Source of the DNA: Ceratorhiza oryzae-sativae
Taxonomy: Eukaryota > Basidiomycota > Agaricomycetes > Cantharellales > Ceratobasidiaceae
Direction: 5' to 3'
Length of the DNA stretch: 55,427 nt
Assembly: GCA_030998015.1 (NCBI GenBank)
Contig: JARWMV010000100.1
Span: 1-55,427, forward strand
Within the stretch, counting starts at the first letter, position 1, and the number at the start of each line of letters is the position of its first letter. The position numbers were made by a program, and so were the translations under genes. Below, one piece after another: positions 1-55,427 of this stretch. The notes beneath the pieces were generated by a model that saw only the letters and a list, made by a program, of their open reading frames with translations, had not been told where the DNA came from and did no database searches.

Positions 1-1004
1 TGTACCCTTCTCACCCGCCTACTGTGCATACCACAAATCAACAGAGAATAGCTACATGAATCACCGGGACTCAGATCATCGTCTGCATCCCAACTGCCGA
101 GAATACCCAGATGTGGAGCAGACATGGTTGGCAGAAGAGATGCTATTCCATGAGCCGAATACTCGTAAGTCAAGGAGCGCTCATATGGTTGACTACAGAG
201 CTAGTATTAACATCGCGCAAAGCTTTTGGCCGCGTTTTATCCTCTTTTGAGTTCAGAATGAATGGAAGCCCCACTGTGGTTGATCGGGGTTTTCTCCAAG
301 GCGACGGTCTACAGGACCTTGAGGTTGTCGGTATCACTGGCACCATATATAACAAGGAGGGTCTTTTTGGTCAATGCGCTTGGTTTGGTAACTACGACCT
401 CGATTGGCAATGGGTGCGCATACGGGGTATACAGTCGTTACGGGCGTGCGAGGATATGCGGTTTCGTCGTGGGTAAGTTACGTCTTAGCTTTGTAGGACA
501 AATTGATATTTATTCCTTCTTTTGATTTATAGTCAAAAATGCATGTGGATGGAGACGCTTCTTGGCCAATATGCTCTCATACTGCCTCATGACAGCTATC
601 GAGATATGTGGGAGCAAACTTTATCTGAGCTGGGTGCACTGGACGCGAGAGTCCCCATGTGGCCCGCATGTGGTGTCCGACCCTCCTGGTGGGGCGACAA
701 GTGGAAAGATAGCTGGCCGTTCGAAAAAGAATCCAGTGCTGAATTCTCTTCCCTCTGGCCCTTTGCAGAATCGCCAAACGATTCCCGACCAGGAGAGCTC
801 CCAACAAACCTATCCCACATCAATGTGCCATGGGCCATACAACCTGAAGGTGGCATGGTGGCGACCCGCTCCTTACAGCCCGGTTTGAAACGGAAACAGG
901 CAACAGTGAGCGAAGGAGACTCTTCTGCAGTCCAAGAGGGAAATAAGTTGCCAGCGGCTACTAGACGTCGAGGGAAGGGACGTGGCATGAGTGGAATGCG
1001 CTAA
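1..1004 (+). CDS. Hypothetical protein, partial at left edge; relative of the H3-tail protein at 14080
   Basis: I do not recognise a named family. An open frame runs to 472, is cut by a 60-nt intron (473-532, GTAAGT...TTATAG), and continues in frame to the stop at 1002-1004. The 3' exon contains a W-rich stretch with PSWW followed by a lysine/tryptophan segment, and ends in a basic tail (RRRGKGRG). The order and spacing of features (TG-x-hydrophobic strand, ETLLGQYALILP, a W, then PSWW) resemble the middle of the protein at 14080-15353, which has FETAEYLYVPLIP and PSWW, so I infer a diverged paralogue. The 5' end lies outside the window or in unresolved exons before 111, so an H3-like N-terminus cannot be checked. 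Splicing is inferred from consensus sites. Confidence 0.5.
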
Positions 1005-1307
1005 TTAGTATAAGTATCATGTTTATTAGGATAATCATTTTTTTCACTGTTCAAAAACGCAAAATCATAGTTTTGAACTTCAGTTCCTTCAACAGCCGGT
1101 ACCTGATTTGTGATATCAATATATATTTTCAAAATCGCCCATTTATTGACACAAATCAGGATATTCCTGTGTCAGCCGCTCAAACAAATCGCCCATTCAT
1201 CATATAGCTGATGTTGCTGATTTGGTACTAAGATCTGTCCCTTAGAATTGAAGATATACTCAAAGCAGAGGATGTAATATTCGTCATTGAGAGATACATG
1301 GATGCGT

Positions 1308-3326
1308 TCATTCTGATTCGTTATCCGAGGCAACCATTGCCTCATAATAGCCTCGCAGTCTATCAAACACACCGAATATTGCTCCTTTGCCAGATCGAAG
1401 CCTTTTTGGCAGTTTCTTGTTAGTCTGGATCGACATTCCCCAGCGGGTGATTCCAGATGACGTGTCCACATTTGATGTCGTTGTTCCATGTAAGTCAAGT
1501 GCGCCACGCCAGATAGCTGTTACGACGGCAGAGGCCCCCAAATCAAAGCCAACCTGGTATCCTGGCAGTATGAAGTAGCCATCAGGTATTGCTTTTCGAA
1601 GCTCGTCCCCTTCAACAAGCTCGCCTTGTTCGTTGACGTGGATCCATTGGCCAAACGTGAATATCTTGCCATAGAACTCGGGAAGCGCATCAATATCCGA
1701 GTCAACGTGCATGCTGTTTGCGAAGTTACGACCCTCCTCATCAAACATAGATACAGACATGTTGGCACCTAGACTTGGTCCATGGGTCTGTGTGGAATCA
1801 TGAGCCCCAAATATCGCAGAAGTAGGTGCACACAGACCGTCATATCACTATCATGCGAGCCAAACATAGGAAGAATGGTGTCCGCTAAGGTATCTATATT
1901 AGAGAAAACTGCACGCGGTGAAACCCGCCGTCCCATCACCATCCAGGCAACCTGTTTGAACACAGTTGGTGTGGGTGTCATTTTGTACACAATATTACTT
2001 ACGGCCACCGCCTCTTGGTCATTATGCATATCTATGTAGCCCTCGGGATCATGCTTATCGTGAATAGATTGCGGGGCATATTCCCCGGCCATCTCATCTC
2101 CCTTACGCCCAGGACGCCAGCCGCCTCCAAAAAGACGGCCGTCTTTGAACGCTATTAGGTTTATCTAACACAGAAAAAGAGAAGGTACTCACGCCGGTTA
2201 AGAATCTTAAGCGACGCCGATGGAATGTCCTTCTCAACTCTACGTGCTTTATTCCCGTTTTGTGCTCTATTTTTCTTAACCTCGTGCGCAAAGTTTTTGA
2301 CCTTGTCCATGTATTTGATGAATATGTTGACCGCTTCTTGCTCAGTCTCATCAAAACTCCCAATCGGCGAGAACTGCACGGCCCAAACCATGGAATATGT
2401 ACCATTTGCCGTTGGAGAAAACCCATACACCGTACCCCAAGAGTATATCTTGAATTTCTGGGTTTCAAGCATTTCCTTGGTCACAAATCCCTCAGAGGGG
2501 AATGGGCTATCTCTAGCGGGTGGCGGTACTGATTTATCTCGCCGATCGACCCAAGAGTAGCCTTTGCAGTAGCCTCAGGAGACGGTCTTGGTGGCATTCT
2601 CTTCTCGCTGTTATCAATGCCATCAATTGTTACACTGGAAACCTCGAGTGGTTGATGTGTGAATGCGTCCACACACAGTACGTTGAAGGGGTTCCGGTCA
2701 GGATCCAGATGGCCAATTGAATGTAGCCCAAACTGCTTGCCCAGCTCCCTAATCCTCTCTACAAGTTGTTTTGTAAGTAGACTAATAAGCGAATAGTCTC
2801 AAAGGATACCAAATCTTACTTACTATGCCGGATTGCCCTCGTTTCAACAAAAGTCTGGCCTTGCAGTCTCTCAATTTCTTCCTGAACATCGCTTAAATAT
2901 CTAGAAATTGAGATCGGCTGAGTGAACTTACTTTTAATAATCTACCATGGTGTAGCAGAGTTGCTACAGCGTCTCCATCTGGCATCTGCCAGTGGATATC
3001 ATGGGCTAGATCGCTGCATGCACAGTTGGATAAGCACTCAGCTCGGCGATTGGGGCTAAACCTTACAGGATATAATCGTAATAGTGCTGCCACTCACGTC
3101 CATGCTCGTACTCGTTGATTGCATTTTCGAATCTCTGCTGAAATATGTTGATTTGGAGTCGCAGCTCATGAGAAATTTTTCGACCGCGTTGCAAGGGTCG
3201 CAAGGATTTTACAATATGGGACACCGCTTCATGCATCAAATCGATCTCCACGAGCAATCGTGTGCTCAGCTTCCCATCTACTTTGTCTAAAGCCTGAGAG
3301 GCAACTATAACATCAGTGATAGGCAT
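1308..3326 (-). CDS. Probable TET/JBP-like 2-oxoglutarate/Fe(II) dioxygenase, multi-exon
   Basis: At least six minus-strand exons join through consensus introns: 3066 to about 3014, an intron ending at the TAG near 2900, one starting at the GTAAGTAAG near 2820, one near 2165-2192, and a less certain one around 1785-1830. The start ATG at 3324-3326 gives MPITDVIVASQALDK. The C-terminal exon carries HVD (in NSMHVDSD), then after about 70 residues LDLHG, then TRWGMSIQ. This is the H-x-D ... H ... R pattern that binds Fe(II) and 2-oxoglutarate in the double-stranded beta-helix fold. In TET/JBP enzymes such a domain oxidises 5-methylcytosine or thymine. Fungal TET/JBP genes are expanded in basidiomycetes and often linked to transposons (established knowledge). 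The family call is by motif only; another 2OG oxygenase is possible. Stop at 1308-1310. Confidence 0.5.
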
Positions 3327-3439
3327 ATTTGCAAGTTAGAATACTATTAGGCTATTGGGGTTATGGGTAGTTGCGCTTCAATCACAGGATAAGCAAAACT
3401 TCGAAGTCTATTTGATGGCAGTAGGCTGATTACAAAGCG

Positions 3440-4765
3440 GTCTCATTTTGCATGATTGCCAAGTACAGTGGAATCCCTCAGATACCACCCCATACGACGG
3501 CCACACCTCAAAATATATCATACGCGAGCTATACATACAACAAATCGAAACCTGGGAGAACGACAGCAACCACCTAGTTTGCTACACCGCGGAGAAGACC
3601 TAATGGGCACAGGCATAGGAGTCACAGTATTTCACAAATCCATCCGTATACACTCACTTTCACAGAGTAGAAAACCTAATCGAACCATGGGTCCTCGAAC
3701 TCGAAGCCATTGAGATTGCTACCAGGATAGCCACCGAAATTGTTGCAACCATCGCACTCAACCCACCCAAAAACATCCATATCTTCTCAGACAACACATC
3801 AGCAATACAAGTTGCACTCGAAGGCCACGCACGAGCAGGTCAAAAAACTTGCATGGCGATACGAGAGACGGTATTCCGCCACATTGACGCAAACGACAAA
3901 AACACCATATCGATCCAATACTGCCCAGCCCATGAAGATATCAGAGGCCACGATCTAGCTGACAAACTCGCAAAAAGAGCTTCATCCCAAGGTAGAAGCA
4001 TATCAGGGGTAAAGTCACTAACATACAACAAGCGTGAATCCAGAGCCAAAACCAGAGACGATTGGTTCAACGCCTGGGCAGCCAGAGATCCCAGAGGTTT
4101 CTTCACACCAGCTGACCGTTTCCCTCTGTCAATCAAACCAAGCAACATATTACTCTTCACTCCCCGCCCTCTCTTCTTCCGCCTCTCACAAGTCCTAACG
4201 GGACACGCCTTGATCGGCGAGTACTATAGACGTTTCGTCCCAAACGAAGACCCGTCTTGCCCATGCGGCGAACTGATCCAAACCAGACAGCACATACTGC
4301 TCGACTGCCCTGACTACGCTGACTTCCAACACCTATTCTTCACAGAAAGAGGCGGACATATGTCCCTCGCCATGATCTTGGGCTCGTCGGACGGCATCAA
4401 GAAACTGCTCGAATTTCTCGAGCACACAAGCGCATTTACCAAGCAAGCTGCACCCGCAATCTGGCCACAGATCACTCCGCCCCCGCGCGCTCTAGTCCTC
4501 GCTCTCTCTCCTCTTCTGTCTCTTCTCGGCTGCCTCGCTTTGTACACCCTTAGATAATGCTCCCCTCCTCCCTCGTGACTCGCCTCTGGCGTCTTGCTCA
4601 GACACGTTTTTTGCCTCGCTGTTTACGCTCTCTCCCTGTTCCCCCGGTGCAGGGTGTTGCCCGGTTCTCTCACCTCTGTGAATTGTATCCGGACTGCGCC
4701 TTGGCTCTAGTTAAGCCTGCTAGCAGTATACAAATAATAGATTTCATCATCATCATCATCCCTCA
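3440..4765 (+). mobile_element. Decayed 3' end of a LINE (RNase H and C-terminal zinc-binding region)
   Basis: A frame open from about 3740 to 4557 carries RNase H motifs in order: an E in LELEAIEIA, SDNTSAIQ (catalytic D), and PAHEDIRGHDLADKLAK (H and last D). It is followed by a C-x-C...H...C knuckle (CPCGELIQTRQHILLDC). This is the usual end of the ORF2 polyprotein in fungal RNase H-bearing LINEs. The 5' part (3456-3740) holds stops and frameshifts inside the first RNase H strand (CYTAEK then TAA), and no reverse transcriptase is present, so this is a 5'-truncated dead copy, as is typical for LINEs. The 3' end has a pyrimidine-rich untranslated stretch and ends in a short ATC microsatellite near 4741-4765, which may be the tail. 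Confidence 0.75.
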
Positions 4766-4984
4766 GATACGTTTGAGATCGTTCCGGTTTGCAACTCGTG
4801 TTTCTGCTGATCCCTGCTTTCCCGCACACATGTACAAACGGGCCGTTCGAGAGGCTTTTTCTTATGTAACTAAGCCACAAAATTTGTATTATTTGGGCTT
4901 ACCAGCGAGCCAGGGGTTATTTATCATATGAAGAAGTGAAATTGGAATGTACTAAACGAAAAGATGAAGAGAAAAAAATGTGAA

Positions 4985-6796
4985 CTAAAAGGAAATAACA
5001 AAAGAGACTTCATCTGCGATTTCCTGGTCCGTAAGATCGCGCTCGGTTGGCGGCGAGATTGATAGCGATGCCATCATCTGCTCGAATTTGGGCTCAAGGA
5101 GGTTTGGGTGCTGCATCACTTCAGCCTGCAATGCTCGTGCTGTCTGCACGGCCGCTTGCTCCGAATCGCTTGTCTCGGCGAGCGAATCTTTGACAGGAGC
5201 AAGTCAAGTATGACGCCAGCAATTAGCGATGGTACTCGCTGATATCGCATCCCACGCGGCAGATGCCAGTTCTCACACAGGGAGGTTTCGGGGGAGCTAA
5301 ATACAGCTCGTACTCTCAACTACGAAGGTAGAGAACTTTATGTATATACTGTACCTAAATACAACTCGTACTATGGGGTACAGTGAGAAAGAGAAATACA
5401 TGAAAAGAAAGGGAAAACTATACCTTAGCTCAACTACAAAGGTAGAGAACTAAGGAGAGAAATTTTTCACAGAGACGCGCATGATAATAGAGATGAGTAA
5501 ACTAATACAAACACACCGCATACGTGAACAGATATGATTGTAAATCCAACACCAGTCTCATACCCTCAAGCTGGCTTATGTTGTATATCTTCTCGATGCC
5601 AGCATTGTCACGATCGAGCACTAGGCGAGTCAAGCCGTTCCGATAGTGAGCTTTGAAGCAATGGATAATACCTGCATCTATTGGCTGAATCTAGGCAGTC
5701 AGATTCGGCGCTAGGGGCTCGATCCGTGGGTTAGGGTAACTGGATGCGGTGTGACGGTGTGAGGGAGCATTGTCGACAAGAAGAAGAATATGCCGATTTT
5801 GCTGAGCCATCCGAGTGTTCAAGTCAGACAGGAAACTATAATGTGGCACGTAAATAAAGTGTCTTAATAATTGACAGATAAACACGCTCACTTGTGCCAT
5901 ATCGACTGTACCATCCAAGCAGTTGAGTTCCAGAAATAATAGAAACCTAAGTCCGATGCTTCCACCCGCTCAAAATAGCGCGGGCGTCGAGTTCGCCCTA
6001 TAATTAACGGCTCCAACTTCTCAGAGCCATGCATATTAGCTCCAAGCAGATAGGTCAGGCGTATTTTGTCTGCTTTGACCCCAGCCGTCTGCTCAAAGGC
6101 TAGACCCGTAGTGGGTGGCAAACGAAAGAACAGCACAGTTTCATCAACATTAAAGACGTTGCAAGGATCATAGAGCTCAATTAGCTCCTTCACATGCTGG
6201 ACCTCGGTGTCAAGAGTGTCGATTGGTGCAGAGGCTACCTCGCCATGAAACTTGTAGACTCGGAGGCCAAAGCAGGCCTTGAGGTCGCTTAAACAGCCAT
6301 TCGAGAACTTGAAGGTTTGGGCTTCTGGTATATCAAAGAGCCTGCAGAATTCTCGTGCCTTTTCGCATATAAGAGGACCAGTGAGTCGAATACCACCTAC
6401 ATGACTTCACTGTATCCACTCAAACAGCGTTGCTTCAACTTCCAGAAGCTTAATAGATGTCTGCTGTTTGAAGTGTAAGCAGGTTGGGTTAGCACTTGTG
6501 TATGCTCGTATGCGCGGTTTGTCCTTGAGGTACCCCGACAGGGTAGATTGAGCGAAACTAGTGTAACCCATAGCCTTTACTTGTGTCACAACCTGCTGTT
6601 GAGTCAATCGAGCCTTGTGCTCATGGTAGAAGTCAATAATCTTCAGTTTTTCAGCGAATGTGAGGTGCTGCTTGGAAGTGACAGGTTGAGGATTGTAGAT
6701 CTAAATCACCACATTAACTATAATTAACATAGCAGGAGAAAGTAGACTACATACCTGGAAAGCAGTGCTGTTAAAGAGGGTGCGTATGGCCAGCAT
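4985..6796 (-). pseudogene. Pogo/Fot1-type Tc1-mariner superfamily transposase, inactivated
   Basis: From the ATG at 6794-6796 (MLAIRTLFNSTAFQ) an intron near 6700-6754 leads to a CENP-B-like HTH region (TFAEKLKIIDFYHEHKA, then SGYLKDKPRIR). The DDE core follows: FNVDET (first D), an intron of about 60 nt near 5850-5908, LLLVDNAPSH (second D) and IQPIDAGII (third D). The C-terminus (LEPKFEQMMASLSISPP...) ends at the stop 4985-4987. At least two in-frame stops break the frame: a TGA after EWIQ near 6406 and a TAG just before IQPIDAG near 5692. A block at about 5295-5560 interrupts the coding region. All three catalytic acids survive, so decay is probably recent. Terminal inverted repeats were not found. 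Confidence 0.75.
5297..5560. repeat. Non-coding block with paired direct repeats inside the pogo transposase
   Basis: Two short motifs each occur twice: CTCAACTACRAAGGTAGAGAAC (near 5318 and 5431) and CTAAATACARCTCGTACT (near 5297 and 5355). The block separates two transposase segments that should be contiguous, so it is probably a small insertion or partial duplication rather than an intron. No coding capacity is seen. Confidence 0.4.
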
Positions 6797-6799
6797 AGC

Positions 6800-7599
6800 T
6801 AATTTTTAGTTGGCAAAGGAGAGACTAAGAAAGTTGTATGCAGCTCATCCTGTTTTCTTGTTTAAATAGTGCATATCAGGCTTGAATTATATCCAAACTG
6901 AGGTATAATGCGATGTATTTACTATAGCATACATGCAGATCATCTGGCACTGGTGTACTGCAGATACTGCGCTTGCTGTGCATACAATAAAGTGGCTGTG
7001 AGCACACAGAAACGAGTGGCGAAATTTCAAATTATCACAGGAAGCGAAATCAAGTGCTTTACTGTATCTGCAGGGAACGTATCTGAGGGGTTCCACTGTA
7101 AATTCTCTTTTGACATGTTCATATATATAGTGACCTGTGTGAGGTGACCATGCAGTCCTGGAATACCACAGCACCTCACCCTGAATTGGTTTTTTTAATC
7201 AGATATATTTACTGTTGTTTCAGGGCTGGGCCCCATGGTGCAACATGTTAGACAGTACAGATGGGTGGCCTGAGGCATAATAAAGGAGTAGGAGACTGGA
7301 GCACTTGTAGCAGATAAGCAAGGTTGTATACAGTGTTCTATGTAATTAATAAATTGTGCCTAACATAGTGGCTGACTCTGTATGCTGGGAACATCCAAAT
7401 TTTTTGGATGCACAACATGGATGTTTTGACCATTTCCTACAGTCTTTCCAGCATCATTTTGTGAAATTCTAACCTGATTGCTCAAAAATTGGACAAAATG
7501 CACATTTTCAATATGTTTACATCAAGCTTCTTAATTGTGTGTCATCACTCAAGAACATACCTTTAGAAGTGCCTGGACCTGGGCTTGTGCAGACAGGAA
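6800..7599. other. No gene recognised between transposase and minisatellite
   Basis: AT-rich DNA with only short frames. The 79-aa and 95-aa frames near 6887-7174 overlap on opposite strands and look like chance. Some may be the 5' flank or terminus of the pogo element. Confidence 0.5.
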
Positions 7600-8870
7600 T
7601 GTTACTCTATTGTTTGGAATTTGAAAATAGAATATTAAATTTTTATGCATTTTCTGTGTGATCTCTGAGTGCGTACCTGGTATGCATGCCTGTCCTCATG
7701 TGTGGTATTTGCAAATCAAATATTGCATTTTCATTCATTTTTTGTGTGACCTTTGAGTGCGTACCTGGTACGCACACATATCATGTGTGGTATTTGCAAA
7801 TGAAATATTGCATTTTCATTCGTTTTTGTGTGACCTTTGTGTGCGTACCTGGTATGCACACATATCCTCATGTGTGGTATTTGCAAATCAAATATTGCAT
7901 TTTCATTCATTTTCTGTGTGATCTCTGAGTGCGTACCTGGTACGCACACATATCCTCATGTGTGGTATTTGCAAATCAAATATTGCATTTTCATTCATTT
8001 TCTGTGTGATCTCTGAGTGCGTACCTGGTATGCACACTGTCCTCATGTGTGGTATTTGCAAATCAAATATTGATTTTCATTCATTTTTGTGTGACCTTGA
8101 GTGTGCGTACCTGGTATGCACACATATCCTCATGTGTGGTATTTGCAAATCAAATATTGCATTTTCATTTTTTTGTGTGACCTTGTGTGCGTACCTGGTA
8201 TGCACACATCCTCATGTGTGGTATTTGCAAATCAAATATTGCATTTTCATTCATTTTCTGTGTGACTCTGAGTGCGTACCTGGTACGCACACTATCATGT
8301 GTGGTATTTGCAAATGAAATATTGCATTTTCATTCGTTTTGTGTGACCTTTGTGTGCGTACCTGGTATGCACACATATCCTCATGTGTGGTATTTGCAAA
8401 TCAAATATTGCATTTTCATTCATTTTCTGTGTGACCTCTGAGTGCATACCTGGTACACACACTTATCCTCATGTGTGGTATTTGCAAATCAAATATTGCA
8501 TTTTCATTCATTTTTTGTGTGACCTTTGTGTGCATACCTGGTATGCATGCCTGTTATCATGTGTGGTATTTGCAAATCAAATATTGCATTTTCATTCATT
8601 TTCTGTGTGATCTCTGAGTGCGTACCTGGTATGCACACATATCCTCATGTGTGGTATTTGCAAATCAAATATTGCATTTTCATTCATTTTCTGTGTGATC
8701 TCCAAGTGCATACCTGGTACATATGCTTCTCCTCATGCATGGTATTATCAAATCAAATATTGCATTTACATTGATTTTCCTTGTCAGTTCTGTATGCATA
8801 CCTGGTATGCATGCTTTGCTTCATGCAAGATATTTGTAAACAGGATATTAAATTTTCAATGGTTTTTCAC
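7600..8870. repeat. Minisatellite, about 87-bp unit, roughly 15 copies
   Basis: Twelve clear copies of TGTGGTATTTGCAAATCAAA begin near 7701, 7789, 7875, 7961, 8047, 8133, 8217, 8298, 8385, 8471, 8560 and 8649. Degenerate units lie at about 7612, 8736 and 8822, so decay increases toward both edges. Each unit contains two palindromes: ATTTGCAAAT, and a longer one whose best copies read GTGCGTACCTGGTACGCAC (9-bp arms around one T). Unit length varies by a few bases through small indels, which break any common frame, so the array is not coding. It lies directly left of telomere-type repeats and PLE copy A. Confidence 0.9.
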
Positions 8871-9049
8871 AAGACCTCTGTGTGACTTCATGTGGCTCCA
8901 ATTACACACAGTATAGTTGCACTTGTCTCAAGCTGTATTTGTAATTTCTTTCTTTTTTCCTGCACCCATGTGTGCATGCCAGGTTTGAATGTTAGCTGTG
9001 TGATACCCAAAAATTCTGATACCTAATCCCCAACCTAGCTTTCCCTCTC

Positions 9050-9070
9050 AACCTAACCTAACCTAACCTA
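9050..9070. repeat. Telomere-type repeat (AACCT)4, i.e. TTAGG on the minus strand
   Basis: Four perfect AACCT units end exactly where the 5'-truncated PLE copy begins (9071). Degenerate CCTAAT and AACCTAG units precede it from about 9020. The pentamer is TTAGG, not the TTAGGG hexamer usual in fungi. Confidence 0.85.
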
Positions 9071-9080
9071 GAGGAACCGG

Positions 9081-9632
9081 TTGGCTCCAAAAGATGTTGC
9101 ATCAGAACAGACAGGCAGGTTGCACGTCATCAAGACAGTGTTCAATCCAGTATGGGATTACGTTGACATACACGAAGTACACAACGCGATACTTAGTGAA
9201 TGGAACAAAGAAATTGTTCCAAGGCAAACAGCTCGACAGCTCATGCTGTTCAAGGTTGGGGTGGCACAACCCCAACGCAGAACCCGGCGTTGCAAGGTGG
9301 CGTGTGTTACAGCTAACCTCGCTTCTGTGTCGGAGGTGGTTAGTGAGTCTGACTCCGATCAGGAGGAAGAAGATCACCTACCCAGGTCCGCGCGGCTTGG
9401 AATACAGGACAGGACAGCACGCAAAAGCCTTAGGACAAAGGATGATGCCCTTGCCCAACTAGTCAATCAACGCATGATATTATCTCGCAAACGCCCCCTG
9501 GCCATTGGAGATTTAACATCAACATGGCGGAAAATAGTACTAGCGTACAATGAAGATGAACGCTTTGGCTTGCCAGAGCACATTTTCAATCGTGTATGGG
9601 AGGATCTTGACACAGATCCTTCATTGCATTAG
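9081..9632 (+). pseudogene. C-terminal fragment of PLE ORF2 (copy A)
   Basis: 183 codons remain open and match residues from about 536 to the end of the ORF2 at 26718-28754, with a few substitutions. The fragment ends ...RVWEDLDTDPSLH, about 39 residues beyond the point where the full-length copy is cut short by frameshift, so it shows the ancestral C-terminus. The reverse transcriptase core itself is absent. An acidic SDSDQEEED patch and a basic QRRTRR patch are conserved between the copies. Confidence 0.8.
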
Positions 9633-9726
9633 ACAAGTTTGTGATAGAGTTGGTTCAAACCCAACCCCTAACACAACCTAACCGAACTTAACCTAACATT
9701 AATCTTAACCAGATTAAGTAATGGTT

Positions 9727-10312
9727 AAGGGAGGATTAGTCATCTGTGATGGCTTGTCCTTTACTCCCTAGCTGACTAAGTGTCACGTGACTCAGGGTAT
9801 ATTACAAATCCCTGGTCACTTAGTCAGGCACTTCTTGGTCCTCAGGGTCTGAGCGCCTGTTCCGGCACTTTGAGAACCTTCAGGGTTCACCGGGCAGGGT
9901 CTGGGTGGAGTTGAGTTGAGCCCTCGGCCGGTTGATCCTCGGATCGCCGAGTCCGTGGGAGCCTCGGCTTCACACGGATCAGCTCGGTTCGGACCTTGAT
10001 GGTTCTTGGTGTTGGTCAGGTGTCTCCCCCTGATTGGCCAGTCGTGTGGAGGAGTGATCACATGGACGGTTACCATGTGGTTAGGATCAGTCAGCTGTTC
10101 TTCTCCTTTGTTCGGTTAAGTCTTCTTCCCTTGGCGTCTTCACACGCCAGTGACGTGGTATGTTCATCTGCCACGGCATAAAAAGACACAGCGGAAGGGC
10201 TCTGATGAGTATCTACGAAAGTCTCTCCCGGGTGATTACCTAGGAGTTCTTAGCCTTTCTTCCACTCGTCGCCGCTCGTGCTCGCTCCGCTCGCACTCAC
10301 GCCTCCTCGCTC
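9727..10312 (+). repeat. Pseudo-LTR of PLE copy A
   Basis: Begins AAGGGAGGATTAGTCATC and ends with a pyrimidine/CG-rich stretch followed by AACCT repeats. It contains an 11-bp inverted repeat CTGACTAAGTG/CACTTAGTCAG (9772-9782 and 9817-9827) enclosing the palindrome TCACGTGA. A hammerhead-like core lies near the 3' end. It aligns over its whole length with 24832-25426 and 28961-29552. Confidence 0.8.
10193..10263 (+). ncRNA. Hammerhead ribozyme-like motif, PLE copy A
   Basis: The invariant core CTGATGA (10202-10208) and GAAA (10217-10220) are separated by a mini-stem II, GTA-TC-TAC. Upstream GGAAGGGCT (10193-10201) can pair with AGCCTTTCTTCC (10252-10263) as stem I with a 3-nt bulge. Stem III can form with AG/CT plus CTCC/GGAG. 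Predicted cleavage lies after T10251 (CUU, an allowed but weak NUH site). Hammerheads are known in PLE pseudo-LTRs; activity here is inferred. Confidence 0.6.
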
Positions 10313-10336
10313 AACCTAACCTAACCTAACCTAACC
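10313..10336. repeat. Telomere-type repeat between PLE copies A and B
   Basis: Nearly five AACCT units join the 3' end of copy A to the truncated 5' end of copy B, with six A residues (10337-10342) at the second junction. Confidence 0.85.
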
Positions 10337-10342
10337 AAAAAA

Positions 10343-10754
10343 GAGTTGAGTTGAGCCCTCGGCCGGTTGATCCTCGGATCGCCGAGTCCGTGGGAGCCTC
10401 GGCTTCACACGGATCAGCTCGGTTCGGACCTTGATGGTTCTTGGCGTTGGTCAGGTGTCTCCCCCTGATTGGCCAGTCGTGTGGAGGAGTGATCACATGG
10501 ACGGTTACCATGCGGTCAGGATCAGTCAGCTGTTCTTCTCCTTTGTTCGGTTAAGTCTTCTTCCCTTGGCGTTTCTCACGCCAGTGACGTGGCATGTTTG
10601 TCTGCCATGGCATAAAAAGACACAGTGGAAGGGCTCTGATGAGTATCTACGAAAGTCTCTCCCGGGTATTTACCTAGGAGTTCTTAGCCTTTCTTCTGCT
10701 CGTCGCCGCTCGTGCTCGCTCCGCTCGCACTCACGTCTCCTCGCTCCACCTAAC
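10343..10754 (+). mobile_element. PLE copy B: truncated pseudo-LTR fused close upstream of the PHD gene
   Basis: Starts inside the pseudo-LTR at GAGTTGAGTTGAGCCC (equivalent to about 25015) and runs to its 3' end CTCGCTCCACCTAAC. The right boundary lies about 20 bp before the ATG at 10775, so the element supplies the whole immediate 5' flank of the PHD gene. It also carries a hammerhead-like core. Confidence 0.8.
10627..10697 (+). ncRNA. Hammerhead ribozyme-like motif, PLE copy B
   Basis: CTGATGA at 10636-10642 and GAAA at 10651-10654, with the same mini-stem II. Stem I partner AGCCTTTCTTC starts at 10686; its last pair is weakened by a C-to-T change at the end of the arm. Confidence 0.55.
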
Positions 10755-10774
10755 GTACTCACCAATTTGAAACA

Positions 10775-12544
10775 ATGGCTCATGAGCTTTGCACTGCCGT
10801 GAGTAGATGTCCGACTGATCGTTCGCAACGAAACATTGCAACACGATACAGTGAGTGCAGTTTTCTGTAGCTTCTGAATTCCTCTGACATGGGGTGTCCC
10901 ATCATTCAACTCATGCAGTACTGTGCAATGTGCGGAGATGGAGGTCAGTTACTGGATTGCGATAGTTGTGGTTCATCGTACTGCTACTGGGTGGAAGTGG
11001 AAACTGCCATTGGTAAGTTTGACAACGACTCAAGGCTGTCACTGACATTCGATACAAGCCCAGCAGAACGATCACCCTAACGAGCATGCGTGCGTGAGCC
11101 TTCCTCAAGGCACCAATGTTGGGCGCTTCAGCTCCTTGTGCCCGACATGTCTCAGCAAGCGAAGTTCAAACAATCCCCCAAAGGTATGTTGAACGAAAAT
11201 TGTTGGGAGACCGCTAAATGTGAGTATAGTACAATATACTCAATTACACACAGCGAGCTCGACGACTGGTTCGGGGAACCACACAACCAGACCTGCTTGT
11301 GGTCATATTTTATCTGGATGCGATGGAGAAGCTGGCTTGCATGGCTGCCGACAGGATTGGCGCATCTATTCGGGTGCTTGAGCTGGAGGTAAGTCTAGCG
11401 GCAGACCACAGTTCATGAGTATTTAACATGAGTATTTAGGTTCAAGTAATAGTACAATCGGTTACGACCAACATGTGACATGAGTATGAAGCATTTATGA
11501 GGTCTGTACTTCCACTTTGCTCTAGATAGGTTACTTAAATTTGCCGTATCCAGCCAACCACATAGCAGCTTCAATATGTGGGCCATTATAATGACCGAGA
11601 GCGATCCACGAGGCGGCTATTGGTTTACAACCGAAGGTCAGGGAGCACGAGCAGAGGCCCAAGAGTTCTTCTGCAAGGTTCTGGGCCAGGTAGAGGATTT
11701 GGCCAAAGCAGCCAAACAAAGTGTTGCGGTCATAGTTTCCTGCAGTACCAACCTGAAGCAGCCAGAGGAACGCAAGAATGTCTTGGATCATTTTTGCAGG
11801 TGAGTATTACCGCATTTTCGATGAGTGCATATCCTGAGTGACCATGGGCAGCACATCATGGGACCTGTTTATAGCCCCTGCAGCGGTAGCTGTCTATCCT
11901 CCTGACATGACCTTGTTCTTAACCGACTGGGTGATTCAAACCCATTACCTCCAACTTCCGCCTTTAAGCTGCTTGAAACGTGCTTGGCTGAGGGATAACC
12001 GAGCACGAGAGCACACCGATCTCATTGTCTTCCACCGGACAACACGGCTCGATCGCATGACTTGCGAACAATGGGTACATGCTCCGGAGGTTCTGCGTCC
12101 GTGGGGTATTCGCTTACCACTGCTGGTATCAGTGTGTAACTGCACGTGGACCACAGGGAAAGAGTCGAGATGGGTCAGTAAGTATAGGAAGACGACCCCC
12201 AGTTTTGGGGAGGCTTTCTATTTCTTTGCAACTTCATGTTGCGGTCACCAGCTGCACCTCGCGGTTTATACAGCAGGACTTGTGCCTTTTTGGCGCCATG
12301 GAACTCAGATGGTGATAGTGCCAATCGATGCAGAGGGAAATGTGAAGTTTAATCGTCGAACAATGTGCAAGTTCAAGATCACTGTAAGTTTTTTATGTCA
12401 CTAATCTGATTGCGAGGGCCATACTTATAGTCACTCCAGCCGCCTCAGCCCAAGGAGCATCGCCCTAGACACGAAGGTCCGTGGACGTTGGCCGGGCGAC
12501 TTGCGCAAGCACAAGACAGTGTCGCGCAGCTGGGGTTGAACTAA
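10775..12544 (+). CDS. PHD-type zinc-finger protein with C-terminal module shared with the sirtuin
   Basis: Eight exons by eye: 10775-10798, 10919-11012, 11059-11183, 11254-11388, 11440-11474, 11530-11799, 11852-12383, 12431-12544. All phases match and the total is 1329 nt (442 aa). The N-terminus has CAMCGDGGQLLDCDSC, then EHAC and CPTC, a cysteine/histidine series like a PHD finger. The GDGG-L-L-x-CD-x-C form is found in PHDs that read the unmodified H3 N-terminus (AIRE/BHC80 type). A helical linker follows, then WAIIMTESDPRGGYWF and VAVIVSCSTN. The C-terminal part (TDLIVFH...RPWGIRLP...CNC...TSCCGH) parallels that of the sirtuin. PLE copy B ends about 20 bp before the ATG, so the promoter may be element-derived. 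The first intron (120 nt) is the least certain. Confidence 0.65.
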
Positions 12545-13379
12545 ACTGCGCCTGAATCGATGCAGTTTCCCATGTATATCAATTGATTTCTCGATGTATA
12601 TAAGTATCAGCATGTCCTTAATTCTCACAGTTGTCCGATGACCTCTAAAGCATATGCATGAACCGCCTCAGCCGCCAAAGCAGTTAGTGTTCCATAAACA
12701 AGTCACTCTGACCTATCTGTGGTTTTGTGAGCTTGAAGCACTTGAATGGCCGAGTTAGTAACCGATTGTTAACATTAATTAGCAGTTCTCTAATTGACTG
12801 TCAAAATGAGCTGCGCAATATCGTTCCACAAGGAAAATTAGCACAGGCATGCTGGTCCTTTGGTGCGCCGTTATATTCAGGTATTACGCCCATTATGCCC
12901 ATCCTGTCAAGTGGTCTGCCCTCTGGGCATAAATCGCTCCCTTTAGAGAGCTGTTGTACATCACATCAGTATGGTACTCTCAGCTTCAGGTAATTTACAT
13001 TTCACATGTCATTATGAACCAAGTGAAATCCGAGCCAAGGATACTCTCCAGTAAATAACTGTCGGGTATTTATATCTCACTTCTTTACTGAGCACTTGGA
13101 ACATCTTGCATCCCGATCTCACATCTACCACCTTGACCACGTCATTCAAGACCAAGACAACACTGGAACGTCTCTCAACTTGCTTCAATACTGGCTTAAC
13201 GTGTAATTATTTTGCCAATTGTCCCTGTCATTAGTAGTCGCTTGAGCACCCAGCCACCAATAGTTGTCACATCATCACTATCGATGATCGTGCACGTAGA
13301 GCAAGTCGTAGTTAATTTCACATGTTGAAGGTGGGAGTCACGTGGTGAGTGGAGGGCTAACTCCTACCATTACAGCGCC
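12545..13379. other. Intergenic, no gene recognised
   Basis: Only short frames without domains are present. The last part before 13380 presumably holds the promoter of the H3-tail gene; no clear core promoter motif was found. Confidence 0.5.
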
Positions 13380-13682
13380 ATGCCACGCACAAAACAGACC
13401 AACCACAAACGTACTGGCGGAAAAGCCCCAATGAAATCTAGTAAGTATAGGTTGTTCGTCATTCCAAAAAGTGGTACCTAACATTTCAAAGTGGCAGCTT
13501 ATCTAGCTGAAGAAGGCACGGGCAAGGGGGCTGGCCCTAGCAGTCTTGAGGGTGCGTGTTTTGTGTAGCGAATAACGTTTTTGTTGCTAAAAAACCAGCA
13601 GTACAATTCAAGAATCATCTGTCCAGCATTCCCAGCGCAAACGCGGGTGGCGAGGAAAGCAGGCTGACCGCAGCTCACAACG
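13380..13682 (+). CDS. H3-tail-like protein 1 (N-terminal exons, probably truncated gene)
   Basis: Exon 1 (13380-13440) encodes M then PRTKQTNHKRTGGKAPMKS, which aligns without gaps to the histone H3 tail ARTKQTARKSTGGKAPRKQ: R2, T3, K4, Q5, T6, K9, T11, G12, G13, K14, A15, P16 and K18 are identical. A 51-nt intron (13441-13491) leads in phase to MAAYLAEEGTGKGAG, and an intron at 13552-13598 leads to a third exon ending near 13682. There is no histone fold. After 13682 no convincing continuation is seen before the next H3-tail start at 14080, so this is either a short protein or the remnant of a longer paralogue. Removal of Met before Pro would expose an H3-like N-terminus. Confidence 0.6.
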
Positions 13683-14079
13683 GTATGTGCATCATAAACC
13701 TGACCTCAAACACTATTGAGCCTAGTTTTGAACAGACAGGGAGTGAGTGAGAGTATCAGGGGATACACAGCTGATAGCGTCTTTGAACTCCCTGTACCGT
13801 GGAATTTAGTTTCCAAATATTATAACGAAATACGTTTGATAATTGTGCTACAATTGAATTTTCACCACTCTCCTATTGCATGCTATATACCTAAACTGCT
13901 GTCCACCAATAATATATTTATTACAGCACCTGAGAGACTGGGTCCATTTGAGGTGAAGGCAACAGACCCTGATCACTGTGGCGTTCCAGGTGCACGTGTT
14001 CGCGTTTGTTTTAGCGCACGTGTTGGCGTCACACGAGCCCTTACCCACTACACGAAACCATCGACATACGCTCTGAATC

Positions 14080-15353
14080 ATGGCCCGAACACGCACCACA
14101 GCCCAAAAATCGAGGGGAGGCCAGGCTGGCCCATCCACTGTGCCTGCTGAGGATGCGGACTGGACATTCGTACCTGAGTCAACGGTGTTACCCGCTGAAT
14201 ACAGTCCGGATGAAATTGAGCAACCATCAGTCAGGGGTTCAAGTAAGAAGGGAAAACGGAAGGCGATGGTAGAAGAAGGACAAAAGGGACGACACTGTGA
14301 GCCTCACAAGCTTGTGATGTGTTCTTCTGACCAGGACATGGAGCGCAGTGATTGTCCGTGCAATCAATACATTCAAACTAATGAAAATGGGGTCCCTTTA
14401 TACCCCCAACCCTTCAAAACCCGACTGGAGAGGGGTCAAGCTCACAGGCATCGTCACCGCTCTGAGCGACCCCAATACCCACGATGTCATTGCAAGTGGA
14501 TATTGGGAGCTCGAAGGTTTTCCGGTTCTGACCGAAGCCATGTCGGTGTTTCCAACCAACTCCTGCGTTCAGAGGGTTGAATTTTTTGCCAGCAGGTGAG
14601 CATCTGCACTTTTTACCTTTTCCCTAAGATGTAAAAACTCACTCGATTCCCGAAGGGAATTTCCCGTTTTGTGCTTTGAAACTGCCGAATACTTGTATGT
14701 CCCGCTGATCCCGATGCTGGTGTATGAACGAATATGGGATGATTTCATCGCAGCTTACAAGTACAACGGAATGCTTGCGCGGCCGTTCAAGGATCTTCAA
14801 GGACGCGATCCCTGTCCCTCGTGGTGGATCGAACGGGATATGTACCCAAGGTTTGCCTTGGCGGTTCGAAGGTATGACCGCAGCGAACCAGATCAATCAG
14901 GGCTCCCATGGAACAAGCAAGAAAAGGATGACGAGTACCGTGGGGAGAAAGCAAGAAAACGCAGGAGGATACAGAAATCCTCCGAAACATCTCCTGTTGG
15001 CGTACGGGATCCACACATCGAAAAGAAGGTGAGCAGTGCGAGGGGGGAGGGGGACTCAGCAAGGCTAATATATTTTGAACGCAGGTTCCATCGACAGAAG
15101 ATACAGAGCAGGATATTGTACCACGGCAGGACCAAGCATCTCGGTGTGCAGCAGTAGAAGGCGCCAGCCCCAAGCCTGGGTTTTTTGGAAGTGCAAATGT
15201 GTCAATCGAAGGTAAGCATCCAAACGGCGACAGGTCAAACTGGAAATGAAATTTAACTGCTGTTTTTTACCAGCACCATTGTCGAGTGAGCAAGCAATCA
15301 GATCAAGTGCTTCTAACACGCCTTCAGGCTCTAACCAGATTGTGTGTACCTGA
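14080..15353 (+). CDS. H3-tail-like protein 2 with PSWW domain
   Basis: Five exons: 14080-14296, 14349-14595, 14656-15028, 15085-15211, 15274-15353. All phases close and the total is 1044 nt (347 aa). The N-terminus after Met, ARTRTTAQKSRGGQAG, follows the H3 tail, keeping A1, R2, T3, T6, A7, K9, S10, G12, G13 and A15, with K4 changed to R and K14 to Q. A KKGKRK patch comes next. A folded region follows: GVKLTGIVTALSDPNTHDVIASGYWEL, then FETAEYLYVPLIPMLVYERIW and PSWW. A basic segment (GEKARKRRRIQK) lies near the end. There is no histone fold. The folded part resembles the partial gene at 1-1004. Function is unknown; the tail suggests binding to H3-tail readers or modifying enzymes. Confidence 0.65.
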
Positions 15354-15441
15354 GTAAAAGAAATCAAAGCATATTGATTAATCGGTGCTATAAATAAAGG
15401 ATCCCACCCGAGCACCAGATCGCGCCCTAGACGGATCACCA

Positions 15442-16224
15442 ATGTCGCTCGACACCACGTTGCCTGCAACGCAACCAATCAATCCCCCACCAAATCCTAC
15501 CACTCAAACAGGCAGCCGCATGCAAGGCGACACAATCCAGACCGCGATAACACCAGACCCTATTTCTACCCTTCCTCATGTTGTTGTTGAGTCTGCTGGT
15601 GAGCCACTGGCTTCCCCATCAGCCTCCGATCCCAGACCCGGCATCAGGGCAGCTGCGATAGCTGCCCTGATGCCAGATATCTTTACATATGACGTACATG
15701 GAACCTGCAGCCCAGGAGCGCTGCATGAACCGGTGGTTGTCGAGGCCCGGCAGGTATTCCGGAACATCTTCTTGTTCCAGGTGTCACCAGCGGTCTCGAA
15801 AATAGGGTTTCGTGAGTGGTCGATTGAGCGGTGGCCTTATAGCATGTGGGGGAATCCTGCAACACTTGGCGTTGTTATACAGTTCTTGCTCCCCGTTCAG
15901 GCTATCCTCCCGACTGCGAAGGAGCGTATCCCGATGATATGCTTGTTGGAAATGTTCGCCGCCGCTGTGGTCATTCCAATGGCACAGCGGGGAGAACTTC
16001 AGGACAGGTTGGTGGCTCGTTTGTCTATCTGGGCTAGGGACGGGACATTGTGCACGCTGTTTGGCACGGAACATTACCTCTCGATCTGGATGTATGTCAT
16101 GCGGACAGTCAAAACCTGGGAAGCTGGCCTCAAGGAAACCGATATCGAAGGGCAGATTGCCGAGTTCGATCGAACAATGTTTGACTGCACTTTCGATGTT
16201 TCTAAGAATCTCCCCCCATCCTGA
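15442..16224 (+). CDS. Hypothetical protein, single exon, 260 aa
   Basis: The frame is open from ATG 15442 to TGA 16222-16224, preceded by only about 90 bp after the H3-tail gene on the same strand. The first 70 residues are Pro/Thr-rich and look disordered. The rest has alternating hydrophobic and charged stretches with several Trp residues (REWSIERWPYSMWG, LSIWARDG). I recognise no family. Inside the gene an inverted repeat (CAGGGCAGCT...AGCTGCCCTG, about 15645-15670) encodes the GIRAAAIAALMP segment. Its position suggests that it belongs with the neighbouring chromatin-like genes, but this is only context. Confidence 0.55.
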   Translation: MSLDTTLPATQPINPPPNPTTQTGSRMQGDTIQTAITPDPISTLPHVVVESAGEPLASPSASDPRPGIRAAAIAALMPDIFTYDVHGTCSPGALHEPVVVEARQVFRNIFLFQVSPAVSKIGFREWSIERWPYSMWGNPATLGVVIQFLLPVQAILPTAKERIPMICLLEMFAAAVVIPMAQRGELQDRLVARLSIWARDGTLCTLFGTEHYLSIWMYVMRTVKTWEAGLKETDIEGQIAEFDRTMFDCTFDVSKNLPPS

Positions 16225-18538
16225 TCCTGTCTCACGACCGCAGCCATTCCGTCGTAAATTGTTATATTCGGACAGTCTTTTTTTCATTTAAGTTGTACTG
16301 TAGAAACATGCTCGCTTTATGTTTTCATCCTATTCCTTCAAGAAAAAAGCACGCTGTACAAATATATAAATGTTTCATCTTCTTCAAACTGCCTGCCCTC
16401 AGAATTCTCAGCTGTCCAAGACTTTGAGCACACTTGCCACTTTCCTTCAATTGCTAAATTGTCATACGTTATGTCCACTTGTATAAAAATAAATGCATTA
16501 GGCAATTCATAGTAACCTAGAGGCTAGGTCTAATGCTGTCAATTCCACAAAGACACAAAAGGACAAGGGGAAGGAAAATGGCACATCCAACAGCTGAGCT
16601 CTATGCCCCGTGCAAGACATAGTGACGTCACAGGTGTAGGGGCGTTGGTGGTTGGTAGCAGGTGAAAAGCAGACCATTGTAAGGGGCCATCGAAACGGTT
16701 GGTAAGCCTGGCACATTCCAGAGGAGCGGAAATGCCCAGTGGTACAGAGAAGAGGTGCTGGAGGAATAGGAGTTCCCTTCCGCAGCAGTTCAAGACAAAC
16801 TACTAGATTACAGTTATTCCAGATAGGGTACAACAAAGTACCAGACAGTTTCTTAAGCTTAGCCATACACCTAGCAGGCAGGTGAATCAATGAGCCAAGG
16901 GTGTAGAGGTGTACTACAAGCTGGACGTGACCGGACATTATCCAGAAGAGGAGACTGACATGTGATCAACATATTTGCGCAATGCCTTTGACATACCTTT
17001 CTAGGTAAATCCCAGGGAGTCTGTCTAATATTATCGTCCCTTCCAGAGTCTTTCTACCACTGGATCACAAAATTACGTTTCCCTCCTTTTATCTATGTCT
17101 CGGGCAGCTCTCTTGTGGCAATATTCAGATGGTTCAGTAGTGTCGAGCAGTTGTTGTCCAGTTGATGTCACCTCACTACAGCCAGAATCGTAAAACCTTC
17201 GCTTGGCGATTGCTCCAAGGCAGAATCCTCTGCTGTGAGATCCATAGTAAAGCTTGACATAGCTACTTGGCGTGGTCAATATCCAGTGATGACATTCATT
17301 TCCAGAAAGCGCATGCCGAGTATTATTATCTGCTGCCGTTTGCCCGATGTTCCTAGATGATTGTTTTTGAGTATGGTGAGCAAGTTTTCAAGGCCATTCA
17401 GTTTGCTAAATCATGTATGTTGTAATTAGTTAGAGGGGTGGCTTTCGGATATATCTTCTAAATTTTATCCTGTGCATGACAGAAAAACAAAAATTCTTTT
17501 CATGGAAGAGCAGAACTGGGAACATGCAGACAAAATGGCAGCAAACCCGAGAGGAGATGCCAGCACAATTTGGGCAGGATATGTCGCGTGTGCTGCTCTT
17601 ACGACGGGGGCTAGTACCGTAGGTTACCTATATGTGAGAGGGTTTGGCTGTGTGAATACCCAGCACTCCAACAGAAATACAAAATTTGCAGGAAGATTTT
17701 CTATGTGACCTGGGCTGCTCAAATGTGAATTACTCTGTTATGAAATGTTTCTGACAGGGAATTTGTGTTCAGCAAGCTTATAGCATGGAGCTGGTTCAAG
17801 TTGTTCATAAGCAGACCCTGGGCACTACCATCCGCCCATGGAGTTGTTGATTGAAGTAATCTCAGTTTTTAGAGTGCTACCAAGCATGCTCGAAATTGCC
17901 CCACTGGCAGATACAAAGCACAACTTCTCTGATGGGACGCCATAGACTGTTGTACCTCTATAGTGATTGCCTATAGCGGAGCACCCGGATAGCAATGATA
18001 ATGTTTGGTGGCCCCTCAGGAATCTTGCGTTTCACTAAAAATTGCTTTGCAGGCCGGCAATGAGTCTTCTGGCACCTGAACAGTGACCAAGGAAAACATG
18101 CCGAATGTTCAATTATGGCGAGCTCAGAGCCAGTGATACCCACAATTTGTGCACTTGGGTCAAACCAAACAGGCTTCGCATACTAATCTGGAGGCACCTG
18201 TGATGTGCACCTGATGGCAGAATTTGTTGACCACTGAACTATCTGCTTGTTCATACTACAGATCCTGGCCACCAGAGGTATAATTTTCAAATTGTTTCAA
18301 GCTATCTGTGCTTGAGCCCACCCGGCGCCAACAGAAACACCCCCAGAATCCCACAGTTCGGTTACGTGATACAATCCGATGACCTGTCAGCATTATGTCA
18401 GCACCTTCACTGTTTTGTTTGTGCTGAGCGGCTCAATGTTGAAAAAGCATAGAGAGAATCCATTGCGGGCGAAGGGGATAACCTATCACATGACAAGTCC
18501 CTCTCGCTTCCTCCAAACCGCTGAGTTTGTTTCCCAAT
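16225..18538. other. Intergenic, no convincing gene
   Basis: The longest frame (143 aa, minus, 16507-16938) is Cys- and Pro-rich with no domain and no supporting splice structure. A 78-aa plus frame at 17472-17708 is equally unsupported. No repeat structure was noticed. Confidence 0.4.
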
Positions 18539-21141
18539 ATGCCCATCTTAACTATACAAAATGGACCTGGCGAATCCACCTATCTCCTAGAGAAACTTAG
18601 CCAAGTTATCAGGTTTGCTCCAGGCATTACTGTTGTATGCGGGGCAGGTATCTCAACGTCTGTTGGAATCAAGGCGAGTTCAACATTTGCACTTTGACGG
18701 GCACGAAAGCTCACTCCCGGCAGGATTTTCGATCTAAAAATGGGATATACCATCAAAATTTCCGCCACAACGGTGCATCGTTATCTGGAAGAGATATGTT
18801 TGACCTAAGCACACTCAGCGACCCAAAGCTATTATGCATCTTAAACATGGAGATGCTAAAGCTCCGTATCCAATGTCGAGCTGCTCGGCTATCGGAGTTT
18901 CACCAGCTTGTGCATTCCTTTCAATGCTTTGATCAGCTGGTGCAATGCTACACCCAGAACTTTGATGGTTTGCAAACACGCAACTATCCACACATGGAAA
19001 AGACTGTATTCGAGCTTCATGGATCCAACTCCCAGCTCATATGTAGACTCTGTCATCAGATCCCAACTCAACCAACAGACTCATTTGATCAGAGGTTTGC
19101 TGACGGCAAGAGCATCCCCTGTCCTAGTTGTGTAGAGCGGAGTAAGTACTTAATAAGCTTGTGCAAATTTTATATTTAAATTATCTTGAGATTCACAAGC
19201 ATTACATCAGGGCAAAAGATTGAGGCCGGTTGGATACCTGGCCCCTGCAATAGTTTTCAACCAGGAATCGGTTGAAGGACGGAATGGGCAAGACTACGAA
19301 CAGATGATAGCAGCCCATGGACAAGCAACTAAGCTTTTGTTAATTGTTGGAACTTCGCTCTTGACTCCCGGGGTTGCATCCATGGCGAAGAGCCTGTCTA
19401 GACATGTTCGTGATGGGGGCAGCCTGGTCGTTTATGTGAATAGGGATGGCCCAGCAGCAACTTGGAATCGATATATTGACCTGCATGTTTGTACTGATAG
19501 TATTGATATCTGGGCCAAGGAGATCAGGAAACTGTACGCAGAGGTTGGCGCATCCAATTATCCTACTCGAGTTCCACTAACACATTCCCTACAGGTGGAG
19601 CCGAAGCAACCACAACAGATCTTTTTGCAACTAGTAAGATGGCTTTTATATCATTCATAGTCCAGCTGAGCCCTATGTTCTCGTAGTTACAGGAATTGAA
19701 GCAATTAATGGATGTTGAGCTATCCAGCCAAATGATGCCCAACCAGGGATCAACTTTGCGCCAAGAGGCTGTCTATGCTGACGGAATTGGCAATACTGGC
19801 CTTTTGGGATCGGACATGGTAAGTACCTGATTGAAAGTTTTCATCTCGCGCTCTCACACGTGCTGGATACCCACGGGGGCATGTCAAAATGTTCAGTCAG
19901 GCAATCTAACACGTGTAAGTCATCAGTTTATTTTTATTCACTGATTATCTTACCCTACAATCCCGTTCCTGACATGCAGCGCACAACAATTCCTGCTGGT
20001 TTGCATTCAAATCTGGAAGCTCCCAAATTCCTGGTTGTGGTTCTGCACCACAAAGATGTCATGTATGATGCAGCAGAAGTTGGTCGGCATGCTGCTGCCC
20101 ACCTTTCTTGTGCTGGCTGGGAGGTGTGCCAAGTGTTCACATCCATTTATTCAGCTAATACCCTCTCTGCAGAGCGATTACCAGACACAACCATTGGACG
20201 GTCGAGATCCTGTCTCCTCTCTGTTTGGCAGGTAAGAGTTTGACCGTGTTCAGCAACGGTATGGTCATACTAACCTTCATTGGTAGAGCATGGTTTCATT
20301 TGGTCCTCATCCATGTCACTAACTTTGTTCAGTCGTTGGAGCCCCAGGGTATCATCGTAGCAGATCCAGATGACATCTCTGAGGTGAAGACATTCGATTT
20401 ATCAATGCTTTCATGTCTGATTGTGCCAGTTGTTAGCTGCTAGTTGTTGGCCGAAGGCACGTCAGGGAAATTTCGAAATTGGCCCTGACACGGCGGGCAA
20501 TCGTGGTTGGCTCTGGATCTCACTTATCTTGCGTGAGCGAAACAAGAGCGTTGGAAGCAGCTATGCAAGGGTAGTATTGTGGGGTATTGTGGGAGTAATT
20601 GCATGGCAGGTAGCTAACATTCTCTTGATGCAGACTTTTTCAATGCGGCGACATTGTTGTCAGCTGGCATCTTAGGAGTTTTGAGGGACCAGCATGGGGT
20701 AGATTTGCTGCAGATGTTTGCGAGGCCACATTGGAAGGCATGGAGAGTGCCATCCCTAGACTAGTCATGGCGTGGATGGAGAACCAGGCTGTTTTCCAGT
20801 CGTCCGATCTTGTCTGGTTCTCAGCCAACCGGCCAACGCTTAATATCGTGGCATCCCCTTTTGACACCAGGCCACTGGGCCGTGCCCTGCCAGACATAAA
20901 TCGTGTGTGTCCTTGCAGTTTGGATGCTCCTCGGGCCCGACGGAAGTTGAAACGGTGGGTAGTGAACCACAACTGCAAGGACGGCACAGCGGTAGCGCAG
21001 GCAGAGGTCACATTGCAGTGCTCGTTGTGTGAGCAGATGTGGTTGCTGCCTACGAAAAACCTATCTGGTATCATCTGCAAGGTCAATGATGTGTTCTCTG
21101 TTGTTGCCCCATATTTTTCTTCCGCCCGTGTATCTCCTTAG
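18539..21141 (+). CDS. Sirtuin (Sir2-family NAD-dependent deacylase) with extra C-terminal domains
   Basis: From ATG 18539 (MPILTIQNG) the protein has VVCGAGIST, then after a 50-nt intron DFRSKNGIY, YTQNFDGLQTR, FELHGSNS (catalytic His), zinc ligands CRLC and CPSC, GKRLRP, LIVGTSLLTPG and VVYVNRDGP. That is the full Sir2 order: Rossmann NAD motifs, catalytic His and Zn knuckle. Introns include 18674-18723 (a GC-AG intron), 19142-19199 and about 19632-19691. Beyond the sirtuin domain come KFLVVVLHHKDVMYD and then CGDIVVSWHLRSFEGPAWGRF. The tail SDLVWF...RPLGRALP...CPC...LQCSLC aligns with the end of the PHD protein. The middle exons (19815-20640) are poorly resolved. Sirtuins remove acyl groups from histone lysines and other targets. 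Confidence 0.75.
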
Positions 21142-21189
21142 TTATAACTTGTTGTGGTCAATCAATGTCAGTGTTCATCTGGGGTGGAT

Positions 21190-22165
21190 GTGAGCCATAA
21201 CACTTGGTCTCATACAAAATTGAACATCTGATCAAAAGGGGGTGGGGAGATTATACAAGAGTATAGAGCGCCGCACAGAAGAAGGGAGAGAGAGACATAT
21301 CGCAAATCTACAGTCAAAACACGTTTACTAGAAGGACAATAAGATGCTATCTAAGAGCGAGATGAAAGCTACCGAAGTAAGTCTGAGAAACGATGCGTGC
21401 GTCTAACATATTCGATAACAATAGAGAAAGCATCTTTATCAGAGAAGAGATAGGAGAGATTCATAAATTCGCGGCCCCTTGAGGCTTGAACCTCCTGTCT
21501 GATCCGCTCAAAGCGGGGGCATCGGAGCATGAAGTGAGCAACTGTCTCTTTGGTTTTCCTGCACCCCTTGCAGATCGGCAAGGCCACAACTTGGATGCTG
21601 TGGAGGTGTCGCTGGAGCTGGATGTGCCCCGTGATGAGCTGGAAGAGGAGAGTAGAGTGGAAGCAAGGGAGATTGGCCATGTCATCGACGAAGGTTTCTG
21701 GCCTGATTGGCAGGTACTTGTCCAGGAGCCTCTGCACCGTGTCCATAATAGTCCAGCCGGAGAACGCGAAAGCGCAGTTTGTTTCCTTGAAGAGGATCTT
21801 CACTATTGAGCAGGTGATTATTCGCTTGTACAGTCTGAGTAGTCTGGGGACAAACTCCAGGGAGTATTGCTCCCTGCTGGCCGCAACCTTGGCCTCATGG
21901 TCTGCCAATGCGTTACCGACGTTGCCCCTGTGAGCGGGGCACCAACGTAGTGCGAGCGATTGCCCGTCCCTCCTAGCCTTGATCTTTTCCAGGCTTGATC
22001 TAATAGCGTCTACCAGCCCCGACGGAGCGCCTTCGGTGAATCCCTCAATGCAGGCAATGGCCAATTGCGAGTCCATGTAGTCAGTCGCTTCGCCGATATA
22101 CAGCATGCACTCCTGGATCTGGGTAGCACAGGATGCCTGCCAGCTCGCCCTCCAGTATCCACTTT
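21190..22165 (-). mobile_element. 5'-truncated LINE fragment, RNase H and zinc knuckle
   Basis: An open minus-strand frame (21369-22106, 245 aa) carries MDSQLAI (RNase H region), LRWCPAHRGNVGNALADHEAK (H and D of RNase H), and a terminal CKGCRKTKETVAHFMLRC knuckle. Only the C-terminal part of the ORF2 polyprotein is present. It is from a different lineage than the copy at 3440-4765, because the linker sequences differ. The frame is intact, which suggests a younger insertion than the left copy. Confidence 0.75.
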
Positions 22166-23400
22166 ACTTCACTTGTATTCACTTGTGTATACCCCCTCTA
22201 AGTGATTTCAAGCATTATGCTAATGAGTGGCGAATGGTCCACGTTATTTGATCGCCTAATGCTCAGCACGCATGGGCTGGGGCAGGAGCAAGGATGAAGC
22301 CCTGCACAACAAGTGCAAGGGCCCACATCTCAGCTTCAAGGAGTGTAGACCTGCACCCAAGACCAAAGGTTTTGGATTACACTTTGTGGCTACTTTGCAA
22401 AATGTGGAGGCCTGGTTCCTTTGTTGTGAGACCATTGACAACCACCACTCAACTTGTGCTAGTGTCATTTTCATTGCGCTAAAGTCCAACTACGTTGAAA
22501 AAACACTCAAAACCCACCCAATCCAAGGCTTCATTGTCAGAAGGTATCGGCCTTGGAAAAACTCCTGACTCAAACGACAAGATGTAGTTTCACCGTCAGG
22601 ACAAGACATACCATCTAGGTGTGGGTCAACTTGTGGCAAGCATCCACACTTCCTCTCCCTCCCATGTTCCTGATATTGCTACTCATAAACCACTCATCAT
22701 GTCCCTTGGCCAGAGGGCAAAAGCTCTCACAATGGGTGTCTTCACTCAACAACACTGTACACATCGAGATTGTAGCAACCAAGTGAAAAGAAATGTTACA
22801 CAGTGGTTCTTTCCACAAAGCAATGGGAGCAAAGGCGACTGTTACATAAAAAATTGGAGTAACAAGGAGCATGGGTGACCATACAAGGGTGGAAAGATGT
22901 GTATTTTACTTTGCAAGCATGACCTTGTATCAACCAGGGGCTTTCCCTGGAATCATGGGATTCAAAATTTTGGAAGTGTAGCTGGTATAATCAAAAATCC
23001 ACAGAGCAAGGCAAGCCCGGCAACGTTGATGTGCAAAATATACAATTGAGACTCTGGATCTAAAACTTCCACAATGGGAGAGTTGCAACAGTGGACTTGT
23101 AGATCATGTCTAAGAGAGGTATATATGCATTGGGTTCAACGTTAGCTATTAGAACTGCAGACTATTGAAGATTAAAATACTATTTTCTTGACGACTTTAG
23201 CCAACAAGTAACCCTCCGTCACTAAGGAAACCTTTCTCTCAGGGGCCAATAATGGGGTGATGTAGAAAGAAGTTTCCTGCACCTTGTACATACTGTAGAT
23301 GTCTTACATAGCCTCAGGCTGAGTTGGGAGAATCATCTACATTCAAAAAAACATAATTCCTCTTTGATTGCTATATTTTTTATGATTGCAGTATATACAT
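22166..23400. other. No gene recognised
   Basis: CpG-poor sequence with overlapping short frames on both strands near 22256-22568 and 22615-22878; none has a domain. Confidence 0.4.
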
Positions 23401-24645
23401 GTAATGCTGCACACAGTGGTGTCACGTGACAGGTTTCCCGCCCCATCCATGCGGGCCAGGCCCGCAGCTGTTGGCCCAGAGGGGCTCCACATGTACCTCC
23501 AGGACCTTTAAGCATTTGTTCTCAGTCACAAAATATAAGCCATCGTGAACAGATTTTTCAAACTCTCAATCTATTTGAATGAATCTGTGTATCATGCCCC
23601 AGAACTGGGCGCTCACACATGATTGTCAACATTGTTTATTTAATCAACATATATCACGTGACATCACTCTCTGTCCTGTCCATGCGGGCCAGGCCCACAG
23701 ATGGAGCAGAGGGTTTCCACAGCTACCTCAGGAGCTGTTATACATTTAATGTTGATGTTTATTTTCACTGAGCGATTATAAACCCTGATGAACAACATCT
23801 GTGTCAATGAATCCGTGTATCAAACACAAGATCAGTGACACTCACACGATTATTGGCAGTGTTTCTGTGAATAAGCGGTAGTCACGTGACATCGTTCTCT
23901 GTGGTGTTGGTGTGGGCCAGGCCCGCAGGTGTATCAGAGGGTCTCCATAGCAGCCTCAGGAGCTGTTAAACATTTAACAGTGATATTTATTCCCACCGAG
24001 TGATTATACATCTGGATGGGCGACATCTGTCTTAACAAATCCGTGTATCAAACACATGATTATTGACAATGTTCGCGCAAATCACTGGTAATCATGTGAC
24101 TTCACTCTCCATCCTGTCCATGCGGGCCAGGCCCGCAGGTGTAGCAGAGGGTCTCCACAGCTGCCTCAGGAGGTGTAAAACATTAAATAGTGATATTAAT
24201 TCTCACTGAGTGATTATATGTCTGGATGGGCAACATCTGTCTTAATTAATCTGTGTATCCAACACAAGATCATTGACACTCAGACATAATCATCAACATT
24301 GTTCAAGCAAATCGATGATAGTCACGTGACCTCACTCTCCGTCCTGTCCATGCGGGCCAGGCCCGCAGTTGCAGCAGAGGGTCTCCACAGCTGCCTCAGG
24401 AGCTGTTAAAAATTTAATAGTGATGTTTATTCTTGCTGAATGATTATCAGCCCTGATGGACAACCTGTTCAAAATGTCAATCTGTTTCAATGAGACTGTG
24501 TATCATACACCAGAACATGGGTGCTCGCACATGAATACCAAAGACATTTATGATGTAATCAGCTCAGGTCACGTGACCTCAGTCCCCATGCCGTCCATGC
24601 GGGCCAGGCTCGCAGCTGATTGCATGCAAGTTGAGTTCAACCTAG
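23400..24645. repeat. Satellite array, about 210-240-bp unit, six copies
   Basis: Units recur near 23420, 23655, 23880, 24090, 24320 and 24565. Each starts at a CACGTGAC-type palindrome and about 20-30 bp later has the palindrome TGCGGGCCAGGCCCGCA (8-bp arms around one A). The motif AGAGGGTCTCCACAGCTGCCTCAGG follows in a variable form, and the rest is AT-rich. The palindrome cores keep their CpGs although the surrounding sequence is CpG-poor. No coding frame is shared. The array lies directly left of the telomere-type repeats and 5' end of the full-length PLE. Confidence 0.85.
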
Positions 24646-24831
24646 TATAGGATTAAGTGGTAACACAACTGTTTTTTGAATGAAATGGTGATAATAGGTT
24701 TAGATCAGACATCTGGTGTGCCTCTAGACTAACAGACCATGGGGTGATGCAAAAAGTACTTGAGTGAGAGTAGAGGTATGCTGGAGATTTCCCAACCTAG
24801 CTCCACCTAGATTTCAGTATTAACCTAACCT

Positions 24832-25426
24832 AAGGGAGGATTAGTCATCTTGGATGACTTGTCCTTTACTCTCTAGCTGACTAAGTGTCACGTGACTCAG
24901 GATATATTACAAACCCCTGGTCACTTAGTCAGGCACTTCTTGGTCCTCAGGGTTTGAGCGCCTGTTCTGGCGCTTTGAGAACCTTCAGGGTCCCCCGGGC
25001 AGGGTCTGGGTGGAGTTGAGTTGAGCCCTCGGCCGGTTGATCCTCGGATCACCAAGTCCGTGGGAGCCTCGGCTTCACACGGATCAGCTCGGTTCGGACC
25101 TTGAAGGCTCTTGGCGTTAGTCAGGTGTCTCCCCCTGATTGGCCAGTCGTGTGGAGGAGTGATCACATGGACGGTTACCATGCGGTCAGGATCAGTCAGC
25201 TGTTCTTCTCCTTTGTTCGGTTAAGTCTTCTTCCCTTGGCGTTTCTCACGCCAGTGACGTGGCATGTTCGTCTGCCACGGCATAAAAAAAGACACAGTGG
25301 AAGGGCTCTGATGAGTATCTACGAAAGTCTCTCCCGGGTATCTACCTAGGAGTTCTTAGCCTTTCTTCCGCTCGTCGCCGCTCGTGCTCGCTCCGCTCGC
25401 ACTCACGTCTCCTCGCTCCACCTAAC
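24832..25426 (+). repeat. Left pseudo-LTR of the PLE
   Basis: Matches 28961-29552 nearly base for base. It contains the inverted repeat CTGACTAAGTG/CACTTAGTCAG (24877-24887, 24922-24932) around TCACGTGA, the hammerhead-like core, and a CG-rich end. Transcription of ORF1 probably starts within it. Confidence 0.85.
25299..25369 (+). ncRNA. Hammerhead ribozyme-like motif, left pseudo-LTR
   Basis: CTGATGA at 25308-25314 and GAAA at 25323-25326. Stem I is GGAAGGGCT (25299-25307) with AGCCTTTCTTCC (25358-25369). Predicted cleavage is between 25357 and 25358. Confidence 0.6.
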
Positions 25427-25465
25427 CCAATTGAGTGCCCTGCCCCCTCTTCTCTGCTCGCTAAC

Positions 25466-26570
25466 ATGGTCGCCCCCCAAGTCCGTTCTTCGACCGCGAC
25501 CGGTTCTATGCCGTCGTTCGCCCGTGCCATGTCCCCGGCCCTGTTAGGGCACATGTCTACAGCCGCCATCGCTGATGCAGAGAAGCGCATGGTGGCCTCT
25601 GGACATGCCAAGAGCTGGACGGAGCTCTTGGAACTCGTCCCCCTCGCGTATAGGGACACCTTACGCGAGCCGTTTAAGGAACTCAACTCCCTAGTGGAGA
25701 AGTTCCATAACGTGCAAAGGGTAGTCGCTCGCCTAGGCGAGTCGATGAACAAGGGCGAGCTTCCGACGCAAGTCCGCAGGTTGAAAGAACCTGCGTGGCA
25801 AGTGTCGAAGGAGTTCAGGGCGAACCCGCAAGGGTCAGAGATGCTGCAGACGCTTTCTGCTGCCCACACCGCCTATGTCGACCAAGCCTATGCGCATGGT
25901 CGTGAACTCAAGGCCGCTGAGGAGACATTCCTCCGGTCGCAGTTGGCGCACGACGTCTGGTGCCCAACTTGGAAGCGGAAGGTCGAGGATGCCTACGTGG
26001 CACTCCAACGTACCATCGCCCCCCGCATTACCGAGGCTGTTGAGGGTCAACCTCCAGCCATCGAATATGTGGAGGACCCTTTCCGCAAAGGCGAAAAGGA
26101 CCGTCTCATTGCAGACCTCCCCACCTTCGGCACTCGGATCATCGAGATCCAAAATGCTCGCGCGGTCGCAGAGAAGGTGAAGGTGGCAAGGAAGACGGCC
26201 ATCAAGGATGCTGCCGACGTCGACATGGATGTCGACGATAAACCCATGGACCCGGCCGCCATTAGGGCCATGGTTGGTGCAGAGATTAAGCGGGCGCTTA
26301 ATCAAAATGTGAGTATTTTCGATTGGTCAGGTAACTCACAGCCTAACGTCGGTTTAGCCGATCGCCAAGCCCGCTCCCAAGGGCAAGGCTCCCAAGTTAG
26401 GCCCGATCGCGCGCAAAGGCAAGGGGAAGACAGGCCATACGAGTCCCAAGACAGGACTCGCAGCCCCCCTCCACTATGGCCCTGCCCAGAAACGCAAGTT
26501 CAAGGGCCAAGGTGCGAACAAGAACAAAGGCGGCAATTCCAACGCTGGGCCGAGCAGAAGATCCAAGTGA
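25466..26570 (+). CDS. PLE ORF1, basic-tailed protein with one 49-nt intron
   Basis: The ATG at 25466 is the first in frame after the pseudo-LTR. Exon 1 (25466-26308, 281 codons) is rich in charged helices (YRDTLREPFKELNSLVEKFH, KVKVARKTAIKDAADVDMDVD). A 49-nt intron (26309-26357; GTGAGT, branch CTAAC, TTTAG) removes a frame change. Exon 2 then encodes PIAKPAPKGKAPKLGPIARK and a Lys/Gly-rich tail ending NAGPSRRSK at the stop 26568-26570, for 351 aa in all. Read through unspliced, the frame continues without the basic tail, so the intron is the better model. A basic, low-complexity tail fits RNA binding; the role in the element is inferred. No zinc knuckle is seen. Confidence 0.75.
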
Positions 26571-26717
26571 TCAGAAGCTCTGAATGGAGGTATGAACATC
26601 CGTCTAGTTATCCAGACGATATATTATACTTACCAATTAATATAGCCATCAAAATCCTACTTGAGCGCGTCCCTTATGAAATAAGGAGGTTGGCCTCGTT
26701 TAGGAAAGGGGTTCACG

Positions 26718-28754
26718 TTGGGCCGGGGGGTAGTTCTCCCCATTAATGTATCGATTCATCTGTCTGCCGGTTTGAAATATATGATGTTTTCTCCCGTGAA
26801 TCGTGCGATCATCAGTAATGCATGGCAAGATTTTTGCAATCGCTTGAGATGGAAGTACTTCTTCCTGAGTAAAGATGCTGACGATGATGCTGAAGCAGAG
26901 TACTTACCGCAGTTTGACTTTAAGGGTAAAACCTCAGAAGGTGCACCCGATATGAGTCGAAACATGGAAGCAGGTCTTGAGAAAGGGCAAGCGTCTATTG
27001 AGCGAATGCTCGATGCTATTCCCCCTCATGGATTGCCAAGAGATCACGGTCTTGTGCAGTTAAAGCCTGTTAAGGACTTCATCGACAACGGTGGATACTT
27101 GGTCCTTCCTACGGACAAAAACCTCGGATGTGCGGTCGTAACACGTGAGTGGTACCTTCAGCAGTGTCTTAAAATGCTTGAATCCACGGATTATCAAAAA
27201 ATAGTCCCATTCATAGCACTAGGACATATGGTTAGAAAACGCGAAGCTATTAGGAAACTGGCTAAAGAAGGGGAATGGCCCGGTGCCTCTAAACAGCAAC
27301 GCAAGTGGTGTGTACACGCCATCCCTGAATGGGACCCCTGGAAAGGGATGCCCAGGTTTTATGGTATCCCCAAGATACATAAAAACCCATGGAAAATGAG
27401 ACCAATCGTTCCATGTCACTCAGCGATGGTAAATCCAGCCGCTAAGATTTTCAGCCATTTACTCAAGCCTATAGTCAAGGCGCGGCCTTACGTTTTAGAA
27501 GGAAGTAAGGCTCTAGCTATAGCGCTCGAAGGGGTGAAACTCCCCAAGGATCGGAAAGTATGGATAATCTCAGGCGATGTCACGGCCTATTATCCGAATA
27601 TTCCACTCTTTGAGAGTAGGAAGATTGTGGCCACATATTGTATAGACCACTACTATCCTGAATGGTTTAATGATAATGACGAATTGGGAGAATTATCAGA
27701 AAACCAGATCCATAAGATGAAGGCATTCTATGATCTTTTCGACATAGCCAATGACAACCTCATCTTCAGATTTCAAGACCAGTTCTATAGGCAACTCAAA
27801 GGCCTGGCTATGGGGGTAGCGTCATCCCCAGACATAGCCAACCTTTATGGCGCTTATTTTGAGGAACAATTTATACCAACGGAATCAAGAATTTTATTCT
27901 ACCGAAGGTATATCGACGATGTACTAGCTATAGTAGAGGCAGATGACCATGAAGAAGCCTTGAAAATATGTAGCGGTATTAAGTTCGATGGTTGCGAAAT
28001 CGTATGGTCTGCGAATAGAGATTTCTCTATCTTTCTGGATATGTTCATATTTATAAAGGATGACCGCGTCCATTATAGAGTGTACAAGAAAGCGCAGAAC
28101 AATCAAGAACGTATCCCATGGGCGTCTCACCATCCTCTTGATGTCAAAAGAGGCACCTTCATTGGTGAGATTACCAGGATGGCTACCCTATCAAGTACTA
28201 AGGAGTACTATGAACTGGCCTTGAAGGATCTGCGGGATCTGTACTTGGCCAGGGGGTACCCACCTCACTGCATTAAAACATGGCTGAATAAGCATGCAAC
28301 CGAACGCTGGAGGAACCGTTTGGCTCCAAAAGATGTCGCATCAGAACAGACAGGCAGGTTGCACGTCATTAAGACAGTGTTTAATCCAGTATGGGATTAC
28401 GTTGACATACACGAAGTACATAAAGCGATACTTAGTGAATGGAACAAAGACGTTGTTCCAAGGCAAACAGCTCGACAGCTCACCCTGTTTGAGGTTGGGG
28501 TGGCACAGCCCCAACGCAGAACCCGGCGTCGCAAGGTGGCGCGTGTTACAGCTAATCTCGCTTCTGTGTCGGAGGTGATTAGTGAGTCTGACTCCGATCA
28601 GGAGGAAGAAGATCACCTACCCAGGTCCGCGCGGCTTGGAATACAGGACAGGACAGCACGTAAAAACCTTAGGACAAAGGATGACGCCCTTGCCCAACTA
28701 GTCAATCAACGCCTGATATTATCTCGCAAACGCCCTCTGGCAATTGGGATTTAA
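26718..28754 (+). CDS. PLE ORF2 reverse transcriptase, no GIY-YIG endonuclease
   Basis: Residue numbers count from 26718. Seen in order: PTDKNLGCAV (about 131-140, the DKG-like motif of PLEs), FYGIPKIHK (214-222), SGDVTAYYPNIP (catalytic D287), GLAMGVASSP (motif B, 362-371), RRYIDD (catalytic D400/D401), and GTFIGEITRM (479-488). The first in-frame ATG is 26781. Similarity of the upstream frame suggests that coding begins earlier and shifts frame at the G6 run 26725-26730. The C-terminus is also damaged: a one-base deletion near 28750 ends the protein at ...LAIGI, about 39 residues before the end seen in copy A. The core active-site residues are intact. The enzyme would copy element RNA using a chromosome-end 3' terminus as primer. 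Confidence 0.85.
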   Translation: MGRGVVLPINVSIHLSAGLKYMMFSPVNRAIISNAWQDFCNRLRWKYFFLSKDADDDAEAEYLPQFDFKGKTSEGAPDMSRNMEAGLEKGQASIERMLDAIPPHGLPRDHGLVQLKPVKDFIDNGGYLVLPTDKNLGCAVVTREWYLQQCLKMLESTDYQKIVPFIALGHMVRKREAIRKLAKEGEWPGASKQQRKWCVHAIPEWDPWKGMPRFYGIPKIHKNPWKMRPIVPCHSAMVNPAAKIFSHLLKPIVKARPYVLEGSKALAIALEGVKLPKDRKVWIISGDVTAYYPNIPLFESRKIVATYCIDHYYPEWFNDNDELGELSENQIHKMKAFYDLFDIANDNLIFRFQDQFYRQLKGLAMGVASSPDIANLYGAYFEEQFIPTESRILFYRRYIDDVLAIVEADDHEEALKICSGIKFDGCEIVWSANRDFSIFLDMFIFIKDDRVHYRVYKKAQNNQERIPWASHHPLDVKRGTFIGEITRMATLSSTKEYYELALKDLRDLYLARGYPPHCIKTWLNKHATERWRNRLAPKDVASEQTGRLHVIKTVFNPVWDYVDIHEVHKAILSEWNKDVVPRQTARQLTLFEVGVAQPQRRTRRRKVARVTANLASVSEVISESDSDQEEEDHLPRSARLGIQDRTARKNLRTKDDALAQLVNQRLILSRKRPLAIGI

Positions 28755-28960
28755 CATCAATGGCGAAAAATGTACTAGCGTACAATGAGATGAACGTTTT
28801 GGCTTGCCAGAATACATCTTCAATCGTGTATGGGAGGATCTTGACACAGATCCTTCATTGCATTAGACAAGTTTGTGATAGAGTTGGTTCAAACCCAACC
28901 CCTAACACAACCTAACCGAACTTAACCTAACCTTTAATCCTAACCAATTAGGTAATGGTT
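28755..28960 (+). other. PLE 3' untranslated region with telomere-like motifs
   Basis: The first part is frame-shifted ORF2 remainder (matching the end of copy A). Then 28898-28960 is a run of degenerate AACCT/CTTAACC units (CCTAACACAACCTAACCG and similar). The same run exists in copy A, so it belongs to the element. In the RNA it is complementary to TTAGG overhangs. Confidence 0.7.
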
Positions 28961-29552
28961 AAGGGAGGATTAGTCATCTTGGATGACTTGTCCTTTACTC
29001 TCTAGCTGACTAAGTGTCACGTGACTCAGGATATATTACAAACCCCTGGTCACTTAGTCAGGCACTTCTTGGTCCTCAGGGTCTGAGCGCCTGTTCTGGC
29101 GCTTTGAGAACCTTCAGGGTCCCCGGGCAGGGTCTGGGTGGAGTTGAGTTGAGCCCTCGGCCGGTTGATCCTCGGATCGCCGAGTCCGTGGGAGCCTCGG
29201 CTTCACACGGATCAGCTCGGTTCGGACCTTGATGGTTCTTGGCGTTAGTCAGGTGTCTCCCCCTGATTGGCCAGTCGTGTGGAGGATGATCACATGGACG
29301 GTTACCATGCGGTCAGGATCAGTCAGCTGTTCTTCTCCTTTGTTCGGTTAAGTCTTCTTCCCTTGGCGTTTCTCACGCCAGTGACGTGGCATGTTCGTCT
29401 GCCACGGCATAAAAAGACACAGTGGAAGGGCTCTGATGAGTATCTACGAAAGTCTCTCCCGGGTATCTACCTAGGAGTTCTTAGCCTTTCTTCCGCTCGT
29501 CGCCGCTCGTGCTCGCTCCGCTCGCACTCACGTCTCCTCGCTCAACCTAACC
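28961..29552 (+). repeat. Right pseudo-LTR of the PLE
   Basis: Starts AAGGGAGGATTAGTC and ends CTCGCTCAACCTAACC, directly repeated with the left copy. The inverted repeat is at 29006-29016/29051-29061. Differences from the left copy are few, which suggests a young tandem arrangement. Confidence 0.85.
29424..29494 (+). ncRNA. Hammerhead ribozyme-like motif, right pseudo-LTR
   Basis: CTGATGA at 29433-29439 and GAAA at 29448-29451. Stem I is GGAAGGGCT (29424-29432) with AGCCTTTCTTCC (29483-29494). Predicted cleavage is between 29482 and 29483. Confidence 0.6.
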
Positions 29553-30308
29553 GGAGACCTGTCCACAATGTAAGGGAACAGTTACCACAGGGTTTGAAAA
29601 TTACTATACTCTGCTGAGGATGCTACTTGCTGGAGAATACAGCGAGATTTGGATAGTGGTGTACTTGCATGTGACACTAGTCAGTCAAAAATAAATGAAC
29701 TGATTTAAAGACTTACATGAGTTGATGAAAGATTTGTTTCTTGGAGGGAGGATCAACACTATCTTGCAGTGGGCGCTTGCTTGGTATGTTACAAGACTGA
29801 CAGGGCTCAGGTGTCAGGCAATGAGATGAGGAAGGTGCATGTGCAGATGAGGTGCTCAATGTCAATCCAGGGTTTGGGGATGAGACAGGACTTGAGGCCA
29901 CAGCTGAAACTGGTGAGGCATCCCATAACCTAGGATGTTGTGAACAACAGGTTAGTAGGACATCTTCAAATGTTCACATCAATGTGACAAAAGCTCACAC
30001 ATGTGAGATGTATGGCATTTGCCTAATAATCATCATGTCAGCCCTCAGTCTAGGAAGAACACATTGTACTAACTTGGACATGCGAAGAAAAACCTGCCTT
30101 CAGAGTGCAGGAGGTTTGTTGTGGTGATGGTTGAAAGGAGCAGCAATTAGATGCAACACGGGCTGAACAAAACCCTGACTATTCCTTTTTGGGATTTTCT
30201 CCCTCTTGGCTGTCCTTCAACATCTCAGATCTTTCCTGACCACCATCACTCCAGATTACACATCTTGCAACCAACCTGTACCTCCATTGAAGTTGTATTG
30301 AAAGGGAC
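29553..30308. other. CpG-poor flank, no gene recognised
   Basis: Overlapping short frames on both strands, none with a domain. The composition changes abruptly at the PLE edge. An upstream exon of the next gene may lie here. Confidence 0.4.
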
Positions 30309-32640
30309 ATGGATGACTCACTTGCCTTGGCTCATGCACAACACTTCCTGGGATTGTATAGGGTATCCCTCCAACAAATATCACGTCACCCACTTCAGCG
30401 TGAACTTGATTGGGGCTGGGTTGCTTCACTGCATAAACACTTCTTGGATGTGGGGATTGATAGAGTAGCATATCCAATCAAGGTCCTACTTGAACAGCTA
30501 GAGGATGACAGCACCATTTGCCCCTTTACAAGACTGGGCAGCTTACAATACTCCCTGAAAGCAACAAGGTCTTGGTGTACCATGGTCAGCATTGTGTGGC
30601 AGCATGTCAGCTTCTTGAGAGGTCTGAGGAGCACTGGTGGATTGCTGAGGTATATGGACAAGGTGATCACTCACATCTTGGTGCATTGTTCAGAGACTCA
30701 CTGCATGTTATACAATAATAGGGTTTGCTGAACATTATCCTGCTGAGCTGATTGCATCCATGCACATGAGCAATGAGGAGGAGCACCAGCTTATCCCTTC
30801 TGATGCAAATCGGTTCTTGGCATTGCACAATCTGATGAAACTTGAGCAAGACAGGAGCATCAGCCTTGAAGTTTATCAAATCAATCAATCTTGCATCCTC
30901 CGCTCTGTCCTGAATGAATCAACTCGCTGTGGCCTGGCCAACCTTGTCACATCTCATGAGCTGGCCGAATCGGTTGCACGAATCTTGCAGGACTGTAATA
31001 TGCACAGGCTATTCAATGCAGGTTCATGGGGCAAAAAGCTAGTCAAAGGTCGTTTCTTCAAGGTAAGTCTGAGGGCCATGGTCTAAATCATGATGACAAT
31101 GTGTGCATCTAGCTGGTAGCATGTCTAGTGGATGAAATGGCAGAACAGTGCCAGCTGCTGGTTGATGGACAGCCTGAGGTTCCCAGCAAAGCATTGGCTC
31201 TGCCAGCAACAGCCTGCACCTTTGGTTCCTTGGAGAAAGCAGTGAAGAAAAAGGACCATGCATGGAACAAGTTACCTGGTGGTGCTCAGGCAGCTTTCAG
31301 CAGAGTGAAGTCACGCAATCCAAATTTTGTGACTTTCCTGAATCCATCTGGAAGTGATGGATGGACATTTCCAGAAACAGTGAGCCTGAGCCTCTGCATC
31401 ATAGTGATGGAGCATGACTAGTACATTGGCCATATAGGTTCTTTTGCCTTCTGTCCTGACTTCAGATCTAGTAGTTGGGTCATTGAAGGATATGTATAGC
31501 ATAATGCAACATGTGAGCACTTTGGGAAGGAACCAACATGTGGGCAAAGGCTGATAACCCCCTAGGTGATCAACATTACAGCTGGTAGCAAGGCCTTGGA
31601 GAGGTACACCAGCAATGCTGCACATCATCCATTTGGCATCCTATGTTCTGTGCTCAGCGACAAGTTTGATGGGAAGACTACAAATTTCCCACACAAGGTA
31701 TTGTGGGTCTGAGTTCTGAATCATGAGAAAGATGGCTGAAGGTGACATGAGTAGATCATATACTCCATTTGGCAGCACAGGAAGATTCTTTTGCAAGATC
31801 TCAAAACCTGTTCAGTCCCACTAGCTGTTGATGCCAGTTTGCAGCATTATAAAGAGCTTGTGAAGACCAGCTGCACATGGTGGGAGATTCTGTGCATGTT
31901 CAAAATCTCACCTTTCATTGGCCAGAATCTAAGAGTACCAAAGGTATTCAATGCCTTACCTGAGGCAAAAAAGAGTCATTGCTCAAGGCACTGCAGCAAA
32001 AGCGGCAAAGGGATCAAGACAGTGGTCTGCAGGGAGAGGGTCTTGAGGAGGAGGAGGAGGAGGAGGAGGAGGAATTGGTCAACTGGCCAGTTCAACAAGG
32101 TCGCACACAGAGGTGATCCTCAAGTCTTGAGTATATTCCAGACTACAATGGTAAGACAACAGAATTTGTATCTGTTTGAGATTTGCTAATTTGCTATGCC
32201 AGATGGTGTGATGGCCCCAGAGGAGACTCAACCCCCAAGACCAAAGTGGATTTGCTGTAAAGCAGATGGTGATGGTGAAGCAGAAGCTGCTCCTGAAGAC
32301 TACAACAACCCTGCAAGTGAACCTGAGGTGACTGACAAGGATGGAGTTCCAGACCTGTCACTGCAGGAGACACTGAAACATCAGCTGCAGAAGCTGTCAG
32401 ATGATCTTGGATCTTGGTCACCCACACAAGCTGCATCCCTAAGTTCTGTGATTAAGGAAATCCAGGACTTGCAAGGACATCCACATGCTGGGCGAGTTTT
32501 GGCCACTATTGATCAAAGAATCAAGGTCAGCTGGACCTTTTGTTTCTTGTTATTGATTTTGATGCTGATTTCTCATGTGAATAACTTCTTAGTGCTATTC
32601 ACAGAGGGCAATGCATGCCCTGCATATGTCTACTGAAGCA
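30309..32640 (+). CDS. Multi-exon protein with ParB/sulfiredoxin-like N-terminal pattern
   Basis: Exons joined by consensus introns (for example about 30663-30720, 31063-31112, 31381-31565) give a long protein. The N-terminal part reads RELDWGWVASLHKHFLDVGIDRVAYPIKVLLEQ and, after a frame break near 30510, VLVYHGQHCVAACQLLERSEEHWWIAEVY. An ordered helix, PI-x-VL, then GQH-x-x-AA is the pattern of ParB-N/Srx-fold domains; the usual R of GQHR is C here. The middle (ANRFLALHNLMKLEQDRSISLEVYQINQSCI and further) matches no family I know. An acidic run from a GAG repeat (32046-32073) and an acidic, Glu-rich C-terminal region follow. The unexplained shift near 30510 may make it a pseudogene. The surrounding DNA is strongly CpG-depleted, yet most exons stay open. 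Confidence 0.45.
32046..32073. repeat. GAG trinucleotide repeat
   Basis: About nine GAG units in the frame of the preceding gene would encode a poly-Glu run. Confidence 0.8.
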
Positions 32641-35454
32641 GAAGATGATGGCTGACTGAGTTGGGGCTTTAGAGGGTAGCCAGGTATGCCATTTGGCCTT
32701 GTTGGTTTGGGTTTTGCTCATTGGAGCAACAATGAATTAACATGAAGCAGAGCCCTGGACAGACCAGCTGAAATGTCAACATGAATTGGGTGGCATCTTG
32801 TAGAATCCTATTGAATATATTTGATTTGTTGTCTTGTTGGAGATTACAAGTGTGTCAATTATATGTGCATTATGTTATGGCAACACAGATGCTTTATTCA
32901 TCTCTTTGACTGTATGCATTCTCTTTTCATCTGTTATCTTGCTTCTCTTGCTTGTTTTTCATGCAATATCTCAGCTATGTATATGCCAACTGAGCTACTT
33001 GTATAAAGTCTTGGTTTCTCATGTTGTAGCTAGTCACTTGTTGAATAGATTCATATACTTTTACATGTTTTATTTCATTGTGCTATGCTATGTTCAACAT
33101 GTCTGAATGTCAAATGAGGGTTTTATTAGGGTTTGAAACAATTTGTATCACTCATTTGCCTTGAAATGGCTGGTTTGAGAGTGAAACAGGGAGTGCACAT
33201 TTAGGGGGAATATATACAATTTAAGAGCAGGGAGTTTTCTCTATCTAATGATATGGACATCATGACTTTGTGATGAGTTTCAGTATTGTTGCATTGATCT
33301 TGTGCAATGTATCTCCCTGCATGACCAAAAATGCTGGAAATTTTGTGGGGATTCCACATTCCTGCATACAGGTGCAGGTGCTGGCACAAGAAGGCAGTTT
33401 TTGGGCAGGAATCCAGGTGGGTAACCTGCAGAACCTGGGCTTTAAGCACCACCATGCCTGTGCATTCCTGCAGTGTTGAACTGGGCAAGAAAGCAGTGAA
33501 AGTGCTGTGATCAGAACAATAGGTGTCTCCATAAGTGACCACAAATGAATATAAAGTGCATAGAAAAATAGTATGAAATTCTTAAGGGGACTCACAGGGG
33601 CAAACAATTTTAGAAATAATCAGCCAAATGTGCAACCAATAGCTGGGCCTCAAAACTCACCAGAAAGTGGACTTTTACCACTGTTATATGTGCAACAAGT
33701 CACTGAATTTGATGGTGCTATTCACTAAGCATAATATGCAGTGTATCCTGTGTTACAGGGGGATTATCATAGTGCTTACCCTGAAAGTGCCACATACTCT
33801 AGTAAAACTAGCTGTTCATTCACTGCTCTGCTGAGTGCAGGGGATGTGAACCACCTAGCCAAACCTACATACTAATTTTAACATCAATAGAGCAAGATTT
33901 AAAGTGGTAATGAGCTTAAACTCACCCCTGAAAGCAAAAAATCAGCCTAAACCCCTGATACACACTGACTGGGTGACTTTCAAGTGTTGTGAGTGACTTA
34001 ACTGTGCTCAGCACACTTAATTACCCAAGTATATATGTGTAGGATACTTTGATTTCACTTATTTCAATGATTTGAGGTGCTTGGACCTGGGGGGACAGAG
34101 ACTATACTGCTTTTTACAAGCAGGACCTCCAGTTCAGGTGAATGTAGGACATTGGTGAGAAGTATATGAATGTACTTAGGGGTTCTCATGGTATCAGAAC
34201 ATGTTTGCATTATCAGAATCAGCCTATTCACAGCTTTTGTAGCTGGGGTGAGAGGTGCACACCTGGGGGCAATATTTTCTGGAAAAGAATGTCTTGTGCT
34301 GGGAGCTCCAGATTTTCCCCAGTGGTATAAGAATCATATCTAGAAATCTCTGAAATTTATGCTTTTTATGAGCTATTAAAGTGAGTGATATGGTGAGTTT
34401 CATTTCTGGTTCCCCCCCCCCTTGAGCATTCTAGCAAAATGCATGTTTGCTTGCAAAAGGCCATAGACTTGTTGAGAACAGATGTGTAATATATCATTTG
34501 AGAGCTGGGATTTTGCTCTTGCTTGTAATTATGGTATTAATTATACAATGAATAGATGTGTATTTATGTGAGAAATTCCTGCTATTGTGAGAAATCCTGC
34601 AGAATGCAGGTGCAGGTGCAGGTGCAAGAAGGGCTGAAATGAACCAGAATCCAGCTGTGGGTGCAAGAATCCAGCAAAATTATTGCCTGACATCCTTGCA
34701 TAAAAGGAATAAATGGACAGTTCCACTTGGACCCTGATCATCCACAAAAATAACCATTAATCAATTTTTCAAATGGCTGTGCATTGGGACAGTCCCACTT
34801 GCACCCTGAGCAGTGACAAAAAAAAACAATTGTAATTTGATTATCCAGGTGGCAGTGCAGCAGGACAGTCCTGCTTGGACCCTGAGCAGCAAGGAAAATG
34901 CCTGAAATTCCATTATTTTGTCCACTGCTTCTATCTCAGCAACCAGGGCATTTGTTACTATGGGGCTCTCACTGGGGAAATCACCCAGCTTAGCACTCTC
35001 TGAAGAGCTTATTGTATCTATGGGTTAAAAATATTCATTTTTGCCAAATTTTGTCACTGTAGAAGACAGTGTTGCCAACATTGATGATAACAGAATCACC
35101 TGAAACTTGGTGGACAGATAGAGTAGCCTGCTCTGATCATGTCTCTGTTGTTTGTAGCTCCATAGCCACTCTGACAAGTGAGTAAATCCACTGGTTATGA
35201 TTTGTTTCAGTAATTTTTGGTATATGAACCTAACCTGGAAGTCAGATCTTGTGGAAGTTTGCATTGAACTGATGCATATGAGGCAGGATGTATGCAGTAC
35301 TTTCCAAACCAGCCAGCCATGATTTGCAGGCCTGGCATACATGTAAGTGATTGTGGCCTGCAGTGAGTGTACTCTGTATGTGTGCCTCGTAGTGTGGACA
35401 TTATGATAGCACAGGTATGCCTCAACTTTTGCTACTCCTCATTCTCTCAGTTCT
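32641..35454. other. CpG-poor DNA without recognised genes
   Basis: Only short frames are present. Two places repeat a TGCAGGTGCAGGTGC-type motif with ATCCAG (about 33366-33460 and 34600-34680). At about 34775-34890 a phrase of the type GGACAGTCC...CTTG-x-ACCCTGAGCAG recurs twice. A C9 run lies near 34421. Confidence 0.45.
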
Positions 35455-36160
35455 AGTTACTTATTGGTGCCAGATCTCAATTGATGGTGTTCAACATATA
35501 TATGATCTGATTGGGTTTGCTGCCTCTGCTTGTGAATGGTGTACACACACCACACACTGAAATTGATTTCCCACAATCACAATTCTGGTAACTGTCAAAC
35601 CTTTTTTGTGATTCAGCTGCTTACAAATCCTCCCTTGATCAGTTTAACTTATTTGTTGGTGCCAGATCACTGGCTCAATCACTAGTGTTCAACATGCACA
35701 TGATCTGGTTCCCTGGGTCTTTCGATCTCTTGCCTGCCTCCACTCACAAACACCATGCACACACTGTGCACCATCATTTTATTTTTGTACACTCACCAAT
35801 CTGGTAAGTGTTACACTTTTTGGGTGGCTTGGTCACTTATGAATCTGCACTTGATCTGTTCAACTTATGTATTGGTGCCTAATCACTGGCTTGATCAACA
35901 GCATTCAACATCCACATAATCGTCATTGCTGGCCCCCAAATCTCTTGTCCACTTCCCTCTGCAAACACAGTACACACTCACCAGCGCACATCCTCCATGC
36001 ATCTAGAAATTTGGTATGTGGTTGTTTCTCTACCTTACCATATGCAGATGCTCATGGGTAACAGTTGTATATTTGTATGTTTAAGCAGTGCAATCAATGC
36101 TTAGCCTGGCCCTTGCACACTCTTCCTGTCCACTCGCAAACACCATACACACCCCCCCCC
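35455..36160. repeat. Tandem repeat of about 200 bp, three to four diverged copies
   Basis: Units begin near 35458, 35645, 35865 and (partial) 36085. Each has a TTATTGGTGCCAGATC-like start, a TTCAACAT...CATGATCTG middle and an ACCATGCACACACT-like end. Copies differ at many positions, mostly C/T and G/A. Confidence 0.65.
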
Positions 36161-36728
36161 AGCCCTGACTAACACTGTACGATGCAACTAATACAATTAG
36201 TTTGGGTAAGTCCTGTTTCCAATTATAGCTAGGCACTATGAAGCTCATCAAACATATTCCCAAACATCCTGCTCCGCCTTTTTGCTCACTTGTTCATTCA
36301 CTCATGTGTTTGTTCATTTACTGGTTTGCACAGATTTTTGCTTGTTTGTATGCCTGCTCATTTGTGTGCCCAGTTGTTTGTATGTTTGCTAGCAAAACCC
36401 TTGTTTGTCACGTTGTTCTTGCCAATCCCCCTCACCCTCAATCAACATATTGACTGGGCAAGGCAGATGGCCAACCTTGATCAGGATGAGCAGCTGTTGT
36501 TCATCTTGATCGAGCCCTTGATTAAGCTCAAAGCAAGATGTTGTTTCAACCTTATCGTGCAGGCTCACTCTGTAGCAACATCCATAGCACTCCATATGCT
36601 GCAGCTGGCACAAGTCAAGCTTAACCCCCATTTGCCAGTGATTCACTCACCTTTCATCAGACTTTGCAATTATTTGCATCACTTCACAAACTCCCTGCAC
36701 TGCATTGAGGCAATCTGCATTGAACAAA

Positions 36729-36830
36729 TTTGTATGTTCTTTTTTCAACTCTTGATCATGTTACTCACCATGTTCCAAGTTTGTATGTTCTTTTTTCAAC
36801 TCTGGATCATGTTACTCACCATGTTCCAAG
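36729..36830. repeat. 51-bp tandem duplication
   Basis: 36729-36779 and 36780-36830 are identical except for one base (CTTGATC versus CTGGATC). The period is a multiple of three and both copies are open in one frame, but no protein family is recognised. Confidence 0.85.
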
Positions 36831-36838
36831 TTAAGTGA

Positions 36839-39140
36839 ACAAGGCTCACACATGGAAAATGGAGTAGGATGGTGAGATTCAAGCATGGCCACCTTTAAGA
36901 AATGTATATACATTATTTCATCACTAACTACATGTCCTGAGCCACCTTTTACAATCTATTAATCTTTTGTATCTACTATTAGATTGTCACTTTTCCTGTT
37001 TGCTGTAAATTCCCCTGTATAGCTGATGTATACAGACATTTTTTTGTTATAGTATCTGCTTGTGGATGTATCACTATGGCAATTGGTCGCATACATAATT
37101 ATTTGTATAACACAATGGTTGAGATTAAGTGCATTCAGAACACCAGAGCCAATCCCTTTGAGCAATATTCCTTGCAAGTTCCATGCCTTAGTATGCATGT
37201 GTAACATGGGTGACTTTACATGGAGCTTCTCTGGCATATATATGCACATACAGGGGGTTATTTAGCTTAATTACATCCCTTGTGTACTAAATAAACATTT
37301 GCCTTATTGTACTGTACATCCCCAACACCAATGTTGATAGACTTTCACAGTGCTTACATGTGCTTTGCACCTGTAGTAGGCCTAGCAGCAGTTGGGTGTA
37401 CTGTATGTGTGGTACCAGCAGCAAGAATGCATGCAGTGGGACCAGCCAACATCTGTGCATGCATGGTATGCATTATACAGGCAGTGGGCCTGCTGTGCAT
37501 ACCCTGTACACATGGTATAACTAGCAGGCCTTGTGATAGCTGCATGTATGGGGTACACGTTGTGCAGCTGGTGGAACAGGCAACCACTGTGCATACACTG
37601 TACACATGGTACAGGCAGTGGGCTTGACCACCTGCTGGGCATGTGTATATTGTGTATGTTATGTTGTGTATGTTGTACACATGGTTCAGGCAACAGTGTG
37701 ATGTGCCATTTTCAGCTCACAGTGCTTGCATGCTGGTTGTGTCTACATGTTACACATGCCATGTCCTGGCGTGTGCACTTGGGTGTGTCCTGGATCACTA
37801 GGATTTCGCCTAATACTTGGCATTGTCCTAGTGACATGCCTATGTGTTCTTGGCAGCACATCAGCACAGTCTGCAGACGGCATTTGCATGCTGATGGTGA
37901 GCCAAATGCTGGGCTCATTGTCTGCTTCTAACAGAACAATAGGGCAAGGGGACTGAAATCTGCTAACATGGAGTGTATGAGAGGTTATGAGAGGTTGTGC
38001 ATGGATTCTATGAGTGAGAGATGCATATATGTTTTTCTCCAGGTATATTTTGGCTCTGTGTATCATGTACCATACAGGCTTGGCAGTGCCCATATGTGCC
38101 GTGCCTATTGTGTATGCCATATGTTGTACACAGACTGCCACTTGAGTACCTCAAGTACCCACTCATTCCACTTTGATGCATTACTAAACTGTGTGTATAG
38201 TATATGTATAATCCACAAATGAGTGTTTGTTTGTCTTAGATTCATCTGCACATACACATGTGATCCCCAGTGAAGTGCATGTACAGTGTATGTGCACTTC
38301 ACACAAGTGCCTTGCACCTGCTCTCTCATGTGTGGGGGTTGCTCATGGATGGTTGCATCCATTGTGCCCTGGGGGGTGTCCTAGGGAGTGTCCTGGGGAG
38401 TATCCTAGGGGGTGTCCTGGTGGTGTCCCAGGTAGCTAGGATTTACCTAACCTGCCCTCTCCTATCATGTCTGCTTACCTGACCTAACCCTAACATTGAC
38501 CTATCCCCTGTGAGTACATTATGTGTCTCATGTATATCCATATTGCTGCCATCAGCTCTAGTTTTTTCCCTAGATGCTTTTTGGCCTTTGTACAAGTAAC
38601 CCACTGAGATAAAACTGATTGTTGAAGTGATGGTGTACCATCATGGCTAAAGTCTTTAAGCATGGAAAGGAACTGGGGATTGTTTTCCATGATGTAAGTG
38701 TCACTAGCACCCTACTTCTTGGTTGTAACTTGATGAGGGAGACTCAATCAACCATCTGTTTAGCCCCGGTGTCGCTGGCTGCCTTGGTTCTCTTTTGATT
38801 TCGGAAGAATTAAGAGATTTTCTTGCACAGCATGTTGTACATGACACTTTCTCTCAGATTCATCACTCTACTTGTGAGAGATTGTCAGATGTACAGCATC
38901 CTGGCTTATTTAGCATTGGTTCATCAGCACAGTCAACTAGAAAATCAGGGATGACTTCATCATTGATGAGTTGTAATGTATTAGAGCTATGCTGCTGAAT
39001 GAGCTGCTGATGACACTCAGTAAGCCATTAATAAGTCTCTGGATAACGTTAAGTGGGACTAATGGGAATATGAGTATCGGTGAAGCAGGTTTGGTGAGAG
39101 CAAAGAAATTGCTGGTGGAAGGAAAGTTCAAGTACCAATT
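36839..39140. other. TG/CA-rich region with short imperfect repeats, no gene
   Basis: 37380-37690 holds a GTACACATGGTAT / GGCAGTGGGCCT mosaic repeated three to four times. 38368-38440 has about five GTGTCCTRGGGRG units of about 16 bp. Frames here are by-products of the repeats. Confidence 0.5.
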
Positions 39141-39147
39141 TGTCACA

Positions 39148-39541
39148 TGTCACAACCAACAACTTGTAGATGGTTTGCGATGAGACCTGAGCCTCTAAAA
39201 GTACTGCTGAGAAGCTCTGAGGCAAGTCAGGCAGTCTGTGAGAGCAGGAAGTGAAGTGAAATGATGGGGTGAAGTGCTCTGGAGAGCAGAGACACTTCAC
39301 ATACTTGATTAAATACTATTCTATGCCAATATCTCAAGCGACATGTAACTACAAGTGAGGGCTAAGACAGTACAAGCAACAGGAAGTGAATCTAAGCAAA
39401 TATAAGCAAGACAAGCCAGAACAAGCAAGAATGGGAGCACATGTACAAGCATACATGGCAGGAGGCAGCAAAAATCAAAGAACTGAGCAAGTGATATCAC
39501 AATTGGAACCACTAAGCATGGCAGGAGCAAGGCATGTGACA
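39148..39541 (+). mobile_element. Solo LTR with TCACA target duplication
   Basis: Starts TGTCACAACCAACAACTTG and ends GGCATGTGACA, 394 bp. The 5 bp on each side (39143-39147 and 39542-39546) are TCACA. It sits at the start of the older LTR. Confidence 0.8.
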
Positions 39542-39892
39542 TCACAACTGGCAACTAGTAGACAGTTGGGGGGGGGGAGATCCCAGGAGTAAAAGGAGTT
39601 GCAAGGGGTCCCCTGTGATGGGGAGAAGATGCTGCAGAACACTAGAGTGGATAAAATGATAGGGTGAAGCGTGCTGGAGACACGAGACACTGCACAGAAT
39701 GGCTTAATTACTATTTAAAGACAATATGACAAGCCAGGCATAGCTATAAGAGAGGGCTGGCCTACTACTAGTGAAAAAAGTGATGGCTGGTGCAGTAGAT
39801 GCAACAGGAAGTGAAGATAAGCAAGAATAAGCAAGAACACGCAAGACCAGCAAGGATAGAAGCACAAGCACAAGCACCTGTTTGCAGAGAGC

Positions 39893-40272
39893 TATCATGA
39901 GCCTTGTTCCTGACATGTTATTGATTTCATTTGTGATATTTCTCTTGTGTTTCCTTGATTTTGCTAGCCTTTTGCAACATGTAATTGTGCATGTGCTCTC
40001 ATCTTCGCCTACTCTTGCTTGTGTCGCTTGCCCTTCCCTATTCTTGCTTATACTTGCTTAAACTCGCTTCCTGTCGCTTGTGCTGTGTTAGCTGTTGCTT
40101 GTACTTACACGTCGCTTGCCATCTTTGCCCTAAATAATCTTTAAGCAAGTCTGTGAAGCGTCTCTGGTCTCCAAAGCGCTTTACCTTGTCTATTCACACT
40201 TGCTACTGCCCTGAGACTCATGTTTTCCCTCAACGGACTCCCGCAGCCATCTACAAGTTGTTGGTTGAGACA
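39893..40272 (-). mobile_element. Solo LTR, reverse orientation, with AGAGC target duplication
   Basis: Reverse complement of the same LTR family, 380 bp, flanked by AGAGC at 39888-39892 and 40273-40277. It interrupts the older forward LTR. Confidence 0.85.
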
Positions 40273-40352
40273 AGAGCAGCCAAAATCATGGAAATGACGG
40301 AACAGTATCAGAAATGAAATCAATGATCATGTCAGGAGCAAGGCTGGTGGAT

Positions 40353-41100
40353 GCATTGTTGAGACAAGACTACTGGCTGGCTATGACATTGCAGGTCAAT
40401 CAGCATGTAAACTCCTACCAAATCTACCAAAGGAGCAAGGAACACAAAAAGGACTTTTTTCTTCAACCTCTTCCTGTTCCTGCCAGCCTCTGGGAGGACA
40501 TTTTATATGATTGTATCATAAAGCTGCCCAAATGAAGAGGTTTTGACAGCATTTTGAGTGTTATAGATTGCTTCTCTAAGCCAATCCATCTGATTCCTTG
40601 CAGGGAGGTGTTGTCAGAAGAAGACATTGCAGAAATGTTCCTCCATCATGTGTGGAAGCTGCAAGGAACTCCCAGATCCAGTGTGTCAAGCAGGGGACCC
40701 TCATACAATTTGCGATTCCTGAAGGCAATCAATCTATCTACAAATCGCTGCAGATTGACCACAAGTTCTCAACGGCCTACCATCCACAGCCTGACAGACA
40801 GTCTGAAATCAACAATTATTGGGTAAAAGGCTCATTGCACACTTTTTGTCAACCACAAGCGGACAGATTGGACAGACTGGCTTCCCTTGGCAAAATTTGT
40901 TTGCAACAGCACTAGGAGCAACAGAGTAGGTAAATAGTCATTTGAGATTGTTTGTGGCCACTTTCCTATATTTATGCCCTGACTGGAGTCACAGGAGTCG
41001 CTGTGGTAGACAATAGAGCCAGGGAGCTTCATCACACCATCCAGGAAGTAACTACTGCTCTGAAGTGGACTCAGGATCGCTACAAATAAGCAGATAAAGG
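40353..41100 (+). pseudogene. Gypsy integrase fragment
   Basis: Frames broken by shifts and stops read as an integrase: HVNSYQIYQRSKEHKK (zinc-binding region), LPVPASLWEDILYDCIIKLPK, IDCFSKPIHLIPCREVLS, then FSTAYHPQPDRQSEIN and LKWTQDRYK near the end. Catalytic region motifs are mutated (for example SVSSRGP for the usual SDRG). It is bounded on the right by a reverse LTR piece. Confidence 0.7.
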
Positions 41101-41107
41101 CAGATCT

Positions 41108-41275
41108 GTCACAATCCTTGCTCCTGACATGCTCAATGATGTCATTTGCAATATTTCTCTCTCATTTCCATAAGTTTACTCACTCCTTGCAATATATGCT
41201 TGTGCTTGTGCATCCATTCATGCTTATTCTGGCTTGTCTCACTTCTGATCATGTATCTTCACTTCCCGTGGTGTG
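41108..41275 (-). mobile_element. Partial Gypsy LTR, reverse orientation
   Basis: TGTCACAATCCTTGCTCCTGA is the reverse complement of an LTR 3' end. Similarity fades after about 170 bp where gag sequence begins. Confidence 0.6.
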
Positions 41276-42180
41276 CACTGCAATAGGAGCTCCCCACTCC
41301 TCCCAGCTGCATTTCCTGCACCAGTACGGACAACACCAGGCACCAGTTTAAAGTGCACAAATATGTCGGTATTGTCCAGAAGACAGTCAAAAACAAGGTT
41401 GTCTCTTCAATCATCTCATTGGCACCAGGAGCGACAGCTCCCAAGCCCAGGACTGCAAAACATACTGTGTTGCCAACCCCTCCAGTGTTCCCATAGACAA
41501 TTCCAGGATCATGTACATCCTGATGAACCTAAAGAAGGGCATCCCCAAACAGTGGGGCCAATAGGACCTCAACAAACTGCTTGGAGGAGACCAGGATCTG
41601 ATTCTTAACAGTTGGGGAGCATTTGAAACAGTATTCCTTGTCAATTGGTCTGATCCAGCAGCCCTGCAGGTTTCTGAGTGCTGAATCAACAAGCTGCAAC
41701 AAACAGTTTCTGCCAGTGACTTTGCCATGGAGTTTAGGGTGATTGCAGGCGGGCTGAAATGGTCTGATAGCGCTCTGATGCCCACATTCCATCAAGGCCT
41801 CAAGCCCTATGTCTGCAGCAAGCTGATTGAGCACACCATCGGCCGGAGCATTACCAGTTCAGATGAACGCAATAATATTGCCTGTTCTATTGACAAGACC
41901 CTGTTTGAGGCAAGCAAGGAAAAGCAGTCAGCATCCAAGTACTCTGCTCAGAGTACTTTCAAACCCACCAGTGCAAGATCAGGTGGTTTTGCGACTGTTG
42001 ACATCTGGGAGAAGCGCAGGAAGGCAGCGCATTGCTCCAAATGTAGTTACTCTGGCCATAAGTTTGAAATTTGCCCAAATAGGTGGAAACTGAAGGCTGA
42101 GGAACGTCCAAAGGCAGTCTCAGGGAAGGTTGGAAGCCTGATTGATCTAGAGGAACCTGCACATTTGGGAAAAGCCTAAT
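41276..42180 (+). pseudogene. Gypsy gag remnant with zinc knuckle
   Basis: After a broken 5' part (about 41470-41727), the frame 41727-42179 is open. It has MEFRVIAGGLKWSDSALMPTFHQGL, typical of Ty3/Gypsy capsid, and a nucleocapsid knuckle CSKCSYSGHKFEIC (C-x2-C-x4-H-x4-C). It ends in TAA just before a solo LTR. The protease region should follow but is scattered between inserted LTRs. Confidence 0.65.
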
Positions 42181-42252
42181 GCAGCCCATCTTACCTGTAT
42201 CAGGTGCTGCAATTCCTTCCACAATGTCATCAAAAACCACTTGTCTGTTCCG

Positions 42253-42632
42253 TGTCACAACCAACAACATGTAGACAGCCGGGAGAATCCATGGAGGGAA
42301 ATACTGAGTCTCAGAGCAGCGGAAAGAGTGAATAGACCAGGTAAAGCACTCTGGAGACCAGAGACGCGTCACAGACTTGCTTAAATACTATTTGGGGCGA
42401 AAATGGCAAGCGACATGTAAGTACAAGCAACGGCTAACGCAGTACAAGTGACAGGAAGTGAGTGTCAGCAAGTATAAGCAAGAATAGGCAATGGCAAGCG
42501 AAACAAGCAACAGTAGGTGAAGATGGAGGCAAATGCAAAAGTACATGTTTCAAAAAGCAGGCAAAATCAAGGAATCGCAAGAGAAATATCATAAATGAAA
42601 TCAATTACATGTCTGGAGCAAGGCTCATGACA
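42253..42632 (+). mobile_element. Solo LTR, near-matching target duplication
   Basis: Starts TGTCACAACCAACAACATG and ends CTCATGACA. The flanks are TTCCG (left) and TTCTG (right), a 5-bp duplication with one C-to-T change at a CpG. Confidence 0.75.
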
Positions 42633-42921
42633 TTCTGCAATCCAATCCAAATCATTGCTCCTAATCACTCTTGACAATCAAATGATCACAGGCTCCGATT
42701 CAGCTCTGATGAACTCTGGATCCTCTGCAAAATTCATTGAACCTCAACATGCATGTCATCTGCCTATTCCCCTCACAGAACTCAGTGCCCCTCAATAGGT
42801 TGTTGGGATTGATGGCAAGGAAGTCAGGGACTTGGTCTGCTTCAAAAGCACCCTCAAAGTCGCTGTACAATCAAATTCCCTCACTGCAACATTCTTATGT
42901 CTAACTCTTGGTGACCAGCAC
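42633..42921 (+). pseudogene. Degraded Gypsy protease-region sequence
   Basis: Stop-ridden sequence between two LTR insertions, where the protease of the surrounding Gypsy body should be. No catalytic DTG/DSG motif can be seen. Confidence 0.35.
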
Positions 42922-43314
42922 TTTCACAAGCCTTGCTCCTGACGTGCTCATTGATTCTAATTGTGATATTTCTCTCTGATTTCCTTGATTTTGCCTGCTT
43001 CTTGCAATGTACGCTATTACATGTGCTTCCATTCTTGCTTGTTCCTGTTTATCTCCCTTATACTTGCTTAGATTCACTTCCTGTTGCTTGTAATGCCACT
43101 AGCCCTTACTTGTAGTTTAGCCTTCTTCATGATATTTGCACTGAACTGGATTTAAGAAAGTCTGTGAAGCATCTCTGATCTACAGGGTGCTTCTCTTTGT
43201 CATTGCACATCTCTTACTGCTCTCAACCTGCCTCTTTTTGCCCCAGAGCTCTTTTGAAGTACTTTCCAAGGCTCAGTTCTCATCCAAACTGGCTACAAGT
43301 CATCTTTTGTGACA
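42922..43314 (-). mobile_element. LTR, reverse orientation, inside Gypsy body
   Basis: Begins TTTCACAAGCCTTGCTCCTGA and ends ATCTTTTGTGACA, the reverse complement of the family LTR. The flanking pentamers (AGCAC, GGGAT) do not match. Confidence 0.65.
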
Positions 43315-43329
43315 GGGATATCATTTAAG

Positions 43330-45605
43330 GCATTGCCTGGCTACTGCAGGCCAACATGTATGAGAGCTGGTCAAACATGACCATCAAGATACCTAATACG
43401 CTCTCAGGGCAGATTGCAGATGTTACAAACACTGTGAAGATCCCTCCCTGAGCTCCAATAGTTCCAGAAAATGTTTGGGGAAGATCTCTGCACTTCTTTA
43501 CCCCCTCACAGGCCATGTGGTTGTGCATTTCCACTGGAAGAGGGCAAGGATGTGCCTTGGGGCCTCGTCAACCCAATGACTCCAGCTGAAACAGCAGCAC
43601 TGAGGGAACACCTAGATACAGAGCTCACAAGTGGCAGGATCTATCCCATCACCTCCCCTTCAGGTGTGCCAGTTATGTTTGTCTAGAAGGCTGACAACCT
43701 CCTGCGCCTGGCAGTTGATTATTGGCACCTGAATAATATCACCATGAAGGACTGCTATTCACTGCTGCATCAGGATGATCTCATTGAGACGCTCCAATGC
43801 GCAAAGATCATCTCCAAGGTGAATTTCTGCTCAAGATATAACAATGTGTGCATTGAGGAAGGGGATGAACAGAAAACAGCAATCTGCACCAAATATGGGC
43901 TGTTCAAATATCTGGTCATGCCATTTAGCCTCACAAAGGCACCTGTAGTTTTCCAGCACTTCATAAATGACATCTACAAAGACAGCTTAGACATCTTTGT
44001 CACTGCCTACCTGAATGACATTCTGATTTTCTCCAACACCTGGGAGGAGCATTCTGGGCATGTCATGGAGGTTCTGATGCGTTTGCAGAAGCATAACATA
44101 TTTTCAAACCCTGAGAAGTGCCATTTTGCAGTCACCTCTGGCAACTACATTGGCTTGGTGATTACTCCTGAAGGAATCTTAATCAAGAAGGAGAATGTCA
44201 TGGCATGCCTGGAATTGCCAGCTCCTGTCATAGTGAAACTATTGCAGAGATTCCTATGATTTGGAAACATCTACCGCTGCTTCATTCCCGATTTTGGCCA
44301 GTTGGCACAACCTCTCCTCTCTTGCTCTGACACACCTGGATGCCCCATGGCGCTGTGTAGAGGAGCAGCAAGCAGCATTTGAGGGCATCAAACAGGCAAT
44401 TTCATTGGAACCTATGCTTGCACACCCAAATGAGGATGAACACTATCTTCTGGAAGCTGATGCTTCTGGCACTGAAATGGGTGCTGCCCCACAGTGACAA
44501 GAAGACGGACCCATGCACCCTGTAACCTTCATGTCCACCAGCTTCTCCCCTGCTGAGCTAAATAACAACAATCATTATAAGGCACTTCTGGCTATCATTC
44601 AGTCATTTGAACGCTGGCACATATTTCCAAGACGAAACAAAGCGCCCAGTCACCATCTTGACAGATCACAAGAATCTGGAGAACTGGATGACTTCCAGGA
44701 AATTTAACTAACAGCATGCGCACCAGCACCTCATTCTTGCATCCAATAACGTTGTCACTGAACACAGGCCACGTAACAAGTCAGAGAAACAAGATGCACT
44801 CTCATGGCAGCCAGATCACATTCCTCCAGAGCCTGAGCCTCAGATAACGTTCCCACAATGCCTGTGTTGGCAGAGCAGCGCATATGTATTCCGCACTTAT
44901 CTCCCTGATCACAGAGGCATTGTCAGAGGATCCTAGCCTGGAAGTCATTATGTCTACTGTTGCCAGTGCAGAGAATATGCCCCAATCTGTTGCAGTAAAG
45001 CTCAAAGAAAAATCTATGCAGGATGGAGGGTGGTTGTATCAAAGCAGAGTTGTTGTCCATGATGAGCCTGAAGTACGGCAGAGCTTGCTGTCTCATTTCC
45101 ATGTTTTTCCAGCTGCAGGCCATTAAGGACACGCACGCATGCTGAAACTGTTGTCAAAACACTACTACTGGCCAGACATGAAGTTCCAGGGCAATTGCTA
45201 CATAGACTCCTGTGAAATCGGCAACAGGAGCAAGGGACATTCAAAACACTGTTCTCTGCAACCTCTCCCTGTTCCTGCTGGGCACTGGGGGGACCGTTCA
45301 TATGGTTACATTGTTCAGCTGCCCTAATCAAGAGGTTTTGACCTATATAGAGTGCTTCTCCAGGATGATCCATCTGATTCCTCGCAGGGAGGTGTTAGTA
45401 GCAGAATATGTTGCAGAAATATTCCTGCATCATGTGAGGAAGCTACATGGAACACCCAGAACCACTTTGTCAGACAGAGGACTCTCAATCAATGCAATAT
45501 TCCTGAAGGCAATCTACAAATTGCTGCAGATTGATCCCAAGTTCTCAACAGCCTGACATCCACAGATTGACATACAAACTGAAATCAAGAATCAGTGGGA
45601 AGTGG
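43330..45605 (+). pseudogene. Dead Ty3/Gypsy pol: RT, RNase H, integrase
   Basis: RT reads PMTPAETAALREHLDTEL...PSGVPVMFV (stop), LAVDYWHLNNIT, YGLFKYLVMPFSLTKAPVVFQ, then YLNDILIF. The usual YLDD active site has become YLND (a G-to-A change), so the enzyme is dead. RNase H remnants (EADASGTEMGAA) lie near 44450, and an integrase H2C2-like region and core (YYWPDM near 45165, ECFSRMIHLIPRREVL near 45350, FSTA near 45545) lie before the 3' LTR. Stops and shifts are spread throughout, with many TG and CA changes. Confidence 0.8.
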
Positions 45606-45984
45606 TGTCACAATCAATGACTTGTAAATGGCTGGGAGAATCCCTGGAGGGGATACTGGCTCTCAGAGTAGTGGAATGAGTGAATAGACAAGGTAAAGCG
45701 CTCTGGAGACCAGAGGCACTTCACAGACTTTCTTAAATATTATTTGGGGCTAATATGAGAAGCAACGTGTAAGTACAAGCAATGGCTAGTGCAGTACATG
45801 CAACAGGAAGCAAGTATAAGCAAGTAGAAGTGTGAATTGACAAGGACAAGTGGGACAAGCAAGAACGGGCAAAAATTGAAGCACATGCACAAGTAAACGT
45901 TGCAGAGAGCAGGCAAAATGGAGGAAACTAAACAGAGATATCACAAATTAAATCAATAACATGTCAAGAGCAAGGCTTGTGACA
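45606..45984 (+). mobile_element. 3' LTR of the Gypsy body
   Basis: TGTCACAATCAATGACTTG ... GGCTTGTGACA, 379 bp, closest to the 42253 LTR subfamily. It directly follows the integrase remnant. No matching pentamers flank it, as expected for one end of a longer element. Confidence 0.75.
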
Positions 45985-46651
45985 TTGCCCTCCTTTCAAT
46001 CACAATGGTAGAGCAATTGGGGCAAGTTTCACACAGGGACTGTATCTTTTCCCAATCCTCCATTGTCAACTCAGCATGCTCCTTTGTAGCCCAGCTATCA
46101 TTCCCTCTGCTCCCCCTGTTTTCAGTCCAGGTGCATTCATGCACCATTTTCACCCCCAGCGTCGGTTTCTCCAGCAGATACTGAAGGGACAGGTCTGTAA
46201 AACAGGCAACCAGGTTGTCTTGGGGAGTAGGCTCTGGAGTCCACCAGTAATTGAGCCCATTGAAGTGCCATTGCATCATGTAGGCAAAGGAGGACTGGTC
46301 AACAGCAATGAAGTGCTGCCAGCAATAGTAGGTGCCATTGGTGAGGGATCTGAGAGTGTCCTTGCCATTGAGGTCAAGCCAAAAGAGGTACCCAAAACTG
46401 CGGTGCTTGTAGACACCTCTGCTGATGTAGCGGCAGGCTCTGCAAATGCAATTGCTTTGGACGTCGCTAGAGAAGGTGTTCTCCTGTCCCAGGCAGTTGA
46501 GCAGGACCTTGGGGATTGTGCTGATGCACTGTCCAATGTTGGCAATGCGGTTGAACTCAAGGCGCAGCGACATGGTGGTTTGGCAGTGATATGGGGCAGG
46601 GAGGAGTAGAATCATTCGTGAGAGAGGCAGCAGCAGCATGCAATGGTGCAA
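45953..46651 (-). CDS. Unknown 232-aa open frame lying antisense between two LTRs
   Basis: The longest intact frame of the LTR region. It has coherent composition: MSLRLEFNRIANIG, CICRACRYISRGVY, FGYLFWLDLNGKD, WHFNGLNYWWTPEP, HECTWTENRG, SLCETCPNC. The two C-x2-C pairs (CICRAC, CETCPNC) could be zinc ligands. It overlaps the end of the LTR at 45606-45984 by about 30 bp and runs opposite to the Gypsy genes. I recognise no family. Plus-strand frames over the same stretch are Ala/Val-rich shadows. Confidence 0.4.
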   Translation of the reverse strand: MHHCMLLLPLSRMILLLPAPYHCQTTMSLRLEFNRIANIGQCISTIPKVLLNCLGQENTFSSDVQSNCICRACRYISRGVYKHRSFGYLFWLDLNGKDTLRSLTNGTYYCWQHFIAVDQSSFAYMMQWHFNGLNYWWTPEPTPQDNLVACFTDLSLQYLLEKPTLGVKMVHECTWTENRGSRGNDSWATKEHAELTMEDWEKIQSLCETCPNCSTIVIERRAMSQALLLTCY

Positions 46652-46807
46652 AACGGCTGGTTTTGGACTTGCTGCTCTGCTGCTCTACCCCCTTCTTTTA
46701 GCTGGGAGTCTGCTCACAGGAACAGGGTCTCCTGGTGCTGAAGCATCTGGACTGTTTGCCAGGAAGTCCCTGATTTTCCCATCCAAGTGTTACAGCTGCT
46801 CCAAATC

Positions 46808-47202
46808 TGTCACAACCAACAGCTTGTAGATGGTTGGGATGAGACCTGAGCCTGTAAAAGTACTATACAGGAGCTCTGAGGCAAGTCAGGTGGTCTGAGA
46901 GCAGAAATTGAAGTAAAACGACAAGGTGAAGTGCTCTGGAGAGCAGAGACGCTTCACATACTCGCTTAAATACCATTCTATGCCAATATTGCAAGCAACG
47001 CATAACTACAAGCAAGGGCTAACACAGTACAAGCGACAGGAAGTGAATCTAAGCTAATATAAGCAAGACAAGCAGGAACAAGCCATAATGGAAGCACATC
47101 TACAAGCATATGTGGCAAGAGGCAGCAAAAATCAAAGAACTGAGCATGGAATATCACGATTGAAGTCACTATACATGTCGGGAGCAAGGCTCATTCATGA
47201 CA
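46808..47202 (+). mobile_element. Gypsy LTR (subfamily of 39148-39541)
   Basis: TGTCACAACCAACAGCTTG ... CTCATTCATGACA, 395 bp. It shares GATGAGACCTGAGCCT and AAGTACT-x-GAGCTCTGAGGCA-type stretches with the 39148 copy rather than with 45606. Flanking pentamers AAATC and CAGAC do not match. Confidence 0.75.
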
Positions 47203-48324
47203 CAGACCTTCCATGTTGGGAAAAATAGAGATGTGGGGCAGTGCAATTGTCCAAGGTCTGGAGCCTCTGAGCACTAAGCACTGATTAAGGACAAAATTAC
47301 ATGATATTACATAACCAACACCTAGTCATCTGTGCATTCAGGACTTATAGGGATTTGTGTCGGCTGCATGCATGCTGCTATCTTTACTCTCCCCCTGTGC
47401 CTCCAGTATCTGTACTCCCATCCACTTGTTTTCATTGATGTCTTCCTACTGTTCAGACATGATGGCACCAACTTGCATGGGCTTTATCATACCACACCAG
47501 CCTATTTTTACAGCCTTCCAGCCTTGCTTGTGCTTCCTCTCAGAAGCCTTCAATGATGTTTCATCTTGCACCTGACTTTTTCTTCTCCTTTGAATTGCCA
47601 CCTGTTTCTCAAACCTTTCTATAACCATTTCACTTTCTAGATGTTGTGCTATTGGCAGAGGCTTGGTTTATCTGAGCTTATCTAGCCCTTGTTGTAGTTG
47701 TTCTGTCTGTTATGTGTTAGTGACTATGTTTTATCCCCTTCCAATTGTGTACCACATGCCTTCATTGTAAGCTCACTCAGGTACTTCATCTATATACATT
47801 TATCTATATAGTAATTGTGCAATATGAGCCAATCTCATATGACTTTGCCAATATATTTTAGTACAATTACATGGTTACTTGGTGTCATGTTAGCTGTGTC
47901 ACTACACCATGTAAATATAGTAAGTTTTGCATAAATGCATCATTACTATATCCCCCCAGTTTCACTACACTACATCACTTTCATGAGCATGCTAGTGAGG
48001 GCCGATTTTTGTGACACTAACATAACAGCACATCTCTACATTCTGCCCTTTTGAAAGACTATTTGACAGCAACCATATTTGCTGTAAACTAGCTGTATAA
48101 ATACATGGACAAGCCAATAGAAAATATGTGTAGAACAATGAGAGCTCATGCATGAAGTTGGTGCAAACTGCTAGGTGCTTGAACCATCACAAAAACACAC
48201 CCCCATTGAATAAATGCTCAGGAGCCTGTTGAGTCCATTGCCCATTGAATGTAATGGTCCCACCTGGAGCTCTCACAAGCTCATTGAGCATTGCAATCTA
48301 GTGTGTGATAGGGTGCTTATGTTG
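47203..48324. other. CpG-poor, no gene recognised
   Basis: Short frames only (72-74 aa near 47332-47575). No repeat structure was noticed. Confidence 0.4.
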
Positions 48325-48645
48325 CAAATGTTAACCAGAATGTAAACCCACGGTTATTTTTTAAAATAAATGTGTTCAATCAATTCTGCAGACCAAATTA
48401 CCCGTGTGTGCTATGGGCAGGGTTGCATTATGTACAGTTTCAGGTGTATTTATTGGTTTGGGGCTGCCCAACACTAGTTAGACAATTCAAAATCTGAACA
48501 TTTCACAAGGCCACAGTTGAACTTCTCTGCAGTACTGCTAGCCTGATCCATGTGCATCACACATAGGGGTAGTTTGGCCTGCAGAATTGATTGAACAAAT
48601 TTATTTTGAAAAATAACAGTGCCTTTACATTCTGGTTAACATTTG
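48325..48645. mobile_element. MITE-like element with about 70-bp terminal inverted repeats
   Basis: CAAATGTTAACCAGAATGTA at 48325 is the exact inverse of 48626-48645. Pairing continues inward for about 70 bp (through TTCAATCAATTCTGCAG) with a few mismatches. The interior is non-coding. A clear target duplication was not found, so the superfamily is unknown. Confidence 0.75.
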
Positions 48646-50207
48646 TAATCATTATGATCAAGAAACCCCCTGAATTCAGGCGTTTGAGCTGCATAACCAA
48701 CATGGCAGTTTTTAGGTGAGCTCAGCCACCGAATTTTAGGTGGTTCCATACACCCGACTTATGCAGGCACCTTAGGAAGTAAGAGGCGTCAAGTGCACCT
48801 TGTACTTTTAGGGGTATCTCACACCTATTTTCTTACCTGCTGTTTAGGCAGCTGGGGCACCTAGTTTAAGGGGATATAATCACCTGCTTGATTTAGGTGT
48901 ATAATACATGTAGAGTCCATAACCATACATAGAGGGTCAGCAAGCCATCACACAAGTACAAATCCTTATGGTCATGAACACAAGGGACAGCTGAAATATG
49001 CATGTCCAGCACTGCAAATATGGTAGAAAAGCAAGAATAAATAAGGGATTTCAGGGTATTTGTGAGGTGTCAAAGTCTATTTAAGGGATGGGTCATTTGC
49101 TGGAGTGTAGCTTTCATGTTGATAGCATAGCAATCTTATCTGGATGTGCAAACAACATGGGATCCACCCTAGTAGATATGATGAGTAGGAGAGGTAAGGT
49201 CAATCAAATGGCCTACCCTCTTAGATATGCTTGGTGTGTCAGCAGCATCACTTGAAATTATGCTGTGAGAGTTCCTGGCAATTGTGTCACTAGAAATGTC
49301 AAAGGTCAAAGGGAGACAGCCTTGGGGGGAGTGACCTGCTTTTTGGAATGAGAAACAGAATGGATCATAGTAATTGTACTTACCATTTTTGGACAGGTTT
49401 TGATTTTTTGGCTGGTGGCTCTTTGACAGCTCTAGTCTAGATAATGAATATTTTATATAAATAAAATATGAGCATAGATAGACTTACAGTAGCTTCAGAT
49501 ACAGGCTCAGGCTCAGGCTCACCCTCATGCTCAAGCTTCTTTGTTCTCTTTGCTTTGGCTTTAGCATTGAGTTTCTTTGTTGGCAGTTCCTCCACCTCCT
49601 CCTTGATGACCTAGATTGAATCTGTAGTTAGTCTAGTGTATATAGACAGTTACCCTCCCTGTTCATCTCCTTGCTCCAGCTGCTTGTGCTTCACAGCGTT
49701 CAGTCCTGATCTGGTCCTCCTGATTCTTTTTGGAGGGTGTTGGGCCTTGATTGGTCCACTGGTGAGCATGAGTTATGCTTAATGCACACACTCACTTACC
49801 TCCTGGCATTCAGAACCTAATTCCAGTGCAACATCCTTCTGTTTCCCAGATATGACCAGAGGAGCATGGTAGGGATGATGTGCCAGAATGAATTCTAAAT
49901 TCTGGCAGGTGCAGGAATATAAAAATTGTAATTGCAGGAATGAAGACTAGTACAAAAATCTATTCTGGCACAACATCCCTAGACCATTGGCCATAACATA
50001 ATATTAGAGAAATATTTGGCTAAAATCAGAAAGTTCACTTACTTGACCAGGTTTGGGAGATGTGATCCAGGCATGCTCTTGTGCACTTGGCTTGACCTTC
50101 TTAGTCACAAATACAATTGTCTGCTAATGCATTAGTGCATTATATAGGCATAATTTTTTTCACTTCCCTCCTCCTTGGATTGATCCCCCCCCCCCAACCT
50201 TGACTTG
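48646..50207. other. CpG-poor, possible exons of the minus-strand gene
   Basis: Near 49495-49610 the minus strand encodes Lys/Glu-rich sequence (KKLNAKAKAKRTKK), and near 50045-50120 VTKKVKPSAQEHAW. These may be downstream exons of the gene at 50208-52200. Otherwise nothing is recognised. Confidence 0.35.
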
Positions 50208-52200
50208 AGGGGCCTCACATCCCTTGGCCCATCTCATTTGAAATTGTAGCCTTAGCAGTCAGGGCTGGGGCTGCTTGTTCCTTGACTGCTTTTGCACAAG
50301 CTTCTTCCTGAGCTACAACCTTGTCTGCCTTCTTATTTTGGGCATTGGTCAAGGCTGGTTGGATGGACTGAGAGGTGGGGATGGGATGGGTTGCAGGGCT
50401 GGTGGGATTGGATGAAGTAGGCTGGTAACAAGGGGTGTTGTCAGGCTGAGCCAATGGGCTGCTGTTGCATGCTTTGGCCACCAACATATATGCAGTGGTC
50501 TTGGCCATGTAATTGTTGTCCTTGAAACCCTCCTCAACTGGCTCATCCTTTGCACCCTTCTTTTTGATGCACTGGCATATTGCTCACTTACTGCCCTCTT
50601 CTGTGATACTAGTTAGTAAAGTGCAACAATATATTGGTTTACACTCACCAGTATTGGTTGTCAATTTTTCAATAGACCAAGCAGCAATCATTGGAATAAG
50701 CCAATTATTGCCATTTTCATTTTGGAAATGTTGTAAGGCCAGCCATTCATTGATCACCTGGAGTTGTCCATAAGTAAAGTGTAAAAGCACAAGAGTGGAG
50801 ATGAATGGGAAACTTGCATCTTCTTTGATGCACTTGAATACCACTTGGCCATATTGGCTCCACCTGTACTTTTCAGTAGGCTTGAGGTTAATTTGGGTCA
50901 GGCAGTTGTTGAATACTGCCTGTTGGACAGCAATCTAGGATGAAATTTTAGAAATAAAATAAAATATTGTTTATGATATTGTGGTAGGTCTCATAGTCAT
51001 CAACAAGACCAACTGCCTTGTGAATGAGGAAACCCTTACAACCAATCTTCCCAGGGGGCTGCTTGACAAGGCCATGATACTTGGCCAGCTTCTGAACTGT
51101 CAAATATATGTTGAAGCACATGTTGTGCTTTTGGCTGAGAGCATGACCATGCTTCTCCACCAGCCTGTACTTGGCCATGCATGTCTCCAACTGCTCCATC
51201 TGCGTATAAATAATGTGCCAATTCTTCCCCTCTCCTAGACCAACATGTCCACCACACCCATCTGCATGTGTTTCATAAGATGTTGGCAGCCATTTGTAAT
51301 CATACCAGATGTGGTCAGGTTTGGGGTTGGGGTTGGGGCCCAGGTTGCTTGGTGGCACCCCAGGTGGCAGTAGTTCAGGCAAGCTTGGCTGACAGGGTGA
51401 TGGCAATTTGTTGTTGGGAGGGGCAGTTGATTGTGGGTGAGGGGTAGAGGTACATATTGTGCAGCTTGACCTTGCTAACCTTGGCTGATAACCATGTCCT
51501 GATGAGCAAGCAGACTGGAGGGGGAGTGTTCATGAGGGGGCAAGAGTTGACCAGAGTGGGCATTGGATGTGGAGTGGTGTGACCAATTGCTGTATGAGCT
51601 ACAGATGTAGTAAAGAAACCTTTTATTCATTGTTAGTGATGCAAAGGATGAATGTATGTGCATTTCACTAACTATGACAGTGATGGGGGCAATGATGGAG
51701 GTAGCAGAGATGTTTTTGAGTGATTGTGGTGAAATTTCTTTGGTGCTTGACACTTCCTGAAGATAACATGCATTAAGGTGTTTCAGACAGGCACACACAG
51801 TGAAAAATCTCATCTTGATGGACTTGGTGATTCCCTGTGCATCAACTGTTTGCCAGTGCTGCCTTTACCTCCAGAGGGGCTAGAATAGAAATTTTTGGCA
51901 GATATTGAATGCTCCATGTTGTCTTGGGTGTGGGCAGGATCAGAGGAGCATCCAAGTGTTGGACTACAGGAGCTATAATGCTGATCTTGCCTAGACTGAC
52001 TCAGTAGAAGAGGCAGGGAAAAATATAAATAAACTCACCAGGTGGCTCCTCCATTGTCTTGAATTCTATAATGGATTCAATCCAGGTTGAAATGCGTAGA
52101 AGAGATCTGATACTTACCCTCTTCATCCTGTGATCCTGGTGATGATTGTCTCCTTCCTGCACAAGTGCCAATGTGTTAGTGTTATGGATCACTAACATTT
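50208..52200 (-). CDS. Unknown multi-exon protein
   Basis: Minus-strand open blocks follow one another with plausible splice sites: about 52198-52001, 51563-51375, 51406-50948 (WYDYKWLPTSYETHADGCGGHVG...NWHIIYTQMEQLETCMAKYRLVEKHGHALSQKHN), 50844-50584 (VFKCIKEDASFPFISTLVLLHFTYGQLQVINEWL...NWLIPMIAAWSIEKLT) and 50508-50215 (Pro/Thr/Ala-rich, then a Lys/Glu-rich helix). The hydrophobic and aromatic pattern is that of a real protein and not of chance frames, but I know no family. Exact exons are not resolved and it may be a transposon-carried or repeated gene. The DNA is CpG-poor, yet stops are few within the blocks. Confidence 0.4.
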
Positions 52201-52279
52201 TTCTATTATTTTAGTCTGCTCTGCCAACCTCAAGCATTGCCTCTGTAATTAATTTGTGAAATACTTGAATTTGTATGCG

Positions 52280-52575
52280 CTCCAAATTGTATTATTTTCG
52301 GTTCCATTAAATAGTACAAATTTCCCGCTTTCCAACGCATATTTTATCAAGTTTTTATGATAAGATCTCAGAGAGATACAGAGGTTGCAATATTTCCTCT
52401 TATCAGGAGATATTGATTACAACATCGCACCACTCATATCTCGACAACCGCTTACGCTATCAAAGCGATCTTATGCTCTATCGATAGCTAATCTTCGGCG
52501 GTATCTGCTGCCCGAAGATCGTCGCGATCCACCGGATCCTCGCGCCGGAATGGCCCGAAGATCATTATAATCTTA
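52280..52575 (+). other. Short CpG-rich island in CpG-poor DNA
   Basis: About 16 CpGs occur in 52440-52570 (GATCGTCGCGATCCACCGGA and similar), against almost none in neighbouring kilobases. A plus frame ending at 52570 reads SRQPLTLSKRSYALSIANLRRY...DRRDPPDPRAGMARRSL. It may be the end of a recently inserted element; the family is unknown. Confidence 0.45.
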
Positions 52576-52639
52576 CTGGACCATCAATCAAGATCTAATG
52601 ACTCCAGTTAGTCTGGAGAGCCTTCCAAATTGATCCAGA

Positions 52640-53076
52640 AGCTTCTCTGACTCACTTTATGACTCACTGAGATGTAGCCTCTGTTCATTACATGTATATA
52701 CTATGATAATATGATCTACAAGCCAATAGCAGGTCTCAGATGCATCAATGCCTTTGATCCACACCCTGTCTTTACTCTCATATCCTATACTGGGCTAGGG
52801 TGTACCCCAAGTATAGCAGTACCCTCTTTTGATGATCACACTGGCATGCATGCATCTATTTGGCTCTGGAATGCCCTCCTCAGGGTATAAAAGGACCTCC
52901 TATGAGGCCCTTCCAGACCACCTCCTCTCCTCTACTCAACCCAGACTGGTTATTGGTTTCTTTTCTCTTTCTATTTTTCTGTTGTCTGTGTGTGATTTCT
53001 TATATAACTAGTACTGAGGAATAAAGTACCATATTAGTTATATACTGTCTGATTCATTGTATCTTATATACAGAGA
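52640..53076 (+). promoter_or_regulatory. LTR-like or Pol II promoter segment with TATA box and poly(A) signal
   Basis: TATAAAAGG at 52886-52894 is followed by a pyrimidine-rich tract (52920-52990) and AATAAA at 53020-53025, the layout of a compact LTR. TATATAACTAGTACT and its imperfect inverse AGTACCATATTAGTTATATA bracket the AATAAA. Element borders were not found. Confidence 0.4.
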
Positions 53077-53078
53077 TA

Positions 53079-55072
53079 CACTGGCTCACAAAAGAAACAC
53101 AGCATGTGACATAAAAATATTCAAGCCTTGACTCTGTGAGATATACTGTATTTAGAGCATAAATGCATTAGTAAATATCATATGTAGAGGCATAAAGAAT
53201 ACTTGTGTAAAATATCTAACAATTTGGCACAGTTGTCATGATCGGAGGTGGCTTGCAAGTTGTGGGTAGCTGCATTACTTCTGTAATGTAACCTTACCTT
53301 GAGCCATTCCCACAAACTTACTGCTCTTTTGCACACTCACCACACCAAGAAATTTACTCCATAGGCTATCTGCCATGACTTGCCATGCTACACCCAAAGT
53401 TTGCACTTGAATCAACAAGCCACACCATCAGAGGATGTCATTCTGCAAGATCAGAACTTTGGTTGGTGTTCACCTGACTACAGCCAGTTGCATCTACACC
53501 TGCAACTGTAAAACCTGCAGTTTGACATCTGTAGCTGCTAAGTCTGGTTGCCTGTGCATCCTTACTGTCTTCAATGCTAAATTTGCTGGGCTCTCACTTG
53601 CTTAAGGCCAAACTTGTAATGCAGTGCAGATCCACAACCATCTTTTCCCCCATGTCAGTGTCCAGACTGTGTGTCAAAATCTCAAGTTGATTGGGCTTTG
53701 TCACAAACTGACATGCATATATCCACTCTACAATATTTTCTCAATTTATTACATTTTATGAGACCATCTTCAAAACATACCTGCCTTTTATGGTATATCT
53801 GCATCATGTGATTCAGAGGATGTCCCAGACCAATAACTGAGATGTATTTCAACTCTGATGTGAAATTCTGCAGCTCTGCAGTTGCTTCTACTGCTTCTAT
53901 CTCTTATCAGTTGTGACTCACTGTACAGACTTGTTTGTTATGATGTGGCTTGTACTATGTATATAAACTGGGTCAAGTTTGCAGAGGACTCCTCAAGAAC
54001 TTGACCTCTTGTCAAATACAAGTTCTTTCCTTTTCTTACTATTTTCCTCATCGCCTGACTTGTCATTGTTGACAGGCTTAGAGCATATGTAGAACATTGC
54101 ATTCCACTCATCTTGCATGTCAACAAGCAAATTTGGCTCACCTGGTGCCACAAACAAGCAACTTGGACAGCAGCCAATTGGGCTTGCATGATGTACTTGG
54201 ATGAGAAGAAAGTCAATTTATTTAGCTTGGATGGGCACCAATATGCATATAGAACTATAGGGAAGTCAATGGATCCACAATATACTTGAAAAACTGTGAA
54301 ACATGGTGGTGCTAGTCTCATGACATGGGGGGCCATCCACCAACATGGTGTTGGGCAGCTTGTCCATATCCACAGAACCTTGACAGGGTGTTATTATACA
54401 GAAATACTACAGGAGGGACTTCTAGGGATGCTAAAGGATGCAAAACTGTTGAAAAAACAGATAATATTTCAACAGGACAACAACCTGAAGCATACTTCAT
54501 ATGTGGCCCAGGACTGGCTAAGCACCAAGTCAATTCATGTCTTGCTATGGCCAGCTCAAAGCCCAGATTTGAATATAATCAAGCATGCATTGAGTTATGT
54601 GGATCAGAAGGTTCATTCTAGGTGTGTTTTGCCAAGTAATCTAGAGGAACTATGGGATGCTTTTCAGGAGGAGTGGCATTGTGTACCTCAAGATTTCATT
54701 GATCATTTGTATAAGTCTCTTCCTCACAGAGTGCAAGCTGTAATCCAAGCAAAGGGTGGGAATACTGAGTATTAGTCTTCTTCTATCTGTATGTACTTGA
54801 AACCTCATTCAAAATATGACTATGCCTTGCATATTGCATTGGACAAGTCCTTCACAGTGTTACATTACAAAAGGAATGCAGCTACCCACAACTTGCAAGC
54901 CACCTCCCATCACAACAACTGTGCCAAATTGTTAGATATTTTACACAAGTATTCTTTATGCCTCTACATATGATATTTACTAATGCATTTATGCTCTAAA
55001 TACAGTATATCTCACAGAGTCAAGGCTCAAATATTTTTATGTCATGTGCTGTGTTTCTTTTGTGAGCCAGTG
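53079..55072 (+). mobile_element. Tc1/mariner element, 198-bp inverted repeats, TA duplication
   Basis: 53079-53276 and 54875-55072 are inverted copies differing at only a few positions. The ends are CACTGGCTCACAAAAG and its inverse. TA flanks both ends (53077-53078, 55073-55074), so the 1994-bp borders are exact. The transposase inside is broken. Confidence 0.92.
53340..54775 (+). pseudogene. Tc1-like transposase, inactivated
   Basis: The 5' two thirds are riddled with stops. At about 54195 MYLDEKKVNLFSLDGHQYAY holds the first catalytic D. A TGA near 54290 precedes the open part 54296-54775 with KHGGASLMTWGAI and FQQDNNLKHTS (second D). SPDLNIIKHAL follows, where the catalytic acid expected in the usual SPDLNPIEH is K (a G-to-A change). 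Two independent lesions therefore remove activity. Mobilisation in trans is still conceivable because the ends are intact. Confidence 0.85.
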
Positions 55073-55074
55073 TA

Positions 55075-55427
55075 GCACCCAACTTCAGCCACTATGAGGA
55101 CAACTACTCAGCCAATGCATGCACAGATAAAACCAGCCATAGCATGCCCCCCAATTGACATGCACTCCACTCTTGTGCTTCCCAGGTCCCATGTGCCACT
55201 ACTGATTGTTCCTGTAAACATGATTGGCACATTGATCCTCCACAAGGCCAATCCAATCCCTAAAACAATACCATTGCTTTCTTCACTCCCAATGCCCAGC
55301 CCCCTCCCAATGCCTGACATCCACCAACTGCCCATGCATCCTGTACCAGTAACAAGTTTGAATCTCTCTCAAATGCTGACTCAAGCTTGCAAACATTCAA
55401 CCTCCCACCCACTATGACAGAGTGTCA
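55075..55427. other. Right edge, no gene recognised
   Basis: A 107-aa plus frame (55094-55417) is Pro/Ser/Met-rich, lacks a domain and runs close to the window edge; an antisense frame overlaps it. It may be part of a gene continuing beyond the window. Confidence 0.3.

Follow-up and report, generated by a model that had tools for sequence, protein, structure and literature searches.

The window, by which we mean the whole stretch of DNA analyzed here (bases 1-55427 of contig C100, from a genome of 48.8 Mb in 253 contigs), contains one copy of a repeated block. Within it lie two neighboring genes, gene 1 and gene 2, whose predicted products begin like the N-terminal tail of histone H3, together with an orphan gene (gene 3), a sirtuin-like gene (Sir2-B) and a cysteine-rich gene. 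The features are, in order along the window:

10756-24833, no strand: window copy of the repeated block, with right end CCTAACCTAA; a repeat cuts its left side
10889-12404, plus strand: cysteine-rich, zinc-finger-like gene of approximate extent, PHD-like in spacing by eye only
13380-13440, plus strand: gene 1 exon 1, MPRTKQTNHKRTGGKAPMKS, H3-tail mimic, with its ATG at 13380
13492-13551, plus strand: gene 1 exon 2, splice sites kept across copies
13602-13682, plus strand: gene 1 exon 3, splice sites kept across copies
13736-13746, plus strand: gene 1 exon 4, ending in a TGA stop that is the same in all six copies
14080-14296, plus strand: gene 2 exon 1, beginning MARTRTTAQKSRGGQAGPST, second H3-tail mimic, splice sites kept in all six copies
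14349-14595, plus strand: gene 2 exon 2, splice sites kept in all six copies
14656-15028, plus strand: gene 2 exon 3, GT-AG model
15085-15211, plus strand: gene 2 exon 4, GT-AG model
15274-15353, plus strand: gene 2 exon 5, stop at 15351-15353
15442-16224, plus strand: gene 3, a single-exon orphan of 260 amino acids, in all six block copies
18566-19657, plus strand: Sir2-B, sirtuin-like (PF02146), ends and splicing approximate
21369-22163, minus strand: non-LTR retrotransposon remnant in the block (RNase H and zf-RVT matches, each short of the curated cut-off)
25286-28754, plus strand: adjoining retroelement with a weakly reverse-transcriptase-like open reading frame and CCTAA junctions

Genes 1-3 occur together at six places in the genome, namely the window and contigs C22, C18, C72, C235 and C36, within a block of at least 14 kb; genes 2 and 3 were not found in the genome outside these six copies. 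The gene pair described in a sequence-only reading of this DNA thus belongs to a six-copy block with a sirtuin-like gene, both of which that reading had missed.

The models of both genes are based on splice sites conserved across the copies and not on transcripts; intron lengths of 50-62 nt agree with a fungal origin. Gene 1 is predicted to encode 70 amino acids in four exons, MPRTKQTNHKRTGGKAPMKSMAAYLAEEGTGKGAGPSSLEVQFKNHLSSIPSANAGGEESRLTAAHNDRE; its introns measure 51, 50 and 53 nt, the GT/AG borders of the first two are kept in all six copies, and the frame is open to the same stop in each. A first model of 76 amino acids, which entered the Pfam and relatives searches described below, was wrong in its last nine residues: the acceptor that it used, CTAG at 13725, is absent from four copies, and GAACAG, present in six, was taken instead. 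The predicted product of gene 2 has 347 amino acids in five exons (14080-15353), with introns of 52, 60, 56 and 62 nt that are all GT-AG and kept in six of six copies; the gene is open throughout in only two of these, and the C18 copy is broken. Gene 3 is open in five of six copies, and its predicted structure was useless (mean pLDDT 35).

Both start codons, at 13380 and 14080, lie where the sequence-only reading had put them, and the gene 2 stop codon ends at 15353. An in-frame TGA stands two codons 5' of the gene 2 ATG, and no copy of gene 2 has an in-frame Met within 150 nt upstream before a stop; the same is true of three of the six copies of gene 1. In C18, C72 and C235, which are nearly identical, the gene 1 frame remains open through all 50 codons scanned upstream and includes in-frame ATGs, which would allow the tail to be internal there. 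This is the strongest argument to be had from sequence against an exposed gene 1 tail in those three copies.

The H3 tail, ARTKQTARKSTGGKAPRK, is present in part in both genes. The start of gene 1, PRTKQTNHKRTGGKAPMKS, is identical to it at 13 of 19 positions and keeps K4, K9, K14 and K18, with R in place of S10; our recount agreed with the number and the lysines given in the earlier reading. That of gene 2, ARTRTTAQKSRGGQAG, is identical at 10 of 16 positions (10 of 19 on the 19-residue scoring), keeping A1-R2-T3, K9 and S10 and carrying K4R, R8Q and K14Q, which includes the R2, K9, S10, K4R and K14Q that had been reported. The suggestion of locked sites fits K4R and K14Q, which are the same in five of six copies; the C36 copy reads H at position 4.

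Resemblance of this extent is far beyond what chance provides. When all 2,483 ATGs on both strands of the window were scored against the H3 tail, genes 1 and 2 gave the best two matches and the third reached 6 of 19; scaled to the roughly 2.2 million ATGs of the genome, these scores lead to a chance expectation of 1e-6 starts with at least 13 of 19 identities and 0.003 starts with at least 10 of 16. Among one million residue shuffles of each tail, the gene 1 score was reached 0 times and the gene 2 score about 10 times. The 20-residue tails, searched with phmmer against PDB chains, gave best E-values of 1e-4 for gene 1 (with R8) and 0.07 for gene 2, and the best 60 of 131 matches for the former, like the best 60 of 84 for the latter, were all H3, H3 variants, H3 peptides or an H3 fusion. 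The pattern Met-[APST]-RTKQT has six matches in the 48.8 Mb, consisting of five gene 1 copies and one canonical H3, and its reversed control has none. A chance match was rejected on the ATG scoring and this pattern search.

The earlier reading had taken homologues lacking the H3-like start as a sign of chance or annotation error. Within this genome, PRTKQTN[R/H]KRTGGKAP is retained in five of the six copies of gene 1; the remaining one, C36, a copy with CpG-transition decay, has PHTKQTNRKCTSGKAP. Position 8 is H in the window copy alone, through a change from CGC to CAC that is of the CpG-transition type; the other five copies have R8 and hence match H3 at 14 of 19 positions (counted by eye), the decayed C36 excepted. 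A third, unrelated H3-tail-like start, MARTLQTARVSTGGKAPRKQIADK (K4L, K9V), was noticed at C249:172450-172767 on the minus strand, upstream of kinase frames (PF07714, 63.8 bits over hand-joined pieces); in-frame ATGs lie farther upstream, and the tail there may be internal.

Beyond their tails, the two proteins match neither histones, as had been proposed, nor any other family: no histone domain appeared in the Pfam and PDB searches of genes 1 and 2. Pfam gave nothing at E≤10 for the earlier 76-residue model of gene 1 and nothing at E≤1 for two exon frames of gene 2, and the PDB gave nothing at E≤10 for the whole of gene 2. An ordinary H3 gene was rejected on the missing histone fold and on the location of the canonical H3 genes elsewhere in the genome. 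Among 5.8 billion proteins, no relative of either product, and no homologue in another species, was found by protein search; the gene 2 search yielded 1,428 word-sharing candidates with none at E≤10, and the gene 1 search, run with the model that was wrong in its last nine residues, no candidate sharing three words. When the H3 tail itself was compared with longer proteins, 3,820 of 3,985 candidates fell at E≤1 and the best 120 carry PF00125; non-histone carriers of an H3 tail could be hidden below these best 120 of 3,820.

The six copies of the block fall into two types. Over 14,080 bp the identity between the window and C22 copies is 98.8%. Among C18, C72 and C235 it is about 99%, and between these three and the window 80-94%, the lowest value (80%) being in the stretch of genes 1-3; C36 shares 97.8% identity with C18. 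On the right all six copies end alike, in ATTAACC, with more CCTAA units in the window and C235. Among the 15 pairs of 3-kb right flanks, 14 are without a match and one, window and C72, shares 594 bp of retroelement, and a simple segmental duplication with flanks is therefore not supported. On the left the copies are not alike. A repeat also present at 9925, 10360, 25030 and 29158 cuts the window copy at 10756, C36 stops earlier, and C72 and C235 extend to the final base of their contigs, within satellite sequence that goes on in C18. As to terminal inverted repeats of the kind that bound DNA transposons, no partner longer than 13 nt was found for the right-end 110-160 nt in the stretches examined, and the left ends vary among copies or run into satellite. 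The C22 copy ends 23 kb from its contig start; for C36 and C18 the distance to a contig end is 26 kb and about 56 kb. Overlapping matches to a 25-nt CCTAA pattern, 20 in number, lie on five contigs.

These sequence features are more suggestive of a chromosome-end or mobile unit than of a segmental duplication with flanks. It is probably telomere-associated, with CCTAA as the putative telomere repeat of this genome. The parts of the Agaricus bisporus study drawn on here describe Penelope-like elements at two chromosome ends without telomeres and, in one variety, RecQ helicase genes forming a subtelomeric family (PMC7473861).

Two of the copies appear to have decayed under DNA methylation. Transitions at C22 CpG sites account for 40 of the 61 differences between the window copy and C22, as against 9 of 61 in the opposite direction; between C36 and C235 the corresponding numbers are 101 of 130 and 9. 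This pattern points to methylated, silenced DNA in the window and C36 copies, and C-5 methyltransferase gave four exon-level matches at two places in the genome.

Purifying selection on both tails is strong, to judge by codon comparison. The main comparison, C22 versus C18 by the Nei-Gojobori method with gapped and stop codons excluded, gave eight synonymous and no nonsynonymous changes in the 20 codons of the gene 1 tail (one-sided binomial P 1e-5, in a test that ignores transition bias and on tails that are short), whereas the remainder of the gene (47 codons of the first three exons) had 12 synonymous and 18 nonsynonymous changes (omega 0.40; Fisher P 0.003 for tail versus remainder). With C72 or C235 in place of C18 the tail counts do not change, though these three are not independent. 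When the window copy replaces C22, H8 adds a change and the gene 1 tail counts become 7.5 and 1.5. In gene 2, whose C18 copy is broken, the 17 tail codons had nine synonymous and one nonsynonymous change (omega 0.02), followed by omega 0.10 in codons 18-72, 0.13 in exons 2-3 and 0.73 in exons 4-5. For comparison, omega is 0.16 in gene 3 and about 0.2 in Sir2-B (C22 versus C235), and two non-coding stretches read as codons gave 0.55 and 0.84. The uncharged H3 residues T3, Q5, T6, T11, G12, G13, A15 and P16 are as well conserved as the lysines.

Given the excess of synonymous over amino-acid changes between block types, the H3 likeness is maintained and not accidental, and the earlier proposal that these are H3-tail mimics gains from both the match statistics and the selection on the two tails. 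Constraint at the level of the gene 1 tail (no nonsynonymous and at least eight synonymous changes in 20 codons) is shared by 14 of 622 codon segments in all. Within gene 1, only the segments starting at codons 1 and 2 reach it, but the other 12 belong to genes 2 and 3, which means that the tails are not alone in being strongly constrained.

Next to the mimics, the block encodes Sir2-B, which scored 80.6 bits against PF02146 over profile positions 1-176 of 180 when its exon pieces were joined by hand, and one exon alone reached E 5e-13. The joined pieces contain the sirtuin and catalytic motifs GAGIS, DFRS, TQNFDG, LHGS and GTSL, and thus GAGxS, TQNxD and the catalytic His; the GAGxS motif lies just upstream in another frame, interpreted as belonging to the exon before. 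A second, divergent sirtuin-like gene is present on the left side of the C22 and C18 copies; it scored 35.9 bits in the C22 reading, where the catalytic His seems, by eye, to be replaced. In C22 it is followed by a cysteine-rich finger and a stretch resembling, again by eye, one after Sir2-B, the whole at C22:5896-8622 on the minus strand. The pieces of cysteine-rich sequence tried, from the window gene at 10889 and the C22/C18 stretch, both PHD-like to the eye, had no Pfam match. SIR2 gave 30 exon-level matches genome-wide, ten of which belong to copies of the block while the other 20 are spread over 16 places, and this is many more than expected for other fungi and indicates that the sirtuin-like family is expanded in this genome. 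No H3-tail gene was found beside the matches outside the block (ten matches scored).

We propose that the two genes of the six-copy block encode non-histone proteins whose first 17-20 residues resemble H3, and that these tails serve as decoys against nucleosomal H3, a reading to which we give about an even chance. A Pro or Ala after the initiator Met permits removal of the Met, which would leave gene 1 (Pro) and gene 2 (Ala) with an H3-like free N-terminus containing R2. Gene 1 would then present a writable tail (K4, R8-K9, K14 and K18, with H8 in the window) that lacks S10, and gene 2 a tail fixed in a state like that of unmethylated K4 and acetylated K14. Tails exposed in this way would be competitors of nucleosomal H3 for its binding and modifying proteins, and through the two proteins together the silencing of the block or of the sequence around it might be weakened or redirected. 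The suggestion made earlier, that such proteins recruit or titrate H3-tail readers, methyltransferases or deacetylases, is plausible. The PHD fingers of the genome (16 exon-level matches, 15 over the cut-off) could be among the targets.

It is the combination of H3-like ends with R2, a writable tail in gene 1 and a fixed one in gene 2 that favors decoys occupying H3-tail-binding proteins, and the exact register of a match far beyond chance with the protein start adds to it. The purifying selection on both tails, their uncharged residues included, the gene 1 frame open in every copy, the sirtuin-like gene in the block and the CpG decay of two copies count on the same side. Against decoys we count that gene 1 begins with P and not A, that its frame may extend upstream in three copies, that gene 2 is open throughout in only two, that the 12 equally constrained segments lie in genes 2 and 3, and that a co-encoded sirtuin would support silencing more naturally than oppose it.

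In the main alternative, the tails would attract the sirtuin encoded beside them or supply it with substrate: as substrates or docking sites of the sirtuin-like and zinc-finger-like proteins they would be recruiting handles in a self-contained silencing cassette. Sir2-B, the second sirtuin-like gene of C22 and C18 and the cysteine-rich stretches all lie in the block, and gene 1 keeps K9, K14 and K18. However, Q14 of gene 2 is not a possible deacetylase substrate, SIR2 sequences occur outside the block with no H3-tail gene found beside them (ten matches scored), the zinc-finger-like parts match no Pfam family and the second sirtuin-like gene seems, by eye, to lack the catalytic His, and we regard this alternative as unlikely.

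It is more improbable still that the H3-like start is kept merely as a basic peptide for nuclear localization or DNA binding. K and R are abundant in the tail, and nuclear import is among the functions of H3 tails. Yet the uncharged H3 residues of gene 1 are unchanged between C22 and C18, gene 2 already has basic stretches farther on (SSKKGKRK and ARKRRRIQK), and in both genes the match starts exactly at residue 1. That the tails are fragments of an H3 gene caught in a decaying repeat and devoid of function, as the repeats, the CpG decay and the broken gene 2 copies might suggest, is very improbable in view of the unaltered gene 1 tail (no amino-acid against eight synonymous changes), the constraint on the bodies of genes 2 and 3 (omega 0.13 and 0.16) and the splice sites kept in all six copies.

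The decoy reading has precedents in H3-like peptides that occupy the H3 pocket of a reader or enzyme. SNAG proteins are zinc-finger transcription factors whose SNAG domain resembles H3 only loosely, whereas here 13-14 of 19 residues are those of H3 and the bodies are orphans. As described in the portion of the literature cited, the N-terminal peptide of the SNAG proteins SNAIL1 and GFI1 fills the H3-tail pocket of LSD1, which accepts N-terminal H3 mimics starting with Pro, and the P2A exchange in GFI1, directly after Met, blocks LSD1 binding (PMC5896174). The present proteins would be alike in placing an N-terminal peptide in the H3-tail pocket of a chromatin enzyme. The PHD finger of UHRF1 recognizes an H3-like end with R2: its H3 pocket takes up the ART-like motifs of PAF15 (1-VRT-3) and DPPA3, and mouse DPPA3 competes with H3 for UHRF1, although these motifs have three residues and belong to single host genes, at least in the sections quoted (PMC11187062). 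H3-mimic sequences restrain the H3-binding protein in fungal Swi6/HP1 (PMC7192584) and in the histone-mimicking linker of BAZ2B (PMC5663869); as presented in the excerpts used, both act inside their own protein and not, as here, as a separate gene pair. Viruses likewise divert chromatin proteins by H3-like motifs, ARSK in influenza NS1 and ARKS in SARS-CoV-2 ORF8, which in the excerpted account are four-residue motifs rather than N-terminal tails (PMC10208167). Repeat-encoded anti-silencing proteins are represented by VANC of the Arabidopsis VANDAL transposons, which bind specific non-coding DNA of the element, and the part of that paper drawn on mentions no histone mimicry (PMC10398659).

Histone mimicry is thus already familiar from viruses and some host proteins, where it takes the form of short motifs; what is new is that a pair of genes carried by a repeat has long H3 tails at the N-termini. 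No report of a repeat-borne or fungal pair of this kind was found in the largely open-access literature searched on H3 mimicry, anti-silencing and sirtuins. We offer as a tentative and still doubtful possibility that a telomere-associated, duplicating block controls its own chromatin through a writable and a locked H3-tail decoy and a sirtuin, and that this is the first repeat-borne system with long N-terminal H3 tails. If this is true, repeated genomic blocks, too, can fight or steer chromatin through histone imitation, and the writable and the locked tail would constitute a natural pair of reagents for studying H3-tail contacts in silencing.

The retroelement beside the block, at 25286-28754, is presumably of the Penelope/Coprina type. 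Short arrays of CCTAA (not CCCTAA) lie at retroelement junctions at 9052-9071, 10315-10334 and 24824-24833, and longer ones are found on five contigs. Just before the right end of the block, self-overlapping BLAST matches mark a diverged tandem repeat at 23421-24618, where Tandem Repeats Finder reported no array. Farther along the window, frames resembling the Gag and reverse transcriptase of an LTR retrotransposon can be recognized by eye at 41685-44259.
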